Part shown: positions 1 through 64,000 of the stretch, in pieces
How the letters are laid out: every line of letters starts with the position of its first letter
How positions within the stretch are numbered: the first letter of the stretch is position 1
Source of the DNA: Halobaculum magnesiiphilum
Lineage (GTDB): Archaea; Halobacteriota; Halobacteria; Halobacteriales; Haloferacaceae
NCBI RefSeq assembly: GCF_019823105.1
Contig: NZ_CP081960.1
Coordinates: 310,001 to 374,000, forward strand
DNA length: 64,000 nt
Direction of reading: 5' to 3'
Made by a program: the position numbers and the translations under genes
Notes under the pieces: generated by a model
Database searches by the model: none
Told to the model about the DNA's origin: nothing
Seen by the model: only the letters and a program-made list of their open reading frames with translations

Positions 1-283
1 CGCCGACGATGAGGTCGACGTCCTCGCGTGCACACTGCTCGCCGGCGATGAAGTTGTTGCCGACGCCGCGCTTGGATCCGAACACCGTCGTGTACTCGGA
101 GGTGTCGTCGAGCGACGCCCGCTCGATGGTGTTCAGGATGTCCGCGCGGTTCGTGTTCAACAGCGCGATCCTGTCGTCGATGCCGGGGTTCTCCTCGCGG
201 GCGAGCAGTTCGGCCGCGATCCGGCCGCCGCCCTCACCCGATGCGACCACGCCCCAACGGGTGAACGTGTCCGCCCGGGACAT
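1..283 (-). CDS. Tubulin/FtsZ-like GTPase, N-terminal part (cut by window edge)
   Basis: The gene starts with ATG at 283 and runs off the left edge, leaving about 94 residues. The visible part is the start of a tubulin/FtsZ Rossmann fold: a glycine-rich first loop GEGGGRI at about residues 16-22, followed by the strand and turn LLNTNRAD at about 45-52, where FtsZ-like proteins place the second nucleotide-binding segment. The ATG overlaps the TGA of the upstream membrane protein by one base, so it is the eighth gene of the leftward operon that starts at 10050. The rest of the domain, including the GGGTGxG signature, lies outside the window, so GTP binding is inferred from the N-terminus and from two clearer relatives in the operon. 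Confidence 0.72.
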   Translation of the reverse strand, partial: MSRADTFTRWGVVASGEGGGRIAAELLAREENPGIDDRIALLNTNRADILNTIERASLDDTSEYTTVFGSKRGVGNNFIAGEQCAREDVDLIVG

Positions 284-2367
284 CAGGCGCTCACCCCCGT
301 CTCGTCGGCGGCGACGTCGGCGTCGAGCTCACGCAGCGTCGTGCGAATGAGGTCGTCGGAGGCCGGTACGGAGAGGAACTTCCGCCGCATTTCGTCGTAT
401 GTCATCGTTTCGCCGTCACTCAGGTTGTGGGTCGTTATGGTGTCCAGCCGCGACCGGAACTGGTCGTGGTCGTACACGAGGACGCGCCCGTCGTCGAGCG
501 TCGCCTCGTGGCCCTCCTCCTCGGCCCACAGGACGAGGAGACAGGGGACGTACTCGGCCGCGACGGGGATGTCCGAGTCGGGCGTGAGGTACTCGTCGGC
601 GGCGAATCCCTCCTCCAACTTGGGCGCCACCGTCGGGAGTTGGCTCCGCACATCATCGGTGTCGTCACCGCAGACGCGCTCGCGGAGCCCGATCTCCTCG
701 AGCACGAGTTCGACGGACTCGTCGTCGGAGACCTGCAACGTCGCCTCCGCGTCGGCGAAGCTCTCGGTCGGCGTGGTCGCGGTGACCGTGTACTCACCGT
801 AGGGCACCTCGTCGAACGTCGCCTCCGTGGCGACGAACGTGCTCGCCGTCTCGCGCTCGGAGACGCCGTCACCGGAGAGTTCGATCGTCAGATCGTGCTC
901 CTCCCCGGTCGAGGTCGCCAACTGCGCGGTGGCGGTCACGGCGTACGACTCGCCGCCGCCCTCGGCGGTGATCGCCGGCACCGACTGGTCGAACTCGACG
1001 CCGTCGTTCGCCTCGGCGTACAACTCGAGGAACGGCGTCGCGTCACGGACCGGCAGGTCGTCGCCGGTTACGCGCCCCTCCGTCCGAACACCGTCGGCGA
1101 TCCGCTCTTCGACCATGCCGTAGGAGTCGGCCACGGAGGCCTTCGACTCGGCCGAGTCGACCGCCTCCGTCAGGTCGGCTGCGGCCGCGAGCCACTCCTC
1201 GCGGAACGCGTCTAGGTCATCGGACTCGCGGAGCCGCGCCTCGTAGTCGGTCGCCACCGCCGGCGGCGCCGTGTAGAAGCCGACCGGCACGTCCGCGTCC
1301 CTGATCACCTCGACGTTCGTCTCCAGTTCCGTCTCGAGGGTCGCCACGACGCTCGTCGCCGCCCGGCGAACGTTCTCGCCGACGGCGTCCAACTCGTCGC
1401 TCGCGAGCGCCGAGTCGATACCTGAGAGCGTCTCGCGCGCCTCATCGAACGTCCGCAGGTCCTCGTCGGCCGCGTAGCGGTCGACGTCGACGGAGTCGAT
1501 CGTCGAGAGGAGCTTGTCGATGCTGTCGCGGTCGGCGGTGAACGCCGCGCTCACCTCCGACTCGGCGTCGCCCTGGGCGTCGTCGATGGCGGCGCTGGCG
1601 GCGTCCCAGTCGGCGTCGTCGATAGCTGCGCGCGCAGTTTCGAGATGGGACTCGATCCGCGCGGCGTCGCCGTCGTACTCGTCGACGGTCGATTCGATGC
1701 GGTCGACCGCGTCCTCGAACACGTCGGCCGCCTCCTCGCGCGCCTTCGAGAGGACGCGCTCGGTCTCCTCGGGGGCACCGCCGTCGGGGACGTCGTTCGG
1801 TACCGTCGAGACCGGCACGCCGTCGCCGTCGAGCACGGACTCGTTGACCGAGCGCGCGCCCTGCCGGGCGTGTTCGATCTGCGAGCGGCCGAACTCCGCG
1901 AACGACTCGTCGCGATCGTCGGCGAAGGTGCTCACGTCGGCCTGCAGCTTGTCGAACTCCTGCACGCGGCCGGGCGAATCGACCGAGATCGTCGCCGCGG
2001 CCACGTCGACGTGGACGCCGGCGTCCCCGAAGTCGTCGGCGACCTGGCGTGCCCGCGTCTCGAGTTCGCCGGGGTCCCACCGGTCGTGTTCGGCCTTGAG
2101 TCGGTTGTACGTCGTCAGTTCGTCGCGGAACGCCTCCGCTGCCGAGCGGGCGGCTTCCTGCACGAAGTCGCCCTGACTGGTATTGTCACGCGTGAGCACG
2201 CCACGGACGTACAGTCCGATGGACGCCACGACGGCGAGGGGCGCCCCGACGCCGATGACGTACACGCCGATCTGTGAGCCGAAATAGAGGAACGAGAGCA
2301 GGCCCACGAGCGCGGTCGCGAGAACGATTCCACCGATTCCGAGTGCTGCCTTGTACTGTCTCTTCAT
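283..2367 (-). CDS. Membrane-anchored coiled-coil protein of the tubulin-like operon
   Basis: 694 residues. Two hydrophobic helices at about 8-31 and 33-56 form an N-terminal hairpin anchor. A long, acidic, Ala/Glu/Asp-rich helical region of coiled-coil character follows, from about 60 to 400. After it comes a beta-rich segment around 455-560 with the look of a carboxypeptidase-regulatory or Ig-like fold (VPYGEYTVTAT), then a mixed C-terminal domain. With the two helices as a hairpin, most of the protein is probably cytoplasmic and able to contact the tubulin-like GTPases encoded on either side. Its ATG overlaps the upstream TGA (ATGA) and its own stop overlaps the next start. I recognise no catalytic motif. 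Role as membrane tether or filament partner is inference from architecture and operon position. Confidence 0.8.
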   Translation of the reverse strand: MKRQYKAALGIGGIVLATALVGLLSFLYFGSQIGVYVIGVGAPLAVVASIGLYVRGVLTRDNTSQGDFVQEAARSAAEAFRDELTTYNRLKAEHDRWDPGELETRARQVADDFGDAGVHVDVAAATISVDSPGRVQEFDKLQADVSTFADDRDESFAEFGRSQIEHARQGARSVNESVLDGDGVPVSTVPNDVPDGGAPEETERVLSKAREEAADVFEDAVDRIESTVDEYDGDAARIESHLETARAAIDDADWDAASAAIDDAQGDAESEVSAAFTADRDSIDKLLSTIDSVDVDRYAADEDLRTFDEARETLSGIDSALASDELDAVGENVRRAATSVVATLETELETNVEVIRDADVPVGFYTAPPAVATDYEARLRESDDLDAFREEWLAAAADLTEAVDSAESKASVADSYGMVEERIADGVRTEGRVTGDDLPVRDATPFLELYAEANDGVEFDQSVPAITAEGGGESYAVTATAQLATSTGEEHDLTIELSGDGVSERETASTFVATEATFDEVPYGEYTVTATTPTESFADAEATLQVSDDESVELVLEEIGLRERVCGDDTDDVRSQLPTVAPKLEEGFAADEYLTPDSDIPVAAEYVPCLLVLWAEEEGHEATLDDGRVLVYDHDQFRSRLDTITTHNLSDGETMTYDEMRRKFLSVPASDDLIRTTLRELDADVAADETGVSA

Positions 2368-3407
2368 AGAATCACCGCCAAGAGGTCACCGCCGCCGAGG
2401 ACGGCGCCGACCGCCGCGACGACGAGCGCGACGACGCCGAGGGCCAGCGGCACCGCGATCTGCTTCGGGCTGTACTGCGTCGCCGTCGAGACGCCCCGGT
2501 CGATCTCGATCTTCTCCAACGTTCGGCGAGCGAGGAGGTAGCCGACTCCCGCACCGACGACGAGGCCGCCCACGAGCGCGCCGCCGAGAACGAGCCGAAC
2601 GGTCATCGCCGCGTTCCCGCCGCGTCGTTCGAGGGCGCTGAGATACGCGTTCAGGTTCTCGCGCGTCGTCGCTTGGGTGGCCGAACGCTTCGTCTCGACG
2701 GCGTCGATCACCGTCCGCGCGTCCTGGGCGTCGCCCGCCTCGGCGGCGGCGAACGTCGCCCGTTCGAGCCGCTGACCCGCGGTCGTCAGGTTGGCTTCCT
2801 CGACGGTCGCCAACTGGTCCTCCGGGTCCGTCTCGAGTGCGCTCCCGTTCTCCGCCGCGGCCGCGAGCGTCTCGGAGGCGTTCGTCGCCTCGGAGCGCCG
2901 CGTCTCGAACGCCTCGTTCGCGCTCCGATACGTCTCCAGATCCGACTGGGATGCGAACTGGAGGGTCACCGGCTCCCCGTCCACGGTCGTCGTGGCCGAG
3001 TACCCGTTCTGAACGCCGATCGTCGGGCCGGAGAGGTCGGACTTCTGTGTCACCGCGCTCGCGGGGTCGATACCGTCGACGCCGGCGGCGACCGTGACGA
3101 CGACGCTCGAGTCACGCTCCGTCACCGACTCTATCCCCTGTGCTTCGCCCGCATCGAAGCCCCACGCCGTGTCGTACGGCTCCGGTTCGTCGCCCGAGCA
3201 GACGTACAGCGTCAGCGTCGTCCCCGGGTAGACGGTCGCGTCGCCGACGCGGTCGTCGGTGTCGTAGTACGCGACGAGCCGGTTGTCCGCGACGCCCGCG
3301 CACGGGGAGTCCGGGTTCGCCGCGCCGGCAACGACGCCGGGACCGACGGCCAACGCGATCGTGACGACCGCCACGACGAGCGCGGCGCTGGATCGCGTCC
3401 CCGTCAT
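2364..3407 (-). CDS. Exported, membrane-anchored protein of the tubulin-like operon
   Basis: 347 residues from ATG 3407, chosen because it lies two bases past the upstream stop and begins directly with a signal-like sequence (residues about 6-31, ending VVAGAAN). A longer in-frame start at 3446 would overlap the upstream gene and put extra residues before the signal. An extracytoplasmic domain with two cysteines follows (about 33-190), then a helical stretch (about 190-265) and two transmembrane helices near 266-293 and 315-347. The short stretch between the helices (RRTLEKIEID and on) would face the cytoplasm if the domain is outside. The fold was not recognised. It probably acts with the 95-aa protein upstream as the outward-facing part of the complex; that is inference. 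Confidence 0.75.
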   Translation of the reverse strand: MTGTRSSAALVVAVVTIALAVGPGVVAGAANPDSPCAGVADNRLVAYYDTDDRVGDATVYPGTTLTLYVCSGDEPEPYDTAWGFDAGEAQGIESVTERDSSVVVTVAAGVDGIDPASAVTQKSDLSGPTIGVQNGYSATTTVDGEPVTLQFASQSDLETYRSANEAFETRRSEATNASETLAAAAENGSALETDPEDQLATVEEANLTTAGQRLERATFAAAEAGDAQDARTVIDAVETKRSATQATTRENLNAYLSALERRGGNAAMTVRLVLGGALVGGLVVGAGVGYLLARRTLEKIEIDRGVSTATQYSPKQIAVPLALGVVALVVAAVGAVLGGGDLLAVIL

Positions 3408-3408
3408 C

Positions 3409-3696
3409 TCAGCGCATCCCCCGGTTCTGATAGGCGAACACCGCACCCCCGATCGCGCCGATCCCGACGCCGAGGCCGCCGCCGAGCAGCGCCGGCGAGA
3501 GCGGGAACGACGCCATCGAGACCGCCGTGTTCGTCTCGTCGTACTGCTGGGCGATCTCGTCGGTGAGCGCGCCGATCGGCTGGCTGTCGGCGGCGGACTC
3601 CTGTGCGACCCCGGTCGTCGCGAGCACGCCGCCCAGCAGGACGAGCCCGACCGCGACCAGCACCGTCGCCCCGCGCGTGCGGTCGACTCCCTTCAC
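3409..3696 (-). CDS. Small exported membrane protein of the tubulin-like operon
   Basis: 95 residues starting at GTG 3696, which overlaps the stop of the upstream tubulin-like gene (GTGA). It has a signal-like helix at about 9-31 (VLVAVGLVLLGGVLATTG), a short polar outside segment rich in Gln, Asp and Ser, and a Gly/Ala-rich transmembrane helix at about 66-89 followed by a basic end, NRGMR. The topology suggests a bitopic protein with a small external loop. There is no recognised family. Tight packing between a GTPase gene and the larger exported protein argues that all three are made together. Confidence 0.7.
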   Translation of the reverse strand: MKGVDRTRGATVLVAVGLVLLGGVLATTGVAQESAADSQPIGALTDEIAQQYDETNTAVSMASFPLSPALLGGGLGVGIGAIGGAVFAYQNRGMR

Positions 3697-4856
3697 GGCG
3701 TCACCCCCGCCGCGTGCTCGGCCGCGAGGTCCTCGATCTCTGCCAGCCGGGAGATGTCCTCGCGCGCGAACGTCAACAGCGTCGTGAACGACGCGAGGTT
3801 CCGCTTCGTCAGCGTCATCCCGATGTTGACCTCCGGGCAGTAGGAGTCGAGCAGCCCGCGGATCACCGACACCTGGATCCGGTAGTCGTCGTCAACGAGG
3901 TACGGCGCGGGCGCGCGAACTTGTCCGATCGCCTTGACCGCGTCCGTCGGGTTCACGTCCTCGACGCTGCGTTTCGAGACGGCCAGTCGCGAGAGCGTCG
4001 CCCCGTCGACCGACTTGCGCCCGACGAACGGAAGCAGATAGCCGGGAAGCGAACGCGTCATCGTGACCGACCGCCCGAGCGTCGCGTAGCCGACGCCGCC
4101 GTCGTCGAGCGTGAGCGACGTGACAACGTCCTGCAGGTCGATCACGGGCGCGTCGAGGTCGTCGTACTCACCGGGGTTGATCCGTTCGAGGATCGGGCCG
4201 GAAATGAGGTCGACGATCGCCGAAGCGGCGTAGTCGTTGTACTCGTTGAACCGGCCCTCCGCGGCGTCCTCGTACGCGAGCCGCTGGTTGTCGATGAGGA
4301 TCACCCCGTCGACGTGTTCCTCCAGTCTGTCGAGCCCGTACATCGCGTTCGTCGCCTGGCGGGTGGCGCTCGGGCCGTCGTCGCCGGTCACCGTTCCCGC
4401 GGTGTTGGGGAGGACCGCGACGGCGATGATGTCCGTCGACGAGCCGCCGTACTCGCGGATCGCCTCCGCGAGGTGTGGCGCGATCCCGCACCCGGTGCCC
4501 CCGCCCAGCCCGAGGAACAGGAACGCGAAGGGCGGCGTGCCGTCGCCGAATCGCTCCTCGTAGGCGTCTACTAACTGGGGCTGCTGTCCCGAGAGCGCGG
4601 CATCGGCCTTCTCCGGGTCCCTGCCGAACCCGCCTGTTACCTCCTCCTCGAACCCCGCCGTAGTGCCGGGTACGAGCCCACTCCCCTCGGAGACCCCGTA
4701 CCACGCCTCCCGTTCGATGTTCGAGAGGTTCTGGAGGTCCCGTATCGTCGAGTTGAACGCGACTGGCGTAGCCAGTTGGGCGACACGCTGGTGGTCGAAC
4801 ACCGCATCCACCAGCGAACACCCGGCCTGACCGGCGCCGACAAAGAGATATGGCAT
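3693..4856 (-). CDS. Divergent tubulin/FtsZ-like GTPase (387 aa)
   Basis: Tubulin/FtsZ-superfamily protein. The first nucleotide loop reads VGAGQAGCS at residues 7-15, resembling the GQxG of tubulins; the phosphate-binding signature GGGTGCG is at about 119-125; and an NQRL segment near 195 fits the T6 position, followed by an Asn/Asp-rich NEYNDYAAS stretch near 210-220 where the T7 catalytic loop should lie. It has roughly FtsZ/CetZ length but lacks obvious FtsZ hallmarks such as a conserved C-terminal tail. It resembles the Tubulin_2/FtsZ-like group that Makarova and Koonin described as a putative membrane-remodelling family. The 81-bp gap ahead of the gene is the largest inside the operon and could hold an internal promoter. 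Confidence 0.85.
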   Translation of the reverse strand: MPYLFVGAGQAGCSLVDAVFDHQRVAQLATPVAFNSTIRDLQNLSNIEREAWYGVSEGSGLVPGTTAGFEEEVTGGFGRDPEKADAALSGQQPQLVDAYEERFGDGTPPFAFLFLGLGGGTGCGIAPHLAEAIREYGGSSTDIIAVAVLPNTAGTVTGDDGPSATRQATNAMYGLDRLEEHVDGVILIDNQRLAYEDAAEGRFNEYNDYAASAIVDLISGPILERINPGEYDDLDAPVIDLQDVVTSLTLDDGGVGYATLGRSVTMTRSLPGYLLPFVGRKSVDGATLSRLAVSKRSVEDVNPTDAVKAIGQVRAPAPYLVDDDYRIQVSVIRGLLDSYCPEVNIGMTLTKRNLASFTTLLTFAREDISRLAEIEDLAAEHAAGVTP

Positions 4857-4937
4857 TGTCTACCTGACCCGGACTTTTGGTAAGGCCAACATAACTCTAC
4901 CGTCACATGTACGCTTTGCGATAACTGGAACCGGGGG

Positions 4938-6467
4938 TCACCCGCGGAGCCGTCTAAGCATCACGCTGTACTCGTTCCGTTCGTACAGCGCCTCGACTCG
5001 GTCGAGCAAGTCGTCGGCCGCCGAGGCGATCCCCCGTGCGCGCCCCTGCTCTCCGGCCGAGAGCGCCTCGCGTGCGTGCTCCTCCATCGTCTCCGTCAAC
5101 GACAGGAAGAACATCGGGATGCTGTGGTTGTGGTCGGTTCGCGAGTCGACGTACCGAGTGCGGATCTCCTGTCTGCGCTCGTCGAGCGCGTCGACCGCTG
5201 CGCCGGCATCGCCGACGGCCGTGCCGGCGTCGTCGCCCGTCACGTCCCCACCAACCGCGCCTCCGCCCACGGAACCGTCGGCGGCCGTCACGTCCGTGTC
5301 GGCCCCGCCCCCGGTCGTCCCCGATTCGAGCAGCGGGAGCAAATCGCGCTCGTAGAAGGCGACCTCCTCGCGGACCGCGTACGGGACGACGGCGTTGCTC
5401 GCGTCGGCGCGGTCCAGCATCGCCTCGAGGCGATCGACGCGGTCGCCGAGGGCGTCCGCGACGGGGCCGTCGATCCCGGACACCGTCTCCCCGAGCGACC
5501 GGACCCGAGCGGCGACGTCTTCGGCGTCGACATCGGCGGTGAGGTTCCGCACGGTCGCGGCCTCGTTGAGCGCGTCGACGCCCTCGCGAAGCGCGTCGGC
5601 GACCTCCTCGGGGTCGTCGCTGGCGACGCCGTCGAGCAGGTCCCGTGCCGGCTCACACTCGGCGCGGTTGTTCGCGCGGACCCGTCGCGCCGCCTCCGAT
5701 CCCGGCGCGCCGTCGGCGACGGAACCGGAGTCGGCGTCCGTGGCGGCCTCCGCGAGGAGTTCGACCCGCTCGGCCAGCGTCGCGTCCCGCCGCGGCTGTG
5801 GGCCGTCGATCCGCCCGAGCGCGCGATCGACGACGACGCGCGCGTCCTCGACCTCCGTCGCCGCCGCGTCGCCGTCGACGCCGGCGGCCTCGGCCATCCG
5901 GGCCACGCCCGCCGCGAGGTCGTCGTCGACGCCAGTCAGTCGGCCCGCGGTCCGCTCGGGGTCCTCGGGTTCGATCGCCCGGTCGATGTCGTCGGCCGCC
6001 TCGAGCCTGTCGACCGCGTCCGAGAGCGCCTCGCGGACCGCTCCCTCCCCCGTCGCCGACGGGGTCGCGAGCGCGTCGAGCAGCGACGCGGCCCGGTGGC
6101 CGCTCGGTCGCTTCGATCGGGACACGTCGTCGGCGACGGTCGCGACGACGCCGTCGCCCTCTGAGCCGCCCCCGCCCTGCCCTCCCGAGACGGGCCGATC
6201 GATGCTGAGGCGTCCACGCTCGACCAGCATCGCGAGTTCCCGTGCCTTGTCGGCGGGCGGGGCGTCGTTCTCGACGCGGCCGTCGGGGCCGGCGATGTCG
6301 GCGGCCGCCGCGAGGCGGTCAAGCGACTCCTCGAGTTCGCCGAGCGTCCGCTTTACGTCGCCCTCGGTCGGCCGCGAGCCGAGGCGATCCGCGATCGCCT
6401 CGATGTCGGGTTCCTCCGAGCCGCCGAACAGCCCCATGAACACGGCCGCGATTGGTGGTCCCGACAT
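4938..6467 (-). CDS. Soluble acidic helical (coiled-coil) protein of the tubulin-like operon
   Basis: 509 residues, very rich in Ala, Asp and Glu, almost entirely predicted helical, with no signal peptide and no membrane segment except a weakly hydrophobic N-terminal stretch (AAVFMGLFGG). A second possible start is the Met of MGLFGG at 6435. Two low-complexity Gly/Asp linkers, near 95-110 and 390-430, divide it into helical blocks. The C-terminal block (about 440-509) contains the least repetitive sequence, including HNHSIPMFFLSL, and may be the conserved interaction domain. It sits three bases from the zinc-finger tubulin gene upstream. Probably a cytoplasmic adaptor or filament-associated protein; function not recognised. 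Confidence 0.75.
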   Translation of the reverse strand: MSGPPIAAVFMGLFGGSEEPDIEAIADRLGSRPTEGDVKRTLGELEESLDRLAAAADIAGPDGRVENDAPPADKARELAMLVERGRLSIDRPVSGGQGGGGSEGDGVVATVADDVSRSKRPSGHRAASLLDALATPSATGEGAVREALSDAVDRLEAADDIDRAIEPEDPERTAGRLTGVDDDLAAGVARMAEAAGVDGDAAATEVEDARVVVDRALGRIDGPQPRRDATLAERVELLAEAATDADSGSVADGAPGSEAARRVRANNRAECEPARDLLDGVASDDPEEVADALREGVDALNEAATVRNLTADVDAEDVAARVRSLGETVSGIDGPVADALGDRVDRLEAMLDRADASNAVVPYAVREEVAFYERDLLPLLESGTTGGGADTDVTAADGSVGGGAVGGDVTGDDAGTAVGDAGAAVDALDERRQEIRTRYVDSRTDHNHSIPMFFLSLTETMEEHAREALSAGEQGRARGIASAADDLLDRVEALYERNEYSVMLRRLRG

Positions 6468-6470
6468 TGG

Positions 6471-8111
6471 TCACAGCATGTTGGACCGGCCGAGGCAGTC
6501 GAACAACGGCTGCACCTCGTTCCACACGTCGCGGATGTCCTCCGCCTGCACGCTCTGGCCCTCGTCCTTCAGGCGCTTGGCGTGCTCGTACATCGACTCC
6601 AGCGACGGCATCCGTGGGTTCCACAGGGTCCCCCACATGAACACGTCGTCGAGGTACGGGATGACGAGCTGGTTCAGCTGCACGTCGACGGTCTCGACGC
6701 CCGAGCGCGAGCCGGCGTCGAGGAACTCGTCGCCGTTGAGGATCTCCTGAAGCGTCCCGTCGGTTACGAACTCGGAGACGTCCGACATCTGCTCCTCCGG
6801 CCCGTAGATCATGAAGTTGCCGCCCCACGCCGTCGAAGGGTCGAAGTCGGCGAGCCGGTTCTGCAACAGCGTGTTGCGCGTGAGCAGTTCGAGGCTCGAC
6901 CGCGAGATGTCGTCCGATCGAAGCCGGCCCAGCGCCGGCGCGAGCACGACCGCCGGGCGCTCCTCGGGCGCCATGTCGTGCGGATACTTGTCCTCGACCA
7001 GCCGGAAGCTGTCGGCCACGTCGAAGACGCTCCCGCGGATGCTCATCGTCGCATCGCGGTCGGTGAGTTGCGGCGTCGACGACATCGTGAACGCCTCCAG
7101 GAACGCCACCAGCGGCTTGTTGAGGTCCGCGAACTCCGGCGGGTTGTACTGGTCGATCCCCTCGATACGCGGCTCGATGTCGGTGCTCGCACGGCGCAGG
7201 TGGTCGTTGTTGAACGGGATGATCGCGTCGGCCGACCGCGAGATGCGCGACAGGCCGATCACGCCGTTCGTCTTCGCACGGCCGCCCACCGCGGATTGCT
7301 GTCCGCCCTCCGAGGGAATGACGACGGAGCTGAGGATCGCCTGATCGATGACGAGTCCCGACTCCTGGACCTCCTCGCGGAGCTTCTCGGCGATGACCGG
7401 CGTCGCCCCGCAGCCGGTGCCCTTCGTGACGCTGTGGACAAGCATCACTGCCTGCGCGTCGCGGATGTCCTGGCTCGTCATGTCCCAGCGGTCGCGGAAG
7501 GGGTTGCTCCCCTCGGCGAAGTCGGCGGCCGCCACCTTCGCGCCGTTGCTCCAGCGGTATCCCATCCCGCTGTAGCCGTGCTTGCCGAACCCGATGATCG
7601 AGTTCGACAGGAGGTCGTTGCGGGAGTACTCCTTCAGCTCCTTGGTGTAGTAGGTCTGCTCCAACTCCGCGATGTTGGTGTTGAGCAGGCCGTAGCCCGC
7701 CAGGCCGCCCTGCCAGATGCGGGCGCGGTCCTCGTGGTTGCGCGCGAGCGTGTCCCGACGCATCAACACCGCGTCGACGATGTTGTTGCCGGCGCCGCCG
7801 ATCCCGATGAGGAACCACTTGCGGCCGTACATCTCGCCGTCGTCGTCCATCGACACCGGACCCAGGTCCTCGGCGCCGCCCAGGTCGGGCGGGGCGTCGT
7901 CGTCGCCGGCGGGGGTATCAGGACCGCCAGCTCCGGCGGCTCCGTCGCCGTCCTCGCCCGCGCCCTCCTCGAAGAGGTGGGCGAACCGGTCGCCGTAGAT
8001 GGCCCGAACCGACGGCTGCGCGTCGCCGTGGGCGTTCAGAACGTGTTCCTCGATGCTATCCTCCTCCCAGTCCGCCGGTGCGGTAAAACAGATCTCGCAG
8101 GATTCGGTCAT
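6471..8111 (-). CDS. Tubulin/FtsZ-like GTPase with N-terminal zinc finger (546 aa)
   Basis: The first 30 residues carry a C2H2-type pattern: C5 and C8 (CEIC), then two histidines near 23 and 28 (HVLNAH). An acidic, Gly/Pro-rich linker leads to a tubulin-like domain from about residue 93: GIGGAGNNIVD as first nucleotide loop, LLNTN as the next strand, SVTKGTGCG at about 225-233 as a variant of GGGTGxG with Lys in place of Gly, and NNDHL near 300 at the T6 position. The rest is longer than in FtsZ, with a well conserved-looking C-terminal region (YLDDVFMWGTLWNPR). Zinc-finger fusion to a tubulin fold is unusual; it may recruit a partner or DNA. Polymerisation and GTPase activity are inferred from the family, not shown. 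Confidence 0.85.
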   Translation of the reverse strand: MTESCEICFTAPADWEEDSIEEHVLNAHGDAQPSVRAIYGDRFAHLFEEGAGEDGDGAAGAGGPDTPAGDDDAPPDLGGAEDLGPVSMDDDGEMYGRKWFLIGIGGAGNNIVDAVLMRRDTLARNHEDRARIWQGGLAGYGLLNTNIAELEQTYYTKELKEYSRNDLLSNSIIGFGKHGYSGMGYRWSNGAKVAAADFAEGSNPFRDRWDMTSQDIRDAQAVMLVHSVTKGTGCGATPVIAEKLREEVQESGLVIDQAILSSVVIPSEGGQQSAVGGRAKTNGVIGLSRISRSADAIIPFNNDHLRRASTDIEPRIEGIDQYNPPEFADLNKPLVAFLEAFTMSSTPQLTDRDATMSIRGSVFDVADSFRLVEDKYPHDMAPEERPAVVLAPALGRLRSDDISRSSLELLTRNTLLQNRLADFDPSTAWGGNFMIYGPEEQMSDVSEFVTDGTLQEILNGDEFLDAGSRSGVETVDVQLNQLVIPYLDDVFMWGTLWNPRMPSLESMYEHAKRLKDEGQSVQAEDIRDVWNEVQPLFDCLGRSNML

Positions 8112-8133
8112 TTTGTAGTCTCTATGGATGCGG

Positions 8134-10050
8134 TTACGTGTACTTTTCGCGGAAGCGACGGTGCGCCGCCGACATGGATCGCTCGATCGACTCGCCCTCG
8201 GCCGGGGTGAACTCGATGAATCCCGGTGGTTCGGGGCTCTGGAGGTCGACGGCCTCGAACAGATCGGACTGTCGACCGGCGAACCGCTCGACGTTGACGA
8301 GCACGTCCCGCGTCGCGACCGCCTCCGGGAGGTCCTCCAGCCGGAACTGAACGATCCGGTCGTCGCCGTCGGCGACGCGCTCGAACTCGCGGAAGGCGTA
8401 CAACACGCCGTCGACGACCTCCTCCGGCGGTGCGACGCGAACCGACTCCCGACCCGAGCCAGTCTCGACCGCGTCGGACTGATTCGATGTGCCGGCCGTG
8501 TCGCCGGCGGTGTCCGAGGAGGCGTCGTTCGCGGCCTCCACGTCGCTGGACGCCCCCGTCTCGGCCGCTACGCCGTCGTACGTGAACGTGATCCGACCGC
8601 CGCCGGCGTCCATGGTTGCGTCGACGCCGTCGTATCCGGCCCGGATGGCGGGAACGATCGCCTCGATGTATTCGTCGGGCGTCTCCGTCGGGATCGAAAC
8701 CGTGGCGTGGCGGGCGTCGATCGTCGCCTCCAGCGTCGACAACAGTTCCGCCGTCGTGACGAGCATCGCGGCCCGCTCCGCGGCGTCCTCGGCGGTCGAC
8801 AGGGCGTCGTCGAACTGGCAGTCGTGCAGCGACTCGCGCGCGCTGTCGAGCTCCGAGCGCACGTCGCGTGCGCCGGCGAGGTCTGGGTTCCGTCCGGCGA
8901 CCAACACCTCGTCGATCCGATCGCGGAAGGGAACGTCCATCGCGTCGATCTGATCGTCCAGCGTCTCGAGCCGTGCCTCCGCGGTCGAGATCGCCTCCAC
9001 GACGGGCGCCTCGCGCTCGCGAACGTGCGCACGGACTCGCTGTCGATGTTCGTCGACCGCCTCGATCGCCGCGGCGACGGCGCCGAACGAGTCGGCCGAC
9101 CGCGTCAGCGACTCCAGCTCCTCGTCGACGTGATCGAGGTGGACCGCGTCCGCGCCGCCGGGGATCGACACTTCGCGATGCTTCGTGGGGAGGTTGACCG
9201 TCCGATAGCGCTCGCCGTACTCCGAGCGGACGACGAACTCCCCGTACTCGGTTCGGATCCCGCTGGCGAGTGCCTGACGAAGCCGGTCTGTGAGCTCCCC
9301 GATCCGGGCCTCAGGATCGAGTCCGTCGATCTCGGATTCGACACCGGCGCGGGCCGCCTGCGCGGCCTCGCCGTCGGACATCGTCCGTATCTCGTCGATG
9401 TCGTCCTCGATTCCGTCCAACCGGGTACGGAACTCCTCGGCGCCCTCGCGAACGTCGCGAACGCCGCCGGGGGCGACGTTCGAGAGCGTCTCGAGCCCCT
9501 CGAACCGAGCGTCGAAGGCGGTGTCGAACGCCGACCGCTTGTTCGCGAGATCGGCCTCCAGACGCCCGAGGTCGTCCCCGGTCTCCTCGAGCACCACCTC
9601 GTTCCACGGATACGTCGCGACCGCGAACAGCTGCAGGGCGGCCGCGCACACCGGAACGGCGTAGAACGCGGCGAGCTGGACGAGCGGGACGTCGGCCGAG
9701 GTCAGCGGCGCGTACACGCCGAAGAACAGCGCGAAGAACAGCACCGCCGAGAGCGTTGCCGCCCCGTAGGCGGCCTCGCGGTGCTCGACGAGCAACATCG
9801 CGCCGCCCTGGGCCGCCCACGCCAGCGCGATGAGCAGGAACAGCCCCATCACGACCGCCGAACTGTCCTTGAACACCACCGCCGCCTCGAACAGCACGGG
9901 GATCGACAACACCGGATCCGCGATGGGCGTGAGCCCCGCCGAGTTCGACGTGTAGCCGAACAGCGCCAACAACGTCTGCACGAGCGCGATCACGAGGGGG
10001 ATCCCTGCGGCCCCCCACGCGACCGTTTGCCCGTGCGCGGTTCTAGACAT
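8134..10050 (-). CDS. Polytopic membrane protein with coiled-coil domain, first gene of the tubulin-like operon
   Basis: 638 residues. Four or so membrane helices fill the first 145 residues (about 10-32, 60-88, 93-115 and 123-146). A long cytoplasmic-type helical region follows (about 150-480) with many charged heptads, then an acidic Ser/Thr-rich linker (about 495-540) and a compact C-terminal domain ending REKYT. It parallels the 694-aa protein later in the operon: N-terminal membrane anchor plus coiled coil. The ATG at 10050 lies about 27 bp downstream of a TATA-like box, so this is likely the promoter-proximal gene of a leaderless message. No enzyme motif was seen. A scaffold anchoring the tubulin-like proteins to the membrane is the simplest inference. 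Confidence 0.78.
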   Translation of the reverse strand: MSRTAHGQTVAWGAAGIPLVIALVQTLLALFGYTSNSAGLTPIADPVLSIPVLFEAAVVFKDSSAVVMGLFLLIALAWAAQGGAMLLVEHREAAYGAATLSAVLFFALFFGVYAPLTSADVPLVQLAAFYAVPVCAAALQLFAVATYPWNEVVLEETGDDLGRLEADLANKRSAFDTAFDARFEGLETLSNVAPGGVRDVREGAEEFRTRLDGIEDDIDEIRTMSDGEAAQAARAGVESEIDGLDPEARIGELTDRLRQALASGIRTEYGEFVVRSEYGERYRTVNLPTKHREVSIPGGADAVHLDHVDEELESLTRSADSFGAVAAAIEAVDEHRQRVRAHVREREAPVVEAISTAEARLETLDDQIDAMDVPFRDRIDEVLVAGRNPDLAGARDVRSELDSARESLHDCQFDDALSTAEDAAERAAMLVTTAELLSTLEATIDARHATVSIPTETPDEYIEAIVPAIRAGYDGVDATMDAGGGRITFTYDGVAAETGASSDVEAANDASSDTAGDTAGTSNQSDAVETGSGRESVRVAPPEEVVDGVLYAFREFERVADGDDRIVQFRLEDLPEAVATRDVLVNVERFAGRQSDLFEAVDLQSPEPPGFIEFTPAEGESIERSMSAAHRRFREKYT

Positions 10051-10077
10051 GTACTACCAGCCACACACGGGCACACG

Positions 10078-10084
10078 TATAAAA
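10078..10084 (-). promoter_or_regulatory. TATA-like box of the tubulin-like operon
   Basis: On the minus strand the sequence TTTTATA ends 27 bases before the ATG at 10050. That spacing matches an archaeal box A feeding a transcript that begins at or very near the start codon, so the message is probably leaderless, which is common in haloarchaea. A purine-rich BRE-like element is not clear. No other box this good was seen within the operon. Confidence 0.5.
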
Positions 10085-10337
10085 CAGTTGACCGTATTTT
10101 TCGGATCTGAGAGTTGAGAGGAAACCTGTTTTTACCGGCACGTCCCCTCGATATCGCTCGAATTTCCTCTGAGTAGGCGTGTACTACCGGATCTCTTTCC
10201 CCTGATAGTGGAGGTTCGAAACCGCCGTGTGATAGGTTCCTCATCCGGGGTGAACGTTATGTCACCCCGGGTACACCCTCCGGCGATGCCAGCCAGTTTC
10301 CGTGTCAGCGTGTCGACGGCGTGGTCGGAGGAGACGT

Positions 10338-10787
10338 ATGAGTAGCAGTCCGGTCAACCGTGCGATCACCGACGAGTTCGACGTCCGTCTCGTCGGGGTC
10401 GCCGACGACGTCGAGTCGACCGACGGCGGGCTGTTCAACGACGAGGAGCCCGCCACCGCGACGGTGCTGTTCTTCGAGGTGGAGAACGTCGGCGACGAGC
10501 CGGTCGAGTGGTGGTACGACGAACACGACGTGCTCGACGAGGAGCGATACCAGTACGCCACCGACGACTCGATGGGAGTCGGTCTCGGCGGATCACAGTC
10601 CGTCGACTGGCTCCCGCCGCACTGGTACGCGAAGATCGAGATCAGACCCGGCGCTCGGGCGCGGTGTGTCACCGCGATCGCGGAGTTCCCGTCGGAGGCG
10701 ACGATCGATCGCGTGTACTACGAGTACGACGATGTCGAGTACGAGCTCGCCGTGAACCGGGACGAACTCGAGTCCCCGCCGGTCTGA
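10338..10787 (+). CDS. Conserved hypothetical acidic protein
   Basis: 149 residues from the ATG at 10338; longer in-frame starts add only low-quality sequence. The protein is acidic and beta-rich, with aromatic patches (EWWYDEHDVLDEERYQY, DWLPPHWYAK) that suggest an Ig-like or DUF4352-type immunoglobulin fold, as in small archaeal proteins that read like extracellular beta-sandwiches. There is no signal peptide, Cys motif or membrane segment, so it is probably cytoplasmic. It is transcribed away from the tubulin-like operon, from the same 290-bp intergenic region. Function unknown. Confidence 0.7.
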   Translation: MSSSPVNRAITDEFDVRLVGVADDVESTDGGLFNDEEPATATVLFFEVENVGDEPVEWWYDEHDVLDEERYQYATDDSMGVGLGGSQSVDWLPPHWYAKIEIRPGARARCVTAIAEFPSEATIDRVYYEYDDVEYELAVNRDELESPPV

Positions 10788-10905
10788 GCCCCGGCCACGG
10801 CGTCGGCGTCACCGACGGCGTTGACCAACCTGCAGAGAACGAGACTCCTTACTGTTCCAATACGGAAAGCCGAACAAACCGGCCGGACGGCGTACGCGGT
10901 CCCGT

Positions 10906-11304
10906 ATGAAGATAGACTGGTACGCAGTCCTGACAGGGTTCGCAGTCGCGCTCGGGTTGAGCATCGTGCTATCGTTCGTAACGCCGCTGTCGGGGAATTC
11001 GGTGCTGCTGCTCGCGGCGCCGGGGCTGATCGGCGGCTTCGTCGCTGGGTACATGGTCTCGGGGGTTACTCCCGGTGCCATCCACGGCGGGCTCGCGACC
11101 GTCATCGGCGCGATCGCAGTGCTTGCTGTGTTGCTCGTGTTGCAGTCGCTTGCGGCTGGGCTGGTGACGGCGGCGATCACGCTGGTCTCGGGCGTGACCG
11201 CGCTGATCGCCCAGGCGATCCCGGGCGCCGCCGCGGGCGCCCTCGGCGGCTGGATGAAGGAACGGCGCGAGCCGGAGGCGACCGGAACGACGACGACGCG
11301 GTGA
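10906..11304 (+). CDS. Small membrane protein, DUF5518-like
   Basis: 132 residues with four hydrophobic helices: about 7-27, 31-53 (PGLIGGFVAGYMVSG), 61-85 and 87-110. The first half (PGLIGGFVAGY) is the Gly-rich pattern typical of the DUF5518 family found throughout Halobacteria. A short basic/acidic tail ends in Thr-Arg. No known activity; members are often near stress or transport genes. It is a single gene with its own start 118 bp after the previous stop. Confidence 0.7.
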   Translation: MKIDWYAVLTGFAVALGLSIVLSFVTPLSGNSVLLLAAPGLIGGFVAGYMVSGVTPGAIHGGLATVIGAIAVLAVLLVLQSLAAGLVTAAITLVSGVTALIAQAIPGAAAGALGGWMKERREPEATGTTTTR

Positions 11305-11456
11305 GCTCGTCAAGCTATCGGCGACGCTCCCGAGCGTCGGTCTGATTTCGACACCCCCCGCGGGAGATAATCGACTTCGTGATCGACGCCGCAAGCAACA
11401 CACGTTGGTCGCGCCGACAACGCCAAGGGAGATCCGGACGCTACGAACAGCAAGGG

Positions 11457-11717
11457 ATGTTTCGGTCGATCGTGCGAACGCGGGTCGGGAACGCGCTCCG
11501 GAGCCGGCTCCTCGTCCCGGCGGTCGTTGCGCTCGCCGCGACCGTCGGCGGCGTCGGGTACGGGATGGTCAACGACGACGTGGTGACCGCGGCCGGCTCG
11601 CTCGTGTTCCTCCCGAGCGCGCTGCTTCTGTTCGCGATCGCGACCCGCGACGAGATCGACGAGTCGACGAACGGACCCGAAGCCGGGAGCGACGAGTCGA
11701 CGGACACCTCCGGGTGA
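11457..11717 (+). CDS. Small two-helix membrane protein
   Basis: 86 residues from ATG 11457. A basic N-terminus (RTRVGNALRSR) precedes two transmembrane helices at about 19-40 and 46-64, and an acidic Ser/Thr/Asp tail follows. An upstream in-frame Met at 11379 adds only basic, low-complexity sequence and is unlikely. The family was not recognised; many haloarchaea encode such two-helix proteins. It converges on the cyd operon, with 41 bp between the stop codons. Confidence 0.6.
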   Translation: MFRSIVRTRVGNALRSRLLVPAVVALAATVGGVGYGMVNDDVVTAAGSLVFLPSALLLFAIATRDEIDESTNGPEAGSDESTDTSG

Positions 11718-11758
11718 GCGCGTAGGCCGTCCTGCGAGCCGTTGCCCGTATCTGCCAG

Positions 11759-12019
11759 CTACGTCGTCGACGCGAGACGAGCCGCAACGAGCCGGTCGAC
11801 GTTGTACAGCACCACAGCCACCGACGCCAAGACCGTCGCCAGGTAGACGACGAGCTGTGGCGGACCCGACGCCGCGCCCCCGAGCGCCGCGCCGGCGAAG
11901 CCGACGACGACCAGTTCCGCCCAAGTGATGAACACGCGCGAGAGGAGGAACGTCCGCGTCGGGGAGCCTGACTCGACGGTCGGCGCGTCATCGTCCGCGG
12001 CGGAGGCGTCCTCGCGCAT
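11759..12019 (-). CDS. Small membrane protein at the end of the cyd operon
   Basis: 86 residues. The ATG at 12019 lies two bases after the cydB stop. A polar acidic N-terminus of about 22 residues precedes two hydrophobic helices (about 25-52 and 54-77) and a basic end. Small membrane subunits such as CydX or CydH accompany bd oxidases in bacteria, but those have a single helix and this one has two, so homology is not claimed. Its position suggests an assembly or accessory role for the oxidase. Confidence 0.65.
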   Translation of the reverse strand: MREDASAADDDAPTVESGSPTRTFLLSRVFITWAELVVVGFAGAALGGAASGPPQLVVYLATVLASVAVVLYNVDRLVAARLASTT

Positions 12020-12021
12020 CG

Positions 12022-13023
12022 TCAGTACGCCTCCCCGGCGGATATCGGTCCGCTGAACGCCGAATAGAGGACGACGAAGTACGTCGCCACGAGCGGCAAC
12101 AACAGCGCGGCGCCGATCGACATGAGATTCAACGGCAACGTCGAGACGATCGCCTCGCCGACGGTAAGGCCTGCGGCAGGGTCCATGCTCGGATACATGA
12201 GCAGCGCGACGACCGAGACGAGCCCGTACGTCAGCCCCGCGGCCGCCGCGAGAGCGGCGAGGTTCGCCCCGCGCCGAAGCGCGAGCGCGTACCCGCCCGC
12301 CAGCGCGACGGAGGCGACGACGAGCGCGATCACCGGCGCCGTCACCAGCGCGTCGACGCCGGCGGGAAGGCGAACTGCGAGGACGCCGAGGGTCACGACC
12401 ACCGAGAGCAGGTACGCCGCGACAGCGCCGAGGCCGATCCGCCGCACCGACGCCGGAAGCGCGTCCGCGGCCTTCAAGCGGAGGAACGCGGCCCCGGAGA
12501 CGACCGTCAGCGCCGTGACCGTGACCCCGACGACGATCCCGGCGAGGGTGAAAGAGCGAGGGCTGCCGACGAGCCAGTTGCCCGCGAACGCGCCGAGGAG
12601 AAACGGCGCGAGCACGCTCCCGGCGATGAACGAGCGGCCCCACCAGCGCTGCCAGCGCTCGTCGTGGCGCTGTTCGTACATCTCCGGCGCGAGCCCGCGG
12701 AGGATGAGCGCGCCGAGGATACCGAACATGAGGAGGTAGTGGCGGCTGAACAGGTTGGCGTACACGGCCGGGAACGCCGCGAACAGGGCCCCGCCGAAGA
12801 CGACGAGCCAGACCTCGTTACCGTCCCAGAACGGACCGATCGCCGAGAGGACGGTCTCGCGCGCCTCGCCGTCCTCCAGCGTCGCAAAGATCGCGCCGGC
12901 GCCGAAGTCGAAGCCGTCGAGAAACAGGAACGTCCCCAACATGGCGAACACGAGGGCGAACCACAGCTCCGGCAGCGGCAGTCCGAACAACGGGCCCGCC
13001 GCGAGCGCCTCGACGCTAGTCAT
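12022..13023 (-). CDS. cydB: Cytochrome bd-type ubiquinol/menaquinol oxidase subunit II
   Basis: 333 residues, the usual CydB length, with about eight to nine transmembrane helices. The N-terminal region has the family pattern FLDGFDFGAGAIF (about 32-44) and the FWDGNEVWLV segment near 65-76. CydB supports the heme-bearing CydA in the bd oxidase, which reduces oxygen to water with electrons from quinol. Its start overlaps the end of cydA by eight bases. High-affinity oxygen use and protection against oxidative stress are known roles of this enzyme family. Confidence 0.95.
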   Translation of the reverse strand: MTSVEALAAGPLFGLPLPELWFALVFAMLGTFLFLDGFDFGAGAIFATLEDGEARETVLSAIGPFWDGNEVWLVVFGGALFAAFPAVYANLFSRHYLLMFGILGALILRGLAPEMYEQRHDERWQRWWGRSFIAGSVLAPFLLGAFAGNWLVGSPRSFTLAGIVVGVTVTALTVVSGAAFLRLKAADALPASVRRIGLGAVAAYLLSVVVTLGVLAVRLPAGVDALVTAPVIALVVASVALAGGYALALRRGANLAALAAAAGLTYGLVSVVALLMYPSMDPAAGLTVGEAIVSTLPLNLMSIGAALLLPLVATYFVVLYSAFSGPISAGEAY

Positions 13024-14452
13024 CGTCGCTCACCCCCGCGGGTGCCGCGTCCGACTCCGGCCGTCGGTCCGGAACCGAATCGAGGTCCGCCTCGTCCGGC
13101 GGTCCGCTCCGGATGAGCCGCACGATGACGTACGTGTACACCGCGAGGATCGCGGTGTAGACGGTGGCGAATCCCGACAGCGTGATCATCGCCTCGGTAC
13201 CGGTCAGTCCCGGCGAGACCCCCTCGCTCGTCTTGAGCACGCCCTGAATCACCCACGGCTGTCGGCCGACCTCGGTGACGACCCACCCGAGCTCGACCGC
13301 GAGGATCCCGAGCAGGCTCGAAGCCATCAGCGACTTGTGGAGCAGCCCGTCCTCGAACAGTTCCCCGGTGTACCACCGGTAGCCGCCCCAGAACGCCAGG
13401 AGGATGAACCAAAAGCCCAGCCCGACCATCGCACGGAACGACCAGAACACGATGGCGACCGGCGGCGCCTCCGATTCGAAGGAGTTCAGTCCGCGGATCT
13501 CGGCGTTCGGGTTCCCCCCGCTCGCCAGCCAGGAGGCGCCGCCGGGGATCCCGATCCCGAACAGCTCCTTCGCGCGGGGATCGGTGATCTGGCTCAGGTC
13601 CGTCGGGATCGCGAAGATGTACTCCGGGACGTACGCCTCGGTGTCCCAGACGGCCTCCATCGCGGCGAACTTCTGCGGCTGCGTCTCGTAGACGTGGCGG
13701 GCGTACAGATCGCCGTGAAGCACTTGGAGGGGAGCGGTGAGCAGCAACGCGACAAGCGCGATCTTGAGGGTCTTCTGCCAGAACGCGACGTGCTCGACGG
13801 GATACCCCCAGACGTGGTGGCGGTAGACGTAGTACGCCGCGACGCCGGCCATGAACAGCGCGACCGATTCGACCGCGGCGTTTTGCATGTGGACGAACAT
13901 GAACCCGAACCGCGGATTCAGGTACGCCGCGATCGGGTCGACGAGGTGAATGACCGGCTGCCCGTTCTCGGTGGCGACCTCGTAGCCTCGCGGGGTCTGC
14001 ATCCACGAGTTCGCGATGAGGATCCAGACGGCCGACAGCCAGGTCCCGAGGCCCACCGCGACGCTGGAGATCATGTACAGGCGATCGGACACCCGCTCGC
14101 GCCCGAACACGAAGATGCCGAGGAACGTGGCCTCCAGCATGAACGCCATCATGCCCTCGACGGCGAGCGGCCCGCCGAACAACTCGCCCGCGGCCGTCGA
14201 GAACGCCGCGAAGTTCGTCCCGAACTCGAACTCCAACACGATCCCCGTCACCGTCCCGACAACGAACGAGATGGCGAAGATCTTGGTCCAGAAGCGTCGA
14301 AGCTGCTCGTACACCGGGTCGCCGCCGCGGATCTCGCGCCACGTGAAATAGATAAGAAACGGCGCGAGGCCCATACTCATCACCGGGAAGACGATGTGGA
14401 CGATCGTCGTCAGGGCGAACTGGAGCCGGCTCGCGAGGACTGGATCTATCAT
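13016..14452 (-). CDS. cydA: Cytochrome bd-type oxidase subunit I
   Basis: 478 residues, first gene of the operon. Early in the protein LQFALTTIVHIVFPV holds the family's N-terminal heme-ligand histidine. The GRQPW motif near residue 400 (VTEVGRQPW) and the Q-loop region place it in the CydA family, which binds hemes b558, b595 and d and oxidises quinol at the outer face. No long-Q-loop insertion is evident. CydA and CydB form the functional core. Upstream is a 341-bp intergenic region; the -30 area has an A/T-rich TTATGT-like element. Terminal oxidase function is secure; whether the quinol is menaquinol is assumed from haloarchaeal biology. Confidence 0.95.
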   Translation of the reverse strand: MIDPVLASRLQFALTTIVHIVFPVMSMGLAPFLIYFTWREIRGGDPVYEQLRRFWTKIFAISFVVGTVTGIVLEFEFGTNFAAFSTAAGELFGGPLAVEGMMAFMLEATFLGIFVFGRERVSDRLYMISSVAVGLGTWLSAVWILIANSWMQTPRGYEVATENGQPVIHLVDPIAAYLNPRFGFMFVHMQNAAVESVALFMAGVAAYYVYRHHVWGYPVEHVAFWQKTLKIALVALLLTAPLQVLHGDLYARHVYETQPQKFAAMEAVWDTEAYVPEYIFAIPTDLSQITDPRAKELFGIGIPGGASWLASGGNPNAEIRGLNSFESEAPPVAIVFWSFRAMVGLGFWFILLAFWGGYRWYTGELFEDGLLHKSLMASSLLGILAVELGWVVTEVGRQPWVIQGVLKTSEGVSPGLTGTEAMITLSGFATVYTAILAVYTYVIVRLIRSGPPDEADLDSVPDRRPESDAAPAGVSDDD

Positions 14453-14793
14453 TGTGCGTCCGTGTGCGAGTAGTTCACAGTCGACACGTCATGACACATA
14501 ACAGTTTGTTCGGCACCGCCGATCGTCGAACCACCCGCAGGCCCACCGAACACCTCACGTCTCGATGACATCGTCCGTCCGTTCACGAACGGAGTACGGA
14601 GACCGACGAATCACACCCGCCGCTTGTTCCCAGTGTGTGGGAACCGTCCGACCTCGTGGACGCTCGAGCCTGTCGAGTCATCGCGTCTCGGCGACTCCGA
14701 CGACACGATCGGAACGATATCGTTTCCAGTCACTTCGATCGACCCGTCCCAACTCCAGAGGGCTGACCGCCAAAGACGAGGTTCAAACGACGT
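14453..14793 (-). other. Intergenic region ahead of cydA, no gene seen
   Basis: 341 bp between the end of the dsrE-like gene and the cydA start. Both neighbours are leftward, so it should hold the cyd promoter. A TTATGT element and the near-palindromic GTGTCATGAC lie about 35-55 bp before the cydA ATG and are candidate promoter/operator sites. The short open frames across it have poor composition and no start context. Confidence 0.35.
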
Positions 14794-15393
14794 TCAAACG
14801 AGCAGTTGCACGTCAGATTCCGCCATGTGCTGGAGCGCGGTGGCCGCGCCGACGCCGGTGACCACCTCGTCGTAGAAGTCGTCCTCGTCGTAGTCCATCA
14901 GGTCGATCGTCATCTGACACGCCTGCAGCTCGACCCCCTGTTCGAGCGAGACCTCGACGAGTTCCTCGATGGTGGCGGTCCCGTTGTCGTCGATCCGCCG
15001 CTCCATCAGTTTCGTCGCCATGCGATCCATTCCGGGCAGGGCCGCCAGCGCGTTCGGCATCGGCATGTTCGGGTTGCCGACGGCAGACAGCTGGAGGCTC
15101 TTGGAGTTCTCCTCGTGGAGGATGTCCAGTCCCCAGAAGGTGTGGAACACGACGACCTCCCAACCGAAGGCGGCCGCGGTCGACGCCAGAATGAGCGGCG
15201 GATACGCCATGTCGAAGGTCCCCTTCGTGGCGATAATGGTCAGCTTCTTCGGGCCGTCGTCGGCGTCGGCCTCCAGCCGCGCGACAGAATCTTCAAGCTC
15301 TTCGACGCGTGCTCGAAGTTTCGCCTCGGTCAGCTCCTCCGCGTCGGCTTCGGCGTCGCCGGCGGCCGAGGATTCGGGAGTGTCGGCGCTCAT
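14794..15393 (-). CDS. DsrE/DsrF/DrsH-like sulfur-carrier family protein
   Basis: 199 residues. An acidic, helical N-terminus (about 1-48) with a coiled-coil stretch leads to a DsrE-like domain that starts KKLTIIATKGTFDMAYPPL (about 49-67). A cysteine in the segment LQACQMTIDLM near 157 sits where DsrE/TusD-type proteins carry the reactive persulfide-bearing Cys. These proteins pass sulfane sulfur along relays together with TusA. It lies one base downstream of the tusA-like gene, so the two are co-transcribed. The substrate and final acceptor are not visible from sequence. Confidence 0.85.
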   Translation of the reverse strand: MSADTPESSAAGDAEADAEELTEAKLRARVEELEDSVARLEADADDGPKKLTIIATKGTFDMAYPPLILASTAAAFGWEVVVFHTFWGLDILHEENSKSLQLSAVGNPNMPMPNALAALPGMDRMATKLMERRIDDNGTATIEELVEVSLEQGVELQACQMTIDLMDYDEDDFYDEVVTGVGAATALQHMAESDVQLLV

Positions 15394-15394
15394 C

Positions 15395-15640
15395 TTACGC
15401 GGTTTTCCGAACGTAGTGTCTGAACTCGTCGCCGTCGTCGATCTGATCGAGCAGGTCGACGCCGTCGGTCCCGGCGGCCCACCCGTCGATGTCGCTCATG
15501 CTGCCGGGGTCGGTCGCAACCACTTCGAGGGTATCGCCCTCGTCGATTCCGTCCACGGCTGACTTCGTCTTCACGACGGGCATCGGGCACGATTCGCCTG
15601 TCACGTCGAGCGTCTCGGTAACGTCGTATGTGTCGTTCAT
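15395..15640 (-). CDS. tusA: TusA-family sulfurtransferase
   Basis: 81 residues with the hallmark CPMP motif at Cys18 (ESCPMPVVKTKSAV). The fold is small two-layer alpha/beta. TusA proteins carry a persulfide on this Cys and deliver sulfur for tRNA thiolation, molybdenum cofactor formation or dissimilatory sulfur metabolism. The C-terminal half (DLLDQIDDGDEFRHYVRKT) is family-like. It heads a two-gene leftward unit with the DsrE-like gene, divergent from the rhodanese-MBL gene across 243 bp. Linkage to persulfide dioxygenase-like and YeeE genes points to sulfane-sulfur handling. Confidence 0.92.
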   Translation of the reverse strand: MNDTYDVTETLDVTGESCPMPVVKTKSAVDGIDEGDTLEVVATDPGSMSDIDGWAAGTDGVDLLDQIDDGDEFRHYVRKTA

Positions 15641-15883
15641 TGGGAAATCGCTCCGGTACTATATTGGAGCTATTACACAATATTGGTTCCTGGCTTAAAA
15701 TCATATCGGTCCCGATAACTCGAGATCGGAGAACTGTTGTGTCGATTATTCGAGGTAGATAGTAGGTTTTGCGTATCGGATTCGTAATCGTCTCCGAGAT
15801 CCGCCGCCGGAGTAGTATTGTGTATGTTGAGATATTCTATCCGAACTCTTATGCCTGTCCCCCGAGTACTGAGCGGTGTTACG

Positions 15884-17077
15884 ATGAATCCCGACGATTT
15901 CCCGACGCCCGACGCGGACGCCGATATCGTCCCTCCCGAGTCGCTGAAGAGCCGGATCGACGCCGGCGAGGAGAGTACGCTGCTGGACGTGCGGATGACC
16001 TCCGAGTACGAGGAGTGGAAGATCGCCGGCGAGACCGTCGAGTCGATCAACGTCCCCTACTTCGAGTTCTTGGACGACGAGATCGACGACGACGTCCTCG
16101 ACCGGATCCCCGACGACCGGGAGGTGACCGTTGTGTGCGCGAAGGGCGGCGCCAGCGAGTTCGTCGCCGGGACGCTCCTCGATCACGGGTACGACGTGAA
16201 CAACCTGGAGGACGGAATGAACGGCTGGGCGCGCATCTACGAGCGCACGGCGGTCACGAACTACGACGGCCCCGGAACGCTGTATCAGTATCACCGACCC
16301 TCCTCGGGCTGTCTCGGATACCTGCTCGTCGACGGCGACGAGGCGGCCGTCGTCGATCCGCTGCGCGCGTTCACCGATCGTTACCTCGACGACGCCGAGG
16401 AACTCGGCGCAGAACTGATCTACGCCCTCGATACGCACGTCCACGCCGACCACATCTCGGGGGTGCGAGCGCTCAACGGCGAAGGAGTCGAGGGCGTCGT
16501 TCCTGAGCCCGCGGTCGACCGCGGGATCACTTACGCCGACGAACTGACGACGGCAGTCGACGGCGACGAGTTCGCGGTCGGCGACGCGACGATCGAGGCG
16601 ATGCACACGCCCGGACACACCAGCGGCATGACCTCCTACCTGCTCGGCGGGAGCCTGCTCGCGACCGGCGACGGGCTGTTCATCGAGAGCGTCGCCCGCC
16701 CCGACCTCGAAGCGGGAGACGAGGGCGCCGAGGACGCCGCTCGGATGCTCTATGAGTCGTTGCAGGAACGCGTGCTGAGGCTGCCCGACGGGACGCTCAT
16801 CGGCGGCGCCCACGTCAGCGACAGTGCGGTTCCCGCGGAGGACGGCACGTACACCGCGCCCATCGTCGACCTGACGGATCGAATGGACGCGCTCTCGATG
16901 GACAAGGATGAGTTCGTGGAGACGGTGCTGGCGGACATGCCACCGCGTCCCGCCAACTACGAGGAAATCATCGCGACCAACCTCGGCCAGCGAACCGCCG
17001 ACGACGAGGAGGCGTTCACCCTCGAACTCGGCCCCAACAACTGCGCCGCCAGCCAGGAATCCCTGGCGGACGATTAA
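15884..17077 (+). CDS. Rhodanese-MBL fusion, persulfide dioxygenase (ETHE1)-like
   Basis: 397 residues from ATG 15884. An N-terminal rhodanese domain (about 15-120) carries a catalytic-type Cys85 in VVCAKGGAS. The metallo-beta-lactamase domain follows from about 130, with HVHADH at 185-190, HTPGHT at 241-246 and the metal-bridging Asp263 in ATGDGLF. This arrangement matches bacterial and archaeal proteins that couple thiosulfate/persulfide sulfurtransfer to iron-dependent oxidation of persulfide to sulfite. It is the first gene of a rightward group with two YeeE/YedE half genes and faces tusA-dsrE. Domain order rhodanese-then-MBL is the reverse of some fused persulfide dioxygenases. Confidence 0.88.
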   Translation: MNPDDFPTPDADADIVPPESLKSRIDAGEESTLLDVRMTSEYEEWKIAGETVESINVPYFEFLDDEIDDDVLDRIPDDREVTVVCAKGGASEFVAGTLLDHGYDVNNLEDGMNGWARIYERTAVTNYDGPGTLYQYHRPSSGCLGYLLVDGDEAAVVDPLRAFTDRYLDDAEELGAELIYALDTHVHADHISGVRALNGEGVEGVVPEPAVDRGITYADELTTAVDGDEFAVGDATIEAMHTPGHTSGMTSYLLGGSLLATGDGLFIESVARPDLEAGDEGAEDAARMLYESLQERVLRLPDGTLIGGAHVSDSAVPAEDGTYTAPIVDLTDRMDALSMDKDEFVETVLADMPPRPANYEEIIATNLGQRTADDEEAFTLELGPNNCAASQESLADD

Positions 17078-17089
17078 CGAACACACGCA

Positions 17090-17584
17090 ATGGTACTCGA
17101 TCCACTTCCGCTGCAGGTGTTCGCCGAGTACTTCCCGAACGGGATCGGCCGATACGCCGTCGGCGGCCTGTTCGTTGGACTCGGCGCCGGTATCATCTAC
17201 CTCGGCACCGGCATCAGTGCCGGCGCGAGCACGTTTCTCGAATCGACGCTGTCGTACGCATCGGGGCGATCCCGGTTCCAGCAATACGTCTCCTCGCGTG
17301 ACTGGCGAGTAGTGTTCGCAGCCAGCATCGTCGCCGGGGCGGCGATCTACTCGCTGACCCTCGGTGACGGCTTCCGATACTCCACCGACGTGCAGGTGTG
17401 GCGCCTGTTCGTCGGCGGAATTCTCGTCGGCGTCGGCACCCGCGTCGGGAAGGGCTGTACGTCCGGTCACGGTATCTGCGGCGTCGGATCCGCCTCGCGT
17501 ACGTCGCTCGTCGGCGTCGCGACGTTCCTGCTCGTCGCGATCGGCGTCGCCCAACTCGTCGCCGCGATCGGGGTGAGTCCCTGA
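17090..17584 (+). CDS. YeeE/YedE-family transporter, N-terminal half protein
   Basis: 164 residues with about four membrane helices (near 22-42, 73-92, 103-121, 138-160). The family motif appears as GKGCTSGHGICG with Cys123 and Cys130, residues that in thiosulfate transporter TsuA-type proteins relay the substrate. It is half the length of a full YeeE protein; the next gene supplies the other half and overlaps by one base. Together they probably import thiosulfate or another sulfane-sulfur compound for the sulfurtransferases next to them. Confidence 0.85.
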   Translation: MVLDPLPLQVFAEYFPNGIGRYAVGGLFVGLGAGIIYLGTGISAGASTFLESTLSYASGRSRFQQYVSSRDWRVVFAASIVAGAAIYSLTLGDGFRYSTDVQVWRLFVGGILVGVGTRVGKGCTSGHGICGVGSASRTSLVGVATFLLVAIGVAQLVAAIGVSP

Positions 17585-18048
17585 TGGCCGACACCGACCG
17601 CCACCCATTGTTCATGCCGCTGATCGCGCTCGGCGGACTCGTTTTCGGGTTCGGCCTCGGCTTCAGTCACATGGCACGGCCGGAGGTCGTGCTGGACTTC
17701 CTCCAGTTCGAGGACATCGGACTGCTGTTCGTCATGTTCGGCGGCGCGCTCGTCTCGGGGACGGCGTACTTCCTCGCGCCGAAGCTGCTCGACGGGCCGG
17801 CGCTGACGAACCGCAGGTTCGAGCGGCGGCTGAAGTCGTTCGACAATAACGTGCTCGTCGGGGGCGCCGTCTTCGGCGTCGGGTGGGGTCTCTCGGGGAT
17901 CTGCCCTGGCGCCGCCTACGCCAGCCTCGGGGTCGGCAATCTACCGATCCTGTGGGCGATCGCCGGGATGTTCATCGGCGCGTACGCCCAGGGACTGTGG
18001 CGCAGTCGCGACGACGCGAGCGACGCGTCGCCCGCGGGCACCGACTGA
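17584..18048 (+). CDS. YeeE/YedE-family transporter, second half protein
   Basis: 154 residues from the ATG at 17584, overlapping the previous TGA by one base. It has four hydrophobic helices and the partner motif GWGLSGICPGAAYA (about 103-116) with one Cys, the second pseudo-repeat of full-length YeeE. It has the split arrangement seen in many archaea and proteobacteria, where the two halves are separate adjacent genes. It probably pairs with the preceding protein in the membrane. Confidence 0.85.
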   Translation: MADTDRHPLFMPLIALGGLVFGFGLGFSHMARPEVVLDFLQFEDIGLLFVMFGGALVSGTAYFLAPKLLDGPALTNRRFERRLKSFDNNVLVGGAVFGVGWGLSGICPGAAYASLGVGNLPILWAIAGMFIGAYAQGLWRSRDDASDASPAGTD

Positions 18049-18109
18049 TCGGTTCCGTTCTCGGCAGGTATCGGTTCTCGTGGTCGTCACCGACGGGAAC
18101 GCGTCGTTG

Positions 18110-18325
18110 TCACCGACGGACGCGACTCGCGACGGTAGCCGCCATGACCAGCGCCCCGTCGTCGTCGACCAGCTCGACCCGTCCCGATCCGGTCAACACC
18201 GCACGGAACTCGGGAGCGGGCGAGATGTCGTACTCCTCGGGCGTCCCGTAGTTCGCGGCGATCACCCACGTCCGGGCCAGCATCGAGGAGCCGCCGCTCG
18301 CGCTCCCGTCCTCCTCCACGGTCAC
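18110..18325 (-). CDS. Small hypothetical protein at the end of the cox/xdh operon
   Basis: 71 residues starting at GTG 18325, which overlaps the xdhC-like stop (GTGA), so it is the last gene of the leftward molybdenum-hydroxylase operon. The first 15 residues are polar; the rest is mixed beta/alpha with no Cys or membrane segment (RTWVIAANYGTPEEY). No family recognised. The overlap is the best evidence that it is real. Confidence 0.55.
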   Translation of the reverse strand: MTVEEDGSASGGSSMLARTWVIAANYGTPEEYDISPAPEFRAVLTGSGRVELVDDDGALVMAATVASRVRR

Positions 18326-19449
18326 GGTGAATCAGCCTCCATGCGGTCGTGGATCGGGCCCTCGCGATCGGCGAGATGGCCGGGATCGCGGTCGTTCGCG
18401 ACCGCGAGCAGCTCGGCGACGATGCTGTATGCGATCTGGTAGGGACTGTCGCCGCCGAGGTTCACGCCGATCGGGGTGTAGATGCGGTCGAGTTCGTCGT
18501 CACCGAAGGTTCGCCCCTCCTCGGCGAACGCCTCGCGCATCTCCTCGAACCGCTTCCGGGGTCCCATCAACCCGACGTACGCCACCGGCGTAGACAACAG
18601 CGCGTCGAGGGTGAGGCGATCGTCGACGAAGTTGTGGGTCATCACGACCGCGTACGTGTCGTCATCCCACGCACGAAGATCGGCCACGTCACGGGGACTG
18701 GCCGAGACGACCTCGTCCGCCCCGGAGACGCGAGCGTCGTCGACCTGTCCGCCCCGGAACGCGACGACCGTCACCCGGAAGTCGACGAGTTTCGCGAGTT
18801 CGACGACCGGTCGCACGTCGTGGCCCGCGCCGAACACGACCACCTCGGGCGGAGGACGAACCGCGTCGACGAACACCTCGACCTCCCCGTCGGGCGTGTC
18901 GACGCTTCTGATATCGCTGCCGCCCTCGGAGAGGAGTCGCTCGGCGTCCGCGCGGATCGCGTCGGCGATTCCCGATGGCAACTCCCCTTCGAAGGAGCCG
19001 CCGGTGTAGACGCTCCGCGTCGCTGTCGGAAGCGGGCCGTCGACGACCGTCGCCGTCGCGACCGGTTCCCCGCGCTCTCGGGCAGCGACAACGGGCTCGT
19101 ACTCGTCGCCCAGCGGTTCGAGGAGGACCGTGATCACCCCGTTACAGCCGACACCCATACCCCACACGTCATCGTCGCCGGTCAGATCCCACGTCTCGAC
19201 GCGCGCCGCTCCCGCCGCCAGCACGTCGCGTGCGAGGTCGCGGACCTCGTCCTCAAGGCAGCCGGCGGTGATGCTTCCCGCGCCGCCGTCCGGACGGATC
19301 AGCATCTTCGCGCCGGGGCGTCGATACGCGCTCCCCTCGACGGCGATGACGGTCGCGAGGACGGCGTCGTCGCCGGCTTCGAGGGCGGCGCCGATCCGGT
19401 CGAACAGCTCCGTCTCCGGGAGGCTCCACTCGTTCGTATTCATGGTCAT
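18322..19449 (-). CDS. XdhC/CoxI-family molybdenum-enzyme maturation protein
   Basis: 375 residues from ATG 19449 (ATGA overlap with the upstream stop). The N-terminal XdhC_CoxI domain shows AVEGSAYRRPGAKM (about 35-48) and GSITAGCLEDEV (about 55-67). The C-terminal Rossmann-type XdhC_C domain begins near 212 with VVVFGAGHDVRP and includes TDDTYAVVMTH-like and GLMGPRKR segments. XdhC proteins bind molybdenum cofactor and help its sulfuration and insertion into xanthine dehydrogenase-type enzymes. Its place after the cox structural genes, MoxR and vWA genes fits that job. Confidence 0.9.
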   Translation of the reverse strand: MTMNTNEWSLPETELFDRIGAALEAGDDAVLATVIAVEGSAYRRPGAKMLIRPDGGAGSITAGCLEDEVRDLARDVLAAGAARVETWDLTGDDDVWGMGVGCNGVITVLLEPLGDEYEPVVAARERGEPVATATVVDGPLPTATRSVYTGGSFEGELPSGIADAIRADAERLLSEGGSDIRSVDTPDGEVEVFVDAVRPPPEVVVFGAGHDVRPVVELAKLVDFRVTVVAFRGGQVDDARVSGADEVVSASPRDVADLRAWDDDTYAVVMTHNFVDDRLTLDALLSTPVAYVGLMGPRKRFEEMREAFAEEGRTFGDDELDRIYTPIGVNLGGDSPYQIAYSIVAELLAVANDRDPGHLADREGPIHDRMEADSP

Positions 19450-20843
19450 GCAGTGTCTCGACGGGCCCGCCCGACCCCCCGTCGTGGGTCGTATTCGTAG
19501 CCGATACGCCCGCCCAGTCCGTGGCGACGGAGTTGCCGGCCGACCTCCACGAGGTCGGCGGCGGTGCCGAACGCGAACAGCCCGTCCACGAACGGTCGCG
19601 CACGCGACATCCCGCGCGCTGTCGGCTCGTACGTCGACGACGCCGCCAGCGGGTTGAGCCAGACGATCCCGGCGGTCCGTCGCGAGAGCGTCGCGAGGAC
19701 GCGAGAGAGTTCGTCCGCGTCGCCCATCTCCAGCCCGTCGCTCACGACGAACACGACCGTTCGTCGGTCGAACGCTTCCGGGGCTGTCTCGAGGATCTCG
19801 CCGATCGAGGCGCCGATCCGGGTCCCGCCGCCCCACTCGGTTTCGGCGCGTTCGAGCGCGGCCAGCGCCGCCCCGGGCGTGGGCTCGTCGAAGGCGGCCG
19901 ACACTTCCCGAGCTGTCTCGTCGAAGAAGACGATCCGGCAGTGCCGCCATTCGGCCTTTGCGCGCCTGAGCGTCGCGAGCAGGACCGACCGATCGACCGT
20001 GTCGAGCACCGACCGGCTCACGTCGACAAGCCAGACGGCCCGAACGTCGTTCGGAACACGCTCGCGCTTCGGGAGCGACACGACGGTCCCGCCCGTCCCG
20101 ACGCTCGTCCGAAGCGAGCGACGGACGTCGACACGCTCGTCGCCGGGGCGCCACCGGCGACCGCGAAGTGACTCCAACCCACGGGTCAACTCCGCGACCG
20201 CCTCACCCACCTCCGGCTCGGCGTCGACGGCGCCCGACACCGGATCCGGACTGCCCGTCGGGCTGTACCACGCGCGATCGACGCGTTCGGCGTCGTCGTC
20301 ATCGTCGCCGTCAGCGCCCGAAACGGTCGCTCCGAGCGATGCCCTTGCGACGGCCGAGGGATCGGGGTCCACGTCGCCGGCGGTGTCCGCGGCCGCCCCG
20401 GTCGCGTCAGCGTCCGGGTCCTCAGCAGGGGCACCCTCGCCCATCGGCGCCAGCGCCCCCTCGGGACCGTCCTCCGCCGCCGTCCGGGGCGCCGGCCCTG
20501 CGGGGTTGAGGCCGGCTGTGAGCCGACGCCAGAACTCGCGAAACTGACGGTCGAACGTCTCGATCGACTCGGGGTCGGAGACGAGACACGCCCGGAGCGC
20601 CGCCCGCGCGGTCCCCTCGTCGTCGAACCCGACCTCGACGAGCGCGCGGGCCGCGGTCGTCCCCGCGTTTGCCGGAACCGCCACTCCCGCGCGCCGGAGC
20701 GCCCGGACGAAGCGGACGAGTTCCTCGCGCACGTGGTCCCGGGCGGCGCGGAACGCCGGCGTGTCCCCCGAACCGAACTCCGGACCCTCGTCAACGCGGT
20801 CCGCGTCGGTCCCGTCGAAACCACCGTCGTCGTCGGGAATCAC
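19446..20843 (-). CDS. vWA-domain protein, CoxE-like
   Basis: 465 residues from GTG 20843, which overlaps the upstream MoxR stop (GTGA). The N-terminal part (about 1-110) is helical, the middle (about 110-215) is acidic low complexity, and the C-terminal von Willebrand A domain begins near 265 with the metal-ion site WLVDVSRSV (DxSxS). CoxE proteins act with the CoxD/MoxR ATPase to load or mature the active site of CO dehydrogenase-type enzymes. Its order MoxR-vWA-XdhC after coxGSLM is the usual maturation block. Confidence 0.88.
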   Translation of the reverse strand: MIPDDDGGFDGTDADRVDEGPEFGSGDTPAFRAARDHVREELVRFVRALRRAGVAVPANAGTTAARALVEVGFDDEGTARAALRACLVSDPESIETFDRQFREFWRRLTAGLNPAGPAPRTAAEDGPEGALAPMGEGAPAEDPDADATGAAADTAGDVDPDPSAVARASLGATVSGADGDDDDDAERVDRAWYSPTGSPDPVSGAVDAEPEVGEAVAELTRGLESLRGRRWRPGDERVDVRRSLRTSVGTGGTVVSLPKRERVPNDVRAVWLVDVSRSVLDTVDRSVLLATLRRAKAEWRHCRIVFFDETAREVSAAFDEPTPGAALAALERAETEWGGGTRIGASIGEILETAPEAFDRRTVVFVVSDGLEMGDADELSRVLATLSRRTAGIVWLNPLAASSTYEPTARGMSRARPFVDGLFAFGTAADLVEVGRQLRRHGLGGRIGYEYDPRRGVGRARRDTA

Positions 20844-21757
20844 GTGGTCACCTCCGCTCGAGCGTCGGCGGCGGCCTCGACGAGCGTCTCGAGCAGCGAC
20901 TCGTCGACGCGCTCGATGTCCTCGACTTCCTTGAGCAGGCAGCCGAGCGTCTCCTCGACCTCCTCGGGCGTCAGCGGCTCGGTGTCGTCGTTCCGGAGCG
21001 CGGCGACGGCGCGGGCCCAGTCGATCGTCTCGGCGGCACCCGGGGGCTTGCGCAGCGGCTCCTCCCGGATGCGCGCGGCCATCGCGCACAGTTCGGCGGC
21101 GACGGCGCCGTCCAGCTCGGGCACCTTCCGTTCGAGGATGGCTCGCTCCTTCTCCATGGACGGCGGCGAGACGTGGAGGAACAGACAGCGGCGCTTGAGT
21201 GCGTCGCTCAGCGACCGGGTCCGGTTCGAGGTGATGATCACGACCGGCGGCGTCTCCGCGCTGATCGTGCCGAGTTCGGGCACGGACACCTGAAAGTCGC
21301 TCAGTACCTCCAACAGCAGCGCCTCGAACTCCTCGTCGGCCCGGTCGACCTCGTCGATCAGCAGGACCGGCGGCGTGTCGCCGTCGCCACGCAGCGCGCG
21401 CAACAGCGGCCGTTCGAGCAGGTACTCCTCCGCGAACACCGAGGCGTCGTCGTCGCCCGACTGCACCGCGAGCAGTTGTTTCGTGTAGTTCCACTCGTAC
21501 AGCGCGCTCTCGGCGGTCAGCCCCTCGTAACACTGCAGTCGCACGAGGTCGGTGTCGAAGCCCGCCGCGAGCACCTTCGCCAACTCCGTCTTGCCCGCGC
21601 CGGGCTCTCCCTCCACGAGGAGCGGCTTGCCCAACCGGAGCGCGAGCAACACGGTCGTCACGACGTCGTCCTCGGCGACATACGACTGTTCGTCGAACAG
21701 CCCCCGAAGGCGCTCGTCGGTCACGTCGGCGAAGACCGTCGGCCGTCTCTCGCTCAT
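20840..21757 (-). CDS. MoxR-family AAA+ ATPase, CoxD-like
   Basis: 305 residues from ATG 21757 (MSERRPTVF). Upstream in-frame extension to 21826 adds unrelated basic sequence and is rejected. Walker A is GEPGAGKT at 50-57 and Walker B VLLIDEVDRAD near 150. MoxR ATPases are chaperones that partner vWA proteins; CoxD matures the Mo-Cu centre in Oligotropha CO dehydrogenase. Its stop overlaps the vWA gene start. 93 bp separate it from the FAD-subunit gene, without an obvious promoter. Confidence 0.92.
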   Translation of the reverse strand: MSERRPTVFADVTDERLRGLFDEQSYVAEDDVVTTVLLALRLGKPLLVEGEPGAGKTELAKVLAAGFDTDLVRLQCYEGLTAESALYEWNYTKQLLAVQSGDDDASVFAEEYLLERPLLRALRGDGDTPPVLLIDEVDRADEEFEALLLEVLSDFQVSVPELGTISAETPPVVIITSNRTRSLSDALKRRCLFLHVSPPSMEKERAILERKVPELDGAVAAELCAMAARIREEPLRKPPGAAETIDWARAVAALRNDDTEPLTPEEVEETLGCLLKEVEDIERVDESLLETLVEAAADARAEVTT

Positions 21758-21850
21758 CTGATATCGTGTTCGGAATACATGGTGAACTGGATGGCTGCGT
21801 GACCCCCGGCCCGCGTGCGTGCCCACGGTCGCGGACCGGGGTGAGCCACG

Positions 21851-22738
21851 TCAGTCGGCCGCCCGCGGCGTCGCCGTGTCGGCGGCCGCCGCGAGCGCAC
21901 GTTTCGTGTACGCTTCGAGCAGCGTTGCGCGGAACTCCGCCGACGCCTGCAGGTCGCTCATCATCATCATCTCGTCGACCTCGTCGGTCGCGACCGACGC
22001 CGCCACCTCGACCGCGTCGTCGTCGAGCGTCGAGCCCACGAGGGCCTCCTCGACGGGTTCCAGCCGGACGCCGTGATCGAGCACGCCGTTTGCGCCGACG
22101 CGCGCGCCGGTGACGGTGTCACCGTCGGTCTCGATGAGCGCGGCGACGCCGACCATCGCGTACCCGGAGGAGGGCGACGGCTTCTTGGCGTACGCCCCCG
22201 CCGCGTCGGCGGCCGACGGGATCTCGACGCGCGTGACGAGTTCCCCGGGATCCAGCGCCGTGGCGTACATCCCGAAGAAGTAGTCGTCGATCGGGATCTC
22301 GCGTTCCCCGTCCGGCCCCTCGGCGACGACGGTCGCGTCCGACGCCAGCGCCGCCCCGGGGAGGTCGGAGGCCGGGTCCGCGTGCGCGAGGTTGCCGCCG
22401 ACGGTGCCGCGGTTTCTGACCTGCTCGTCGCCGACCTGCTCCACCGCGGCGGTGAACGCCGGGGCGTGTTCGTGGGCGGCATCCACGTCGAGCAGGTCGC
22501 TGTAGGTCGTCATCGCGCCGATCGACAGCGTGTCGCCCTCGACGGAGACGCCGTGGAGCGCGTCGATCCCGCTCACGTCGATGAGCACGTCAGGGCTGGA
22601 TAGCCCGCTTTTCATCGCCGGGAGCAGGCTGTGTCCGCCCGCGAGCAGTTCCGTCTCAGCGTCCGAGTGCTCGTCGAGCAACTCCAGCGCCTCGGGGACG
22701 CTCTCGGCCGCGTAGTAGTCGAACTCGTCGGGGAACAT
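21851..22738 (-). CDS. CO/xanthine dehydrogenase-type medium (FAD) subunit
   Basis: 295 residues, usual CoxM size. The FAD-binding signatures of this family are present: AGGHSLLPAMKS at about 35-46 and NRGTVGGNLAHADPASD at about 112-128. The protein passes electrons between the iron-sulfur subunit and an external acceptor. Its start touches the stop of the large-subunit gene. The C-terminal CO_deh_flav_C domain ends in an Ala-rich tail. Confidence 0.93.
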   Translation of the reverse strand: MFPDEFDYYAAESVPEALELLDEHSDAETELLAGGHSLLPAMKSGLSSPDVLIDVSGIDALHGVSVEGDTLSIGAMTTYSDLLDVDAAHEHAPAFTAAVEQVGDEQVRNRGTVGGNLAHADPASDLPGAALASDATVVAEGPDGEREIPIDDYFFGMYATALDPGELVTRVEIPSAADAAGAYAKKPSPSSGYAMVGVAALIETDGDTVTGARVGANGVLDHGVRLEPVEEALVGSTLDDDAVEVAASVATDEVDEMMMMSDLQASAEFRATLLEAYTKRALAAAADTATPRAAD

Positions 22739-25218
22739 CAGCGCTCACCCCCGTCGGCCGCGTCGGCGTCCGGGTCGTCCATTGTGTCGGCATCTGCGCC
22801 GTCGACGGGTTCCCCTCCGTCGGCGGTCGCGCCCTCGTTGACGGCCTTCCAGACCCGCTCGGGCGTCATCGGCATCTCCACGCCCTCGACGCCGAAGGGC
22901 TCCAGCGCGTCCGTGACCGCGTTGACGACGGCTTGCGGCGCGGCGATGGTGCCGGCCTCGCCGACGCCTTTCACCCCGAGCGGGTTGTGCGGGCTCGGCG
23001 TGACGGTCGACTCGGTCGTCATCTCGGGGATGTGTTCGGCTTTCGGCACGGCGTAGTCCTGCAACGACCCCGTGACTAGCGTTCCGTTGTCGTCGTACTC
23101 GGCACCCTCGTACAGCGCCTGGCCGACGCCCTGCGCGATGCCGCCGTGGACCTGTCCCTCGACGATCTTGGGGTTGATCTGGTTGCCCACGTCGTCGACG
23201 GCGACGTACTTCTCGAAGGAGATCTCGCCGGTCTCGGGGTCGACCTCGACGATCGCGGCGTGCGTCCCGAACGGGAACACGAAGTTGTCCGGATCGTAGA
23301 AGGACGTGGCCTCCAGTCCCGGCTCCGTGTCCTCGGGCATGTCGTGAGCGAGGTACGACTGCGTCGCGACCTCCTGGATCGTCATGCCGCGCTCGGGCGC
23401 GCCGGCGACTGTGAACTCGCCCTCCGCGAACTCGATGTCCTCGGGGTCGGCCTCCAGCTGGTGGGCTGCGATCTCTTTCGCCTTGTCCACCACCTTCCGG
23501 GCGCTCATCACGAGCGAACTCCCGCCGACCGCGGCCGAGCGCGAGCCGTACGTCCCCATCCCGTGGGGGATCTCGTCGGTGTCGCCCTCGACGATCTCCA
23601 CGTCGTCGTAGTCGACACCGAGCTCGTTGGCGACGATCTGCGCGTACGTCGTCGAGTGGCCCTGTCCGTGCCCCGACGTGCCACAGAAGGCGGTGACGGT
23701 GCCCGATGGGTGAAAGCGCACGACGCTCGACTCCCACAGCCCGGCCTGCGCGCCGAGCTGCCCGGCGAGTTCGGAGGGTGCGAGCCCACAGGCTTCGATG
23801 TAGCAGGAGAAGCCGATCCCGATGTAGCGACCCTCCTCGCGTGCCTCCTGTTGACGCTCGCGGAAGTTCTCGTAATCCAGGAGGTCCAGCGCCTCGTTCA
23901 TCGGCTTCTCGTACTCGCCGCTGTCGTAGACGACGGCGACCTCCGTCTCGTAGGGGAACGCGTCGTCCGGGACGAAGTTCCGCTTCCGGAACTCCACCGG
24001 GTCCATCCCGATCTCGTTGGCCGCGCGGTTCATCAGCCGCTCGACGAGGAACGACGCCTCCGGGCGGCCGGCGCCGCGGTAGGCGTCCACCGGCGGAACG
24101 TTCGTGAACGCGCCGGTGACGTGGCCGTAGATCGCGGGGATGTCGTACTGGCCCGACAGGAGCGTGCCGTACAGGTACGTCGGCACCGCAGGCGCGAACG
24201 TAGAGAGGTACGCGCCGAGGTTGGCGCGAGTGTCGACCCGGAGGCCGATCACGTCGCCCTCGTCGTTCATCGCGATCTCCGCGTTTGTCTCGTGGCCGCG
24301 ACCGGGCGCGTCCGTGAGGTACGTCTCCGAGCGCGTCGCCGTCCACTTGATCGGGCGTTCGAGGAGCTTCGAACACCACGAAACGAGCGCCTCGTCGCCG
24401 TAGTGGTGGATCTTCGAGCCGAACCCGCCGCCGACCTCCGGCGCCGTGATGCTGAGCTTGTGCTCGGGGTGGCCGATCACCCCCGACATGAGCAGGCGGT
24501 GAAGGTGGGGGTTCTGCGTCGTCATGAACACGTCCAGCTCGTCGGTCCCCGGGCTGTAGTCGGCGACCGCCGCCCGCGGCTCCATCGCGTTCGGGATCAC
24601 GAGTTGGTTCGTGATGTCGATGCTCGTGGTGTGCGCGGCCGACTCGAACGCCTCGGCGGTCCTCTCCTCGTCGCCGATCTCCCAGTCGAACGCGACGTTG
24701 CTCTCGGCGTCGTCGTGGAGCTCCGGGGCGTCCTCGTCGAGCGCCTCGTCGGGGTTGGTCACCGCGTCGAGACGGTCGTAGTCCACGTCTACGGCCTTCG
24801 CCGCGTCGGCCGCCTGGTAGCGATCCTCCGCAACGACGACCGCGATGGCGTCGCCCTGATAGCGGACGTGGTCCTTCGCGAGGATCGGGTGAGAGACGTT
24901 GTTGAGGCTCGGGAGGAGCCAGCCCGTCGGTAGCTCGAAGGAGCCGCCACCGGGCGTGTCCTCGCGGTGGAGGTCGTCGTGGGTGTACACGCCGATCACG
25001 CCCGACATCTCCTCGGCCTCGCTCGTGTCCACGCCCTCGATTCGGGCGTGGCCGTATCGACTGCGCACGACCGACATGTGTGCCATATCGGCCAGCTGAA
25101 TGTCGTCTGTGTACTCCGCGTCACCGGTGATGAGTGCCGGGTCCTCCCGTCGTTCGATGGCCGAGCCCAGGATGTCGGCCGCGGTCACCTCGTCGGGGTC
25201 GAGCGACTCGATGCTCAT
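22738..25218 (-). CDS. Molybdenum hydroxylase large subunit, CoxL form II/xanthine dehydrogenase type
   Basis: 826 residues in the CO dehydrogenase/xanthine dehydrogenase large-subunit family, binding molybdopterin cytosine dinucleotide. The active-site loop near residue 378 reads AYRGAGR, the form II (putative) signature; proven CO dehydrogenases (form I) carry AYRCSFR or AYXCSFR. A catalytic-type Glu is in VKGVGEAGT near 748. So the enzyme may hydroxylate an aldehyde, purine or other substrate rather than CO. It overlaps coxS and coxM by one to four bases. The acidic C-terminal tail (about 800-826) is typical of haloarchaeal proteins. Confidence 0.92.
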   Translation of the reverse strand: MSIESLDPDEVTAADILGSAIERREDPALITGDAEYTDDIQLADMAHMSVVRSRYGHARIEGVDTSEAEEMSGVIGVYTHDDLHREDTPGGGSFELPTGWLLPSLNNVSHPILAKDHVRYQGDAIAVVVAEDRYQAADAAKAVDVDYDRLDAVTNPDEALDEDAPELHDDAESNVAFDWEIGDEERTAEAFESAAHTTSIDITNQLVIPNAMEPRAAVADYSPGTDELDVFMTTQNPHLHRLLMSGVIGHPEHKLSITAPEVGGGFGSKIHHYGDEALVSWCSKLLERPIKWTATRSETYLTDAPGRGHETNAEIAMNDEGDVIGLRVDTRANLGAYLSTFAPAVPTYLYGTLLSGQYDIPAIYGHVTGAFTNVPPVDAYRGAGRPEASFLVERLMNRAANEIGMDPVEFRKRNFVPDDAFPYETEVAVVYDSGEYEKPMNEALDLLDYENFRERQQEAREEGRYIGIGFSCYIEACGLAPSELAGQLGAQAGLWESSVVRFHPSGTVTAFCGTSGHGQGHSTTYAQIVANELGVDYDDVEIVEGDTDEIPHGMGTYGSRSAAVGGSSLVMSARKVVDKAKEIAAHQLEADPEDIEFAEGEFTVAGAPERGMTIQEVATQSYLAHDMPEDTEPGLEATSFYDPDNFVFPFGTHAAIVEVDPETGEISFEKYVAVDDVGNQINPKIVEGQVHGGIAQGVGQALYEGAEYDDNGTLVTGSLQDYAVPKAEHIPEMTTESTVTPSPHNPLGVKGVGEAGTIAAPQAVVNAVTDALEPFGVEGVEMPMTPERVWKAVNEGATADGGEPVDGADADTMDDPDADAADGGER

Positions 25219-25841
25219 CGCGAGTCACCTCCGCCTGCGGTGTCGAACTCGTCCGCACAGCCACAGCCCCCCGGCGCGTCGCAGGCGTCGACGACCGTCC
25301 CGCCGTCGGTCGCGGGCCCGTCGCCGGCGCTGCCGCCCCCGTCTCGGGTGCCGCCGTCGGCGACGGCGCCCGATCCCATCGACTCGGCGGCGTTCTGGAC
25401 GGCGTTGACGATGTTCTGATAGCCGGTGCATCGACAGAGGTTCCCCTCCAGCCCCTCGCGGATCTCCTCTCGCGTGGGGTTCGGGTTCTCCTTGAGGATC
25501 TCCACGGAGGTCATCATCATGCCGGGCGTGCAGTAGCCGCACTGGAGCCCGTGTTCCTCCTGGAACGCCCGCTGGATGGCGTGCATCTCGCCGCCATCCG
25601 AGAGTCCTTCGACGGTCGTGATCTCGGCGCCGTCGGCCTGGACCGCCAGCGCGGTGCAGGACTTGACCGCTTCGCCGTCCATCTCGACCGTACATGCGCC
25701 ACAGAGGCTGCTCTCGCAGCCGATGTTCGTTCCCGTGTACCCCAGCTCGTCGCGCAGCGCGTGTGCGAGCAGGGTCCGTGCCTCGACCGTCAGGTCGTGT
25801 TCCGTGCCGTTGACCGTGAGTGTGATGTCGTGTTCCGTCAT
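25215..25841 (-). CDS. Molybdenum hydroxylase small subunit, two [2Fe-2S] clusters
   Basis: 208 residues from ATG 25841 (ATGA overlap with coxG). Plant-type cluster ligands are C42, C47, C50 and C62; the second cluster uses C101, C104, C136 and C138 (CGYCTPG, CRCTGY). The core of about 158 residues is standard. An added Gly/Asp-rich tail holds three further cysteines (CDAPGGCGC), not part of the family core; whether it binds metal is open. Electrons flow from the Mo site through this subunit to FAD. Confidence 0.94.
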   Translation of the reverse strand: MTEHDITLTVNGTEHDLTVEARTLLAHALRDELGYTGTNIGCESSLCGACTVEMDGEAVKSCTALAVQADGAEITTVEGLSDGGEMHAIQRAFQEEHGLQCGYCTPGMMMTSVEILKENPNPTREEIREGLEGNLCRCTGYQNIVNAVQNAAESMGSGAVADGGTRDGGGSAGDGPATDGGTVVDACDAPGGCGCADEFDTAGGGDSR

Positions 25842-26485
25842 GAGGAGTCGGCGGAAGACCGCCCGAGTAGTCGATCGACGATACCCCTGTCCTCCCCCTC
25901 GTCGTCCTCGTCGGGGTCGGGTGTGTCCGCGTCCGACAGTTGGAGGTCGCGCAGCGTCGACTGTACCCCGGAGAAGAACCGCTTCACGATGCGGTTGGCG
26001 ACGGGGTTGATGACGCGCTGGCCCATCCCGGCGACCTTGCCGAACACGTCGGCCTCCGTCTCCCACTCGACGGCGACGCCGCCGTCGTCCGTCTCGTGGA
26101 GTTCCATGCCGGAGGACATCTCGAAGGAGCTGTCGCCGGACGTTCCCTCTCCGGAGGCGTGCATCCGCGGCTGATCGCGCTCGTCGATACGCACTACCGT
26201 CTCGAAGGTCGGGTTCACCGGCCCGACGCTCACCTGTACCAGCCCGGCGTACCACTCGCCCTCGCGGAACGCCCGCTCGGCGATCGTCTCCGGGTCGCCC
26301 GTCAGTTCCTCCTCGCGCTCGCTCGCCCGCTCGGAGAGCTCCTCGAAGTCCACGTCGTCGCTCTCGACGTGTAACAGGAACTCACAGCCGGGGAGGGAGT
26401 CGGCGATCAACACCGGGTCCGACAGCGCGAGCCACACCTCCTCGACGGTCGTGTCCTCCAACTCGAAGGTGCCGTTGAAGTTCAT
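25838..26485 (-). CDS. CoxG-like SRPBCC-fold protein
   Basis: 215 residues. The N-terminal 150 residues match the CoxG/SRPBCC fold (MNFNGTFELEDTTVEEVWLALSDP; AGMGQRVINPVANRIV near the end of the domain), followed by an acidic tail. CoxG is thought to anchor CO dehydrogenase to the membrane or help its assembly. It is the first gene of the leftward operon, divergent from moeA. Confidence 0.9.
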   Translation of the reverse strand: MNFNGTFELEDTTVEEVWLALSDPVLIADSLPGCEFLLHVESDDVDFEELSERASEREEELTGDPETIAERAFREGEWYAGLVQVSVGPVNPTFETVVRIDERDQPRMHASGEGTSGDSSFEMSSGMELHETDDGGVAVEWETEADVFGKVAGMGQRVINPVANRIVKRFFSGVQSTLRDLQLSDADTPDPDEDDEGEDRGIVDRLLGRSSADSS

Positions 26486-26721
26486 CCGTTGTACCCTACC
26501 TCCGCCGTGTGCGTGTTAGACACATACATATGATACCGCGACTATGTTAGCATAAGTGTTTGCAATAATGAGGTAGTTTGGAAAAATGTGCCTACTATCA
26601 ATTACATCCATCGCAACGGAGAAACTGTATTCGAGAACATTCCGACCGAATATCCGGGGATCGCATGGTCGGTGTCGGAAACACGACCGGGGACGGACCC
26701 GATGTCGCGGGTGCGACGCCG
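26486..26721 (+). promoter_or_regulatory. Divergent promoter region between cox operon and moeA
   Basis: 236 bp separate the divergent coxG and moeA starts. The stretch around 26515-26590 is markedly A/T-rich for this genome (ATACATATGATA, TTTGCAATAATGAG), as expected for haloarchaeal promoters, and could drive both directions. Coupling the Mo enzyme to cofactor genes here makes shared control plausible. Open frames across it are not convincing. Confidence 0.4.
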
Positions 26722-27927
26722 ATGAGTGACCCGGTCGATCGGGAGACAGCAGTGAGTCGTCTCCGGTCGTGGTTCCGATCACACGATCCCGCCGGTACAG
26801 CCGCACAGATCGGCGCCGCCGAGATAGCCGGTCGGACCGTCGCCGAACCCGTCGTCGCCCCCGCCGACGTTCCGGCGCGACCGTTCGCGACGATGGACGG
26901 CTTCGCGCTCGCGAGCGACGACACGCAGCCGCGACCCGTCGAGGGTGGCGTCGCTCCCGAGGACGATCCGGAGGGTCTGACCGCCGGAGCGGCCGTTCGG
27001 ATCGCGACCGGCGCCCCGTTGCCGGACGGCGCCGACGCGGTCGTGCCGGTCGAGGCGTCGACCGTCGTCGATGGCGCGCTCACGACCGACGCACCCGCTC
27101 CCGGGACGAACGTCTTTCCCTCCGGGGCGACCGCCGCAGCCGGTGACACGCTGTTCGAGGCCGGCGAACGACTCTCCCCGCGACACGCCTCGCTACTCGC
27201 CGACGTGGGGATCGACCGGGTCGCGGTCCGCCCGAGACGTTCGGCGGCCGTCCTCGCGACGGGGACGGAGATCGCGGCGGGCGAACAGCCCGACCGCGAC
27301 TCGGCGATGCTGGCGAACGTGCTCCGGCGGTGGGGCTGTGACCCGGCCGTTCTCGATCCGGTTCCCGACGACGCGGGGCGTGTCGCCGACGCGATCGCCG
27401 AGGCGGCCGACCGGTTCGACTTCGTCGTCACCGCCGGCGGAACGAGCGTGGGCGCGGGCGACCACGTCGGCGCGGCGCTGGCCGACACCGATCGCCTCGG
27501 CGGCGACCTCCTGTTCGACGCCGTCGCGCTCCGCCCAGGACGCCCGACCACGGCGGCCGTCGTCGACGGGACGCTCGTCTGTGCGTTCCCCGGAAAGCCG
27601 CTGGCGGCCCACAAGGCGGCGACGCTCGTGCTACGCCCGGCGATGACCGGCGAGCATGGGACGGCGACGGTGTCCGCGACCGCTGCCTCTTTCGTTGACC
27701 TCCCCGACGGACCGGGTGCGTACGCGGTGCCGGTCCACCTGCGCGACGGGCGGGCCGTCCCCGCGGGCCAGGGGACCGATTCGGCATCTCTGTACGAGAC
27801 GCGGTTTCGACCAGGACGCGTCTCCTCGAGCACGCGGTGCACGCTCGCCGACGGTCTCGCCGTCCGCGAAGAGCCCATCGAACGCGGCGAACCGGTCGCC
27901 GTCACGCCGTACGAGGTGATAGAGTGA
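26722..27927 (+). CDS. moeA: Molybdopterin molybdenumtransferase MoeA-like
   Basis: 401 residues from ATG 26722; an in-frame Met at 26665 is possible. MoeA_N begins near residue 6, with the hallmark PARPFATMDGFAL at about 50-62. The central MoCF_biosynth domain shows VTAGGTSVGAGDH near 235-247 and PGRPT near 270. MoeA inserts molybdate into adenylated molybdopterin. Its stop overlaps the next start (GTGA), linking it to a cytidylyltransferase-like gene. Together they would supply the MCD cofactor to the divergent hydroxylase. Confidence 0.92.
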   Translation: MSDPVDRETAVSRLRSWFRSHDPAGTAAQIGAAEIAGRTVAEPVVAPADVPARPFATMDGFALASDDTQPRPVEGGVAPEDDPEGLTAGAAVRIATGAPLPDGADAVVPVEASTVVDGALTTDAPAPGTNVFPSGATAAAGDTLFEAGERLSPRHASLLADVGIDRVAVRPRRSAAVLATGTEIAAGEQPDRDSAMLANVLRRWGCDPAVLDPVPDDAGRVADAIAEAADRFDFVVTAGGTSVGAGDHVGAALADTDRLGGDLLFDAVALRPGRPTTAAVVDGTLVCAFPGKPLAAHKAATLVLRPAMTGEHGTATVSATAASFVDLPDGPGAYAVPVHLRDGRAVPAGQGTDSASLYETRFRPGRVSSSTRCTLADGLAVREEPIERGEPVAVTPYEVIE

Positions 27928-28586
27928 CCGACCGAGCGGAGCTTCCCGTCGTGGATCCGGACGAGCTCGGTTTGTCTGGGGACGCCCGGGAAACCGCCGA
28001 CCGACCAACCGTTGGCGGGGTCGTGCTCGCGGCGGGAACGAGTAGCCGCTTCGGCGACGAGAACAAACTGCTGGCTCAGATCAACGAGAAGCCGTTGGTG
28101 CGACATGCGGTGGGAACGCTCGTCGACAGCGGTCTCGATCCCGTCGTCGTCGTCACCGGTTACGAGGCGGCGGCCGTCGGCGCCGCCGTCGACGCCGGCC
28201 CGGTCTCGGTCGTTACGACACCCGAGTACACGGAGGGGCAGTCTGCCTCGGTGCGCGCCGGTGCGAACGCGATGGCCGACGCCCAGGTTGACGCGGCTGT
28301 CTTCCTCCCGGGCGACATGCCGTTCGTCGACCCGTCGACCGTTCGAGCGCTGGTCGACGCGTACGTCGCCGGCGCGGGCGACGCCCTCGCGTCTGCGTAC
28401 CGCGGCCGGCGAGGGAATCCGGTGCTGTTCGACCGCCGGCACTTCGACGCGCTCCGGGCGCTCGAGGGGGACGTAGGCGGTCGGGAGGTCTTGATCGGAA
28501 GCGACGACGCAGCGCTCGTCGCCGTCGCCGATCGGGGCGTGAGGATCGACATTGACACGAAGGCGACGCTCCGAGATCACCGGTGA
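27924..28586 (+). CDS. MocA-like molybdenum cofactor nucleotidyltransferase
   Basis: 220 residues from GTG 27924. After a 30-residue N-terminal extension, the NTP-transferase signature is VVLAAGTSSRFGDENK (about 33-48), with PGDMPF near 131 for the metal/nucleotide site. This is the MobA-like/MocA family, which attaches CMP to molybdopterin to form MCD, the cofactor of CoxL-type enzymes. Context makes MocA more likely than a sugar nucleotidyltransferase. Confidence 0.88.
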   Translation: MTDRAELPVVDPDELGLSGDARETADRPTVGGVVLAAGTSSRFGDENKLLAQINEKPLVRHAVGTLVDSGLDPVVVVTGYEAAAVGAAVDAGPVSVVTTPEYTEGQSASVRAGANAMADAQVDAAVFLPGDMPFVDPSTVRALVDAYVAGAGDALASAYRGRRGNPVLFDRRHFDALRALEGDVGGREVLIGSDDAALVAVADRGVRIDIDTKATLRDHR

Positions 28587-28629
28587 CCGACCGGGTGGGC
28601 CGTCGGATCCCGCCGCCTCCAGGGGTAGT

Positions 28630-28896
28630 TTACTCCCGCGTCGCGTCGGGGCCCGTGGAACGTGCGCCCTCGCGGTCCAACAGCGGCGAGTCGGGGTTCG
28701 CACAGCCCTCGCGACCGCACACGCCGGCGTCGTCACCTGCGCGCTCCACGCCGGGCGGGAGTCCGCCGATGTACCAGTCGACGGTGTGGGCCGTCTCGCG
28801 CTCGTGCTCGTCGAGCGCCGTCCGCGCGGCTCGAAGCGACCCGAACGTCTCCTCGTAGGAACACTCGTCACAGCGAACGAGGACGGCCGTCGACAT
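28630..28896 (-). CDS. Small zinc-binding hypothetical protein
   Basis: 88 residues. A CDEC pair at about 9-12, an amphipathic helix with the pattern LRAARTALDEHERETAH (about 24-40), and a later CGREGC pair (about 59-64) suggest a small Zn-binding module in a beta-beta-alpha arrangement. Such proteins are common in Halobacteria; I do not recognise a function. It lies alone, convergent with the mocA-like gene. Confidence 0.65.
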   Translation of the reverse strand: MSTAVLVRCDECSYEETFGSLRAARTALDEHERETAHTVDWYIGGLPPGVERAGDDAGVCGREGCANPDSPLLDREGARSTGPDATRE

Positions 28897-29045
28897 ACCG
28901 CCCCATTCGTGGTCGGTCGTTGTAAGTCACATCATCGATGTCGCACCTCCCTCCGAGCCGACCGTCGGACTCTCCGCCGGCGGGTAGGGTAACGTGACAG
29001 CAAGTGATCTCATCAATTATCCATCGGTCCCCGAACGTACGAGCC

Positions 29046-29477
29046 ATGACGGGAGACCGGTTCGACTCGGAGGGGGAGAGTCTCGCCCGGAAATCGGCGG
29101 CGCCGCTGGTGCCGCAGCGAACTGTCTGCCCCGACTTCGTGTTCGAGGCGCTGAACGACAGGCGGCGGCGGGTCGTCTGTCGGATGCTCGCCGAGGAGGG
29201 CGACCAGGACGTGACGAGACTCGCGGCGAGCGTGGCCGCGAGCGAACGCCAGTTGGCAAGTCCCGCGGAGTCGGTCGACAGGTGCGAACAGCTGTACACC
29301 GCTCTCTACCACCAGCACGTTCCCAAGTTGGCGTCGATGAAAGTCATCTCGTTCGACCGTGAGGAGGGGACCGTCTCACCCGGGGAACGGTTCGGGCCCG
29401 TCGTCGACGCGCTGGGTGCCGTCGAGACCGCCCTGGACTGTTCTGACGCCGTCGAACGGGGGCGAATGGATGGATGA
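29046..29477 (+). CDS. DUF7344-like winged-helix protein
   Basis: 143 residues from ATG 29046. The middle and C-terminal parts follow the haloarchaeal DUF7344 wHTH pattern: VFEALNDRRRRVVCRML (about 35-51), then LYHQHVPKLASMKVISFD (about 84-101), ending with a beta wing. These are thought to be DNA-binding regulators. It overlaps the next gene, which encodes a HalOD1 domain, by eight bases, so the two are translated together. The same pair recurs at 34533-35382. Confidence 0.72.
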   Translation: MTGDRFDSEGESLARKSAAPLVPQRTVCPDFVFEALNDRRRRVVCRMLAEEGDQDVTRLAASVAASERQLASPAESVDRCEQLYTALYHQHVPKLASMKVISFDREEGTVSPGERFGPVVDALGAVETALDCSDAVERGRMDG

Positions 29478-29817
29478 ATCGGGCGCGCCGACCGACGTGC
29501 CGGCGCGAGTCACGTGGCGGGATCGGGAGTGGACGCGGACCGCGCGGCGACGGTACGATCCGGAGGCGAGCGCCGATCTCTCGAACGTGATCGCGGCGAC
29601 GATCGCCGACGCCGGCGACGTGGTCCCCACCGGGTTACCCGGGCCACCGCTGTACGAGTGCATCGACATCGATGCGGTCACCCGGTTCGTCGAGAACGGC
29701 GGGAACCCCGGCGCGGGCCGCCGCGACTCCGTCAGGTTCGGTCACGACGGTTCGCTGGTCGAGGTTCGGGCCGACGGGTGGGTCAGCGTGTTCGCGCCGA
29801 TCGACGACGCGGACTGA
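29470..29817 (+). CDS. HalOD1 output-domain protein
   Basis: 115 residues from ATG 29470. After a short charged N-terminus, the HalOD1 pattern appears: LSNVIAATIADAGDV (about 37-51), PPLYECIDIDAVTRFV (about 58-73), and a final beta hairpin with VRFGHDG and VEVRADGWVSVF. HalOD1 domains are output modules found in Halobacteria, often alone or with response regulators. It is paired with the overlapping DUF7344-like gene. Confidence 0.75.
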   Translation: MDESGAPTDVPARVTWRDREWTRTARRRYDPEASADLSNVIAATIADAGDVVPTGLPGPPLYECIDIDAVTRFVENGGNPGAGRRDSVRFGHDGSLVEVRADGWVSVFAPIDDAD

Positions 29818-29954
29818 CGGGCGGGCGCGAGGATCGCGACCGGGCGATAGACCGGTGCCGAGGATCGGACCGCGAGTGCATGCCCGACTGCGATCGTCCA
29901 GTCGACCGTATTTCGACGGCGGGCTTTTGGTGTCCCGACACCTCGTCGCGTCCG

Positions 29955-30686
29955 ATGAACGTCGCAATCGTCACCGTCGGTGACGAGGTGCTCGCCGGGG
30001 AGACGACGAACACGAACGCCTCGTGGCTGGCGGACGAAATATCACGACGGGGCGCACGCGTCCGGCGGATCCTCACGATGCCCGACGATCGGACGGCGAT
30101 CGCGGATCGGGTCCGTGCGTGGACAGACGCGTACGACGCGGTGATCGTCACCGGCGGACTCGGCGGCACCCACGACGACGTGACTGCCGACGCCATCGCC
30201 GACGCGTTCGACCGCGAGCTGGCCGTTCGCGAGGAGGTTCACGAGGCCGTCCTCGAGACGGTCGCCGCCTACCGCGATGCGAACCCCGACCTCGTCGAGG
30301 CACACGAGCTGGATATCGACGTCACCGCGTGGGCGTCGCTTCCCGAGGGCGCGCGATACGTCCCGAACGACGACGGACTCTGTCCGGGGTTCGTCCTGGA
30401 GAACGTGTACGCGATGCCGGGCGTCCCGAGCGAGGTGCGGGCCGTCTTCGGCCGCGTGGCCGACGAGTTCGCCGGCGACGAGGTGGCTCGTACGCTGTAC
30501 ACGCCACAGCCCGAGGGGTCGATGGTCGGGGCGCTCGACGGCGCCCGCGACCGCTTCGCTGTCGCGATCGGGAGCTATCCCGACACCGAGGGCCACAACC
30601 GGCTGACGGTCCGCGGCGACGACCCCGACGCCGTCGACGAGGCGTTCGAGTGGCTCGCCGAGCGTGTCGAGACGGTCGAGGAGTGA
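29955..30686 (+). CDS. CinA N-terminal/MoCF-type molybdopterin-binding domain protein
   Basis: 243 residues from ATG 29955. The start VAIVTVGDEVLAGETTNTNASWLA and the loop VTGGLGGTHDDVT (about 66-78) are the signatures of the CinA/MoCF_biosynth fold. It lacks the C-terminal amidohydrolase domain of bacterial CinA, as is usual in archaea. Possible roles include ADP-ribose or nucleotide pyrophosphatase activity or cofactor binding; function in haloarchaea is not established. Confidence 0.85.
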   Translation: MNVAIVTVGDEVLAGETTNTNASWLADEISRRGARVRRILTMPDDRTAIADRVRAWTDAYDAVIVTGGLGGTHDDVTADAIADAFDRELAVREEVHEAVLETVAAYRDANPDLVEAHELDIDVTAWASLPEGARYVPNDDGLCPGFVLENVYAMPGVPSEVRAVFGRVADEFAGDEVARTLYTPQPEGSMVGALDGARDRFAVAIGSYPDTEGHNRLTVRGDDPDAVDEAFEWLAERVETVEE

Positions 30687-30783
30687 TTTACGACGAGGCC
30701 GGGGCGGGAGTTCGCCGCCCCGTCGAAGCCTGACCGGTTACATTCGCGTCAGCGCGTATTCAAGTCGCTCCAGCGCGTGGGTC

Positions 30784-31794
30784 ATGGCAATGGCATCTGT
30801 CACGCCCACACTGGGCATCCACCACGTCACCTGTGTCGCCGGCGACCCGCAACGAAACATGGACTTCTGGGTCGAGACGCTCGGCCTGCGACTCGTGAAG
30901 CGGTCGATCAACCAGGACGACCCCGGCACGTACCACTTCTTCTTCGCCGACGCGGAGGGAACGCCCGGAACCAGCATGACGTTCTTCCCGTGGGAGAACC
31001 TCTCCCAGGGGAAGGTCGGGTCCGGCCAGGTGTCGCGGACCGCGTTCCGCGTCCCCGAGGGGAGCCTCGATTACTGGGAGGACCGGTTCGACGAGTTCGG
31101 CGTCGACTACGACGAGCGCGTCGACCGCTTCGGCGAGACGGTCCTGCCCTTCCGCGACCCGGACGGGCTCCCGGTCGAGTTGGTCGAAGTCGATATCCCG
31201 GAGGACGACCCGACGGTGCCGTGGACCGAATTCGTCCCCGCCGATCACGCCATCCGCGGCTTCCATTCGGTGACGCTGTGGCTCGCGAACCCCGACTCGA
31301 CGATGGACCTGCTGCGGACGATGGGCTTGGAGGAGGTCGGTACGGAGGAGTCGCCGGGTGACACCCCCGGCGACGAGCGGACGCGCTTTGCGGCCGCCGG
31401 GGAAGTCGGCAAGTACGTCGACGTGCTCCCGACCGTTCAAGCGGGCCGACAGGGACACGGAACCGTCCACCACGTCGCGTTCCAGACGCCGACCGACGAC
31501 GACCAGTCGGCGATGCGGTCGGCCGTCCAGGGAGAGGGCCTGCGGCCGACCCAGCAGATCGACCGTCACTGGTTCCGCTCGGTGTACTTCCGCGAGCACA
31601 ACGGCGTGCTGTTCGAACTGGCGACGAGCGACCCCGGCTACGACAGCGACGAGCCGCTCGACGACCTCGGCGGCCGGCTTGTCTTGCCGGGCGAATTCGA
31701 GGCACGTCGCGACGAGATCGAAGCACAGCTCACGGACGTGACGGTGCCGCGGGCCGAAGCCGCCGAGACGGCCGAAAGCGAAGCTGACGACTGA
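30784..31794 (+). CDS. VOC-family ring-cleaving dioxygenase-like protein
   Basis: 336 residues with two VOC modules. The first begins LGIHHVTCVAGDPQRNMDFW (about 10-29) with a metal-ligand-type His; the second begins near 155 (IRGFHSVTLWLANP), with further His/Glu residues in VHHVAFQTP and FELATSDPGY. This fits the PcpA/LinE-like extradiol dioxygenase group annotated as ring-cleaving dioxygenase or glyoxalase. The acidic tail is haloarchaeal. Substrate unknown. A second Met two codons on is an alternative start. Confidence 0.85.
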   Translation: MAMASVTPTLGIHHVTCVAGDPQRNMDFWVETLGLRLVKRSINQDDPGTYHFFFADAEGTPGTSMTFFPWENLSQGKVGSGQVSRTAFRVPEGSLDYWEDRFDEFGVDYDERVDRFGETVLPFRDPDGLPVELVEVDIPEDDPTVPWTEFVPADHAIRGFHSVTLWLANPDSTMDLLRTMGLEEVGTEESPGDTPGDERTRFAAAGEVGKYVDVLPTVQAGRQGHGTVHHVAFQTPTDDDQSAMRSAVQGEGLRPTQQIDRHWFRSVYFREHNGVLFELATSDPGYDSDEPLDDLGGRLVLPGEFEARRDEIEAQLTDVTVPRAEAAETAESEADD

Positions 31795-31841
31795 CGGCGG
31801 CGGACGTTAGACCGCCGTAACCGGTCGAACGAACCGCGGAC

Positions 31842-32594
31842 TCAGAACCCGCCGTAGCGGAGGTACACCATGTCCGCGATGAGCAGTAGCTGAAAGAGTC
31901 CCTGCACGAGCCCCAGCTTCGCGTTCTGCTGCCCGATCGCCGAGATGACCGCCGGATCCGGGTCGGCGGAGATCATCTGTTTATACATCCGGATCTCGCC
32001 GGGGAGAAGGAAGCCGAACCCCTGCACGGACAGGATCGTGACGATCCCGAGCGCGACCGCGATCACGGGCGTCGTCATCTGGAAGCCTCCGATCGTGGTC
32101 GCGACCCACGCCAGCGATCCGACCGTTCCGACGGCGAAAACCGCCTGCCAGCGACGGTCACCGAAGACGTTCATCCGATAGCCGAACAGCAGGAGGATGG
32201 GGATCACGTTCGCGGCAGTGAACAGCGGGAGCCAGACGTCCGCGTGGGGGAACACGTCGATGCGCTGTGCGAGCGTGATCCCGCCCGCGATCGTCGTGAA
32301 CGCCAGCGCCGGGAGGAGGAACGCGGTCTTCGGCGTCAGCCGCTCGAACACCGCCGCGCTCTGCTCCTCGTCGAGTCCGCCGATCACCGGCCCGAGTACG
32401 GCGCCGATGAAGATGTCGATGCCCGTCCACAGGAGTCCGGTCATCACGTGGACGTAGGTGTGTATCTGAACCGACGCACCGGTCACGGCGTACGCGAGGG
32501 CTGCCACCGGGATCGCCACTACGGCGACCGCGAAGGCGGGGTTGCCGCGCTGTGCCATTCCCCGTACCATTCCTCGAACCGAAGTCGTGGACAT
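31842..32594 (-). CDS. Polytopic membrane protein (family shared with the gene at 49491)
   Basis: 250 residues from ATG 32594; an upstream in-frame extension adds Arg-rich sequence and is unlikely. Six or seven helices. A conserved-looking stretch, IHTYVHVMTGLLWTG followed by AVLGPVIGGL (about 44-72), holds two histidines within the membrane and recurs as VHLFLGAFWFG and AVVLGPVMGSL in the protein at 49491-50036. The C-terminal LGLVQGLFQLLLIADM also has a counterpart. The arrangement recalls DUF2269/CopD-like integral membrane families, but I would not assign a function. Confidence 0.72.
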   Translation of the reverse strand: MSTTSVRGMVRGMAQRGNPAFAVAVVAIPVAALAYAVTGASVQIHTYVHVMTGLLWTGIDIFIGAVLGPVIGGLDEEQSAAVFERLTPKTAFLLPALAFTTIAGGITLAQRIDVFPHADVWLPLFTAANVIPILLLFGYRMNVFGDRRWQAVFAVGTVGSLAWVATTIGGFQMTTPVIAVALGIVTILSVQGFGFLLPGEIRMYKQMISADPDPAVISAIGQQNAKLGLVQGLFQLLLIADMVYLRYGGF

Positions 32595-32763
32595 GTCGGT
32601 TCGACGACGTTGAAGCGGCGACATAAACGTACCCCATGGTGTCCGCCGTTCGTCCCGCCTCACCGTCCGCACGTCGAGCGGTTCGACCGACTGCCGATTG
32701 GAGTGACTGCCCATTCGAGTGATTACCCAATCGAACGACTGCTGACCCGATCGGCGGCCCCTC

Positions 32764-32970
32764 CTACTCGACTGTCACGGTGCCGTCGTCGCCGACAGTG
32801 ACGATGTATCCGTTGTACTCGAAGGTGACGTACCCGGAGGTATCACGGAGAACCGTTGTCAGGGCGTCGGGGTCTACGACAGCGGCGAGGGGCGGCTCGA
32901 GCTGGTCGGGCTGAACGCCGTTACGGTCAGCGATCGTCGTGACGATCTCGTGAACGATCTCGGGAGGCAA
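32764..32970 (-). CDS. HalOD1 output-domain protein, short
   Basis: 68 residues, essentially the bare HalOD1 domain: IVHEIVTTIADRNGVQPDQL, PLAAVVDPDALTTVL, then the beta hairpin VTFEYNGYIVTVGDDGTVTVE. Standalone HalOD1 proteins are widespread in Halobacteria and presumed regulatory. It lies 232 bp left of the integrase and transcribes away from it. Confidence 0.78.
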   Translation of the reverse strand: MPPEIVHEIVTTIADRNGVQPDQLEPPLAAVVDPDALTTVLRDTSGYVTFEYNGYIVTVGDDGTVTVE

Positions 32971-33202
32971 GTGAGTATACGTTGAAGGATCTACACAATT
33001 AAGAATCTTATTGTATTGACCCCGCTACTCCGCCATAATCGAAGGACGACGGGGACGTGTACATCTATAGGTGGATCATGCACCACGAGGGGAACGAAGG
33101 ACAGCGATGACCCGGAGAAACCTGCGTGTGAGGACACCAGAAGGACAGCAAAGCGTCTCGTTCGGGAGAGTTATGACGACGGCACCGCCTACGCCTCCAT
33201 AG

Positions 33203-34348
33203 ATGAGTCCGCAGCCAGATCGGACGGGCGTGCCCACGGACGTTCGACCGAGCACGTCCCTCGATGACGCGCTGGCGGCGTTCGTTGCCCACGTCAGCAA
33301 GGGGGACTCGGGCCGCCACCGTGGCGAGGTCGCGCGCGTCGTCAGCGACTTCGTGGACAGGGTCGGCGACCGCGGCGCCGAGGCGGCCGCGGACCTGTCG
33401 GTCGGACACCTCGAATCGTATGCCTCCCATCTCGCGCGGCGGGCCTGGGCCAGGGAGGAGGACTCGGGGACGGGGATCACCGGACGGACGGCCCACCAGT
33501 ACTTCGCGCTCGTCCGGTCCTTCTGTACGTTCCTCCTCGAGCGCGACGCGATCGAGTCCAACCCCGCGAAGTCGGCCGTCGCGACCGGCGCGCTCCCCGA
33601 TCGTTCGATCGGCGTTCGCGGCGACGACCGCGAGCAGTTCTGGAGCGCGGACACGCGCGAGGCGATCGTCCGCTGGACGGACTGGCGCGCCGAGGACGCA
33701 CTCGATCGCGGCTGGCTCGAACCGGCACGAGCGACCCGGGACCGCGCGCTCGTGGCCGTGCTCGCATACTCCGGCGCCCGCGGCGCCGAACTGTTCCGCG
33801 ACCCCCAAAACGACCGTCGCCAGGGGCTCCGGTGGCGACACGTGGACCTCGAGGAAGGGACCCTCAGGGTGTACGGCAAGACCCAGGAGTGGCAGCGGAC
33901 GCCGTTGCTCGAACCCGGTGTCGACCGCCTTCGGGCGCATTATCGCCGGCAGGACCCGCCGAGCGAGGAGTGGCCGGTGTTCGCCACGAGCCACCTCCCG
34001 AGCCTGTATCGGGTCGTCCGAGAAGCCGAGGGCGTCGACGCCGAACCCACGAAGGAGACCGTGTGGGATCTCCTGCACGAGCACGATCTGGTCCCGCCGG
34101 CGATCTCGACGGCCGGCGCGCGGAGCCTCCTGAAACGCCTGTCGACCGAGAGCGGTATCACGGAGGACGGCGAGACGCTGCTCCCGCACGGCGCGCGGCG
34201 CGGCCTCGGCGACGAACTGTACGACACCAGCGCGGAGTTGGCACAGGAGGTGCTCCGTCACCAGTCGGTCGAGACGACGCACGCGAGTTACCGCGACGAC
34301 AACGTCGGGCGCCTGCGGGAGGCCGCCGAGGACGCGCTCGACTCGTAG
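33203..34348 (+). CDS. Tyrosine recombinase / phage-type integrase
   Basis: 381 residues. A core-binding SAM-like domain occupies about 18-125. The catalytic domain shows R193 (YSGARGAEL), K226 (YGKTQ), H329 and R332 (LPHGARRG), H353 and nucleophile Y363 (LRHQSVETTHASY). The full R-K-H-R-H-Y set is present, so it is probably active. It marks the left end of an accessory segment rich in IS remnants and small regulators. No tRNA or obvious att repeat was found beside it. Confidence 0.92.
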   Translation: MSPQPDRTGVPTDVRPSTSLDDALAAFVAHVSKGDSGRHRGEVARVVSDFVDRVGDRGAEAAADLSVGHLESYASHLARRAWAREEDSGTGITGRTAHQYFALVRSFCTFLLERDAIESNPAKSAVATGALPDRSIGVRGDDREQFWSADTREAIVRWTDWRAEDALDRGWLEPARATRDRALVAVLAYSGARGAELFRDPQNDRRQGLRWRHVDLEEGTLRVYGKTQEWQRTPLLEPGVDRLRAHYRRQDPPSEEWPVFATSHLPSLYRVVREAEGVDAEPTKETVWDLLHEHDLVPPAISTAGARSLLKRLSTESGITEDGETLLPHGARRGLGDELYDTSAELAQEVLRHQSVETTHASYRDDNVGRLREAAEDALDS

Positions 34349-34532
34349 GAACCGTATTCGAGTTCGACGACGCTAGTGAAATTGTATTAGTTTGACAGAG
34401 ATTCTAGTACAACAGCCGGTACGTGGCTGATGCGAATTTTGCACGGAGTTCGTTTCAGATTCAGTCGGATCGCCTCGCCCAGTAGAGCGGGCGTATCTGC
34501 ACATACCGGATACTCAGAGACCGATTGGGAGG

Positions 34533-34769
34533 TTACGCCCAAATATTTTCTCGGGCACCGTCAACGAGAACGAGTCCATCACTTGTGATTGTTACATTGT
34601 GATTGGGGAGTTCAAACGATAGTGTCCACGACGCGGAGTCATGGGAGGCCAACAACTGAATCGCATCTACGTCGATAAACTCCTGAAGGGGTCTATCGAC
34701 TTCATCACGGTCGGCACCTTTTGCGTGAGCAATCGCCTCAACGACCTCAACAACGAGAGATTGATCCAT
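34533..34769 (-). CDS. HalOD1 output-domain protein
   Basis: 78 residues from ATG 34769; an in-frame ATG at 34802 would add 11 residues and is possible. HalOD1 features: LVVEVVEAIAHAKGAD, PLQEFIDVDAIQLL, and the terminal hairpin NVTITSDGLVLVD. It is downstream of a DUF7344-like gene on the same strand, the same two-gene pattern as at 29046-29817. The DNA here is less GC-rich than the chromosome-like parts. Confidence 0.7.
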   Translation of the reverse strand: MDQSLVVEVVEAIAHAKGADRDEVDRPLQEFIDVDAIQLLASHDSASWTLSFELPNHNVTITSDGLVLVDGARENIWA

Positions 34770-34980
34770 CAAATTTCTATCTCTTTGCCAATTGATAGCC
34801 ATTATGAATCATTGTATACGTATCTATGGTTGATTTTGAGAGAGATACCACAAACGAACTTCGTGCTGACTCCATCCTCTGTATTCAGTAATCCACTGTT
34901 CTTCGATTTATCAGTGAGCAGGTGTATTAGGCGATATGAAGGTACTGCGAACTCACCGTGTGAGTTGTCACCGGGGGCTA

Positions 34981-35382
34981 TCAGAGACCGATACTGTTCT
35001 GTCGCTCCTGCTCAAGCCGTTGGCACCCGAACACTAACGAATTGGGAATATCGGTCGCTTCCTTGTGGAGTGCTTCGAAAACTACCGCTACCTGTTCGAA
35101 CTCGGAACCACGTGAGGCAACAAACGGCTCTGTCTCCCAAGTGACGAACCCCTCATCCGCTAACTTCGGCAAATGGACGTGATGTAATTCATGACGAAAC
35201 GTCTCGGGGTCGGGTGGGACGTTGGGCATCACTGCGCTCTCGGGCAACGGAACCGAGCGATCGGGTCCCGCATCCAAAAGAGAAACAATGAGTTGGCGGC
35301 GTGGCTCCGCCGAGAGTGCGTTGAAAACGGTGTCCCAGTTCTCGCTGACTTGTTCACCGTTCTTGTGATGTGCTTCCGCCAT
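34981..35382 (-). CDS. DUF7344-like winged-helix protein
   Basis: 133 residues from ATG 35382. The DUF7344 pattern is clear: VFNALSAEPRRQLIVSLL (about 17-34), ELHHVHLPKLADEGFVTWE (about 67-85) and a C-terminal strand-helix with VFEALHKEA. A TTTACATT box about 30 bp ahead of this ATG favours it over the longer start at 35514, whose extra 44 residues are Cys/Phe-rich and unlike the family. It is the partner of the HalOD1 gene at 34533. Confidence 0.7.
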   Translation of the reverse strand: MAEAHHKNGEQVSENWDTVFNALSAEPRRQLIVSLLDAGPDRSVPLPESAVMPNVPPDPETFRHELHHVHLPKLADEGFVTWETEPFVASRGSEFEQVAVVFEALHKEATDIPNSLVFGCQRLEQERQNSIGL

Positions 35383-35628
35383 TTCGCTGGGAACGTACTC
35401 GAGCCAGAATGTAAACAGGATAGTTTTCTGATGAAAGGGGTGACAGACAGGGTGGACAATACCGTCGACGTACAGACAGCACCGAAAGGTGAGTTCTTCA
35501 CCTGAATCGGTCATCCCCCGGCGATGGGAATTGCCTGCTGCATATGCAGCACGATGTCGGCTTGAAGCGAGTCGGGCGGGTCGTTTTGTACCCCTGCTAC
35601 CGCGTCCTCTGAATCGAACGGTCTGCTG

Positions 35629-35778
35629 TCAGGACATCTCGTACCGAGCGATCTGTGCGGATCCGCACGTCGGACACTCATCGGTGGCTCCATCGACAGT
35701 GGTACCACACCTGCGGCATTCCCAATAGACCTCCGTACGATTCCTCCACGGAATCAACGTCCGCCAAGATTGTGTCAT
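35629..35778 (-). CDS. 49-residue zinc-ribbon protein
   Basis: ATG at 35778, TGA at 35629-35631. The coding frame is short but strongly patterned: a basic N-terminal 15 residues, then YWECRRCGTTVD (Cys21 and Cys24) and ECPTCGSAQI (Cys35 and Cys38), a classic Cys4 zinc ribbon, ending ARYEMS. Small one-ribbon proteins of this type are numerous in Halobacteria, where some affect stress or motility. It precedes the DUF7344-like gene on the same strand, 250 bp upstream. Confidence 0.65.
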   Translation of the reverse strand: MTQSWRTLIPWRNRTEVYWECRRCGTTVDGATDECPTCGSAQIARYEMS

Positions 35779-35869
35779 TCGGGAATCCCTCCATGAGACC
35801 GCTTCAACTCAAACTGCAGTCACTGTGGCAATATAGTTACTGTCCGGTTCCCACATCTTCGGGATGCTA

Positions 35870-36261
35870 ATTCGTGAAGTACCGCGGGGACAAGCCCCGC
35901 GGCTTCACCGTCTTGACCGCACGTCCCAAAATGCCGTGCCGTCACAGGCGAATTTAATTCCCCTCGACTTTCCCGAGATGGGTTGGCTGGAATTCACACC
36001 CGAACGCCCGGTGCGTCCGTGAGGGTCGACGGCTCCACCCCGCCCGACAACACCCGTCTCACCTGCCGTAGGAGGGTGTTGAGAGGTGTTGCATTTCCTC
36101 GCAACTGCCGGCAGTTGCTTCGGATTAAGGTCTTTACCCCACGTCACAACTGTACCCGTCGATACAGTGGCTCGTGTAATAATCGTACGGCCTTCACCCT
36201 CGTCAAGCCCCGAGGCACTCGGCCTGCTCCGCCTGTAGACCCCTCCCGGTCGATTGGACAT
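35870..36261 (-). mobile_element. IS200/IS605 (IS1341-type) remnant with terminal hairpin
   Basis: At 35882-35902 the sequence CCGCGGGG-ACAAG-CCCCGCGG forms a perfect 8-bp stem with a 5-nt loop, flanked by GTGAAGTA and TTCAC, the look of the right end of haloarchaeal IS200/IS605 elements. The adjacent minus-strand open frame (to 36261) is Arg/Thr/Gly-rich and matches no family I know; it is probably decayed transposon end or accessory sequence. No intact transposase is present. The rest of 35779-36320 holds no other convincing gene. Confidence 0.4.
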
Positions 36262-36320
36262 ACGACTGGGTATCTTCTTGAACTGGCGTTGTTCGACTCG
36301 GCAGAAGATTCAAACGCGTA

Positions 36321-36336
36321 GTATACGAACGTATAC
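36321..36336. promoter_or_regulatory. Palindromic operator of the VapBC-type operon
   Basis: GTATACG-AA-CGTATAC is a perfect inverted repeat with 7-bp arms and a 2-nt spacer, ending two bases before the antitoxin ATG at 36339. VapB-type antitoxins autorepress by binding palindromes over their promoter, and the position over a probable leaderless start fits this. Confidence 0.6.
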
Positions 36337-36338
36337 GC

Positions 36339-36572
36339 ATGAGCACCAAGCCAGTTCGGCTGGATGAGGACGTGTATAATCGGATCAAGGCCCACAAACG
36401 GGACGACGAGACGTTTTCGGAAGCTATCGACCGGCTGATCGGGGGGCCGTCACTGCGAGATCTCGGGGGAATCCTCGATAGCGATACCGTCGATACGATG
36501 CGCGAGGAGATCGAGGCAGTCGAGGACGACGACGCTGAAGAGGTCGAAGCGGTCGCCGAGCGCTTCGAATGA
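36339..36572 (+). CDS. VapB-type antitoxin
   Basis: 77 residues. The N-terminus (KPVRLDEDVYNRIKAHKRDDETFSEA) is a ribbon-helix-helix DNA-binding domain of the DUF217/VapB kind common in archaea, and the acidic C-terminal half (EEIEAVEDDDAEEVEA) is suited to wrap the toxin. The stop overlaps the toxin ATG (ATGA). It is likely to repress its own operon through the palindrome at its start. Confidence 0.88.
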   Translation: MSTKPVRLDEDVYNRIKAHKRDDETFSEAIDRLIGGPSLRDLGGILDSDTVDTMREEIEAVEDDDAEEVEAVAERFE

Positions 36573-36955
36573 TCCTCGATACCGCGTTTATTCTCGACTT
36601 GATGGACAACCTCCCGGAGGCACACGAGAAACTGGACGAGTTGGAGACGAACGGTGCCGTTTTGAAGCTCTCTACTATGACACTAACGGAGCTGTACATC
36701 GGCATCGAAGCGTACGCTGGGGAGGAGGAAGAGCGTGAGATACGTCGCATTCTGCAAGGAGTTCCACGTGTGGATATGGACCCGCAGATCGCTGAGGAGG
36801 CAGGTCGGATGATCGGTCGTCTGGACCCGTCGAAGTACAAGCGCAAGAAGGGCGACGCGGTGATCGCGGCAACCACCGAAGTGGAAGGTGAGGTAGTCGT
36901 TACGCGAAACGTCGACGATTTTGAACGCCACGGCGTGCCCGTCGAATCCTACTGA
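36569..36955 (+). CDS. VapC-type PIN-domain RNase toxin
   Basis: 128 residues with the four acidic residues of a PIN active site: Asp4 (ILDTAF), Glu41 (TLTELYIG), Asp96 (KKGDAVIAATT) and Asp116 or Asp117 (TRNVDDFER). Length and spacing are typical for an active VapC ribonuclease. Expressed with the antitoxin from one promoter. The pair sits in the IS-scarred accessory segment and may stabilise it. Confidence 0.92.
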   Translation: MILDTAFILDLMDNLPEAHEKLDELETNGAVLKLSTMTLTELYIGIEAYAGEEEEREIRRILQGVPRVDMDPQIAEEAGRMIGRLDPSKYKRKKGDAVIAATTEVEGEVVVTRNVDDFERHGVPVESY

Positions 36956-37377
36956 ACTACTCCTCTCAGTCGGAACGTGGCGCTGGCTTATTTTACAGAG
37001 ATACAACTCTGGAAAACGCGTTAGATAGCTGCTGCGTCTCGCTCACGGGACTCACGGCTGAAGATAGCTGAAGATAGACGATCCCGTCGATAGATACACA
37101 GGAAGGATGGGTCTTCGGAATCCTCGACGATACCGAAGACCCGTTCCTCTACTCTTGCAGGCGCTCACTCATTTCGGAGTTGGCTCTGCGTCAACATCGA
37201 TTCGCCGGTGTGTACCGGCATTCATCACCGGTCCAGTAACAGATCCACTTGATTGTTTACTTGTTGCGGTCCGCTATCGTGATCGTCGAGGATTCACCGC
37301 TGCAATGGGCGGTAGTATTTAAACGCATTTTTAGTATAACACTAAATGCAAGCAGATCCCTGCCCTCGCTTCTGTTG
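36956..37377. other. Intergenic region, no convincing gene
   Basis: 422 bp between vapC and the hydrolase. It contains a 2-copy tandem repeat of GCTGAAGATA at 37057-37076. The only plus-strand open frame, 37107-37322, has no recognisable protein and poor composition. The last 50 bp are A/T-rich and carry the promoter and an inverted repeat ahead of the hydrolase. Confidence 0.4.
37331..37345. promoter_or_regulatory. Inverted repeat ahead of the alpha/beta hydrolase
   Basis: TTAGT-ATAAC-ACTAA, 5-bp arms with a 5-nt spacer, lies 33-47 bp before the ATG at 37378 and next to A/T-rich sequence (GTAGTATTTAAACG) that could be a TATA box. A repressor site of this kind, covering the transcription start, would fit an HxlR- or MarR-type regulated stress or detoxification enzyme. 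No regulator gene is adjacent except the Bat-type gene downstream. Confidence 0.4.
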
Positions 37378-38313
37378 ATGTCAGTTGACAACCCAACTGA
37401 ACTAGAAGAACAGATCGAGAGCGTCCAATTCCCGAGCAAGGGCCTGACGCTTGCCGGGCACCTCTACACTCCGGACAATCCATCTTCGACGCCGTCGCCG
37501 GCCATCGTGATCGGGCATCAAACGACCGCTGTCAAAGAACAGTCACCGGCCCTCTACGCCCAGCGGCTGGTCGAACAGGGATTCATCGTGCTCACGTTCG
37601 ATGCAGCCTACCAAGGCGAAAGCGAGGGTGAGCCCCACGGCCTGGAAGATCCGTTCCAGCGCGCCGAAGACTTCCGCAGTGCCGTATCGTACCTAACGAC
37701 CCGCGAGGAAGTCGAACCCGAGCGGATCGGGGTGCTCGGGGTCTGCGGATCGGGCGGATACGTCCCGTTCGCCGCACAGACTGACCACCGGATGAAGGCT
37801 GTGGCAACCGTCAGCGCAGTGGACCTTGCGCGATACTTCCGAGAGCCTGATCCCGAAGCCTTCCAGAAAATGGTCCAACAGGCGGGAGCGTTGCGTAGCG
37901 AGGAGGCCGTCGGCTTCCCCGCCAAGTTGGTCAGTGCATTGCCGGAACCGGAGGAAGTGGATGACTCGACTCCGCAGACCGTCCGTGAGTTTGTCGACTA
38001 CTACAAGACACCCCGGGGACACCACCCCCGTGCGACCAACAAGTGGGTAGCCCGCAGCGCCGATCTGCTCGATCAGTTCGACGCGTTTGCCGACATCGAC
38101 AAGATCGCTCCACGACCCCTTCTGATGATCGCCGGCACTGAAGCATCTACGCTGCCCCACAGTGAAGACGCGATCAACCAAGCCGGCGAGAACGCCGAAC
38201 TCTTCACGATCGAGGGTGCGACGCACGTTGATCTCTATGACAAGGATGAGTACGTCTCCCCGGCAGTTGAGCAGCTGACCGAGTTCTTCAATCAGCATCT
38301 GACCAACGCCTGA
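37378..38313 (+). CDS. Alpha/beta hydrolase, dienelactone-hydrolase-like
   Basis: 311 residues from ATG 37378. The nucleophile elbow is GVCGSGGYV, with Gly-x-Cys-Gly-Ser-Gly rather than the usual Gly-x-Ser-x-Gly, so either Cys or Ser could serve. A probable acid lies in IAGTEAST and the catalytic His in EGATHVDLYD. The upstream part (AIVIGHQTTAVKEQSPALYA) and length match the large group of YcjY/dienelactone hydrolase-like proteins. The inverted repeat ahead suggests regulation. Substrate unknown. Confidence 0.85.
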   Translation: MSVDNPTELEEQIESVQFPSKGLTLAGHLYTPDNPSSTPSPAIVIGHQTTAVKEQSPALYAQRLVEQGFIVLTFDAAYQGESEGEPHGLEDPFQRAEDFRSAVSYLTTREEVEPERIGVLGVCGSGGYVPFAAQTDHRMKAVATVSAVDLARYFREPDPEAFQKMVQQAGALRSEEAVGFPAKLVSALPEPEEVDDSTPQTVREFVDYYKTPRGHHPRATNKWVARSADLLDQFDAFADIDKIAPRPLLMIAGTEASTLPHSEDAINQAGENAELFTIEGATHVDLYDKDEYVSPAVEQLTEFFNQHLTNA

Positions 38314-38480
38314 GAGGACAGACGCAAGCGCGCAGATCTCGGCCAGATAACTAGGCCGTGATCCGATTTCGGTTCGCAATCGACACCACGAACGCAATTT
38401 CCCTTAAGTGTGCGGTGATTTCGCCGCTTTCAGACTGTCTCTCCAGAATTTTAAGCGGCCGTAGATCGTAGGAGGAAACA

Positions 38481-39158
38481 ATGAACATCGTCACTGAATT
38501 CATCATCGACTCGCCGTTGCTCCCGCTCGTCAGTATTCCGGACACACTGGAACCCGACGAAATAGAATGCGTTCACGCACTCTGTCTTCAGTCAGACGTA
38601 CGGACGTTTACAGTACGGATCGACCCAGATGATGATGTTTCACCAGAGAATCTCTCTGCTCTGGATGAAATTCTAGAGACCACGTTACTCGGAGATACAA
38701 GCGACGGGACTGTCTACCAACTCACAGTCGAACTCGAGGAGTCGATATCTGAGGCGTTCGAGTCTGAGCATATTGACGCTACGCAACTGGAATCCACAAC
38801 GATTACCGACAATCAGTGGCATGAAAAGAAGCTATTCAGAGACTACGAATCGTTTAACGAGTTCAGGCAAAGCTGCGAGAACAATGATATCTCGTTTGAA
38901 CTTGTGTCTATTTCCTCCGGCCCATCGGTATCCGATGGCATCGCAGAGAGTGGTTTGACAGACCGACAGCGAGAAGCACTCTCTCTTGCGCTCTCTCGCG
39001 GATACTACGAGAGTCCACGGAAAGTCACGGCTCAAGAACTCGCCGAGGAACTCGATATTTCTCAACCTGCAATGTCAAGCCTCCTCCGCCGTGGGGAACG
39101 CGAACTTCTCTCCGCTTCGCTTGGCACAAACGGCCAGTTAAACACGCTTTCAGTCTAG
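38481..39158 (+). CDS. Bat-type HTH-10 transcription regulator
   Basis: 225 residues. The C-terminal domain (about 155-220) is the bacterio-opsin-activator HTH: LTDRQREALSLALSRGYYESPRKVTAQELAE in family form, then LDISQPAMSSLLRRGERELL. The N-terminal half is the usual beta-rich sensor region without a PAS or GAF motif that I can see. The gene has a lower GC content than the flanking chromosome. It could control the hydrolase upstream. Confidence 0.9.
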   Translation: MNIVTEFIIDSPLLPLVSIPDTLEPDEIECVHALCLQSDVRTFTVRIDPDDDVSPENLSALDEILETTLLGDTSDGTVYQLTVELEESISEAFESEHIDATQLESTTITDNQWHEKKLFRDYESFNEFRQSCENNDISFELVSISSGPSVSDGIAESGLTDRQREALSLALSRGYYESPRKVTAQELAEELDISQPAMSSLLRRGERELLSASLGTNGQLNTLSV

Positions 39159-39419
39159 TGCTTACTACGGTAAGTGCGTGCCCTGTATCTATCGATGACT
39201 GCCCTTCTTCCCATAACGGTCCAAAGAAGAATGACTGGTAAGTCGCAACTGCGTATCCACCGGTCCAAAGACTTGGTTACACCAGGAATCCACTGTACAA
39301 CGACCGTCACAGTTGGTCCGACAGCGTCTGGAGGAGAAGTCATGTCGATGAGATAAGATACACATCCACGACAATCAGGTCAATCTATCTATATGTACTG
39401 GCGAGGCGACTGTTCTGCT

Positions 39420-39602
39420 ATGACAACACTCGTTGAGCGACGCCCGGTCGCGTTTACTCTCGGCTTCGGTGTTGCGATGATAGCAGTTACCGTTGTCGTC
39501 CGCCTCATACTCCAAGCACTGATCCCGAGTCTCACACTCGATAGAAGAACCCGAGGGATCGGTGCGGTTCTATCGTCACAGTCATCGAATCCATCCAATT
39601 GA
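39420..39602 (+). pseudogene. Truncated membrane protein gene
   Basis: 60 codons. The first 35 residues (MTTLVERRPVAFTLGFG and a following membrane helix) look like the start of a polytopic protein such as a CPBP-type membrane protease, but the frame then turns polar and stops right at a transposon-end sequence. It reads as an N-terminal stub cut by the insertion remnant that follows. Confidence 0.35.
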
Positions 39603-39660
39603 CATCCTCCCCCCTGAAGGACGAGGATTCCCGAGCGTTGGGATATTACGCGAATTAGCC
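39603..39660. mobile_element. IS200/IS605-type end remnant
   Basis: The sequence CATCCTCCCCCCTGAAGGACGAGG and the following GATTCCCGAGCGTT resemble the element-end/guide-RNA scaffold region seen next to tnpB genes in haloarchaea, with a hairpin formed by CCTCC..CCTTCAGG-like arms now imperfect. No transposase is attached. It abuts the truncated membrane gene and the aldo/keto reductase. Confidence 0.35.
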
Positions 39661-39742
39661 ACGGATGACTACGCGGCTGATCCTCCCTCGTCTCGTTCCG
39701 CATGCTGAACCCTTTTCACTCGAAGCGACGAACGCGCACTCG

Positions 39743-40753
39743 ATGACTGACCTCGCGGACATTGACCTGGAGTTCGTGCAGCTCGGCGGTACCGGCATCC
39801 AGACGAGCGAACTGCAGTTCGGCACCTGGCGCTTCGGCAAGGAGACCGAGGAAGGCAACGTCGAGATCGGTGAGAAGCGGGCCCACAAGCTGCTCGATGC
39901 GTACGCCGAGGCGGGCGGCCGATACATCGACACCGCCGACGTGTACGGCGGCGGCGAAAGCGAGCGCTGGATCGGCGACTGGCTCGCCGACCGCGACCGC
40001 GAACGCTACACCATCGCCTCGAAGATCTTCTGGCAGATCCGTGACGGCGACCCCAACAGCCGCGGCACGAACCGCAAGAACATCCGCCACCGGATCGACG
40101 CGCTGCTCGACCGCCTCGGAACCGACTACGTCGACGTGCTGTACATCCACCGCTGGGACGACCAGACGGACGCCCGCGAGCTGATGAAGACGCTCAACGG
40201 CCTCGTCGAGGACGGGAAGGTCCACTACCTGGGCGCCTCGACGCTGCGACCCAATGCGTGGAAGGTGGCGCAGGCCAACGAGATCGCCCGCAACGAAGGC
40301 TGGGAGCCGTTTACCGTGCTCCAGCCTCGCTACAACCTCGTCGACCGCGAGATCGAGGGGGATTACCTGGAGATGGCCCGCCACGAGGATCTCGCGGTGT
40401 GTCCGTGGAGCCCGCTTGGGCAGGGCTTCCTCACCGGGAAGTACGACCGCGAGGACGGGCTGACCGGCGAGTCACGCGTCGCCGAGTCGAGCCGCTTCGC
40501 CGACGCGTACCTCACCGAGGAGAACTTCGACGTGCACGACGAACTCGACGCGGTTGCCGACGAGGTCGACGCCTCGCCCGCCCAGACCGCGCTCGCCTGG
40601 CTGATGCACCGCGACGGCGTGAGCGCCCCGATAGTCGGCGCCCGAACGACCGAGCAGTTGGAGGAGAACCTCGCGGCCGCGACGATTGACCTCTCGGAAG
40701 AACAGGTCGACCGGCTCACAGAGTCGAAGGGCGGCCCCTACACCGGACTCTGA
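39743..40753 (+). CDS. Aldo/keto reductase
   Basis: 336 residues from ATG 39743 (MTDLADIDLEF). The catalytic tetrad is visible: Asp in YIDTADVYGGGESE (with Tyr), Lys in ASKIFW, and His in YIHRWDDQ. The NADPH-binding region near the end is APIVGARTTEQLEEN. It matches the YghZ/Kv-beta-like subfamily of single-domain reductases. It lies just right of the IS remnant, marking return to high-GC chromosome-like genes. Confidence 0.93.
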   Translation: MTDLADIDLEFVQLGGTGIQTSELQFGTWRFGKETEEGNVEIGEKRAHKLLDAYAEAGGRYIDTADVYGGGESERWIGDWLADRDRERYTIASKIFWQIRDGDPNSRGTNRKNIRHRIDALLDRLGTDYVDVLYIHRWDDQTDARELMKTLNGLVEDGKVHYLGASTLRPNAWKVAQANEIARNEGWEPFTVLQPRYNLVDREIEGDYLEMARHEDLAVCPWSPLGQGFLTGKYDREDGLTGESRVAESSRFADAYLTEENFDVHDELDAVADEVDASPAQTALAWLMHRDGVSAPIVGARTTEQLEENLAAATIDLSEEQVDRLTESKGGPYTGL

Positions 40754-40762
40754 CCGGCGCCG

Positions 40763-42205
40763 TCACCGGTCACGCTCGTTTAACGACTTCTCGGAGTTCC
40801 CGCCGCCGCGCCGACCGAGCGCGACCGCGCCGCCACCGATGGCCGCGCCCGCGACCGCACCGACGCCCGCGGCGACGAGCGGACTGGTCAGCCGCCCGTT
40901 CGATCCGCTCTTTCGGCCGAGATCGACGCGCTGAACCGCCGTTTCTGTCGGCGCCCCGACGGTCAATGCGTACTCGCGGACCCCACCGGCGTCCATCGCA
41001 CCCGAGCGGATCGCCTCCAGCCGCGTCCGATCGGCGCCCGCAACGACCGTGCGAAGTTCGTAGGTCGTGTCCGCGGTAGCGAGGAGCCGGATCCGGTAAC
41101 TGCCGCTGTCGGCCCCGTAACACGTCCGGAGTCGCGGAGCGGAGCCTCGCGACCGGTCGTCGAACCGACCCCGGATCCGACGGGACCGATCCCCGGAGGG
41201 TTCGATGACCGACAGCGCCACGTCCGTCGAGTCGACGGCGACCTGAGCGACCGGGAGGAGCTCGTCGCGCAGGCGGTCGGCGTCGACGGCCAAGTGGTCG
41301 AGCGGACCTGCGCGGGCACGGTCGCTCGCCTGCTCGATCTGGTCGTAGCGGGTGTACAACAGCCCCGTGAAATCGTCATACGGCCGCATTCTGAGACGAT
41401 CCTCCTCGCGGTCGAACCTGATCGTCGGCGGATTCCGTCGGTGTCCGCCCGCCGACCGGTTCGGGTCGTACAGTCCCAGCTCTACGCCGCCGTCGCGCCG
41501 CTCAACACGGTGGACGAGCACCTGGTGTGCGAGCAGCGAGTCGCCGAACAGTACGACTGACGCCGACCCCGTCGCCTCGACAACCGACCGTACGTCGTCG
41601 ATCACCGCGGTCTGATCGAGCCACTCGGGCCGGAGGATTGCCCGCCGGGCGAGCCACGGTCGGAACCGCAGGAACTGGTCCGCCTGGCGTCGGACGATCT
41701 CCTCGTACACCGGTGCGTCGGGCGACTCGAACGGGACCGTCGGACCCGCGATCTCGCTGGCGATCTCCTCGTCGACGGGGATCGACTCCGGGTCCTCGAA
41801 GTACGCCTGCGCGCTCAACACCATGCCGTAACAGTGGCCGTTCGTCCCTGCTCGCTGAGTCACAGCCGCCCGAATCTGGGTTGCGATCGCGTCGACGACC
41901 CCGCTCGGCAATCCCGTCGTGTCGACTCCAAGCGACCTTTGGGCTCGGTCGTGCCACTGCTCACGGACCCGCTCGCGGACCTCCGCCGGCGACGGGTCCG
42001 GCGGCGGCTCGAAGTACATCGAACGCGCTCCCCAGTTGCGAAAGCCGAAGCCATGCCGCTCCGGCTCGAACCGATCGCGTTGCCGACGGTGACCCGAGAC
42101 GCCGCTGGTCGCGAGCCCGCCACCGACGATCGCCGCGATCGATCGGAGCGCGGTCCTGCGTGGTACTGCGCTCCTCACGGTACCATCAACGACGGACCGG
42201 ACCAT
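40763..42205 (-). CDS. Tat-exported protein with predicted papain-like (C39-type) domain
   Basis: 480 residues. The N-terminus has a twin-arginine signal, PRRTALRSIAAIVGGGLA (about 15-32). The central domain contains NGHCYGMVLSAQAYF (Cys near 128) and, about 100 residues on, LAHQVLVHRV followed by LGLYDPN. A Cys-His-Asp order of this kind resembles C39-like or other papain-fold peptidases. A beta-rich C-terminal region (about 330-440) precedes a final hydrophobic helix (about 447-468) that may anchor it outside the cell. Family not named with certainty. Confidence 0.72.
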   Translation of the reverse strand: MVRSVVDGTVRSAVPRRTALRSIAAIVGGGLATSGVSGHRRQRDRFEPERHGFGFRNWGARSMYFEPPPDPSPAEVRERVREQWHDRAQRSLGVDTTGLPSGVVDAIATQIRAAVTQRAGTNGHCYGMVLSAQAYFEDPESIPVDEEIASEIAGPTVPFESPDAPVYEEIVRRQADQFLRFRPWLARRAILRPEWLDQTAVIDDVRSVVEATGSASVVLFGDSLLAHQVLVHRVERRDGGVELGLYDPNRSAGGHRRNPPTIRFDREEDRLRMRPYDDFTGLLYTRYDQIEQASDRARAGPLDHLAVDADRLRDELLPVAQVAVDSTDVALSVIEPSGDRSRRIRGRFDDRSRGSAPRLRTCYGADSGSYRIRLLATADTTYELRTVVAGADRTRLEAIRSGAMDAGGVREYALTVGAPTETAVQRVDLGRKSGSNGRLTSPLVAAGVGAVAGAAIGGGAVALGRRGGGNSEKSLNERDR

Positions 42206-42224
42206 AGCGGTTATGTATTCTATC

Positions 42225-42947
42225 CTATAGTTCGACGCCCGCGAGGTCGGATTCCAGCGTTTCGACGTGATCGTTGTACGCCTCCACGAAGCCGCGGAAC
42301 TGTGGTGCGTACTGACGAACGTCGGCCGCCGAGGGCGCCTCGTACTGCGAGAGGAGGTACACGCCGCCGCTGCCGCCCGCGCGGAGGTACGAGACGCCGT
42401 CGCGCTCCCACTTCAGCTCCCATCGGGTCCCGTCGACGCGGGCGGCGTAGGTGCCGTAGTCGCCGCCCTCATAACGGTGCAGTTCGCCGGCCATCCGGTC
42501 ACAGGCGTCGCGGACGGCGTCGAGCACGCGGTCTCGCTCGGCGACGACCGTCTCCGTAGTCGTCGCCTCCGGGAACTCGGTGGACACGTCGTCGAGGACG
42601 CCCTTCAGCGAGTCGACGTACGCGTTGAACCCGCGGACGAACGCGTCGTAGTCGGCCAACGCCGTCGCCAGCGGCCCGGGTTCCGGATCGCGCTTCGTCG
42701 AGATCACGTACACGTCCGACCCGCTCTTCGGAGAGAATCGAAGGTACTCCAGGTCGCCACCCTCGTACTTCACCGTCCAGGTACCGCGGTCGGTGTCGAC
42801 ATCGCGGCTACCGTAGTCGCCGCCCTGCAGCAGCGCCAGTTGGTAGGCGATTCGGCCGGCGTGGTCGCGGACAGCCTCGACGATCTGGTCGCGTCGGTCG
42901 GGGACAGCGTCCGCGTCAGTCGGGTCGACCGGGGGCCAATCAGTCAC
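42225..42947 (-). CDS. Internally duplicated hypothetical protein
   Basis: 240 residues made of two similar halves. Each has a helix (DQIVEAVRDHAGRIAYQL and DRVLDAVRDACDRMAGEL), then a GGDYG turn, strands carrying WTVKYE or WELKWE with a DLEYLR or GVSYLR strand, and a closing helix. About 100 residues separate the repeats. It is cytoplasmic, with no signal or Cys motif. It looks like a haloarchaeal family with a duplicated alpha/beta domain; function unknown. Confidence 0.7.
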   Translation of the reverse strand: MTDWPPVDPTDADAVPDRRDQIVEAVRDHAGRIAYQLALLQGGDYGSRDVDTDRGTWTVKYEGGDLEYLRFSPKSGSDVYVISTKRDPEPGPLATALADYDAFVRGFNAYVDSLKGVLDDVSTEFPEATTTETVVAERDRVLDAVRDACDRMAGELHRYEGGDYGTYAARVDGTRWELKWERDGVSYLRAGGSGGVYLLSQYEAPSAADVRQYAPQFRGFVEAYNDHVETLESDLAGVEL

Positions 42948-43059
42948 AGCGATGGGAGACGCCGCCGGGGCATAACCGTCGCGGTATCCATCGGGTGTGC
43001 CGATCGCGTGTGCCGATCTGTCGTCGTCAGGGTCAGGCTTGTTCGACGTGGGTGGGCGT

Positions 43060-43287
43060 CTAGCTGTGCGTGAAGATGTACGCCTGTCCGTCGTCGACGC
43101 CGACGCACAAGTCCAACTGCTTCGAGAGGTCCAGGCTCGTGGGGTTCTGCTTGCAGACGACGAGGTCGTCGAACGGTTTCTCGCACGCGGGACACGCGAC
43201 CGCGACGGTGTTCTGGTAGGACTTGATCGCCGCGTTGTCCTCGCGCTTGGTCAGCGACGTGAGTAGCTCTTCCGTGTCGATGTCCAT
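43060..43287 (-). CDS. Small Cys-containing flagellar-accessory-type hypothetical protein
   Basis: 75 residues. A helix-rich N-terminus precedes CPACEKPFDDLVVCKQN (cysteines near 32, 35 and 46) and LDLCVGVDDGQAYIFTH (a fourth Cys near 61), which would make one Zn site. It is of a kind found in many haloarchaea as a conserved short gene (DUF7385-like); the flagellar label sometimes used for relatives is not supported here. Upstream gap of about 60 bp to the next relic. Confidence 0.65.
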   Translation of the reverse strand: MDIDTEELLTSLTKREDNAAIKSYQNTVAVACPACEKPFDDLVVCKQNPTSLDLSKQLDLCVGVDDGQAYIFTHS

Positions 43288-43350
43288 GCCTCCCGATGCG
43301 GGTCACACCTAATTAATCATCAGGAACCGACAGGCCCGGAATCGCTCCGG

Positions 43351-43546
43351 TCACACCCGGTCGATCACCGTCTCGGCGAACCGCGTCAGCGACGCCCCTG
43401 GGTCGTCCCCGTCCGTCGGCGAGACGAGGGTCTCGACGACGGGTCGCTCCTCTCTATCCCCCCGTCAGCGGGTACCCCGCGCCGAACGTCAGATCGTCGT
43501 CACCGAAGAGACGGTCGTACCCGCGATGGTCGCTTCAGTCGGTCAC
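43351..43546 (-). pseudogene. Gutted luciferase-like monooxygenase relic
   Basis: On the minus strand, starting GTG 43546, about 27 codons match the N-terminus of the intact enzyme at 47552-48475 (GYDRLFGDDDLTFGAGYPLTG against GYRRLFDGDDLTFGAGFPLTD), with an early in-frame TGA at codon 4. This is joined almost directly to about 30 codons matching that enzyme's C-terminus (DPGASLTRFAETVIDRV against DPEASLTRFAETVIEEV). The roughly 250 codons between are missing. It is an internal deletion derivative of a paralogue. No coding capacity remains. Confidence 0.75.
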
Positions 43547-43643
43547 GCGCCACCGGCAGCGCCCAGCGCGTATTTCGTTGGTAGTCCCAGACGGTGCGCG
43601 ACAACGTGATCGGTGTCCGGTCCTCTCACCGCATCTGCGGGTT

Positions 43644-44771
43644 TCACGTCGCCTCGAACGTCGCCACGATCCCGGCGTGATCCGAGGGCCACATCGAGAC
43701 CCTCCCATCGTCGCCGTCGACCTCGAGGCGGTCGCTCCGCTTGTGGTTCACCCGGCGGGCGTCCGTGGCCCGGAGAGCGCCACGGCGGAGGACGGCGTCG
43801 ATCCGCCGACTCAATTGCGACCGGTCGTTGCGGAGGTCCGGCGACTGACAGCACGTGTTCCCCTTCGACCGGGGTTTGACCCGGTCGTAGGAGTCGGTGA
43901 AGCGTTCGGTGAGCACCCGGTAGGCGGCCGGATCGTACTCCGGGCCGCTGTTGAGGTCGCCACAGAGGACGACGGGGTTCGTCCCCCGGAGGTCATCGAG
44001 CAGCTCTCGCGCCTGCACGACGCGCAGAAACGACGACACCGACTCCAAGTGCGTCGAGACGGCGGTGAATTCGACTTCGTCGGTCGCGATGTCCGCCCGC
44101 GCGTACCCCCGACGGAGCGCGACCTCCTGATCGGTTCCCGGAACCGGGAGCGCAAGGTCCGCCTCGTACGAGTTCGTGACGACGCCGTCGACGTCGACGC
44201 CGGCCCGCACGAGGAGCGCGTTCCTGTCGGTGACGCGCAGGTCGACCGGCCCGTCGTCGGTCTCGGCGGGGAGTTCCGCGTCCGAGGTAGCCGTCACCGC
44301 CGCGCGTTCGTATCGGAGCCCCCGCGCCTCCAGTGCCCGCTCCACCTCCGCGAGGATGTCGACGACCACGGTGTCCGCGCTCTCTGCGCCCATCGATGCG
44401 AAGTCGCCGGGTTCCTGTTTCCTGAACAGGGACGCCTCCTGGAGCGCGACAACGTCGGCGTCCGCTGCTTCCACCGCCGCGCTGACGGCGTCAGCCCGTG
44501 CTCGATACTCCGCGGACTCGACCTCGGACAGGAAGCGCCCGACTGTACGGCGAAGCTCCCCGTACGAACGGGCGCCGAGCAGCCGCGAGAAATCGAGGCC
44601 GAGATAGACGTTCTGTGTCAACACCGTCGCCGTCGGCTCCGATGGCGTCGCCGCCCGCCCAACCGTCGGGCTGCTCCCCGCGAGGGTCGCCCCTACCGCC
44701 CCCGCCAGTCCCCGAAGGACGGTCCGACGGTGGGGACCCGACGCTGATTCGCCAGTCTCGTATGCACCCAT
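43644..44771 (-). CDS. Tat-exported endonuclease/exonuclease/phosphatase-fold protein
   Basis: 375 residues. Twin-arginine signal HRRTVLRGLAGAVGATLAG (about 14-32) predicts export of a folded protein. The EEP fold shows TQNVYLGLD (metal-binding Asn) near 52, ALQEAS near 108, STHLESV near 238, CGDLNSGPEYD near 266 and the final SDHAGIVATF near 363, giving the Asn, Glu, Asp-x-Asn and Asp-His set of this hydrolase family. Substrates of relatives range from DNA to phospholipids; export suggests extracellular nuclease or lipase. Confidence 0.87.
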   Translation of the reverse strand: MGAYETGESASGPHRRTVLRGLAGAVGATLAGSSPTVGRAATPSEPTATVLTQNVYLGLDFSRLLGARSYGELRRTVGRFLSEVESAEYRARADAVSAAVEAADADVVALQEASLFRKQEPGDFASMGAESADTVVVDILAEVERALEARGLRYERAAVTATSDAELPAETDDGPVDLRVTDRNALLVRAGVDVDGVVTNSYEADLALPVPGTDQEVALRRGYARADIATDEVEFTAVSTHLESVSSFLRVVQARELLDDLRGTNPVVLCGDLNSGPEYDPAAYRVLTERFTDSYDRVKPRSKGNTCCQSPDLRNDRSQLSRRIDAVLRRGALRATDARRVNHKRSDRLEVDGDDGRVSMWPSDHAGIVATFEAT

Positions 44772-45135
44772 ACCGGTCGCTCGCCACCGAATGGTTTCGT
44801 TATACGGAAGTATTGGGTTCGTAGCCGATCTGTATCGCCCCGCGATCCGGAAATGCGAGTTCCGTCGCGGGCGTCGCGGTCGAATCGGTCGGGCGTCGGG
44901 CGACGGGCCGAATATGTCCTCGAGAGTACGACCTGCTTACCGCCGCCCCCGATCCAGTGGCTCGCCAACGTCGATGTCTCCGCACCTGTGCCAGTTCAGT
45001 ACAGAGTGGACGCGTATCGGTTACTGACGTTTGTAGACCAACCAATATGAGAGTGGGAGTGTGACCGCTACCTATACTCACTCCTTCGTTCCGAAACACA
45101 TAGACGAGTGGTCTGACAAACGACATCTGTTATCA
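44772..45135. other. Intergenic region ahead of the ABC transporter
   Basis: 364 bp between divergent genes. No convincing protein; overlapping short frames on both strands are basic and unpatterned. A CCTATACT box near 45070 lies about 60 bp ahead of the ABC ATPase start and is a plausible promoter, with ATCTGTTATCA just before the ATG. Confidence 0.35.
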
Positions 45136-45912
45136 ATGCCCTCCAGCGACGAAGACCTCGCCATTCAGACGAGTGACCTCCGGAAGACCTACGGCTCCGA
45201 GGTCGCCCTCGACAGTCTTTCGCTTGCCATCAAGCCGGGGACTGTCTACGGCTTTCTCGGCCCAAACGGCGCGGGCAAAACGACCACAATGCGGCTCCTG
45301 ACCGGCCTCACACAACCGTCCAGCGGAAGCGTCCGGATCAGTGGCGTCGACGTCGATAATCGACGCTCCCTCGCCCCACATATCGGCTACCTTCCCGAGA
45401 CGCCACCGCTCTACGAGGAATTCAGCGCCCGCGAACAGCTCGAGTACGTCGCCGACCTGCGCGATATCCCCCAGGATATCGCCCGAGAGCGAATCGACGA
45501 GTACCTCGATCGATTCGACCTGACCGGGGACGCCGACAAACGAATCGACGCGTACTCGAAGGGAATGCAGCAGAAAACCGCGTTCATCCAGAGTGTCCTG
45601 CACGATCCTGATGTCCTGTTCTTAGATGAACCCACATCGGGGCTTGATCCCCGGGCCGCACGCACCATCCGAGAGTCTATCACCGACTTCGCCGACACGG
45701 GGACGACCGTCTTCCTGTCGACACATATCCTCCCGGTCGTCGAAGCTGTCGCCGACGCAGTTGGCGTGCTATTCGACGGCCGACTCGTCGCCGAGGGAAC
45801 GCCTGCGGAAGTACAGGCGCGTGCGGAGACAGGCGAAAGTGGGTCGCTCGAAGACGCCTTCCTCGCCGTCACCAGTGAGCCCGACGCAATCGCAACTTCC
45901 GAGCGAGAATGA
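45136..45912 (+). CDS. ABC transporter ATP-binding protein
   Basis: 258 residues from ATG 45136. Walker A GPNGAGKTT at about 42-50, Q-loop in IGYLPETPPLY, signature YSKGMQQK near 142, Walker B VLFLDEPTSGLD near 160 and H-loop FLSTHIL near 195. It is of the DrrA/NatA-like export type that pairs with a membrane permease. The stop overlaps the permease start (ATGA). Substrate not evident. Confidence 0.94.
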   Translation: MPSSDEDLAIQTSDLRKTYGSEVALDSLSLAIKPGTVYGFLGPNGAGKTTTMRLLTGLTQPSSGSVRISGVDVDNRRSLAPHIGYLPETPPLYEEFSAREQLEYVADLRDIPQDIARERIDEYLDRFDLTGDADKRIDAYSKGMQQKTAFIQSVLHDPDVLFLDEPTSGLDPRAARTIRESITDFADTGTTVFLSTHILPVVEAVADAVGVLFDGRLVAEGTPAEVQARAETGESGSLEDAFLAVTSEPDAIATSERE

Positions 45913-47519
45913 ATCTTCGAGACGACGTTCGCCACGGGCTCCGCATCGGCCGTGCGGAGTTCATTCGGAGTCTTCGGGGGTATCTCGGCAACACGCGTCG
46001 GCTCGTCGGGCTTGGAATTGCCGTGTTGTTCTTCGGCGGAAATCTTCTCTTCGCGCTTCCGGCAGCGTACGTACTCGGTCTAACCGCTCGCTCCGTCACC
46101 GAGGTTCCGTTCTTTGGACCTGCTGCGACTGCCATTCCCATCGCACTCGTCCTGTTGGCGATGCTCCGGACGCTGGAGCGCATCGGGAGCATCGAAGCCG
46201 AAGATCTCGTCTTGACGGCAGTCCATCCACGAGCAGTCGTCCTCGGACTCATCACCGCTGAAATCGGGCGACTCTTTCTGTGGTTCGGACTCCCGGCAAT
46301 GGCGTTCGCTGTCACGTTCGCACTGGGTTTGGGGTCCCCGGTACTCGTCGTCACAGGAGGCCTGGTCGCGGTGCCGCTCATCTGCTGTACTGCTGTCTGG
46401 GGCTACGCTGGTGGGCTCGGTATCTTACGGCTCCTGCGGCGTCTTCCCGGCGTCCATCGTCTCCTGAAAGCAGGTGGCATCCTCGCGATGATCGGGCTCG
46501 TCGCTGCGTCGCAGTTCCTCGGACAGTACGTCGTCGAAGAGGGGCTCTCGATACAGCGGTTGCTCGCGGTGTTCACCTTCGAGCCCCTGGTCGAGTACGT
46601 CGCGCTCGCCTTCCTCGGAACGCCCATCGCGCAGCCGACATCAGCGTGGTCGGTTGCAGTGTTCGGTGGGTTGCTCGCCCTCATACCGGTTGGTCTAGCG
46701 ATCGCGACCAAGCAAGCCTCTACACTCTGGTTCACGGACCCGCCGAATCGGAGTACGTCGAACCAGGTGCGCACGTCGACCGGCGGATTCACCGCGCCAC
46801 AGCCGTTCGCGTGGACCAAAGCCGGCCGCGTCGCGTGGGGCGTCCTCGTTCGCGGCCGTCGCAACCCACAGGAGCTGAGCCACCTCCTGATGGCCGTCTT
46901 TTTCGTCGCACCTGTTGGAATGACTGTCGTGCAGTCGTCGAATGACGCCATTGGACTCCTCGTCGCGGGGATGGGCGTGGGTCTCGGGACGTACCTCGCG
47001 GGTGCGACCTTCGGCTTGAACCCACTGGGCGACGACCGCCCCCAGTTGCCGCTGCTGTTACTCACCGAGACGACGCCTCGCACTCTCGTCCGAGGGCGAC
47101 TGCTTGCCGGTGTCACCGTTGGACTCCCGGTCGCCGTGCTCGTCCCACTTGGCTCGGTCCTGCTCGGAACGTCACTGACCCACGTCGTCGCGTTCGCGGT
47201 CGTGAGCCTCGGAATGTGTCTTGCCGCGGCGATGTTCGCGGTCGGAATCGGATCGTCGTACCCCATCTACGAGGAACGCGAGTTCTGGGGCACCGAGTCA
47301 GTCGTGCCGTCTACGCTCGTGATGCTGGGATATCTGTTCGTCGTGGGGGGCGGAACGATCCTCGGACTGATCGTCACCTGGTTCGCGATCAGCGGAAACC
47401 TGGTCGTAACACCCATATTCGTCGTCGGGTTCGGACTCTACCTGCTGGTGACTGTGGGTGTGTCGTACGGGGCGTACCGGTACGCAGTTCGTCGGTATCG
47501 TCGGTTCACCGTCGAATAG
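45909..47519 (+). CDS. ABC transporter permease
   Basis: 536 residues with about twelve membrane helices, no periplasmic binding or ATP motifs. The N-terminus (GRAEFIRSLRGYLGN) is amphipathic, as in two-component ABC-2-like exporters. It is co-translated with the preceding ATPase. Such pairs in Halobacteria export drugs, peptides or lipids; the cargo is not predictable here. Confidence 0.85.
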   Translation: MNLRDDVRHGLRIGRAEFIRSLRGYLGNTRRLVGLGIAVLFFGGNLLFALPAAYVLGLTARSVTEVPFFGPAATAIPIALVLLAMLRTLERIGSIEAEDLVLTAVHPRAVVLGLITAEIGRLFLWFGLPAMAFAVTFALGLGSPVLVVTGGLVAVPLICCTAVWGYAGGLGILRLLRRLPGVHRLLKAGGILAMIGLVAASQFLGQYVVEEGLSIQRLLAVFTFEPLVEYVALAFLGTPIAQPTSAWSVAVFGGLLALIPVGLAIATKQASTLWFTDPPNRSTSNQVRTSTGGFTAPQPFAWTKAGRVAWGVLVRGRRNPQELSHLLMAVFFVAPVGMTVVQSSNDAIGLLVAGMGVGLGTYLAGATFGLNPLGDDRPQLPLLLLTETTPRTLVRGRLLAGVTVGLPVAVLVPLGSVLLGTSLTHVVAFAVVSLGMCLAAAMFAVGIGSSYPIYEEREFWGTESVVPSTLVMLGYLFVVGGGTILGLIVTWFAISGNLVVTPIFVVGFGLYLLVTVGVSYGAYRYAVRRYRRFTVE

Positions 47520-47551
47520 AGACGGACTGACCACCCAGTCCTCAGTCAGCG

Positions 47552-48475
47552 TCACACCTCCTCGATAACGGTCTCGGCGAACCGCGTCAGCGAAGCCTCG
47601 GGATCTTCGCCGCCCGCCGGCGAGACGAGCACGTGGTCCACGCCCATATCGTCGAGCGTCCGGAAGTACTCGACGAACCACTCGGCGCCGGCGCGGTAGC
47701 CGAGGTGGCGGTGTTCCGGATCGGCCTCCGGATCGTCTGCGAGTTCGGTTCGGACGGCCATCGCGTACGGCTTCTCGCGGGCGGCAGTACGCCAGTCGTC
47801 GAGATACGACTCCAGCGTCGACTCCGGGAGGTGATAGAAGAACCAACCGTCGCCGTTGTCGGCGATCCATTCTATCGATTGGCGGGCGAACCCGGTCGGC
47901 AACAGCGGGATCGTTCCCTCGACCGGCTTCGGGACCACGTCGAGGTCGCCGTCGAGTTCCCCCCACGGTCCGTCGGCCTCGGGGAACTCGTCGCTCCAGA
48001 CGGTCCGAAGGAGGTCGATCGACTCGCGGAACTGATCCCCGCGATCGTCGATATCGACGCCGAACGCAGGGAACTCCGGGTCGCGGTCGCCGGTGGCCAC
48101 GCCCATTACCAGCCGGCCGTCCGAGAGATGATCGACGGTCGCTGCGCTCTTGGCGACGTGTAGCGGGTGCCGAAGCGGGAGGACGACGCTCGCGGTGCCG
48201 ATCGCGACCTCGTCGGTGTGGGCCGCGACGTGGCTCAGCCACGGCCAGGTGTCGTACGTCTGGCCGGCGTCGCCGAAGCGCGGCCAGTACAGCGGCACGT
48301 CCCGCGCCCACAGACCGTCGAAGCCGACCGACTCGGCGTGTGCAGCTAGCGCCATCTCCTCGTCGACGGCGGGACGCGACTCGCGGGCGTCCGTCAGGGG
48401 GAACCCCGCGCCGAAGGTGAGATCGTCGCCGTCGAAGAGGCGCCGGTACCCGCGGGTGTCGGAGGCATCAGTCAC
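47552..48475 (-). CDS. Luciferase-like (LLM) flavin-dependent oxidoreductase
   Basis: 307 residues from GTG 48475. TIM-barrel LLM signatures: TFGAGFPL at the start, HAESVGFDGLWARD (about 47-60), IGTASVVLPLRHPLHVAKSAATVDHLS in family form and RLVMGVATGDRDPEFPAFG. It resembles the BA3436-type group of F420- or FMN-dependent monooxygenases. It is the intact paralogue of the relic at 43351-43546. Cofactor choice cannot be told from sequence alone, though F420 is common in haloarchaea. Confidence 0.9.
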   Translation of the reverse strand: MTDASDTRGYRRLFDGDDLTFGAGFPLTDARESRPAVDEEMALAAHAESVGFDGLWARDVPLYWPRFGDAGQTYDTWPWLSHVAAHTDEVAIGTASVVLPLRHPLHVAKSAATVDHLSDGRLVMGVATGDRDPEFPAFGVDIDDRGDQFRESIDLLRTVWSDEFPEADGPWGELDGDLDVVPKPVEGTIPLLPTGFARQSIEWIADNGDGWFFYHLPESTLESYLDDWRTAAREKPYAMAVRTELADDPEADPEHRHLGYRAGAEWFVEYFRTLDDMGVDHVLVSPAGGEDPEASLTRFAETVIEEV

Positions 48476-48672
48476 GGAGCCGTATCGGTTCGGGAGTCGT
48501 ATGTCGGCTCCGGTGTGGGTTCGAACCGCGCCGACTCATCTTCGCTGTCCATTCGAACACATGTAATCTACAACCTCGAGCGCTCGGTCGACTGTGACTT
48601 CGACGGTATCAATGGATTCACCATACCAGATGGCGACAAAAGAGCTATAAAATAACCACCAAGTGTACGAAT

Positions 48673-48828
48673 ATGCCGATCTGTGGAAACTGTGAGGGCT
48701 TCGTCACGCAACGGTATGTCGATGTGTTTGCGCCCAGTGGGTCAGAGACGGTTCGCGTTTGTCCAAACTGCGAGGATCTCATTCGAGACGGCAATGGTGT
48801 CAGAGAAGCACGCAGCGCGAGGCAGTGA
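48673..48828 (+). CDS. 51-residue zinc-finger protein (DUF7563-like)
   Basis: ATG 48673, TGA at 48826-48828. Two Cys pairs, MPICGNCEGFV (Cys4, Cys7) and RVCPNCEDLI (near 30 and 33), separated by a beta hairpin (YVDVFAPSGSETV), match the short haloarchaeal zinc-finger family often annotated DUF7563. These are proposed to bind nucleic acid or regulate phage genes. It has its own ATGs and an A/T-rich upstream box (CTATAAAATAACC) about 25 bp ahead, suggesting a leaderless message. Confidence 0.7.
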   Translation: MPICGNCEGFVTQRYVDVFAPSGSETVRVCPNCEDLIRDGNGVREARSARQ

Positions 48829-49029
48829 CCGCTGTTCCCGGCAATACAATCGAAAATAGGTACAATAGGTAACTATCGCACAATGTTCAGTATTCATCGG
48901 AGCTGTGTACCAGTCTTCACATAGACACACGCGAGACGGTGATGACCATCTCGAATGACCGGAACTTGTGCGTTTCCTCGTTCACCTACCCGGCCAGTTC
49001 GACTCCAGCAACTCGGTGCAATCGCTCAC

Positions 49030-49479
49030 ACCCAGTGAGTACGACCCCGTAGCGGTCGAAGACTTACCGTCCTGGGGATGATGGAGATCACCATCCAACA
49101 GCCACAACACCGCGTCTGCCGCGTGGAGAACGTTCCTCTCGCTACTGGAATACAAATGCGAGCGCGAGAGGGGACGCACTTCGTTGCGGTTAACCCGCGA
49201 GGAACGACGAAGCAGTGCGCGTCTTGTGATGTTTCGACGGAGAAGCCGTTGTGGGTCCGTGAACACTCCTTTCCTGCCTGCGGGTTTGCAGCGGATAGGG
49301 ACGCAAACGCAGCGTGGAATATCCGTTCTCGTGGTCTCGAAGATGTAGGAGTGGGACACGCCGAATCACAGACTGTGGAGACTGCGCTCCCTGTGGATAC
49401 GTCCGTATCTGCAAAGCGCGTCGTGGAACCAGGAAGCCCTACCCTCACGGAGCGAACGGCCTCAGCCGTGGGCGAGTAG
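49030..49479 (+). pseudogene. Decayed IS1341-type tnpB, 3' part
   Basis: Coding remains of a TnpB (RNA-guided nuclease of IS200/IS605 elements) in two frames: VAVEDLPSWG, a stop, then HNTASAAWRTFLSLLEYKCER; after a frameshift near 49160 the frame continues GTHFVAVNPRGTTKQCASC. The zinc ribbon is damaged (REHSFPACGF has Phe where the family has Cys), while the DRDANAAWN motif with its catalytic-type Asp is kept. The N-terminal two-thirds are missing. Non-functional. Confidence 0.75.
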
Positions 49480-49490
49480 GGTATTGTAGT

Positions 49491-50036
49491 TCACAAGCCC
49501 CAACGGAGGCCGGACATCGTTGCGACAATGGCGACCATCAGGACGAGCTCAACTAGACTCAGCATGCCGTACTTCTTGTTCAGAGATGCGAGTCGCTCGT
49601 GGTCAGTATTGTCGGCAGCGATTTCGTCGAACATTCCTGCCGTGAATTTGTGAAGTGGGCCGAACCCGAGAACGAGCAGCGCAATCGCGAGGACGAATGC
49701 CGCCCACAGTGATGGGGTCGGAGATGCCCACAGCCCCATCATACTGGCGAGACCAATTCCCGAACCGACCACACCGACGGAGACTGGTTCCATGAGCAGA
49801 TTCATCTTCGGTACGAAGCCTTCGGCAAACTCGACGTTCGCGTCCTCGGAGAGACTCCCCATGACTGGGCCGAGTACGACCGCTCCGAGCACTGCCGTCC
49901 CGAACCAGAATGCGCCGAGAAAGAGGTGGACGGTGAACATGACTCGGACATCGGTCGAGAGGTAGCCCAAGACGGGGAGTACAAGGGGAACGGCGATAGC
50001 ACCGGCCGCAAACGGTCGGGATGCCGCATCAGCCAT
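49491..50036 (-). CDS. Polytopic membrane protein (family shared with the gene at 31842)
   Basis: 181 residues from ATG 50036; a start at 50090 would add 18 residues. Five helices. VHLFLGAFWFGTAVLGAVVLGPVMGSL (in family form) with an in-membrane His and the end LSLVELVLMVAIVATM parallel the 250-aa protein at 31842-32594. A 12-bp gap separates it from the tnpB relic. Function unknown; the pairing of the two paralogues is the main clue. Confidence 0.72.
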   Translation of the reverse strand: MADAASRPFAAGAIAVPLVLPVLGYLSTDVRVMFTVHLFLGAFWFGTAVLGAVVLGPVMGSLSEDANVEFAEGFVPKMNLLMEPVSVGVVGSGIGLASMMGLWASPTPSLWAAFVLAIALLVLGFGPLHKFTAGMFDEIAADNTDHERLASLNKKYGMLSLVELVLMVAIVATMSGLRWGL

Positions 50037-50317
50037 CAAACTGTACCGCTCGCGTCGATTCGTCGGTCTGTGTGTATCAGCCAATGACATGCAATATCTA
50101 CCTCACTGACAAGTAAGTCAAAAGTAAGATACAAAAAGTGAGTGGATTGACGCCACCGAGGGTGGGATACACAGCGTTCCTTCCACGGGCGAGGACATGG
50201 AACGGTCAAGACAGGGTATGTGAAGACCCCTGCACCACCGAGATATTTATTTGCGCCAGCGAGAGAGTGGCGCGCGTCGGTAACCATACCGACGGGCGTT
50301 GGGGTGGTTCAGATGCA

Positions 50318-50620
50318 ATGGTCATCTACGCGCTCGTAGAAGCATCGACAGAAAACGAAGCATTGGCTGCAGGGAAAACAGTGTTCGGCCGCCTAGTCGA
50401 TGCGGACCCACACGCTGGCGACATACCAGATTCACGATATCCGGTCGCGGAGCGGATCGGTGCTGTTCGCGAGGGCCGGCCGAGCGCCCGGACGTATCTG
50501 GTTCCCGAGAAGTCGAAAGCGGGGGCAACGAGTGGCGGTTCGCGGAGCGGACAGCCGGGACGTCGACGAGGAAGTGGTCCACGTGCGGGACGGTCGCGGT
50601 CGCGGTTCGAAGCCGGGTGA
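50318..50620 (+). pseudogene. Possible truncated small gene
   Basis: The first 50 residues (MVIYALVEASTENEALAAGK, then TVFGRLVDADPHAGDIPD) look like the start of a real acidic alpha/beta protein, but the remaining half is Arg/Ser/Gly-rich and resembles a frameshifted reading. It may be a 5' gene fragment left at the edge of the mobile region. Alternatively it is a short lineage-specific gene whose tail is misread. Confidence 0.3.
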
Positions 50621-51773
50621 GGTGTGGTCGGTCCCGCCCCGGCGACGCTAGCACCGGAGGGAGTGAAGCGACCGGAGGCGCGCAGCGAGTCGCGGCGGTT
50701 CGACCGCGCCGACTCCCGGCTCGGACTGGGACACCAGCGACGAGTTCGCGGTCGCCGAAGCGGTCCTCGAAGCGGTCCCGATGATGTATCACAAAAATAG
50801 TAGGTCGGCGGTCGACGTACAGTCTCGAATGGGGCCGCTCCTCGAGCCTCTCCCTACGGGGCCGATGCTGATCCCACCGCGCCACTCACGGTGCGGATCA
50901 CAACTCGCCGCTATGGGGACAGTCCCACTGGTCCCCCTGGACAACCGGAGCGGACTACCCCCACCGGGGCCGATGCTGGTTGCGGCAGATTGCCCACTCG
51001 TCTGCGGTCGTCACGGGCCGGGTCGACACTCCATCTCGACCCCCCGCGGAAGGCGGTCGCGGACGCCGTCGCTTCGACCCCACTCGGAGGAGTCGCGGCC
51101 GCGGTCGGACTGCGTCGATCGTCGCCGAGCTGGCGCTGTCGATCACACCCCTCGGGCAGAGTGAAACGGTGGCCACTCGACTGGCCTGGCTGTCGAACTT
51201 CTCGGGTTTCCGATATAGGGATCCAGCCCCCACCTGACGCTGTCGCTGTCGCGGTTCGACTCAATCTCAGTGACGCTGAACCACCCCCCTCTCCTCGAGG
51301 CCGACTGCCTGAAGTCCACTCATCGAGTAGCCTCGATCGACTCTCGCTTACACTGGACCCACCCCCCTCTCAGTCGTCATCGTCGACCACACGATCTCCA
51401 TCGGCAGGGCCGAGGTCTCGTTCGCGGTCGACGTCGATCGACCTCCTGCTGTCGCCACTCGACCAACCCCCCAGCCCTCGAAGAGGCCATGAAAGGCAAC
51501 TGGTACAATGAGGGCCCACTGCCCGCTTGGTGGTGTCGACTACTGTCTGGCAGTCTGCCACAGAAGACAGGGCCTTTCGAACTCCGTAACGTCATATAGG
51601 GGGTTATTCAATACGGTCTTTATGTATCCCTCCCCCGCGCTCAAACCCTGCAAAAAAGGGGAGTCAACTGAAGAAATTCTTGAACAAAGTATTCGTACAG
51701 ATTTGAGGGTATCAGTGGCCATAAGGAGGAAATACGTGATAGATTGCGAGGATAATAACTCCATGGTCGATCG
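50621..51773. repeat. Gene-poor region with imperfect dispersed repeats
   Basis: About 1.15 kb without a convincing gene. Repeated words include CGGGGCCGATGCTG (near 50858 and 50966) and ACC(A)CCCCCCTCTC-type motifs at about 51280, 51358 and, as ACCAACCCCCCAGCCCTCGA, near 51462, spaced by roughly 80-100 bp. Frames on both strands are Arg/Ser/Pro-rich. From about 51600 the DNA becomes much A/T-richer. It may be decayed coding sequence or an attachment/regulatory area of the mobile replicon. Confidence 0.4.
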
Positions 51774-51986
51774 CCCTGTCCACACCCCTGTCCGGGACAA
51801 ATTCATACCCCTGTCCACCCATTGCCGTACAGGGATTTTTGATGATTGGATGATTGTAATAACTGAGAGTGTATTTCCGGAGCCGAAATTAGCGGTGGAC
51901 AGGGTGTCGGACAACCCCTTAATCCGGTGCCGTATGGTTATTTTCAGGTTTAACGGACTGCTCGCCCCTGTCCGCTCCCCCTGTCC
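51774..51986. repeat. CCCCTGTCC iteron-like cluster (candidate replication origin)
   Basis: Within 213 bp the 9-mer CCCCTGTCC occurs at 51785-51793, 51808-51816, 51965-51973 and 51978-51986, with a one-base variant (GCCCTGTCC) at 51773-51781 and an inverted copy GGACAGGG at 51897-51904; a weaker inverted copy (GTACAGGG) lies near 51827. Spacings of about 12-23 bp within pairs resemble iterons bound by a replication initiator. The region between is A/T-rich, as for an unwinding element. It is 0.8 kb beyond the stop codon of the giant ATPase-primase gene. Confidence 0.55.
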
Positions 51987-52081
51987 GCGCCCTTTCACCG
52001 CCGGTTGTCCTTACATCATATTTCTGGTAAGTGGAAGTCATACTACCGTAGAATGTCCCACACAAATTTTTCGCTGAACTA

Positions 52082-52480
52082 CTAGGAGCCAAGGCGATCT
52101 CCTTCGGTCAACATTTTTGCGACGCCAAATGGTATCCTCACCTCGAACTCATCTCCATCCCGGTAGTTGTACGTTTGCCAACCAATATGATAGATTACTC
52201 CACCATGAGTTACTGGGTGCTGGATTTGTAGAAAAAAGAAATTCTACGCCCCGAAGGCCATACCGAATGGCTCACCAACTGACTTTGGTTCCTGGGTGCT
52301 CCTCCTTTACCCTCAGAAGTATGATAATGAATATCCCGTCATCAATTGAACCGTGGCACTCATTCGATAGTGTCAATAACTCTCTCGAAATCCTAACTTC
52401 TCATTCAGGTCAACAGGAACGTCGCTTCCATGAGGGCCAGTCCGATAACTCAATTGAGTTGGGAGTGCTGAACGGATAGA
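52082..52480 (-). pseudogene. Possible decayed gene between the iterons and the giant gene
   Basis: On the minus strand a 45-codon stretch ending at TAG 52082-52084 reads like a genuine protein C-terminus (YNYRDGDEFEVRIPFGVAK, then MLTEGDRLGS), but it is closed upstream by a stop near 52246. A neighbouring frame stays open further upstream. This could be a frameshifted small gene. The rest of 51987-52784 is A/T-rich with no convincing gene. Confidence 0.25.
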
Positions 52481-52784
52481 TGAGTCGATAGAATACCTGA
52501 ACTTAATTAGATTATTTCCCAATTCCAATACCGCACATATATGGGCCCAGCTGGGAATCTGGCTTCCTAATTTGATGGTGGGACCTACCATAGAGCACAC
52601 CGTTCCCCATTAGCCAAATCGGGTAGGTGTATTGATCACGGTTTGGTCCATATTGCTCGCAGTACTCCAAGGAACAAGATTGCTCAATATTCCCAGCCCT
52701 CACAACCAGCCTTTGAACGAGTACCAATTTGAAGCAGAACAGAGTCTAATATATCTGGTAGGTTGTTAGTTTTCGGTGGGGATT

Positions 52785-55700
52785 CTAGTCCCGTGGCCCG
52801 TCCGAACCAAGCCTCCTCTTCTTCATCATCCAGCCTGTCGGTGTGAGAGTTGCCCCCACAAGTCGACGCCTCCGTTTTCTATTCAGAGTCATCCGCTTCT
52901 TCTCACAGCCGATCTCCTCAACCAGCTCAGGCCAATCTCCCTGGGGGCGGGGGTCAACACCATTGACTTCACAAAACTCCTCATACGCAGCCCAAGCGTA
53001 TTTCGTTTTGACCGTGGCTTGGTCAGTATCTCGCTCGTCCCAATCCGGCTTTACATCAGTAATGTGATGCTCGGCGAAGGCCTCGAACGACTCCTCTTTG
53101 GTCATCCCGTCGACCAGCAGATCCTCTTCAACTATCTGTTTCCTGATACCGGAGTCAACACCGAATTCCTCCTCGAACGCATCGACGGTCGCGTTCCATT
53201 TCTCGGGGTCGACGATCTCCTCACGGGTCCAGTTGTCGCGATCCTTACGGGTGTGCTCGACTGGCTGGATGTCCTCACTCGAGGCCGTCCCGAGCTCGAT
53301 CGCAGCGGCGTTGAACAGCTTCATCGGCACCTTCGCATCGGTGCTTAATATCCCGGTGTTCTTCTTGATACGAACCCAAGTGTGGAGCTCCTCTTCGTCG
53401 GTGAATGGACCGGCAGGGTCGGAGGGGGGTCGGACCTTGGCCATGCACGCCATGTAGGTGAGCGGATTGTACCCACATTTCCGCTTGTGGTCGTACGCGA
53501 AGAACCGGTCGAGCGGCATGAAGTAGTTCTCCGAATCGCCGACGTGACTGAGCGGATTCGGCCCGCGCTCCTGGATGTCAAGCCCGGTGAGCGCGACGAT
53601 GTTCTGGTCGTAGAACTCGTTGTAGCCGGCGTTGGCTCCGCTCTCCAGGTCTTCGTGTGGGTCACTCGCGAACGACTCCGTGCGCTCGGTCCACTGGCTG
53701 TACGTAGCCGACCGCTGCAGGTCGTCGTAGGCGTCGTGCGCGGTCGGGTGGGTGATGGTGTGGCCCTCGAACAACGGCTCCACACGGAGCGACTCAGCGT
53801 CGCTCTCGTGGTCGCTGTCGGACTCCACCGTCCCGAAGGGCGTGACGTCGCGGTGGATGCTCCCCGTCCCACGCATCGTCACGTGGCGCCCGAGCGTGAG
53901 GTACGCGCCGAGGCCGCTCTTCGCGAGCGACGGGGGGCGGTACTCTGCGAGGTCGACGTCTTCCACGACGGCTTCCCAGCCGGCACCGTCGGCGGTCGCG
54001 AACGCCGTCTTCGCTTCCGCGAAGTCGATGTACTCGCCGATGGGGACCCGCGGGATGCCGTATTCGATGTCCCACTCGACTATCGCCATGAGCCCGTCTT
54101 CATCCAGGCCGGTGCCGGCGTAGTCCATGTGGGGGAACTCCTCGAAGTGCGCTGGGATGTCGCTCTTCGCAGGCTCCTCCTCGGGAAGCCCGCGGACGGT
54201 GACGTCCTCGTCCCCGTCAGTCTCCAGTTCACTCGTGTGGTGCTCCTCGAGGAACGCAGTCACTTGCTGACCGTACTGGTCGGTGAACGCCCGCCGCTCA
54301 CCGATCAGGTCCAGCAACTCAGTCTCGCCGGCCGACAGGCCGTCCGTGAGGGCGCCTGCACGCGCCGAAAGGCGTCGGAGGCCCGACGACCCCACCGAGT
54401 CACGCAGCTCCGCGTCGTCGTCCTCGCGGCGCCACTTCTCCAACAGCGCCGTCAGGTGTGGCAGCGGTGGCGCGACCTCGTACAGCCCTTGCGAGAGGTA
54501 GTCGTCGAGGTCAACTTTCCGGCCAGCGATCCGGGGAATCTCGATGAGGAACGCGCCGATGCCGTTGTCGTCCAACGTCTTCGCGGTCTTGAGCGCCCCT
54601 TTCTCCCCGGGGGCAACACCCTCGAAGTCCAACTCGGCGTTGATCACCGCCCCCTCGTCGGTCGCGAACGGATCCTCGTCTTCGTCGACGTCCACCTCGA
54701 CGATGTCCGAGTCGTCTGCACCGTCGCCGGTGTAGGTGAACGACGCCTGCTCGTTGTCTTGCACGACGTACGCGGTTGGGATGTCGTACTCCTCGATGAT
54801 CTCCAAGAGCCGCTCGACCTTCCGGTCCTTGAACTGCACCGTCACGGGCGACAGGCACGGGATCCCGTGTGCATGGGCGGCGATCGCGTCGGCGATGCCT
54901 TCGGTGATCACGACGGGCACTCCGCGGCGGAGGGTGTGGGTGCCGTAGATGGGCTCGGTACTCGCAATCCCATCGTAGCCGGGGATCTTCTGGTACTTCG
55001 CGTCGGGGTTGAGGTCCCGCGAGTGGGGCTTGCCCTTCTGTACGCGCGACAAGGCGTGAACCGGATTCCCATTCTCGTCGAAGTACGGGAAGACGTAGCG
55101 GCCGCGCCAGCGCGAGCGGAGGAGCGTCTCGGTGTCGAGCTCCCGAACGACACCCCACAGATCGATGTCGCGCTCCTCGTCCCCGTGGATGTCCTCGATG
55201 GCCTCGCGAACGTCACGCGAGTAGACGGTGTCGTCGATGAGGACCTCGTCTTCCTCGTCGGGGACGCGCTCGTTCAACGCGTCTCTGATGGCCGACCAGT
55301 CGATCTGGAACAGCCCGGTCGCGATGAGCTGCTGGGGCGTGTAGTGCGGGGCGAGTTCCTCAAGGCCCGCCTGCTTGCTCGCCGGCGCCCAGCCCACCAG
55401 GGCGGCCGCGACCGTCTCTGCGTCCCACCGCCGGCCGATAGTCGCTGGGATAGCGTTCCGCTCGTCGTTCGAGCCGTTGATCGTGTGGTGGCTGTAGCCG
55501 CCGAACGGCTGTTCGGCTGCCTCGGCGCCGTCGCCGGCGTTTGCGTCGTCCCCTCCAAGGAGGCTCGTGTCGACATCGACGTCCTCCCAGTGAGGCCCGG
55601 TGAAGTAGTCCCCCGCGCTCTCTGGGAGGTACATGAACGGCTCCGCAGTCGTGATGTCCGACGGGCACATCCCACAGTCGGCGGGCTCGTGCCGGTGGTC

Positions 55701-58700
55701 ATTGAAGCACTGGTAGTGCTCGACCAGTACGGTCGGCTCGTCGTGGCCCCACTCGACCGGGAGGTGGAGGACGTCTTCGTCCTCGTCTTCTTCGCCGTCT
55801 TCGCTGCCGTCGCTTGCAGCATCGTCCTCGCCGGCGTCGTCTCCTTCGTCGTCGGGGATGAGCGACTCGGGCCGGGTCACGCCCGGTTGGACGGTGGGCG
55901 GCAGGTCCGACACACTTAGCGGCTCGCCATCCTCGTCCGTCAGTTCAGGCACGTCCCTGACCGGGATCTCGACCTCGACGGACGGATCGGTGGGAGCCAC
56001 ACCCTCCACCGTTTCCAGTTCTTCCTTGTCGACGCCTAGTGTGCTGAGGTAGTTCCACACGATCGTCACGGGCTCGTCCTCGTCGAGCGTCTCGATGGGG
56101 ACGTACTCGGGGTCGTCGTGGGTCGCCTCGTGGATAGCGACACAGTCGGGGCAGAACGGATCGATCACACAATGGTCGCACGACCCTTCCACGACGGAGT
56201 GCTTGTGGCTCCGGTCGTCGTCGTGGCTACACGGTGTCGCGTCGAACCGGGCGACCGCGCGGTCGCGGCCGCAGCCACGGCAGGTCGCCTCGACCGTACA
56301 GAACGGACAGGAGGCGACGTACGTGGAGTGCTCGGGGATCGTCGACGGGTCAGCATCGGTGTCGACGGCCTCGCGGTCGACGTCCGTGCAGGGCGTCCGG
56401 TAGGTCGCATCGATATGATCGAGCAGCCGGTTGTGGTGGACCTTCTCCGTGCTCCGTGAATCAAGCTGTTCGTGGTAGTAGTCGGTCGCGTCCGCGAAGG
56501 CGTCTTTCCAGCCTTCGGGTTCGTCGTCGGGGATGATCCCTGCTTCGGGCCAGTGGCGCGAGAGGTCGACAGTAGTGGGCGCGTCAGTGTCTGACTGGTC
56601 ATTGGAGTCTGACGCTGGCGGGTCCTGCGAGTCGAGAGTCTCGGGGTCAGTCCTTGCACCGTTTGTCTCGGCGTCAGGGGTGGAGAAGTCGTCGTCTGTG
56701 GTCTCAACTTGACCGATCGTGTCTACTGCGGCCTTCTCTCCTTCAATCTCTGCATCGTTTCGCTCGATTTCTCTCGAGCTCCCACTCTTCTCCAGCTCTC
56801 GACCATGTGAATCTACTTCAACTTCATTTACACTGACGCTGCCCGCCGCAACGTCTCGCCCTTCATTGCTCTCCGTGGGCGAATCCTCTTGTCCCTGATC
56901 GGTACGTGGCGGTTCAGTGGGACCCCCACCGATGTCTGGCGCCTCGTCGACACCTCCGTCGTCTTTGCCTCTTCCCGCTCCGTCCGAGTCCTCGTCTTCA
57001 AAGTAGGTGTCCCAATCGATTTGCGGTGTTGAGTTGTCGTGTGGGTCGTTTAGTCTGTAGAATTCTCCTTCCTTGATGAGGACATTCGTCTCTTCCGCCC
57101 GTTCGATTTCTACTTTGGCCTCCTCAAGCGTCAATCCGTGGGCGTTTTTCAGTACCCCGTACAGAAGTCGCTCTTTCAGATACTCATCTTGGTCCACTCT
57201 ACTGTGCGCCCATGTCGAAGTCCATTCTTCTGGAGGATCGCGGGCGGGGAGCCGAAGTTCGGTAATCGGTCGGCCATCGGGCGTCTCGTTCTCGACGACT
57301 TCTAATGTGCCACGGTCAATGGAAGCCTTCACTGCGGCACGTACGCGCGGCTTCACAGCGTCAACACCCGTGAATGGCCCATTGTTGACTGCGGCCCCAT
57401 TGAATCCCATTTCGGGTAAGGTCTCCCCGGGCAAGGCACCCATATGGTCCCAGATTTCCTCCCATCCCTCCCGTTGGATGTACTCCTCGGCGTTTCCGCG
57501 GAGGACCAACTTGACGTGATTCCCACGTGGCGGGGCGAGGAAGAACCCAATATCGGTGTGAATCAGTTGCCCGGCAAGCACAGCATCCTCGATCGCTTGG
57601 TCACGGTTGCTGGTCATCGCTTGGGCGCCTTTGATCGCTTTCTTCAGCGTACTCGCGTCCATCGGCTGTTCGAAGTCTATTCCGTCGCCGTAGCGCTTCC
57701 ACACTTGCTCCCAGAACACGCGACTGAGAGGATCTTTCCCGCCGTAATCGACGGAAGCGGTGTGGTTTCGTTCGATCGACGGGAGGCTCGCGTCCTCGTC
57801 GCGCATCCGCTGGGCGCTGATGAACTTGCGAGAGACGGTGTTGTACAGCCCCTGATGCTCGCTGGTTACTCCCTCGTCGTCGCTCGTCGACGTCCCGCCG
57901 AACCCCCGCAGTATCGACGGCTCGTATGTCTGCGTGAAGGTGTCGTCCCAATACTCCTCGGCGATGAGCGGCCTGTGATCTTCTCCATCGTACAGCCGCG
58001 GCATCGCGTCGGTGGGCTTCTCGATGAGTCCATGATCGGTCGGGACGATGACGATCTCCCAGTCGTCTTCGGTCGGCTCGGTCTCGAATTCGTGCTCAGG
58101 GAGGAACGGCTTCCGGACCCGCTGCCAGTCCTCTTCGAGCTCTTCGATGGAATCGTAGAGTTCTTCGCGACCGTTGAGATAGACCACCCACTCATCCTCG
58201 TACATGTCGTACCGACACCACCGATCAAAGGCGTTGGTCGATGGATCATCCAATTTTTCGCCATCCAGCCTCCCGCGCTCAGTTGCGTCAGCCGACTTCC
58301 CGTTGAAGAGCCGTAACGTCGCCCCGTTCCATTCCCACAGGCTCGAGTTGCCCTTCTCTATCAGAGCGTACTTGTCAGGCTCGTCCTCATCGGAGAGATC
58401 AAGGAACTCGGTGCGGTTGTAGAGGATCGTACTCTCTATCGTATTCCCACTCTCGTCTTCATACACTTCGGTTCGACTTGCCAGCGGTGGGTCTGACAAG
58501 TACCCGTGGAGTCTGTCGGCGTGGTGTTCGCGCGATCGGTTGTTGGCGCGACCGTCGCGGACAAGGAAGAACACCTTCTTGCCCGTGTTGACGCCACGCT
58601 GGAGGTTGTGTAGCGGGCCGGCAGGCTTCGTCAGCGACGCCTCTGCTTCAAGCGTGATGTCTTGGCTGTCGCCCAGTGAGTACGCGAGCTCGAACGTCTC

Positions 58701-61700
58701 CTCCATCTCCTCGATGGAGCGCTTCAACGCACGCGGCGACGACTTGTCGAGATCGCCCGGGAGTTCTCCCTCGGCGTCGCTGATGTCGGTCTTGTGCTGC
58801 TGGGCAAGGATGGAGACACGAAAGCCCGCACGGCTGAACCAGTCGAACCCGTGGGCCAACAGCTCCCTGTGGGTGTCGGTCGTCTCAAAGGAGCCTTCGT
58901 CAGCTGCGAGGATGAACGCTAACCCCTCGTCAGTAAGTGAGACAGCGCCGTCTGTGTTGGCGATCAGGTGATTCTCGTCGTTTTCTTCTCCAGTTAACTC
59001 GCGGACTGTGAGGCTCCCGGGCGGTGCCTCCCCTTCGACTAATTCTCTGGCGTCGACGGCGACGTCGTCGGTGCCGTCAGTGTGGCCACTGTCTTCAGCA
59101 ACTACATAGCGGTTGAAGTGAGCCGTGTCGACCGCAAGCCCGTTCGGATAGTCTTGGATGTCTCGACCAGTTCGTTCCTCGAATACCTCGGTAACGCGAC
59201 CGAGTGCGACTGCCTCCCGGTTTCGTTCTAACTGTACCTCGCGGATGGACTGGAGGAACTGTCTCTGGGTGGCCTCGTCGTTCCCCAAGTTGTGGATCAA
59301 CATCGCCGTCTCGTTGATGTTCGATTCTAGGGGAGGGACGCCGTGTGTATCCAGAGACTCACGGATGCGGTCTTTGGATTCGTCACGTGTGCGGACGGGT
59401 GGGTAATCGGCGAACGTGTTCACTGGCATTGGTGGGGAGAGGTACTCCTCGTGGTCGTCCTGTAGGAGTACGCGCGTGAACATCACGTAGCGCGGGATCT
59501 CCTCGATATCGACGTGGTCGACCTCTTCACCGAATCGCTCTGCAAGCAGGCGAGCGTCCTTCGGGAGGCCGATCCCGAACGTCGCCATCGACCGGCTGTT
59601 TGCGAACATCTGGTCTTGCGTGCTGTCGCTGATTTGTCCGGGGTTCTGGTTGGCCAACCCGACACCCATCTTCTTCGACCGCGCCTTCGACAGCATGGCC
59701 TCGACGTCCATCTCCTCGCTTTCGACCCAGTCGAACTCGTCGATGAACGTGAAGAATGGCTCCCGGAGCTTCTCTTCCTCGCGCCGGGCCTGAATCGCCG
59801 ACCACACCCGCCGCATCACCGCGGTGGAGACGACGCGCTTCAGGTCGTCCGAGTCGATGGGGATCTTGACGAGGATGATCTTCCCGTCCTCGACGGCCTC
59901 AGTGATGTTGACCGTCCCCTCGCGGTGGGCAACGATCCCGCGGGCGAGCGGATCCTCGACCCACGACTGGATACGACGAACGACGGCGTCGACCTCTTCG
60001 TCGTCCATCTGGGCGATCTTCTCGGTGTAGGAGTGGATGTTCAACATCGCCTCCTTGTTGTCCTCGTCGAGGTCCTCACGCTCCATCAGCCGCTGGCCCT
60101 CGCGGGCGATCATGTCGGCGAACGCCCGGCGAGACGGCTTGGACATGATGACATGGTACATGTCCGTGAGGGTGAACGGCTTTGGCGAGCGGATCATCGC
60201 ACGGGCGATGTTGGTGGTGATCCCCTCCATCTTCGGCCCCCAGTAGTCACCGCCCTTCAGGATGGCCGTGAGGTCGTCGACGATCGAAGAGACCTCCTTG
60301 TTGTACGCGACCGTCCCAGGCTCCTTCGACGCCTCGAGGAAGTTGATCCCGACCACTTGGTCGAAGTCCTCGGATGCCGGCTCGATCCACACGATATCGT
60401 CCATCCGATGCTCGGGCAGCTCGTTGATCAGTTCGTCGACGGTGTCGCCCTTCGGGTCGATGTAACAGAATCCGTAGCCCTTCCGTGCGATCTGGTTGAG
60501 GATGTTCTTCTGGGCTGTGGACTTCCCCATCCCCGTCATGCCGAACATCGTCAGGTGGCGGAACCACGAGTCTTTCTCGATGCCGATCTCGTGGAAGCCG
60601 ACGCGGTTGTCCTTCAGATACCCAAGCCAGATGGGCGAGTCGGGGTGGTCCTCGTGGATGTCGAACAGCTCCTGCTTGACGTCCTTGCCCATGTAGACCT
60701 CGCCGTCTTCATCGTGGACCTTCACCTCGTAGGCGCGGTCTTCCTTGGTGTGTGGATCGAAACACCACTCGCGTTCGACGCTGACGGGCGTGATCGAAGT
60801 TTGCTCCATCTCCCGCGCCGGCGCCGGGAGGTTGTCGGCGGGCCCCTGGTACGGGCCGTCGGGGTCGTTCCGACGCTCGTACTCCTGCTGTGCTTCCAGC
60901 ATCTTGCTGAAGAACACCGCCTGCTCGTCCGAACTCGCCTCGGCTCGGAGGTCTTCGACAGTCAGGTCTTCAGAAGTGTACCTATCGTACAGCTTCAGGA
61001 ACGCTTCGCGCTGCGGCCCATCGAATTGATTCGCCGGCTCTTCGACCTTCCCTTGGAAGGAGGCGTCACCGTACACGTGCTTGCTGGCGCCGTCCTCCCC
61101 CCATTCTTCGGGGTCGGGGAGAGATTCGTCGACCTCACCCTCGAGGGGTTTCGCGTCGTCGGAAGCCGGCTCGGTCGGGTTGCCGGAGGGTAATTCCGTC
61201 GGGGTGGCAGACAGCGCCCCTTTCGGCGACGTGGGCCCGACGTCGTACTCCTCGAACGGAAGCGAGTCGATTGCTTTCACCTTCCGCGGAGCGACACCAG
61301 GCGCTCGCGCACCGAGTCCACGGCGGGTGAACTGGATGTTGGGCGTGCCCACCTCGTCGTTCGGCAGGTGGGCAAGACCGGCGATCTCCGGTGGCGTGAG
61401 CGGGAAGTTGGGTGCGTCGTCTTTTGGTCGGCCCGGCTCTGGGTCCCACTCCCGTCCGACGCCTTTCTTCAGCAACGATTTCAGTGAACGACCGCGAGAG
61501 GCGACATCGCGGAACTGTTGGTCGTAATCGGGGTTATGGTACGTGCTGACGTAGGCGTTCCCAATCTGCGCGGCGGATTCTGTGACGAACTTCTCCGATT
61601 CACCAAACACGAAGTAGCGGACGTTTACGTAGAACGCCCGCTCGTTTTCCATGTTGTCGATGGCTTCGGCCGTCCGGAGTTCTTTCTCGGTCGGGTCATC

Positions 61701-62378
61701 GATATGTGGGCTCCACCAACTGTGGACGAAGTTCCCCTGTTTGAGATGCCGAGAGACTTTTTGCGCATTCCGCCACCCGAGTCGACGACTCCGCCAATCT
61801 TCAGCCGGTGTGAACACGATTTGAGCGATGGCTGATGTCCCACTCCGTCCGATCAATGCGGAGGTGATATTCCGGTAAGCTGCCTTCCCTTGGGGGAATC
61901 GGCCGTGTGCCTCCTCACCAATCCCCTTAATTGGGTGGTAGATATTCCGGTCAAGCGTTAGGTAGCCACCGCTCACATAATCACCCGGCGCAAACGATGG
62001 GAATCCCTTGCTCGCGCGCTCAATATTTATTTTAGGGTAGTTCGCCGAGAGCATCTCACGGTGTTGATTGTACCAGTGGTCATTGGGAAGCCCCCAAACG
62101 AACTTCACGTGGCCTTCGTCGAACCAGATTTCAAATGAAAACGGGCCCGGAACTTCTTGCCGACCAAGAAGGTTCAATAGGCGGCTTTGAGAGACGCCGC
62201 CTCTGAGGAACGTCTTAATTACTTCTGTCCCATATTCTTGGCCAGGACCTTCCTTGTACGGACGTGTCTGTACCAAAATGTTCTGCTGGTGGTTGAGCCG
62301 ATTTTGCAGTGTACGAAAGAGTTCCCTGCTAATCTCCAGAGACTGGTAGCCGCCGGTGTTGAGAAACGGAATCTTCAT
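52785..62378 (-). CDS. Giant fusion: conjugation-type ATPase + zinc/Toprim primase module (3197 aa)
   Basis: One uninterrupted frame. Residues about 1-600 precede the motor and resemble the N-terminal part of haloarchaeal transfer ATPases. The HerA/VirB4/TraD-like ATPase has Walker A GMTGMGKST at 613-621, IDPKGDT near 640, Walker B FFTFIDE at 875-881 and a Gln/Asn sensor segment (LANQNPGQ) near 908-915. Residues about 1000-1790 are unassigned. An acidic linker (about 1800-1935) leads to a Cys-rich zinc region near 2020-2070 (CPFC, CRGCGR, CDHC, CPDC), a second acidic linker (about 2170-2205), a DnaG-like core (RYVFPYFDENGNP near 2430) and a Toprim segment with Glu in VITEGIADA near 2488 and an Asp-containing VQDNEQ near 2535. 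The C-terminus (about 3120-3197) resembles the winged-helix end of phage-type primases. No second Walker A was seen. It would pump or translocate DNA and prime its replication in one polypeptide. Confidence 0.85.
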   Translation of the reverse strand: MKIPFLNTGGYQSLEISRELFRTLQNRLNHQQNILVQTRPYKEGPGQEYGTEVIKTFLRGGVSQSRLLNLLGRQEVPGPFSFEIWFDEGHVKFVWGLPNDHWYNQHREMLSANYPKINIERASKGFPSFAPGDYVSGGYLTLDRNIYHPIKGIGEEAHGRFPQGKAAYRNITSALIGRSGTSAIAQIVFTPAEDWRSRRLGWRNAQKVSRHLKQGNFVHSWWSPHIDDPTEKELRTAEAIDNMENERAFYVNVRYFVFGESEKFVTESAAQIGNAYVSTYHNPDYDQQFRDVASRGRSLKSLLKKGVGREWDPEPGRPKDDAPNFPLTPPEIAGLAHLPNDEVGTPNIQFTRRGLGARAPGVAPRKVKAIDSLPFEEYDVGPTSPKGALSATPTELPSGNPTEPASDDAKPLEGEVDESLPDPEEWGEDGASKHVYGDASFQGKVEEPANQFDGPQREAFLKLYDRYTSEDLTVEDLRAEASSDEQAVFFSKMLEAQQEYERRNDPDGPYQGPADNLPAPAREMEQTSITPVSVEREWCFDPHTKEDRAYEVKVHDEDGEVYMGKDVKQELFDIHEDHPDSPIWLGYLKDNRVGFHEIGIEKDSWFRHLTMFGMTGMGKSTAQKNILNQIARKGYGFCYIDPKGDTVDELINELPEHRMDDIVWIEPASEDFDQVVGINFLEASKEPGTVAYNKEVSSIVDDLTAILKGGDYWGPKMEGITTNIARAMIRSPKPFTLTDMYHVIMSKPSRRAFADMIAREGQRLMEREDLDEDNKEAMLNIHSYTEKIAQMDDEEVDAVVRRIQSWVEDPLARGIVAHREGTVNITEAVEDGKIILVKIPIDSDDLKRVVSTAVMRRVWSAIQARREEEKLREPFFTFIDEFDWVESEEMDVEAMLSKARSKKMGVGLANQNPGQISDSTQDQMFANSRSMATFGIGLPKDARLLAERFGEEVDHVDIEEIPRYVMFTRVLLQDDHEEYLSPPMPVNTFADYPPVRTRDESKDRIRESLDTHGVPPLESNINETAMLIHNLGNDEATQRQFLQSIREVQLERNREAVALGRVTEVFEERTGRDIQDYPNGLAVDTAHFNRYVVAEDSGHTDGTDDVAVDARELVEGEAPPGSLTVRELTGEENDENHLIANTDGAVSLTDEGLAFILAADEGSFETTDTHRELLAHGFDWFSRAGFRVSILAQQHKTDISDAEGELPGDLDKSSPRALKRSIEEMEETFELAYSLGDSQDITLEAEASLTKPAGPLHNLQRGVNTGKKVFFLVRDGRANNRSREHHADRLHGYLSDPPLASRTEVYEDESGNTIESTILYNRTEFLDLSDEDEPDKYALIEKGNSSLWEWNGATLRLFNGKSADATERGRLDGEKLDDPSTNAFDRWCRYDMYEDEWVVYLNGREELYDSIEELEEDWQRVRKPFLPEHEFETEPTEDDWEIVIVPTDHGLIEKPTDAMPRLYDGEDHRPLIAEEYWDDTFTQTYEPSILRGFGGTSTSDDEGVTSEHQGLYNTVSRKFISAQRMRDEDASLPSIERNHTASVDYGGKDPLSRVFWEQVWKRYGDGIDFEQPMDASTLKKAIKGAQAMTSNRDQAIEDAVLAGQLIHTDIGFFLAPPRGNHVKLVLRGNAEEYIQREGWEEIWDHMGALPGETLPEMGFNGAAVNNGPFTGVDAVKPRVRAAVKASIDRGTLEVVENETPDGRPITELRLPARDPPEEWTSTWAHSRVDQDEYLKERLLYGVLKNAHGLTLEEAKVEIERAEETNVLIKEGEFYRLNDPHDNSTPQIDWDTYFEDEDSDGAGRGKDDGGVDEAPDIGGGPTEPPRTDQGQEDSPTESNEGRDVAAGSVSVNEVEVDSHGRELEKSGSSREIERNDAEIEGEKAAVDTIGQVETTDDDFSTPDAETNGARTDPETLDSQDPPASDSNDQSDTDAPTTVDLSRHWPEAGIIPDDEPEGWKDAFADATDYYHEQLDSRSTEKVHHNRLLDHIDATYRTPCTDVDREAVDTDADPSTIPEHSTYVASCPFCTVEATCRGCGRDRAVARFDATPCSHDDDRSHKHSVVEGSCDHCVIDPFCPDCVAIHEATHDDPEYVPIETLDEDEPVTIVWNYLSTLGVDKEELETVEGVAPTDPSVEVEIPVRDVPELTDEDGEPLSVSDLPPTVQPGVTRPESLIPDDEGDDAGEDDAASDGSEDGEEDEDEDVLHLPVEWGHDEPTVLVEHYQCFNDHRHEPADCGMCPSDITTAEPFMYLPESAGDYFTGPHWEDVDVDTSLLGGDDANAGDGAEAAEQPFGGYSHHTINGSNDERNAIPATIGRRWDAETVAAALVGWAPASKQAGLEELAPHYTPQQLIATGLFQIDWSAIRDALNERVPDEEDEVLIDDTVYSRDVREAIEDIHGDEERDIDLWGVVRELDTETLLRSRWRGRYVFPYFDENGNPVHALSRVQKGKPHSRDLNPDAKYQKIPGYDGIASTEPIYGTHTLRRGVPVVITEGIADAIAAHAHGIPCLSPVTVQFKDRKVERLLEIIEEYDIPTAYVVQDNEQASFTYTGDGADDSDIVEVDVDEDEDPFATDEGAVINAELDFEGVAPGEKGALKTAKTLDDNGIGAFLIEIPRIAGRKVDLDDYLSQGLYEVAPPLPHLTALLEKWRREDDDAELRDSVGSSGLRRLSARAGALTDGLSAGETELLDLIGERRAFTDQYGQQVTAFLEEHHTSELETDGDEDVTVRGLPEEEPAKSDIPAHFEEFPHMDYAGTGLDEDGLMAIVEWDIEYGIPRVPIGEYIDFAEAKTAFATADGAGWEAVVEDVDLAEYRPPSLAKSGLGAYLTLGRHVTMRGTGSIHRDVTPFGTVESDSDHESDAESLRVEPLFEGHTITHPTAHDAYDDLQRSATYSQWTERTESFASDPHEDLESGANAGYNEFYDQNIVALTGLDIQERGPNPLSHVGDSENYFMPLDRFFAYDHKRKCGYNPLTYMACMAKVRPPSDPAGPFTDEEELHTWVRIKKNTGILSTDAKVPMKLFNAAAIELGTASSEDIQPVEHTRKDRDNWTREEIVDPEKWNATVDAFEEEFGVDSGIRKQIVEEDLLVDGMTKEESFEAFAEHHITDVKPDWDERDTDQATVKTKYAWAAYEEFCEVNGVDPRPQGDWPELVEEIGCEKKRMTLNRKRRRRLVGATLTPTGWMMKKRRLGSDGPRD

Positions 62379-62412
62379 TAAGAATTTCTATCTAAAGGAT
62401 GCGCGATACTGC

Positions 62413-62420
62413 ATATAAAA
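62413..62420 (-). promoter_or_regulatory. TATA-like box of the giant ATPase-primase gene
   Basis: The minus strand reads TTTTATAT about 35-42 bp before the ATG at 62378, with the sequence between suggesting a short leader of roughly 10 nt. It is the best box in this A/T-rich intergenic stretch. Confidence 0.4.
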
Positions 62421-62437
62421 TTCTGTTTCTCTCGCTA

Positions 62438-62764
62438 TCAAAGATGAAAGAACCAATACGATCCACGACAGGAGGGTGATATGAACAAATGAGTGATTAA
62501 AAATATAAATATAAATAATAATGAAAACATACCTGAAAAAGGGATGGTCAACTTAAATACAGTCCACAGTCTAATATTCCAATCTGCATCTTTGACTTTT
62601 CTTTGCAGTAATCTGTACAATATAGGGCTTGTAATTAATATTATGGGTAGATGTATAGCTCCATTAGTCCCAATTGCGTAAAGCCATGGAAATAGCCACC
62701 CACAAGCGTATTCGAATTGGAGAACAACTGATGCAAATAATAAAGAAATACTGACGTCGTGCAT
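62438..62764 (-). CDS. Small A/T-rich membrane protein
   Basis: 108 residues from ATG 62764 (an ATG at 62782 is also in frame). Three or four hydrophobic helices: VSISLLFASVVLQF, the WLFPWLYAIG stretch leading into HLPIILITSPILY, and MFSLLFIFIFLITHLF. Base composition is far lower in G+C than the chromosome-like genes, a sign of foreign origin. It precedes the giant gene on the same strand by 59 bp. Holin-, transfer-pore- or immunity-like roles are possible but unsupported. Confidence 0.5.
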   Translation of the reverse strand: MHDVSISLLFASVVLQFEYACGWLFPWLYAIGTNGAIHLPIILITSPILYRLLQRKVKDADWNIRLWTVFKLTIPFSGMFSLLFIFIFLITHLFISPSCRGSYWFFHL

Positions 62765-63198
62765 AATTATCGATTTCAACAATGGTATTTAAAAGTGACT
62801 GAAGTTAGGACTTTCTTATCGAAAGAGAGACAAATACAGTATGCTCTGCCGTGGAATGCGATTACCTGGGAATGAGCTATGCACCACTCAGAGAACTTGC
62901 CGTTAACGTTCGTTGACGTAGATAACTGAGAGGAAGGTCGGTTGATCTAAGAAGGGGAAAAACCAGTAGTGCTACCCCTGACAGCTGGTGTGGGCCACAT
63001 TTCGTGACCACCTGCTTCGATCGTCGCCGCGATCCGTCGCTCGCGAAGTACACCCACAAGTAGTCGTCCCACGATAGTGGGGCGACGAGGGCGAGTAACC
63101 GCACCGGCGGGTGTGTTGAGTCAGTAGTGTGGCCGACTATATCCGCGTCAGCGGGCCAAGCTGACAGAGGAGACTACGTGTGGGGCTTCCACCAGGTG
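62765..63198. other. Intergenic stretch without a convincing gene
   Basis: About 430 bp. A 75-codon minus frame (62877-63104) contains WDDYLWVYFASDGS but lacks homologous shape elsewhere; it may be a relic. The left third is A/T-rich and probably holds the promoter of the membrane protein. Confidence 0.35.
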
Positions 63199-64000
63199 TC
63201 AGCCAGCGCTGCGGGCCTCCTCGTCAGTCAGATACACGACGAGTCGATTGCGTCCCTTTCCACCCGTATCGGCCACGACTTTCCGCGGCGAATCACTCGC
63301 GAGGGAGGCGACCTTCTCGAACACGCGTCGCACCTCCGTCGAGGTGAGTTGCTCGTCACGTTTCAACCCGAGTTTCTCCTTCACCGTCGCTGCTGTGATC
63401 GTGATACGCCGGCCATAGGCGTCGTTTGCACTCGTGCCCCACTTGCCGAGATGACTGAGAAGGTCACGACAGCGATGGTGGACTGCGTACACGCGATCGG
63501 TGATGTCGCTTGGCCCGTACTTGAGTAGGCGCGTCAGGCGGTCTTCATCTGCACCGCCAAGTGCATCGTCAGTGTCGATACCGACCGTATCGGCGACGGA
63601 CTCAACGATCCGACGGAGGCGGGTCGTCTCGTGACGCTGGGACTCATCGGGTGTCGTGGTCTCCTCACTGGTGGACTGTGCGTGGAGACACTCGATGAGC
63701 GAGCCATGGTCGTCGAGGAACGCCTCTTGCTCATCGGTGAGGTAGCCACTCTCGTCGCCGACGATTAGTTCGTCCAACCATGAGAGGTGGCGGTCGTGTT
63801 TGATGTCGACCGTCCGTTCGAGACTACTGACCCGCTCGTCGAGCTCCGCTGTGTCGGTCACGCGGTCTTCGAGATCGTCGACGCGGTCAGTGAGTTCATC
63901 GAGAAGCTGTTGCTGCTTGTCGATTGTGTCGCGTTGCTCGGCGATCACGTCCCGTTGCTCGCGGACAAGTTCGGCGAGGTCCTCAGTCGTCGGCTGTGCG
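63199..64000 (-). CDS. Coiled-coil winged-helix protein of plasmid type (5' end outside window)
   Basis: The frame is open to the right edge, so the true start lies beyond 64000; a GTG at 63948 is an internal candidate but the preceding codons (REQRDV, DLAELV) continue the same heptad pattern. About 267 residues are visible. A long coiled coil (REQRDTIDKQQQLLDELTDRV style) fills the first 85, then a helical region, and a C-terminal winged-helix-like domain with TAATVKEKLGLKRDEQL and VVADTGGKGRNRLVVYL. The make-up recalls plasmid or virus DNA-binding proteins; a replication, partition or repressor role next to the giant ATPase-primase is an inference. Confidence 0.7.
   Translation of the reverse strand, partial: AQPTTEDLAELVREQRDVIAEQRDTIDKQQQLLDELTDRVDDLEDRVTDTAELDERVSSLERTVDIKHDRHLSWLDELIVGDESGYLTDEQEAFLDDHGSLIECLHAQSTSEETTTPDESQRHETTRLRRIVESVADTVGIDTDDALGGADEDRLTRLLKYGPSDITDRVYAVHHRCRDLLSHLGKWGTSANDAYGRRITITAATVKEKLGLKRDEQLTSTEVRRVFEKVASLASDSPRKVVADTGGKGRNRLVVYLTDEEARSAG

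Follow-up and report, generated by a model that had tools for sequence, protein, structure and literature searches.

Two converging operons in Halobaculum magnesiiphilum, present in one identical set of 38 genomes among 391 from Halobacteria, raise the question of whether archaea have a joint tubulin-ESCRT machine. Both tubulin and ESCRT are hallmark systems by which eukaryotic cells shape their membranes.

The first operon has 11 genes, all on one strand, in the order g1-T1-g3-T2-g5-g6-g7-T3-g9-g10-g11 (Table 1). The window, the whole stretch of DNA that was analysed (64,000 nucleotides; NZ_CP081960.1, positions 310,001 to 374,000), holds seven complete minus-strand genes and the 5' end of the eighth, T3. 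The remainder of T3 and the genes g9, g10 and g11 lie past the window edge on the same strand. A preliminary description of the window had reported seven leftward genes and an eighth at the edge, all of which the ORF coordinates place where it had them. It also spoke of mostly 1-4 bp overlaps. The junctions are tight, but only three of seven in the window overlap (T2/g5 and g6/g7 by 4 bp, g7/T3 by 1 bp); the other four are gaps of 22, 3, 81 and 1 bp. A TATA-like box ahead of g1 is likely the operon promoter, with a very short leader or none. The box is invariant in six Halobaculum loci, which is weak evidence among such close relatives.

Table 1 Features of the 11-gene operon, its TATA-like box and the convergent operon. 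Positions are those of the window, except where they carry the prefix C3.
Feature	Length (aa)	Position	Strand	Description
TATA-like box TTTTATA		10078..10084	-	28-34 bases ahead of g1 start
g1	638	8134..10050	-	five N-terminal hydrophobic segments; opens the operon (module A); H. salinarum OE_RS12075
T1	546	6471..8111	-	tubulin-superfamily GTPase, module A
g3	509	4938..6467	-	soluble, acidic, read as helical; module A
T2	387	3693..4856	-	tubulin-superfamily GTPase, module B
g5	95	3409..3696	-	small, two hydrophobic segments; module B
g6	347	2364..3407	-	signal peptide, exported part, two C-terminal TM segments; module B
g7	694	283..2367	-	two N-terminal TM segments; module B
T3	399	2..283 (5' end), on to G000:C3:309084	-	tubulin-superfamily GTPase, module B
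g9		C3:306181-309078	T3's strand	outside the window
g10		C3:305177-306178	T3's strand	outside the window
g11		C3:302442-305180	T3's strand	outside the window
h1		C3:294625-295749	opposite to T3	ESCRT operon
h2		C3:~295733-296809	opposite to T3	frame ends, start codon not chosen
h3		C3:~296810-297544	opposite to T3	frame ends, start codon not chosen
AAA ATPase		C3:297634-299187	opposite to T3	ESCRT operon
propeller-Ig protein		C3:~299169-302204	opposite to T3	frame ends, start codon not chosen

The preliminary description had seen three divergent tubulin-superfamily proteins, and T1, T2 and T3 all scored above the PF00091 cut-off of 33 bits (52.1, 53.9 and 37.6 bits). Against the Pfam profile Tubulin_2, the FtsZl1 profile, T1 and T2 stayed under the cut-off of 27 bits (14.7 and 23.2 bits) and T3 had no match. 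Scores with the NCBIfam ftsZ profile (34.5, 46.6 and 23.7 bits) were far under its cut-off of 295. In a 59-row tree, T1, T2 and T3 were each split off by a branch of their own (SH-aLRT 99, 99 and 100) and fell outside 12 FtsZ/CetZ-type rows, the outgroup FtsZ and CetZ names being assigned by motifs. The tree came from a quick search, with FtsZl1 proteins trimmed to 420 residues and some FtsZ rows starting late; branches were long for L090 and L091 (T1), L092 (T2, T3) and the FtsZl1 rows. Tree and ftsZ scores agree with the earlier view that none of the three is FtsZ1, FtsZ2 or CetZ. Judged by sequence, T1, T2 and T3 are three separate families outside FtsZ and CetZ.

GGGTG was kept in every T2 and T3 row of the tree alignment, the T4 loop and T7 reading GGGTGCG and IDLQD in T2, and GGGTGNG and IDVED in T3. 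The T4 loop of T1 departs from GGGTG, with TKGTGCG in 13 of 15 rows. At its N-terminus, T1 has a C2H2 zinc-finger-like motif (C5, C8, H23 and H28 invariant in 22 of 22 rows). The acidic pair of T7 was kept in all 44 T1-T3 rows of the tree alignment. By alignment and model, these acids in T1 are D364 and D367, invariant in 22 rows. T1 had been considered as a dead subunit lacking the first T7 acid; this was rejected, as the PPEFADL stretch precedes the core helix and T7 is D364/D367. The AF2 model of T1 was of modest confidence (pLDDT 66.4, pTM 0.67), and Foldseek ranked OdinTubulin at the top, followed by tubulins, CetZ2 and FtsZ, with TM-scores of ~0.5 by query length. A T3 orthologue in L095 (about 95% identical) gave a model with pLDDT 78.4 and pTM 0.84, and CetZ1 was its top match. 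The Foldseek probability against tubulin, CetZ and FtsZ was 1.00 for both models, and both of the proteins modelled, T1 and T3, fold as tubulins, in line with the preliminary description. The tubulins are the slowest-evolving proteins of the operon (93-97%, vs 76-88% for the others). T2 is the most conserved, with a mean of 96.9% to five other Halobaculum loci.

The second operon, h1-h2-h3-AAA-propeller, has five genes and converges on the first from the opposite strand, outside the window. Its ATPase had AAA domain matches of 106.3 and 108.2 bits, p97/Cdc48 as best PDB relatives, a weak CDC48_2 match under the cut-off and no MIT domain match at E 0.1. It reads as a Vps4/Cdc48-like protein without an MIT domain and with an N-part of the VAT/Cdc48 type. 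The propeller-Ig protein of Halobacterium salinarum, OE_RS12020, matched PQQ_2 and CARDB above cut-off and has homologues at other loci. The other three, h1, h2 and h3, are soluble proteins and gave no Pfam match above cut-off. The five genes were complete at 18 of 20 fetched flanks, and also in the own genome and in H. salinarum.

T1 was detected at E < 1e-200 in 38 of the 391 Halobacteria genomes, from 16 of 86 genera. In all 38, g11 was on the same contig, 10.6-13.7 kb away, and h1 was found in these same 38 genomes; the three were always together, in raw genome counts uncorrected for phylogeny. Among 27 stretches scanned, 25 bore operon genes and were mapped, and the gene order was complete in 21 of them. 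The map includes partial genes (g3 in two frames in L085, g11 cut by the stretch end in L038), and for several distant g1 and g11 frames only part of the profile is matched. The same order was seen in two annotated plasmids, of H. salinarum and Natrinema. A chance neighbourhood is excluded because the order is conserved across stretches; it was also set aside by the co-occurrence across genomes. The operon is dispensable, as T1 is absent from 5 of the 11 Halobaculum genomes searched.

This patchy distribution would also suit a TubZ-type system for plasmid or element segregation, or a defence system. Five of six Halobaculum genomes carry the operon on contigs of 336-487 kb (two named plasmids, two draft contigs), it lies on plasmids in H. 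salinarum and Natrinema, and the AAA protein resembles the AAA domains of IetA and TRIP13. However, contigs of 2.8-4.2 Mb carry it in seven genomes (G006, G012, G014, G018, G020, G119 and G215), and many of the partners are membrane or exported proteins, so we regard either role as very unlikely. Defence in particular was rejected: PADLOC left nine of ten proteins tested unmatched and yielded generic AAA matches only.

The operon falls into two parts that are also found singly: module A (g1-T1-g3) and module B (T2-g5-g6-g7-T3-g9-g10-g11). Module A stands alone in G031 and G040, and module B in G012 and G091. As h1 is absent from all four genomes, neither the partner module nor the ESCRT core is a strict requirement for either module. 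GTPase genes kept without their neighbours, which the preliminary description had named as evidence against it, were seen only in this partial form, in four genomes that hold one module. g1 was found in every mapped module-A stretch. FtsZl1 genes lie 5-8 kb from the lone modules of G012, G031 and G091, and a propeller homologue is near all four. In G040, a 458-aa protein (L091:2148-3524) was considered as FtsZl1-like and rejected, as it matched none of three FtsZl1 proteins; this genome was counted as having no FtsZl1 neighbour. The distance from h1 to the operon is below 15 kb in 33 of the 38 genomes, but not in the other five; h1 is present there all the same, so that co-occurrence outlasts linkage. 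Lone modules without h1, and an h1 distant from the operon, are what would be expected if module A, module B and the ESCRT operon were two or three independent membrane systems linked by joint transfer. We consider this improbable: T1, g11 and h1 occur together in all 38 genomes of 16 genera, even where unlinked, and the lone modules themselves adjoin FtsZl1 operons (3/4) and propeller homologues (4/4).

Outside Halobacteria, homologues of T2, g7, g10 and g11 were found at loci that also hold FtsZl1. There, g7 homologues adjoin T2-like genes, the T2-like proteins have lost the T4 loop, and the h1-h3/AAA profiles gave no matches.

The membrane and soluble partners of the tubulins agree with the preliminary description of five of them: hydrophobic segments numbered five in g1, two in g7, none in g3, two in g5, and two plus a signal peptide in g6. 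The counts for these five were identical in H. salinarum. The segments of g1 are N-terminal and followed by a long acidic remainder read as helical. The Natrinema homologue of g3 bears a bPH_2 domain. g5 is fast-evolving and was recognised at 11 of the 21 loci that are complete; an annotated small ORF occupies the same position in H. salinarum and Natrinema. In g7, the N-terminal segments are followed by a long acidic region, an Ig-like stretch (weak SpaA match, under cut-off) and a C-terminal part. A signal peptide and a membrane anchor are present in g6, g9, g10 and g11, two of which exceed 900 aa and have Ig-like matches. Topology makes g9 a protein that crosses the membrane once, with one part outside and an Ig-containing part in the cytoplasm. 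Taken together, the topologies fit the membrane-spanning arrangement of the preliminary description.

These four anchored exported proteins could themselves be the business end of a secretion or surface-assembly machine (surface layer, fibre or adhesin), in which tubulins and AAA ATPase would do no more than place the assembly or recycle it, with no vesicle formation or membrane bending. Such a machine would also agree with the loci outside Halobacteria that lack h1-h3/AAA matches. In Halobacteria, however, the co-occurrence of h1 with T1 in 38 of 38 genomes favours a remodelling role, and three tubulins would exceed what a placement cue needs. We therefore think it unlikely, though less so than the readings set aside above.

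In our preferred reading, to which we give a probability of roughly 60%, the 11-gene operon supplies the Halo_adaptin ESCRT system with its tubulin and membrane arm, which would make that system about twice the size given in the text of its description. From this we infer a function in membrane remodelling, by the following proposed mechanism. T1, T2 and T3 would polymerise along the inner side of the membrane, each into its own filaments or together into mixed ones; the conserved acidic T7 pair is in line with polymerising. In module A, the polytopic g1 and the adaptor g3 would tether T1, and in module B, g7 would tether T2 and T3. Filament position or force may be passed across the membrane to the outer layer by g9 and the tails of g6, g10 and g11. 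Site or cargo would be chosen by putative winged-helix/ESCRT-III-like proteins and the propeller-Ig 'adaptin', with the AAA ATPase dismantling the assembly. What results would be remodelling of the membrane at particular sites, be it by budding, sorting or reorganisation of the surface, rather than the essential division of the cell. A division role was set aside, as the own genome encodes two other proteins of the FtsZ type, L001 and L002 (T7 NLDFAD and NLDYAD), and T1 is missing from some Halobaculum genomes. Points that weigh against the preferred reading are the lone modules, the dispensability of the operon, the modest confidence of the T1 model and the deviating T4 loop of T1. Vesicles as such do not need a system of this kind, judging from results reported for Haloferax volcanii, where vesicle formation uses a small GTPase and CetZ deletions left vesicle output unchanged (PMC10927574).

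A more tentative and less probable extension is a hybrid tubulin-ESCRT transmembrane machine: a mixed three-tubulin polymer, clamped by the two membrane modules to an outer Ig layer and subject to Vps4-like disassembly. It may have come from an older system of FtsZl1 and a pseudo-tubulin (T2-like) once T1 and T3 had been swapped in and an ESCRT core recruited, and FtsZl1, Halo.Tub and Halo_adaptin would then be one modular lineage. The complete operon in H. salinarum makes the function testable there; both operons are on a plasmid (PHS2 in strain R1, with OE_RS12025-12075 for the tubulin operon and OE_RS12000-12020 for the ESCRT operon) and gene-deletion methods exist, so direct testing is feasible.

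The three tubulins share their superfamily with CetZ, and CetZ1 is the nearest solved structure to T3, but the 59-row tree sets all three apart from the own genome's CetZ-like proteins. In H. salinarum, the name 'cetZ5' has been given to VNG6260G (PMC7439475). This protein may be T1 or T2. Quasi-tandem 'Halo.Tub' genes were described by Santana-Molina et al. (2023, PMC9871819); they are one group in the passages on them, which give no operon, ESCRT link or modules.

FtsZl1 (Tubulin_2) membrane-remodelling systems, described by Makarova and Koonin (2010, PMC2875224), likewise pair a tubulin-superfamily protein with membrane and helical partners. They differ in their Tubulin_2 match, which is under cut-off or absent in T1-T3, and in their vWA and OmpA proteins, for which the Pfam profiles found no match among the operon proteins scanned here. 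The preliminary description pointed to other partners and three paralogues, but drew the contrast too sharply, as lone modules adjoin FtsZl1 operons and homologues outside the class share loci with FtsZl1. New here are the lone modules beside FtsZl1 operons (3/4) and the loci shared with FtsZl1 outside Halobacteria.

The closest known counterpart is the Halo_adaptin ESCRT system (Makarova et al. 2024, mBio, PMC10936438; preprint PMC11188069). In the published system, the AAA gene is preceded by genes for an ESCRT-III/PspA-like protein and two winged-helix proteins, and the locus also encodes a CetZ-related protein, a membrane protein and two additional Ig proteins. Most of these published features match the convergent operon and the T3 end. 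h1, h2 and h3 stand in order before the AAA gene, their putative winged-helix/ESCRT-III identity being taken from the 2024 paper, and T3, g9, g11 and g10, which follow the propeller gene, correspond to the CetZ-related, two Ig and membrane proteins. At the Haloquadratum locus G014, the AAA gene is followed by propeller, g11, g10, g9 and T3, which reproduces most of the published gene list. The published description names two propeller-type adaptin-like proteins, whereas a single profile gave one strong match per locus here. It names one CetZ-like protein, and T1, T2, g7, g6, g5, g3 and g1 go unnamed in the passages on the system. Its supplementary table is titled as covering five genes on each side, a span that by our reading would stop at T3. 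The cluster of the preliminary description is real but not a stand-alone tubulin system: it extends past the window and probably belongs to the Halo_adaptin system, with one tubulin already published. What is new is the assignment of two more tubulins and five more partners to that system, and the make-up of the operon from two modules, each also standing alone. Parts so far reported piecemeal together suggest a single membrane-shaping apparatus, and the lone modules and FtsZl1 links join three formerly separate lines of literature.

The 487-kb contig that carries the window (G000:C3:310001-374000) belongs to a Halobaculum genome of 3.73 Mb. Its leftward tubulin operon (g1-T1-g3-T2-g5-g6-g7-T3-g9-g10-g11) runs on beyond the window edge, and T1, T2 and T3 are the tubulin-superfamily genes. 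Overlaps of 1-4 bp occurred at four of the ten junctions, and the widest intergenic gap (g3/T2) was 81 bp. A TATA-like box 28-34 bases upstream of the g1 start was unchanged in six loci of Halobaculum, close relatives. Genomes of this genus included H. gomorrense (G002), H. saliterrae (G005), H. roseum (G007, plasmid) and H. halobium (G003, plasmid). The frames adjoining the operon that read as cytochrome bd and sulfur genes have annotated counterparts next to it in H. roseum.

Location of the features discussed (G, genome; C, contig; L, fetched DNA stretch; window coordinates unless a contig or stretch is named).
Feature	Location	Remarks
g1, T1, g3, T2, g5, g6, g7, T3	g1 start 10050; T3 start 283	leftward
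g9, g10, g11	to C3:302442	operon continued beyond the window
Cytochrome bd subunits; TusA/DsrE- and rhodanese/MBL-type sulfur genes	12022-17077	as read from frames
Integrase-like reading frame	33203-34348	before the low-G+C stretch
Low-G+C stretch	34001-40000	~55-58% G+C vs 66-69% in flanking stretches; perhaps a mobile insertion
H. halobium operon copy, L039	G003:C2:6500-26499	T1, T2 and g11 in broken frames
H. halobium operon copy, L031	G003:C2:414900-434890	
Second, partial h1 match, H. halobium	G003:C2, base 1	
FtsZl1 loci at lone modules	L094 and L035 (G012:C1); L090 and L117 (G031:C4); L092 and L118 (G091:C1)	common 460-490 aa protein, read as membrane-bound
g9-like kinase protein (G040)	L091:13030-15681	directly upstream of lone module A; CarboxypepD_reg Ig stretch; PF00069 E 5.5e-16

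T1, T2 and T3 scored 52.1, 53.9 and 37.6 bits against PF00091, all above the Pfam cut-off of 33; six more PF00091 genes lie elsewhere in the genome. AlphaFold2 models of T1 (pLDDT 66.4, pTM 0.67) and of the T3 orthologue from stretch L095, ~95% identical to the window T3 (pLDDT 78.4, pTM 0.84), both adopted the tubulin fold. Among PDB structures, the T1 model matched OdinTubulin best (TM-score 0.51 by query length), with tubulins, CetZ2 and FtsZ next; the T3 model matched CetZ1 best (0.69), then CetZ2 and gamma-tubulin. In a quick IQ-TREE of 59 rows (15 T1, 15 T2, 14 T3, 12 FtsZ/CetZ-type and 3 from FtsZl1, the Tubulin_2-type membrane-remodelling systems), T1, T2 and T3 each occupied one side of a branch (SH-aLRT 99, 99 and 100, respectively), apart from the FtsZ/CetZ-type and FtsZl1 rows; this tree gave no resolved deep order among the tubulin groups. 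The preliminary description, which had claimed three divergent tubulin-superfamily genes, none of them FtsZ1, FtsZ2 or CetZ, thus holds on both points. T2 and T3 rows kept the GGGTG loop, T1 rows mostly read TKGTGCG, and both T7-loop acids were present in all 44 T1-T3 rows. An N-terminal zinc-finger-like motif of T1 (C5-C8-H23-H28) was invariant in 22 of 22 sequences. Against five other Halobaculum loci, the tubulins were the most conserved operon proteins (mean identity 93.3% for T1, 96.9% for T2 and 96.2% for T3), the others ranging from 75.8 to 88.2%.

Hydropathy indicated five N-terminal hydrophobic segments in g1, two each in g5 and g7, a signal peptide with two TMs in g6, a signal peptide with one TM in each of g9, g10 and g11, and none in the tubulins and g3. 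Segment numbers were identical in the Halobacterium salinarum proteins. The predicted layout of g9 places ~430 residues outside and ~480 inside, with a single TM at 460-478. Its CarboxypepD_reg match was barely above the cut-off (33.9 vs 32.3), and the HYDIN/VesB-type Ig match of g11 was borderline (25.6 vs 25.5). The Natrinema g3 had a bacterial PH domain above the cut-off and a zinc-ribbon match slightly below it.

Operon profiles were run on 27 stretches, and 25 contained operon genes. The order g1-T1-g3-T2-g6-g7-T3-g9-g10-g11 was complete in the window's stretch and 20 more, 21 in all, and partial in the remaining four. The g5 profile recognised the gene in 11 of the 21 complete loci, and a small ORF is annotated at its position in both H. 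salinarum and Natrinema, so g5 is probably widely present and fast-evolving. The T1 profile matched 40 of 391 Halobacteria genomes at a threshold of 1e-30; in 38 the match was below 1e-200. The neighbourhood survey across Halobacteria proposed in the preliminary description found the T1 neighbours kept: in all 38 strong-T1 genomes T1 and g11 shared a contig and were separated by 10.6 to 13.7 kb. At 1e-15, g11 was found in 42 of 391 genomes, the additional four being G012 and G091 (lone module B, T2 to g11) and G227 and G359 (short matches, fragmented assemblies). In H. salinarum R1 the entire operon is on plasmid PHS2, with T1 and T2 annotated as 'cell division protein FtsZ' and T3 as 'hypothetical protein'. 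H. halobium has two similar copies, ~38 kb apart if its 463,690-bp plasmid is circular; the duplicate is likely assembly redundancy.

An ESCRT operon of h1, h2, h3, a Cdc48/CdvC-like AAA ATPase and a beta-propeller/Ig protein is convergent with g11 in the window genome and H. salinarum (57% identity between the ATPases). All five genes were also found in 18 of 20 further flanks, including that of H. halobium, where two are in broken frames; G012 had the propeller only and G020 none nearby. At 1e-10, h1 was detected in exactly the 38 strong-T1 genomes and in 0 of the 353 others (genome counts uncorrected for phylogeny), spread over 16 of 86 genera. The two operons therefore occur in the same Halobacteria genomes. 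This is not due to linkage alone, since h1 was more than 15 kb from g11 or unlinked in five of the 38: 252 and 86 kb away in G020 and G131, respectively, and on a different contig in G102, G185 and G268.

Lone modules were found in the four genomes with a partial operon, module A (g1-T1-g3) in G031 and G040 and module B in G012 and G091. The h1 search (1e-10) gave no match in these four, and a propeller homologue was near the module in each. An FtsZl1 gene was located ~5 to 8 kb from the module in G012, G031 and G091 (1159, 1147 and 1174 aa; Tubulin_2 above cut-off). Also common to the G012 and G091 loci are related frames of 700-750 aa showing a P-loop pattern; these may encode the membrane GTPase that was noted in 2010 for archaeal FtsZl1 systems. 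Module A of G040 had no such FtsZl1 neighbour; beside it were an AAA protein and a g9-like protein. The protein kinase domain of the latter suggests a possible regulatory link between phosphorylation and these tubulins. Among the 38 genomes with the full operon, at least three (G197, G225, G236) had a frame longer than 700 aa that scored above the Tubulin_2 cut-off; these frames were not on the contig of the operon.

Homologues outside Halobacteria may mark an older core. The T2 profile (1e-20) matched 45 of 364 genomes of the phylum, and 36 of these, from families f22 and f30, were outside the class; their E-values ran from 1e-23 to 1e-41 except in G640 (5e-103). Eight of these 36 loci were examined, selected mostly from the better matches. 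A g7 homologue adjoined the T2-like gene in seven, g10 and g11 were both present in five, and a sixth had g10 at the contig end. A long FtsZl1-like gene was present in four, and all three tested exceeded the Tubulin_2 cut-off. The GGGTG loop was lost in all seven aligned T2-like proteins, which suggests that they are partners of FtsZl1 without GTPase activity. In the remaining locus, G640, T2 retains GGGTG, and the 8 kb analysed there contained no other part of these loci.

Family knowledge, predicted topology and gene context moderately favour a mechanism in which the products of both operons would form one machine, T1, T2 and T3 would polymerise, and the outcome would be membrane remodelling. 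A simple role in vesicle formation is disfavoured, because h1 is absent from 353 of 391 Halobacteria genomes (1e-10) and because vesicles of H. volcanii are made with a small GTPase, their output unchanged by CetZ deletions (PMC10927574).

We consider the two operons to be the Halo_adaptin system, the haloarchaeal ESCRT system described in 2024 (probability about 0.9). At the Haloquadratum locus (G014), the AAA gene is followed by five operon genes, propeller, g11, g10, g9 and T3, in agreement with the Halo_adaptin list as far as available (PMC11188069, PMC10936438), apart from the second propeller protein of that list. The table title in the same sources gives five genes on each side, so T2, T1 and the remaining partners would have fallen outside it. 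Available portions of other reports describe Halo.Tub genes as quasi-tandem with coiled-coil neighbours (2023; PMC9871819) and cetZ5 (VNG6260G; perhaps T1 or T2) of H. salinarum NRC-1 as shifting in expression over growth (PMC7439475). The literature searched, which excluded many subscription papers and all supplements, did not show the three-tubulin operon being assigned to the ESCRT system. The observation in the preliminary description is thus confirmed and its interpretation upheld in part, as the operon very probably belongs with a known, partly described ESCRT system. The analysis extends that system by a membrane arm with three tubulins and by a modular connection to the FtsZl1 systems.

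Follow-up and report, generated by a model that had tools for sequence, protein, structure and literature searches.

Can one archaeal gene join a DNA-transfer ATPase to a primase, and what would such a protein do? The question is raised by a reading frame at 52785-62378 (minus strand) of the window, the 64,000-nucleotide stretch of DNA analyzed here, which covers positions 310001-374000 of a 487 kb contig in a genome of 3.73 Mb (99.89% complete, 4 contigs). A sequence-only reading had proposed that a single 3197-residue protein combines the two modules. The frame was indeed uninterrupted, ATG-started and 3197 codons long, and colinear full-length homologues bore out the joining of ATPase and primase. 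The long antisense frames (845 aa and 559 aa) most probably just shadow the GC-rich coding strand.

The fused gene and its homologues

A colinear, intact gene of 3211 aa, annotated merely as hypothetical protein, was found in the finished Halobaculum plasmid NZ_CP119991. Its product and the window protein were 54% identical across the first 1800 residues; for the last 1290 the figure was 39%. The sequence-only reading had proposed a survey for the same fusion in haloarchaea and had warned that the homologues could be two genes and the frame artefactual. Of 391 haloarchaeal genomes sampled, seven, representing five genera and two families, contained a total of eight intact fused loci, none shorter than 3114 aa. 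These frames of 3114-3389 aa belonged to the window, G222, G210, G329, G248, G111 and G173 (two copies), and each had the same domain order of N-terminal domain, ATPase, 1145-1446 domain and primase. The homologues were thus single frames, and full-length copies in finished plasmids and other genomes ruled out an assembly artefact. Judged from the coding sequences of close fused pairs, both halves are under purifying selection, with dN/dS of about 0.09-0.15 in the ATPase and primase halves alike. Since full-length colinear homologues exist elsewhere and dN/dS is low, the fusion is beyond chance. That the covalent linkage is kept in other haloarchaeal genera suggests that pumping and copying of plasmid DNA are physically linked.

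The ATPase tree contained a branch, with support of 99, that separated all fused proteins and their primase-less relatives from all unfused ones. The fused proteins formed two groups in the primase tree, where a single origin of the fusion was not rejected (AU p 0.0985), and two primases classed as "stand-alone", from H. rubrum and H. gibbonsii, nested within the fused groups. The primase was lost in the relatives G293, G147 and G283 and the ATPase in H. rubrum; the fusion is therefore dispensable in some lineages. A stretch of 71 residues from the coupling ATPase (77% identity) survives directly before the primase gene of Halobaculum rubrum (L001, 13529-13740). It is the scar left when an internal part of the fused gene was deleted and the frame changed. 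The whole family might be a decaying remnant, a once-useful fusion drifting apart in mobile-element graveyards, as the reduced H. rubrum ATPase and the incomplete copies of H. litoreum, G293 and pHLAC01 would suggest. However, the window copy is complete, eight frames are intact, catalytic residues are kept and close fused pairs show low dN/dS, which makes general decay highly improbable.

Domains of the giant protein

Walker motifs, profile and fold all indicated a VirD4/TrwB-like coupling-protein ATPase at residues 557-1090 (59109..60710, minus strand). HerA/VirB4/TraD-type Walker motifs had been noticed at residues 613-621 and 875-881, and our analysis agreed: Walker A was GMTGMGKS (residues 613-620) and Walker B was PFFTFIDEF with D880/E881; both motifs (DE 880-881 for Walker B) are kept in each of the 30 members aligned. 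The predicted ATPase structure (mean pLDDT 80) had a TrwB-like fold, with TrwB as the top Foldseek match (E 7.6e-12), and carried a helical all-alpha-type insertion between the Walker motifs (helices at 130-257 of the model). Rows from the plasmid database were left out of the input to structure prediction. In VIA-align the model gave Z 27.4 against VirB4 and Z 26.5 against TrwB (352 residues), effectively a tie, and fold comparison does not separate VirB4 from TrwB for this ATPase. The window protein scored 20.3 bits against PF10412 (cut-off 20.5), was also under the cut-offs of PF12696 and PF02534, and exceeded that of the DUF87/HerA profile (25.7 bits, cut-off 23.2). No transmembrane segment was predicted in the ATPase protein.

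Two other identities were tried and rejected. Profile comparison of the N-terminal, ATPase and middle domains with haloarchaeal VirB4-like proteins gave a weak match around Walker B only, and a VirB4 identity was further disfavoured by the presence of both ATPases side by side in conjugation clusters. The match to the NCBIfam CedD equivalog was 29.1 bits against a cut-off of 600 bits. Sequence and modelled structure support the assignment of residues ~557-1090 as a VirB4/VirD4-class DNA-transfer ATPase of the coupling-protein type.

PHROG_5156 and Bacillus phage G gp156 were distant relatives. The protein could therefore be pictured as a motor that packages DNA for export in virus-like form or in plasmid vesicles, by analogy with ORF25 of pR1SE, for which similarity to VirB4, to TrwB and to packaging ATPases has been predicted (PMC10818511); it belongs to the same ATPase superfamily, and vesicles are on record as disseminating haloarchaeal plasmids (PMC10818511). 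In contrast, two IMG/VR scans, able to detect close relatives only, returned no relatives of either half and argued against a viral origin, the primase half had no phage record, the full-length relatives were located on 27-600 kb contigs or plasmids, and capsid or vesicle genes were not identified nearby. We consider a packaging role very unlikely.

The N-terminal domain (residues 1-380; 61239..62378, minus strand) was homologous to a separate gene of ~380-430 aa, found just upstream of the ATPase gene in unfused systems, so the giant protein is a three-part fusion. The separate gene weakly matched PHROG_5156, and a PDB profile search with the domain gave no match.

A middle region of 800 residues had been left unassigned in the sequence-only reading. 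This no longer applies to residues 1145-1446 (58041..58946, minus strand), a C-terminal domain of ordinary coupling proteins; because the unfused orthologues contain its equivalents, much of the middle is normal coupling-protein sequence. Residues 1480-1840 (56859..57941, minus strand) were conserved in most fused proteins and undetected in unfused ones. They run into an acidic linker of low hydrophobicity at residues 1797-2010 (56349..56990, minus strand; 28% D+E, 15% ILMVFYW).

The 1145-1446 domain contained the invariant residues H1170, Q1193, D1201 and E1244-x-E1246, and its predicted structure had an alpha/beta topology. Pfam and PDB profile searches with it gave nothing reliable, and Replic_Relax (PF13814) was absent wherever it was searched for, a result that is uninformative as the control was equally silent. 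From the order of strands and helices in the model and the D...ExE pattern, we hypothesize that it is possibly a PD-(D/E)XK-like nuclease. One polypeptide might then act as coupling protein, relaxosome nuclease and conjugative primase, with the middle domain cutting or trimming DNA via D...ExE, the motor pumping the strand and the primase starting the complement, which would allow relaxase-free plasmid transfer and restoration in archaea. To our knowledge, no relaxase has been recognised in archaea. This three-function arrangement is quite unlikely.

The DnaG-like core and Toprim segment of the sequence-only reading were borne out by profile, fold and conserved acids at residues 2316-2640 (54459..55433, minus strand; N-subdomain and TOPRIM). 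The TOPRIM motifs were E2493-G-x-x-D2497, D2541-x-E2543 and DLDDY from D2623, the first of which was invariant in all 25 family sequences. That this region might fail to match primases had been raised as a doubt, and profile searches did match primases. A profile built from the C-terminal part of the family retrieved structures of the DnaG RNA-polymerase domain from the PDB, with B. subtilis DnaG among them (E 2e-15). Of 25 family members, 22 matched DNAG_N (PF08275), at best with 5e-9, although the window copy fell below threshold, and PHROG DNA-primase families matched the window protein at ~1e-8. The predicted structure of the whole primase part was poor (mean pLDDT 60). The model of the core best matched DnaG (Foldseek E ~1e-6; VIA Z 13.7 to 5guj), with TOPRIM-only proteins scoring lower (Z below 10). 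Alignments and models thus support residues ~2316-2640 as a DnaG-type primase core with intact catalytic acids.

Upstream of the core lies a Cys-rich, putative zinc-binding region (residues 2024-2079; 56142..56309, minus strand), followed by three further cysteines at residues 2224-2238. This cluster was conserved only in a Halobaculum-type subgroup, namely the window, G222, G210, H. rubrum and H. gibbonsii, and was missing in the G329 group. The Cys-rich, putative zinc knuckles proposed earlier are thus present in the window copy but are not a family-wide feature, several fused relatives lacking them, and the suggested spacing of 1500 residues was too long: the region begins ~1140 residues after Walker B and ~1400 after Walker A. 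The phage-primase-like C-terminus corresponded to a conserved domain of ~150 aa at residues 2910-3077 (53148..53651, minus strand) that is common to stand-alone haloarchaeal primases; one relative matched PriCT_2.

Stand-alone haloarchaeal DnaG-like primases of 1100-1800 aa, annotated as hypothetical, were found at L009 (NZ_CP100453.1, 3486-7226), L011 (4304-9544), L053, L054 and L057, several of them on small plasmids of 10-57 kb. These proteins, some of which end in a helix-turn-helix, resemble plasmid replication proteins that have gone unrecognised.

Genomic context and proposed role

Unfused orthologues of ~1050 aa were clustered with a VirB4-like gene, membrane proteins and a pilin. Such orthologues are common: the ATPase query matched in 125 of the 391 genomes, although the weaker matches may be other HerA-like ATPases. 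In G173, a fused gene was located directly downstream, and on the same strand, of two pilin-like genes, a five-TM (VirB6) gene, a VirB3-like and a VirB4-like gene, and no other coupling protein of this ATPase family was found in that genome. From the family and this T4SS-adjacent gene, we infer a role in transfer. The pilin-like genes of the operon (L102, G173:C4:176000-195999) were of the DUF7289 type, and VirB3 and VirB4 were separate there and one protein elsewhere. The 106 kb contig C5 of G210 (L044, L105) carried the fused gene plus a complete unfused VirB4/N/coupling-protein cluster.

No VirB4-like gene was detected with two different VirB4 queries in the genomes of the window, G222, G248 and G111. 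These copies either use a channel from another replicon, have one too divergent to see, or serve another role. For the earlier suggestion that the fusion would suit single-strand conjugation, this means that conjugation by the window's own replicon is at most a possibility, neither query having found a VirB4 in its near-complete genome.

The copies without VirB4 fit a different role, in plasmid replication or segregation: the ATPase, descended from a coupling protein, would now move or position plasmid DNA within the cell, with the primase working in vertical replication of the plasmid. Stand-alone relatives of the primase are large, lie on 10-57 kb plasmids and resemble replication proteins, and the fused genes share their replicons with Orc1/Cdc6 genes, 1-12 kb away in G283, G210 and G248. 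However, the window's replicon, G222, G173 and G293 had Orc1/Cdc6 at distances of 33-165 kb (82 kb on the window's own 487 kb contig), which leaves no consistent replication operon, and a replication-origin-linked operon was rejected on the range of 1-165 kb. The protein still has the coupling-protein N-terminal and middle domains, and the fused gene of G173 lies within a T4SS locus. A replication or segregation factor is therefore an unlikely reading.

The best explanation, to which we give a probability of about 0.6, is an archaeal type IV coupling protein of the VirD4/TrwB class, complete with its N-terminal domain, fused via an acidic linker to a DnaG-type primase on large haloarchaeal plasmids. 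A hexameric ATPase would thread plasmid DNA through a T4SS-like channel, which is encoded in cis in G173 and would be in trans or absent elsewhere. The tethered primase would prime the single strand leaving or entering the motor, so that the complementary strand could be made at once. In bacteria the complementary strand is synthesised in the recipient, and because of this a primase fused on the donor side would be odd and of no help. A motor that brings DNA in, as in the crenarchaeal Ced system, would make immediate sense as the partner of a primase.

Other genes around the locus were also inspected. At 50891-52077 of the window, beside the 3' end of the giant gene, the plus strand has two ORFs that overlap (206 and 189 aa); neither had a Pfam match, and one was like an equivalently placed ORF of H. 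rubrum. A GmrSD-type restriction endonuclease is encoded ~7 kb past the right end of the window (L042, 6955-8874), among genes that look like a defence island.

Comparison with known systems

In the open-access literature, no paper was found that described a fusion of coupling ATPase and primase. Both modules are of known kinds; their covalent union is undescribed in the open-access papers searched. Transfer of archaeal plasmids as dsDNA has been suggested (PMC6563490), whereas transfer as ssDNA has been argued elsewhere (PMC9905601). Covalent linkage of a primase to an ATPase of the transfer type suggests an intermediate that is single-stranded at the motor; the fusion also provides a defined protein with which the question of ssDNA versus dsDNA in archaeal plasmid movement can be tested.

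The ATPase half shares with type IV coupling proteins (VirD4, TrwB of R388, TraD/TraG) the RecA-like motor, Walker A/B, the helical insertion and, in its orthologues, the position next to VirB4. It differs in having no predicted TM segment, extra N-terminal and 1145-1446 domains and a C-terminal primase. CedB and CedD of the crenarchaeal Ced system, which act in the importing cell, are likewise FtsK/HerA superfamily ATPases of archaeal DNA transfer, and the NCBIfam CedD match was weak; they import chromosomal DNA and have no primase (PMC11868833).

With bacterial DnaG and the DnaG-type primases of plasmids and phages, the primase half shares DNAG_N, the TOPRIM motifs E-G-x-x-D and D-x-(D/E), DLDDY and the fold. 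In the haloarchaeal family, however, the second TOPRIM acid is often E or shifted, the zinc domain is not universal, a helicase match was not found, and the primase is fused to a DNA pump. A primase tied to plasmid transfer is also seen in RP4 TraC and ColIb Sog, which are conjugative primases, and in RSF1010 MobA-RepB, a relaxase-primase fusion. Whereas those primases are separate or joined to a relaxase, the haloarchaeal one is fused to the coupling ATPase.
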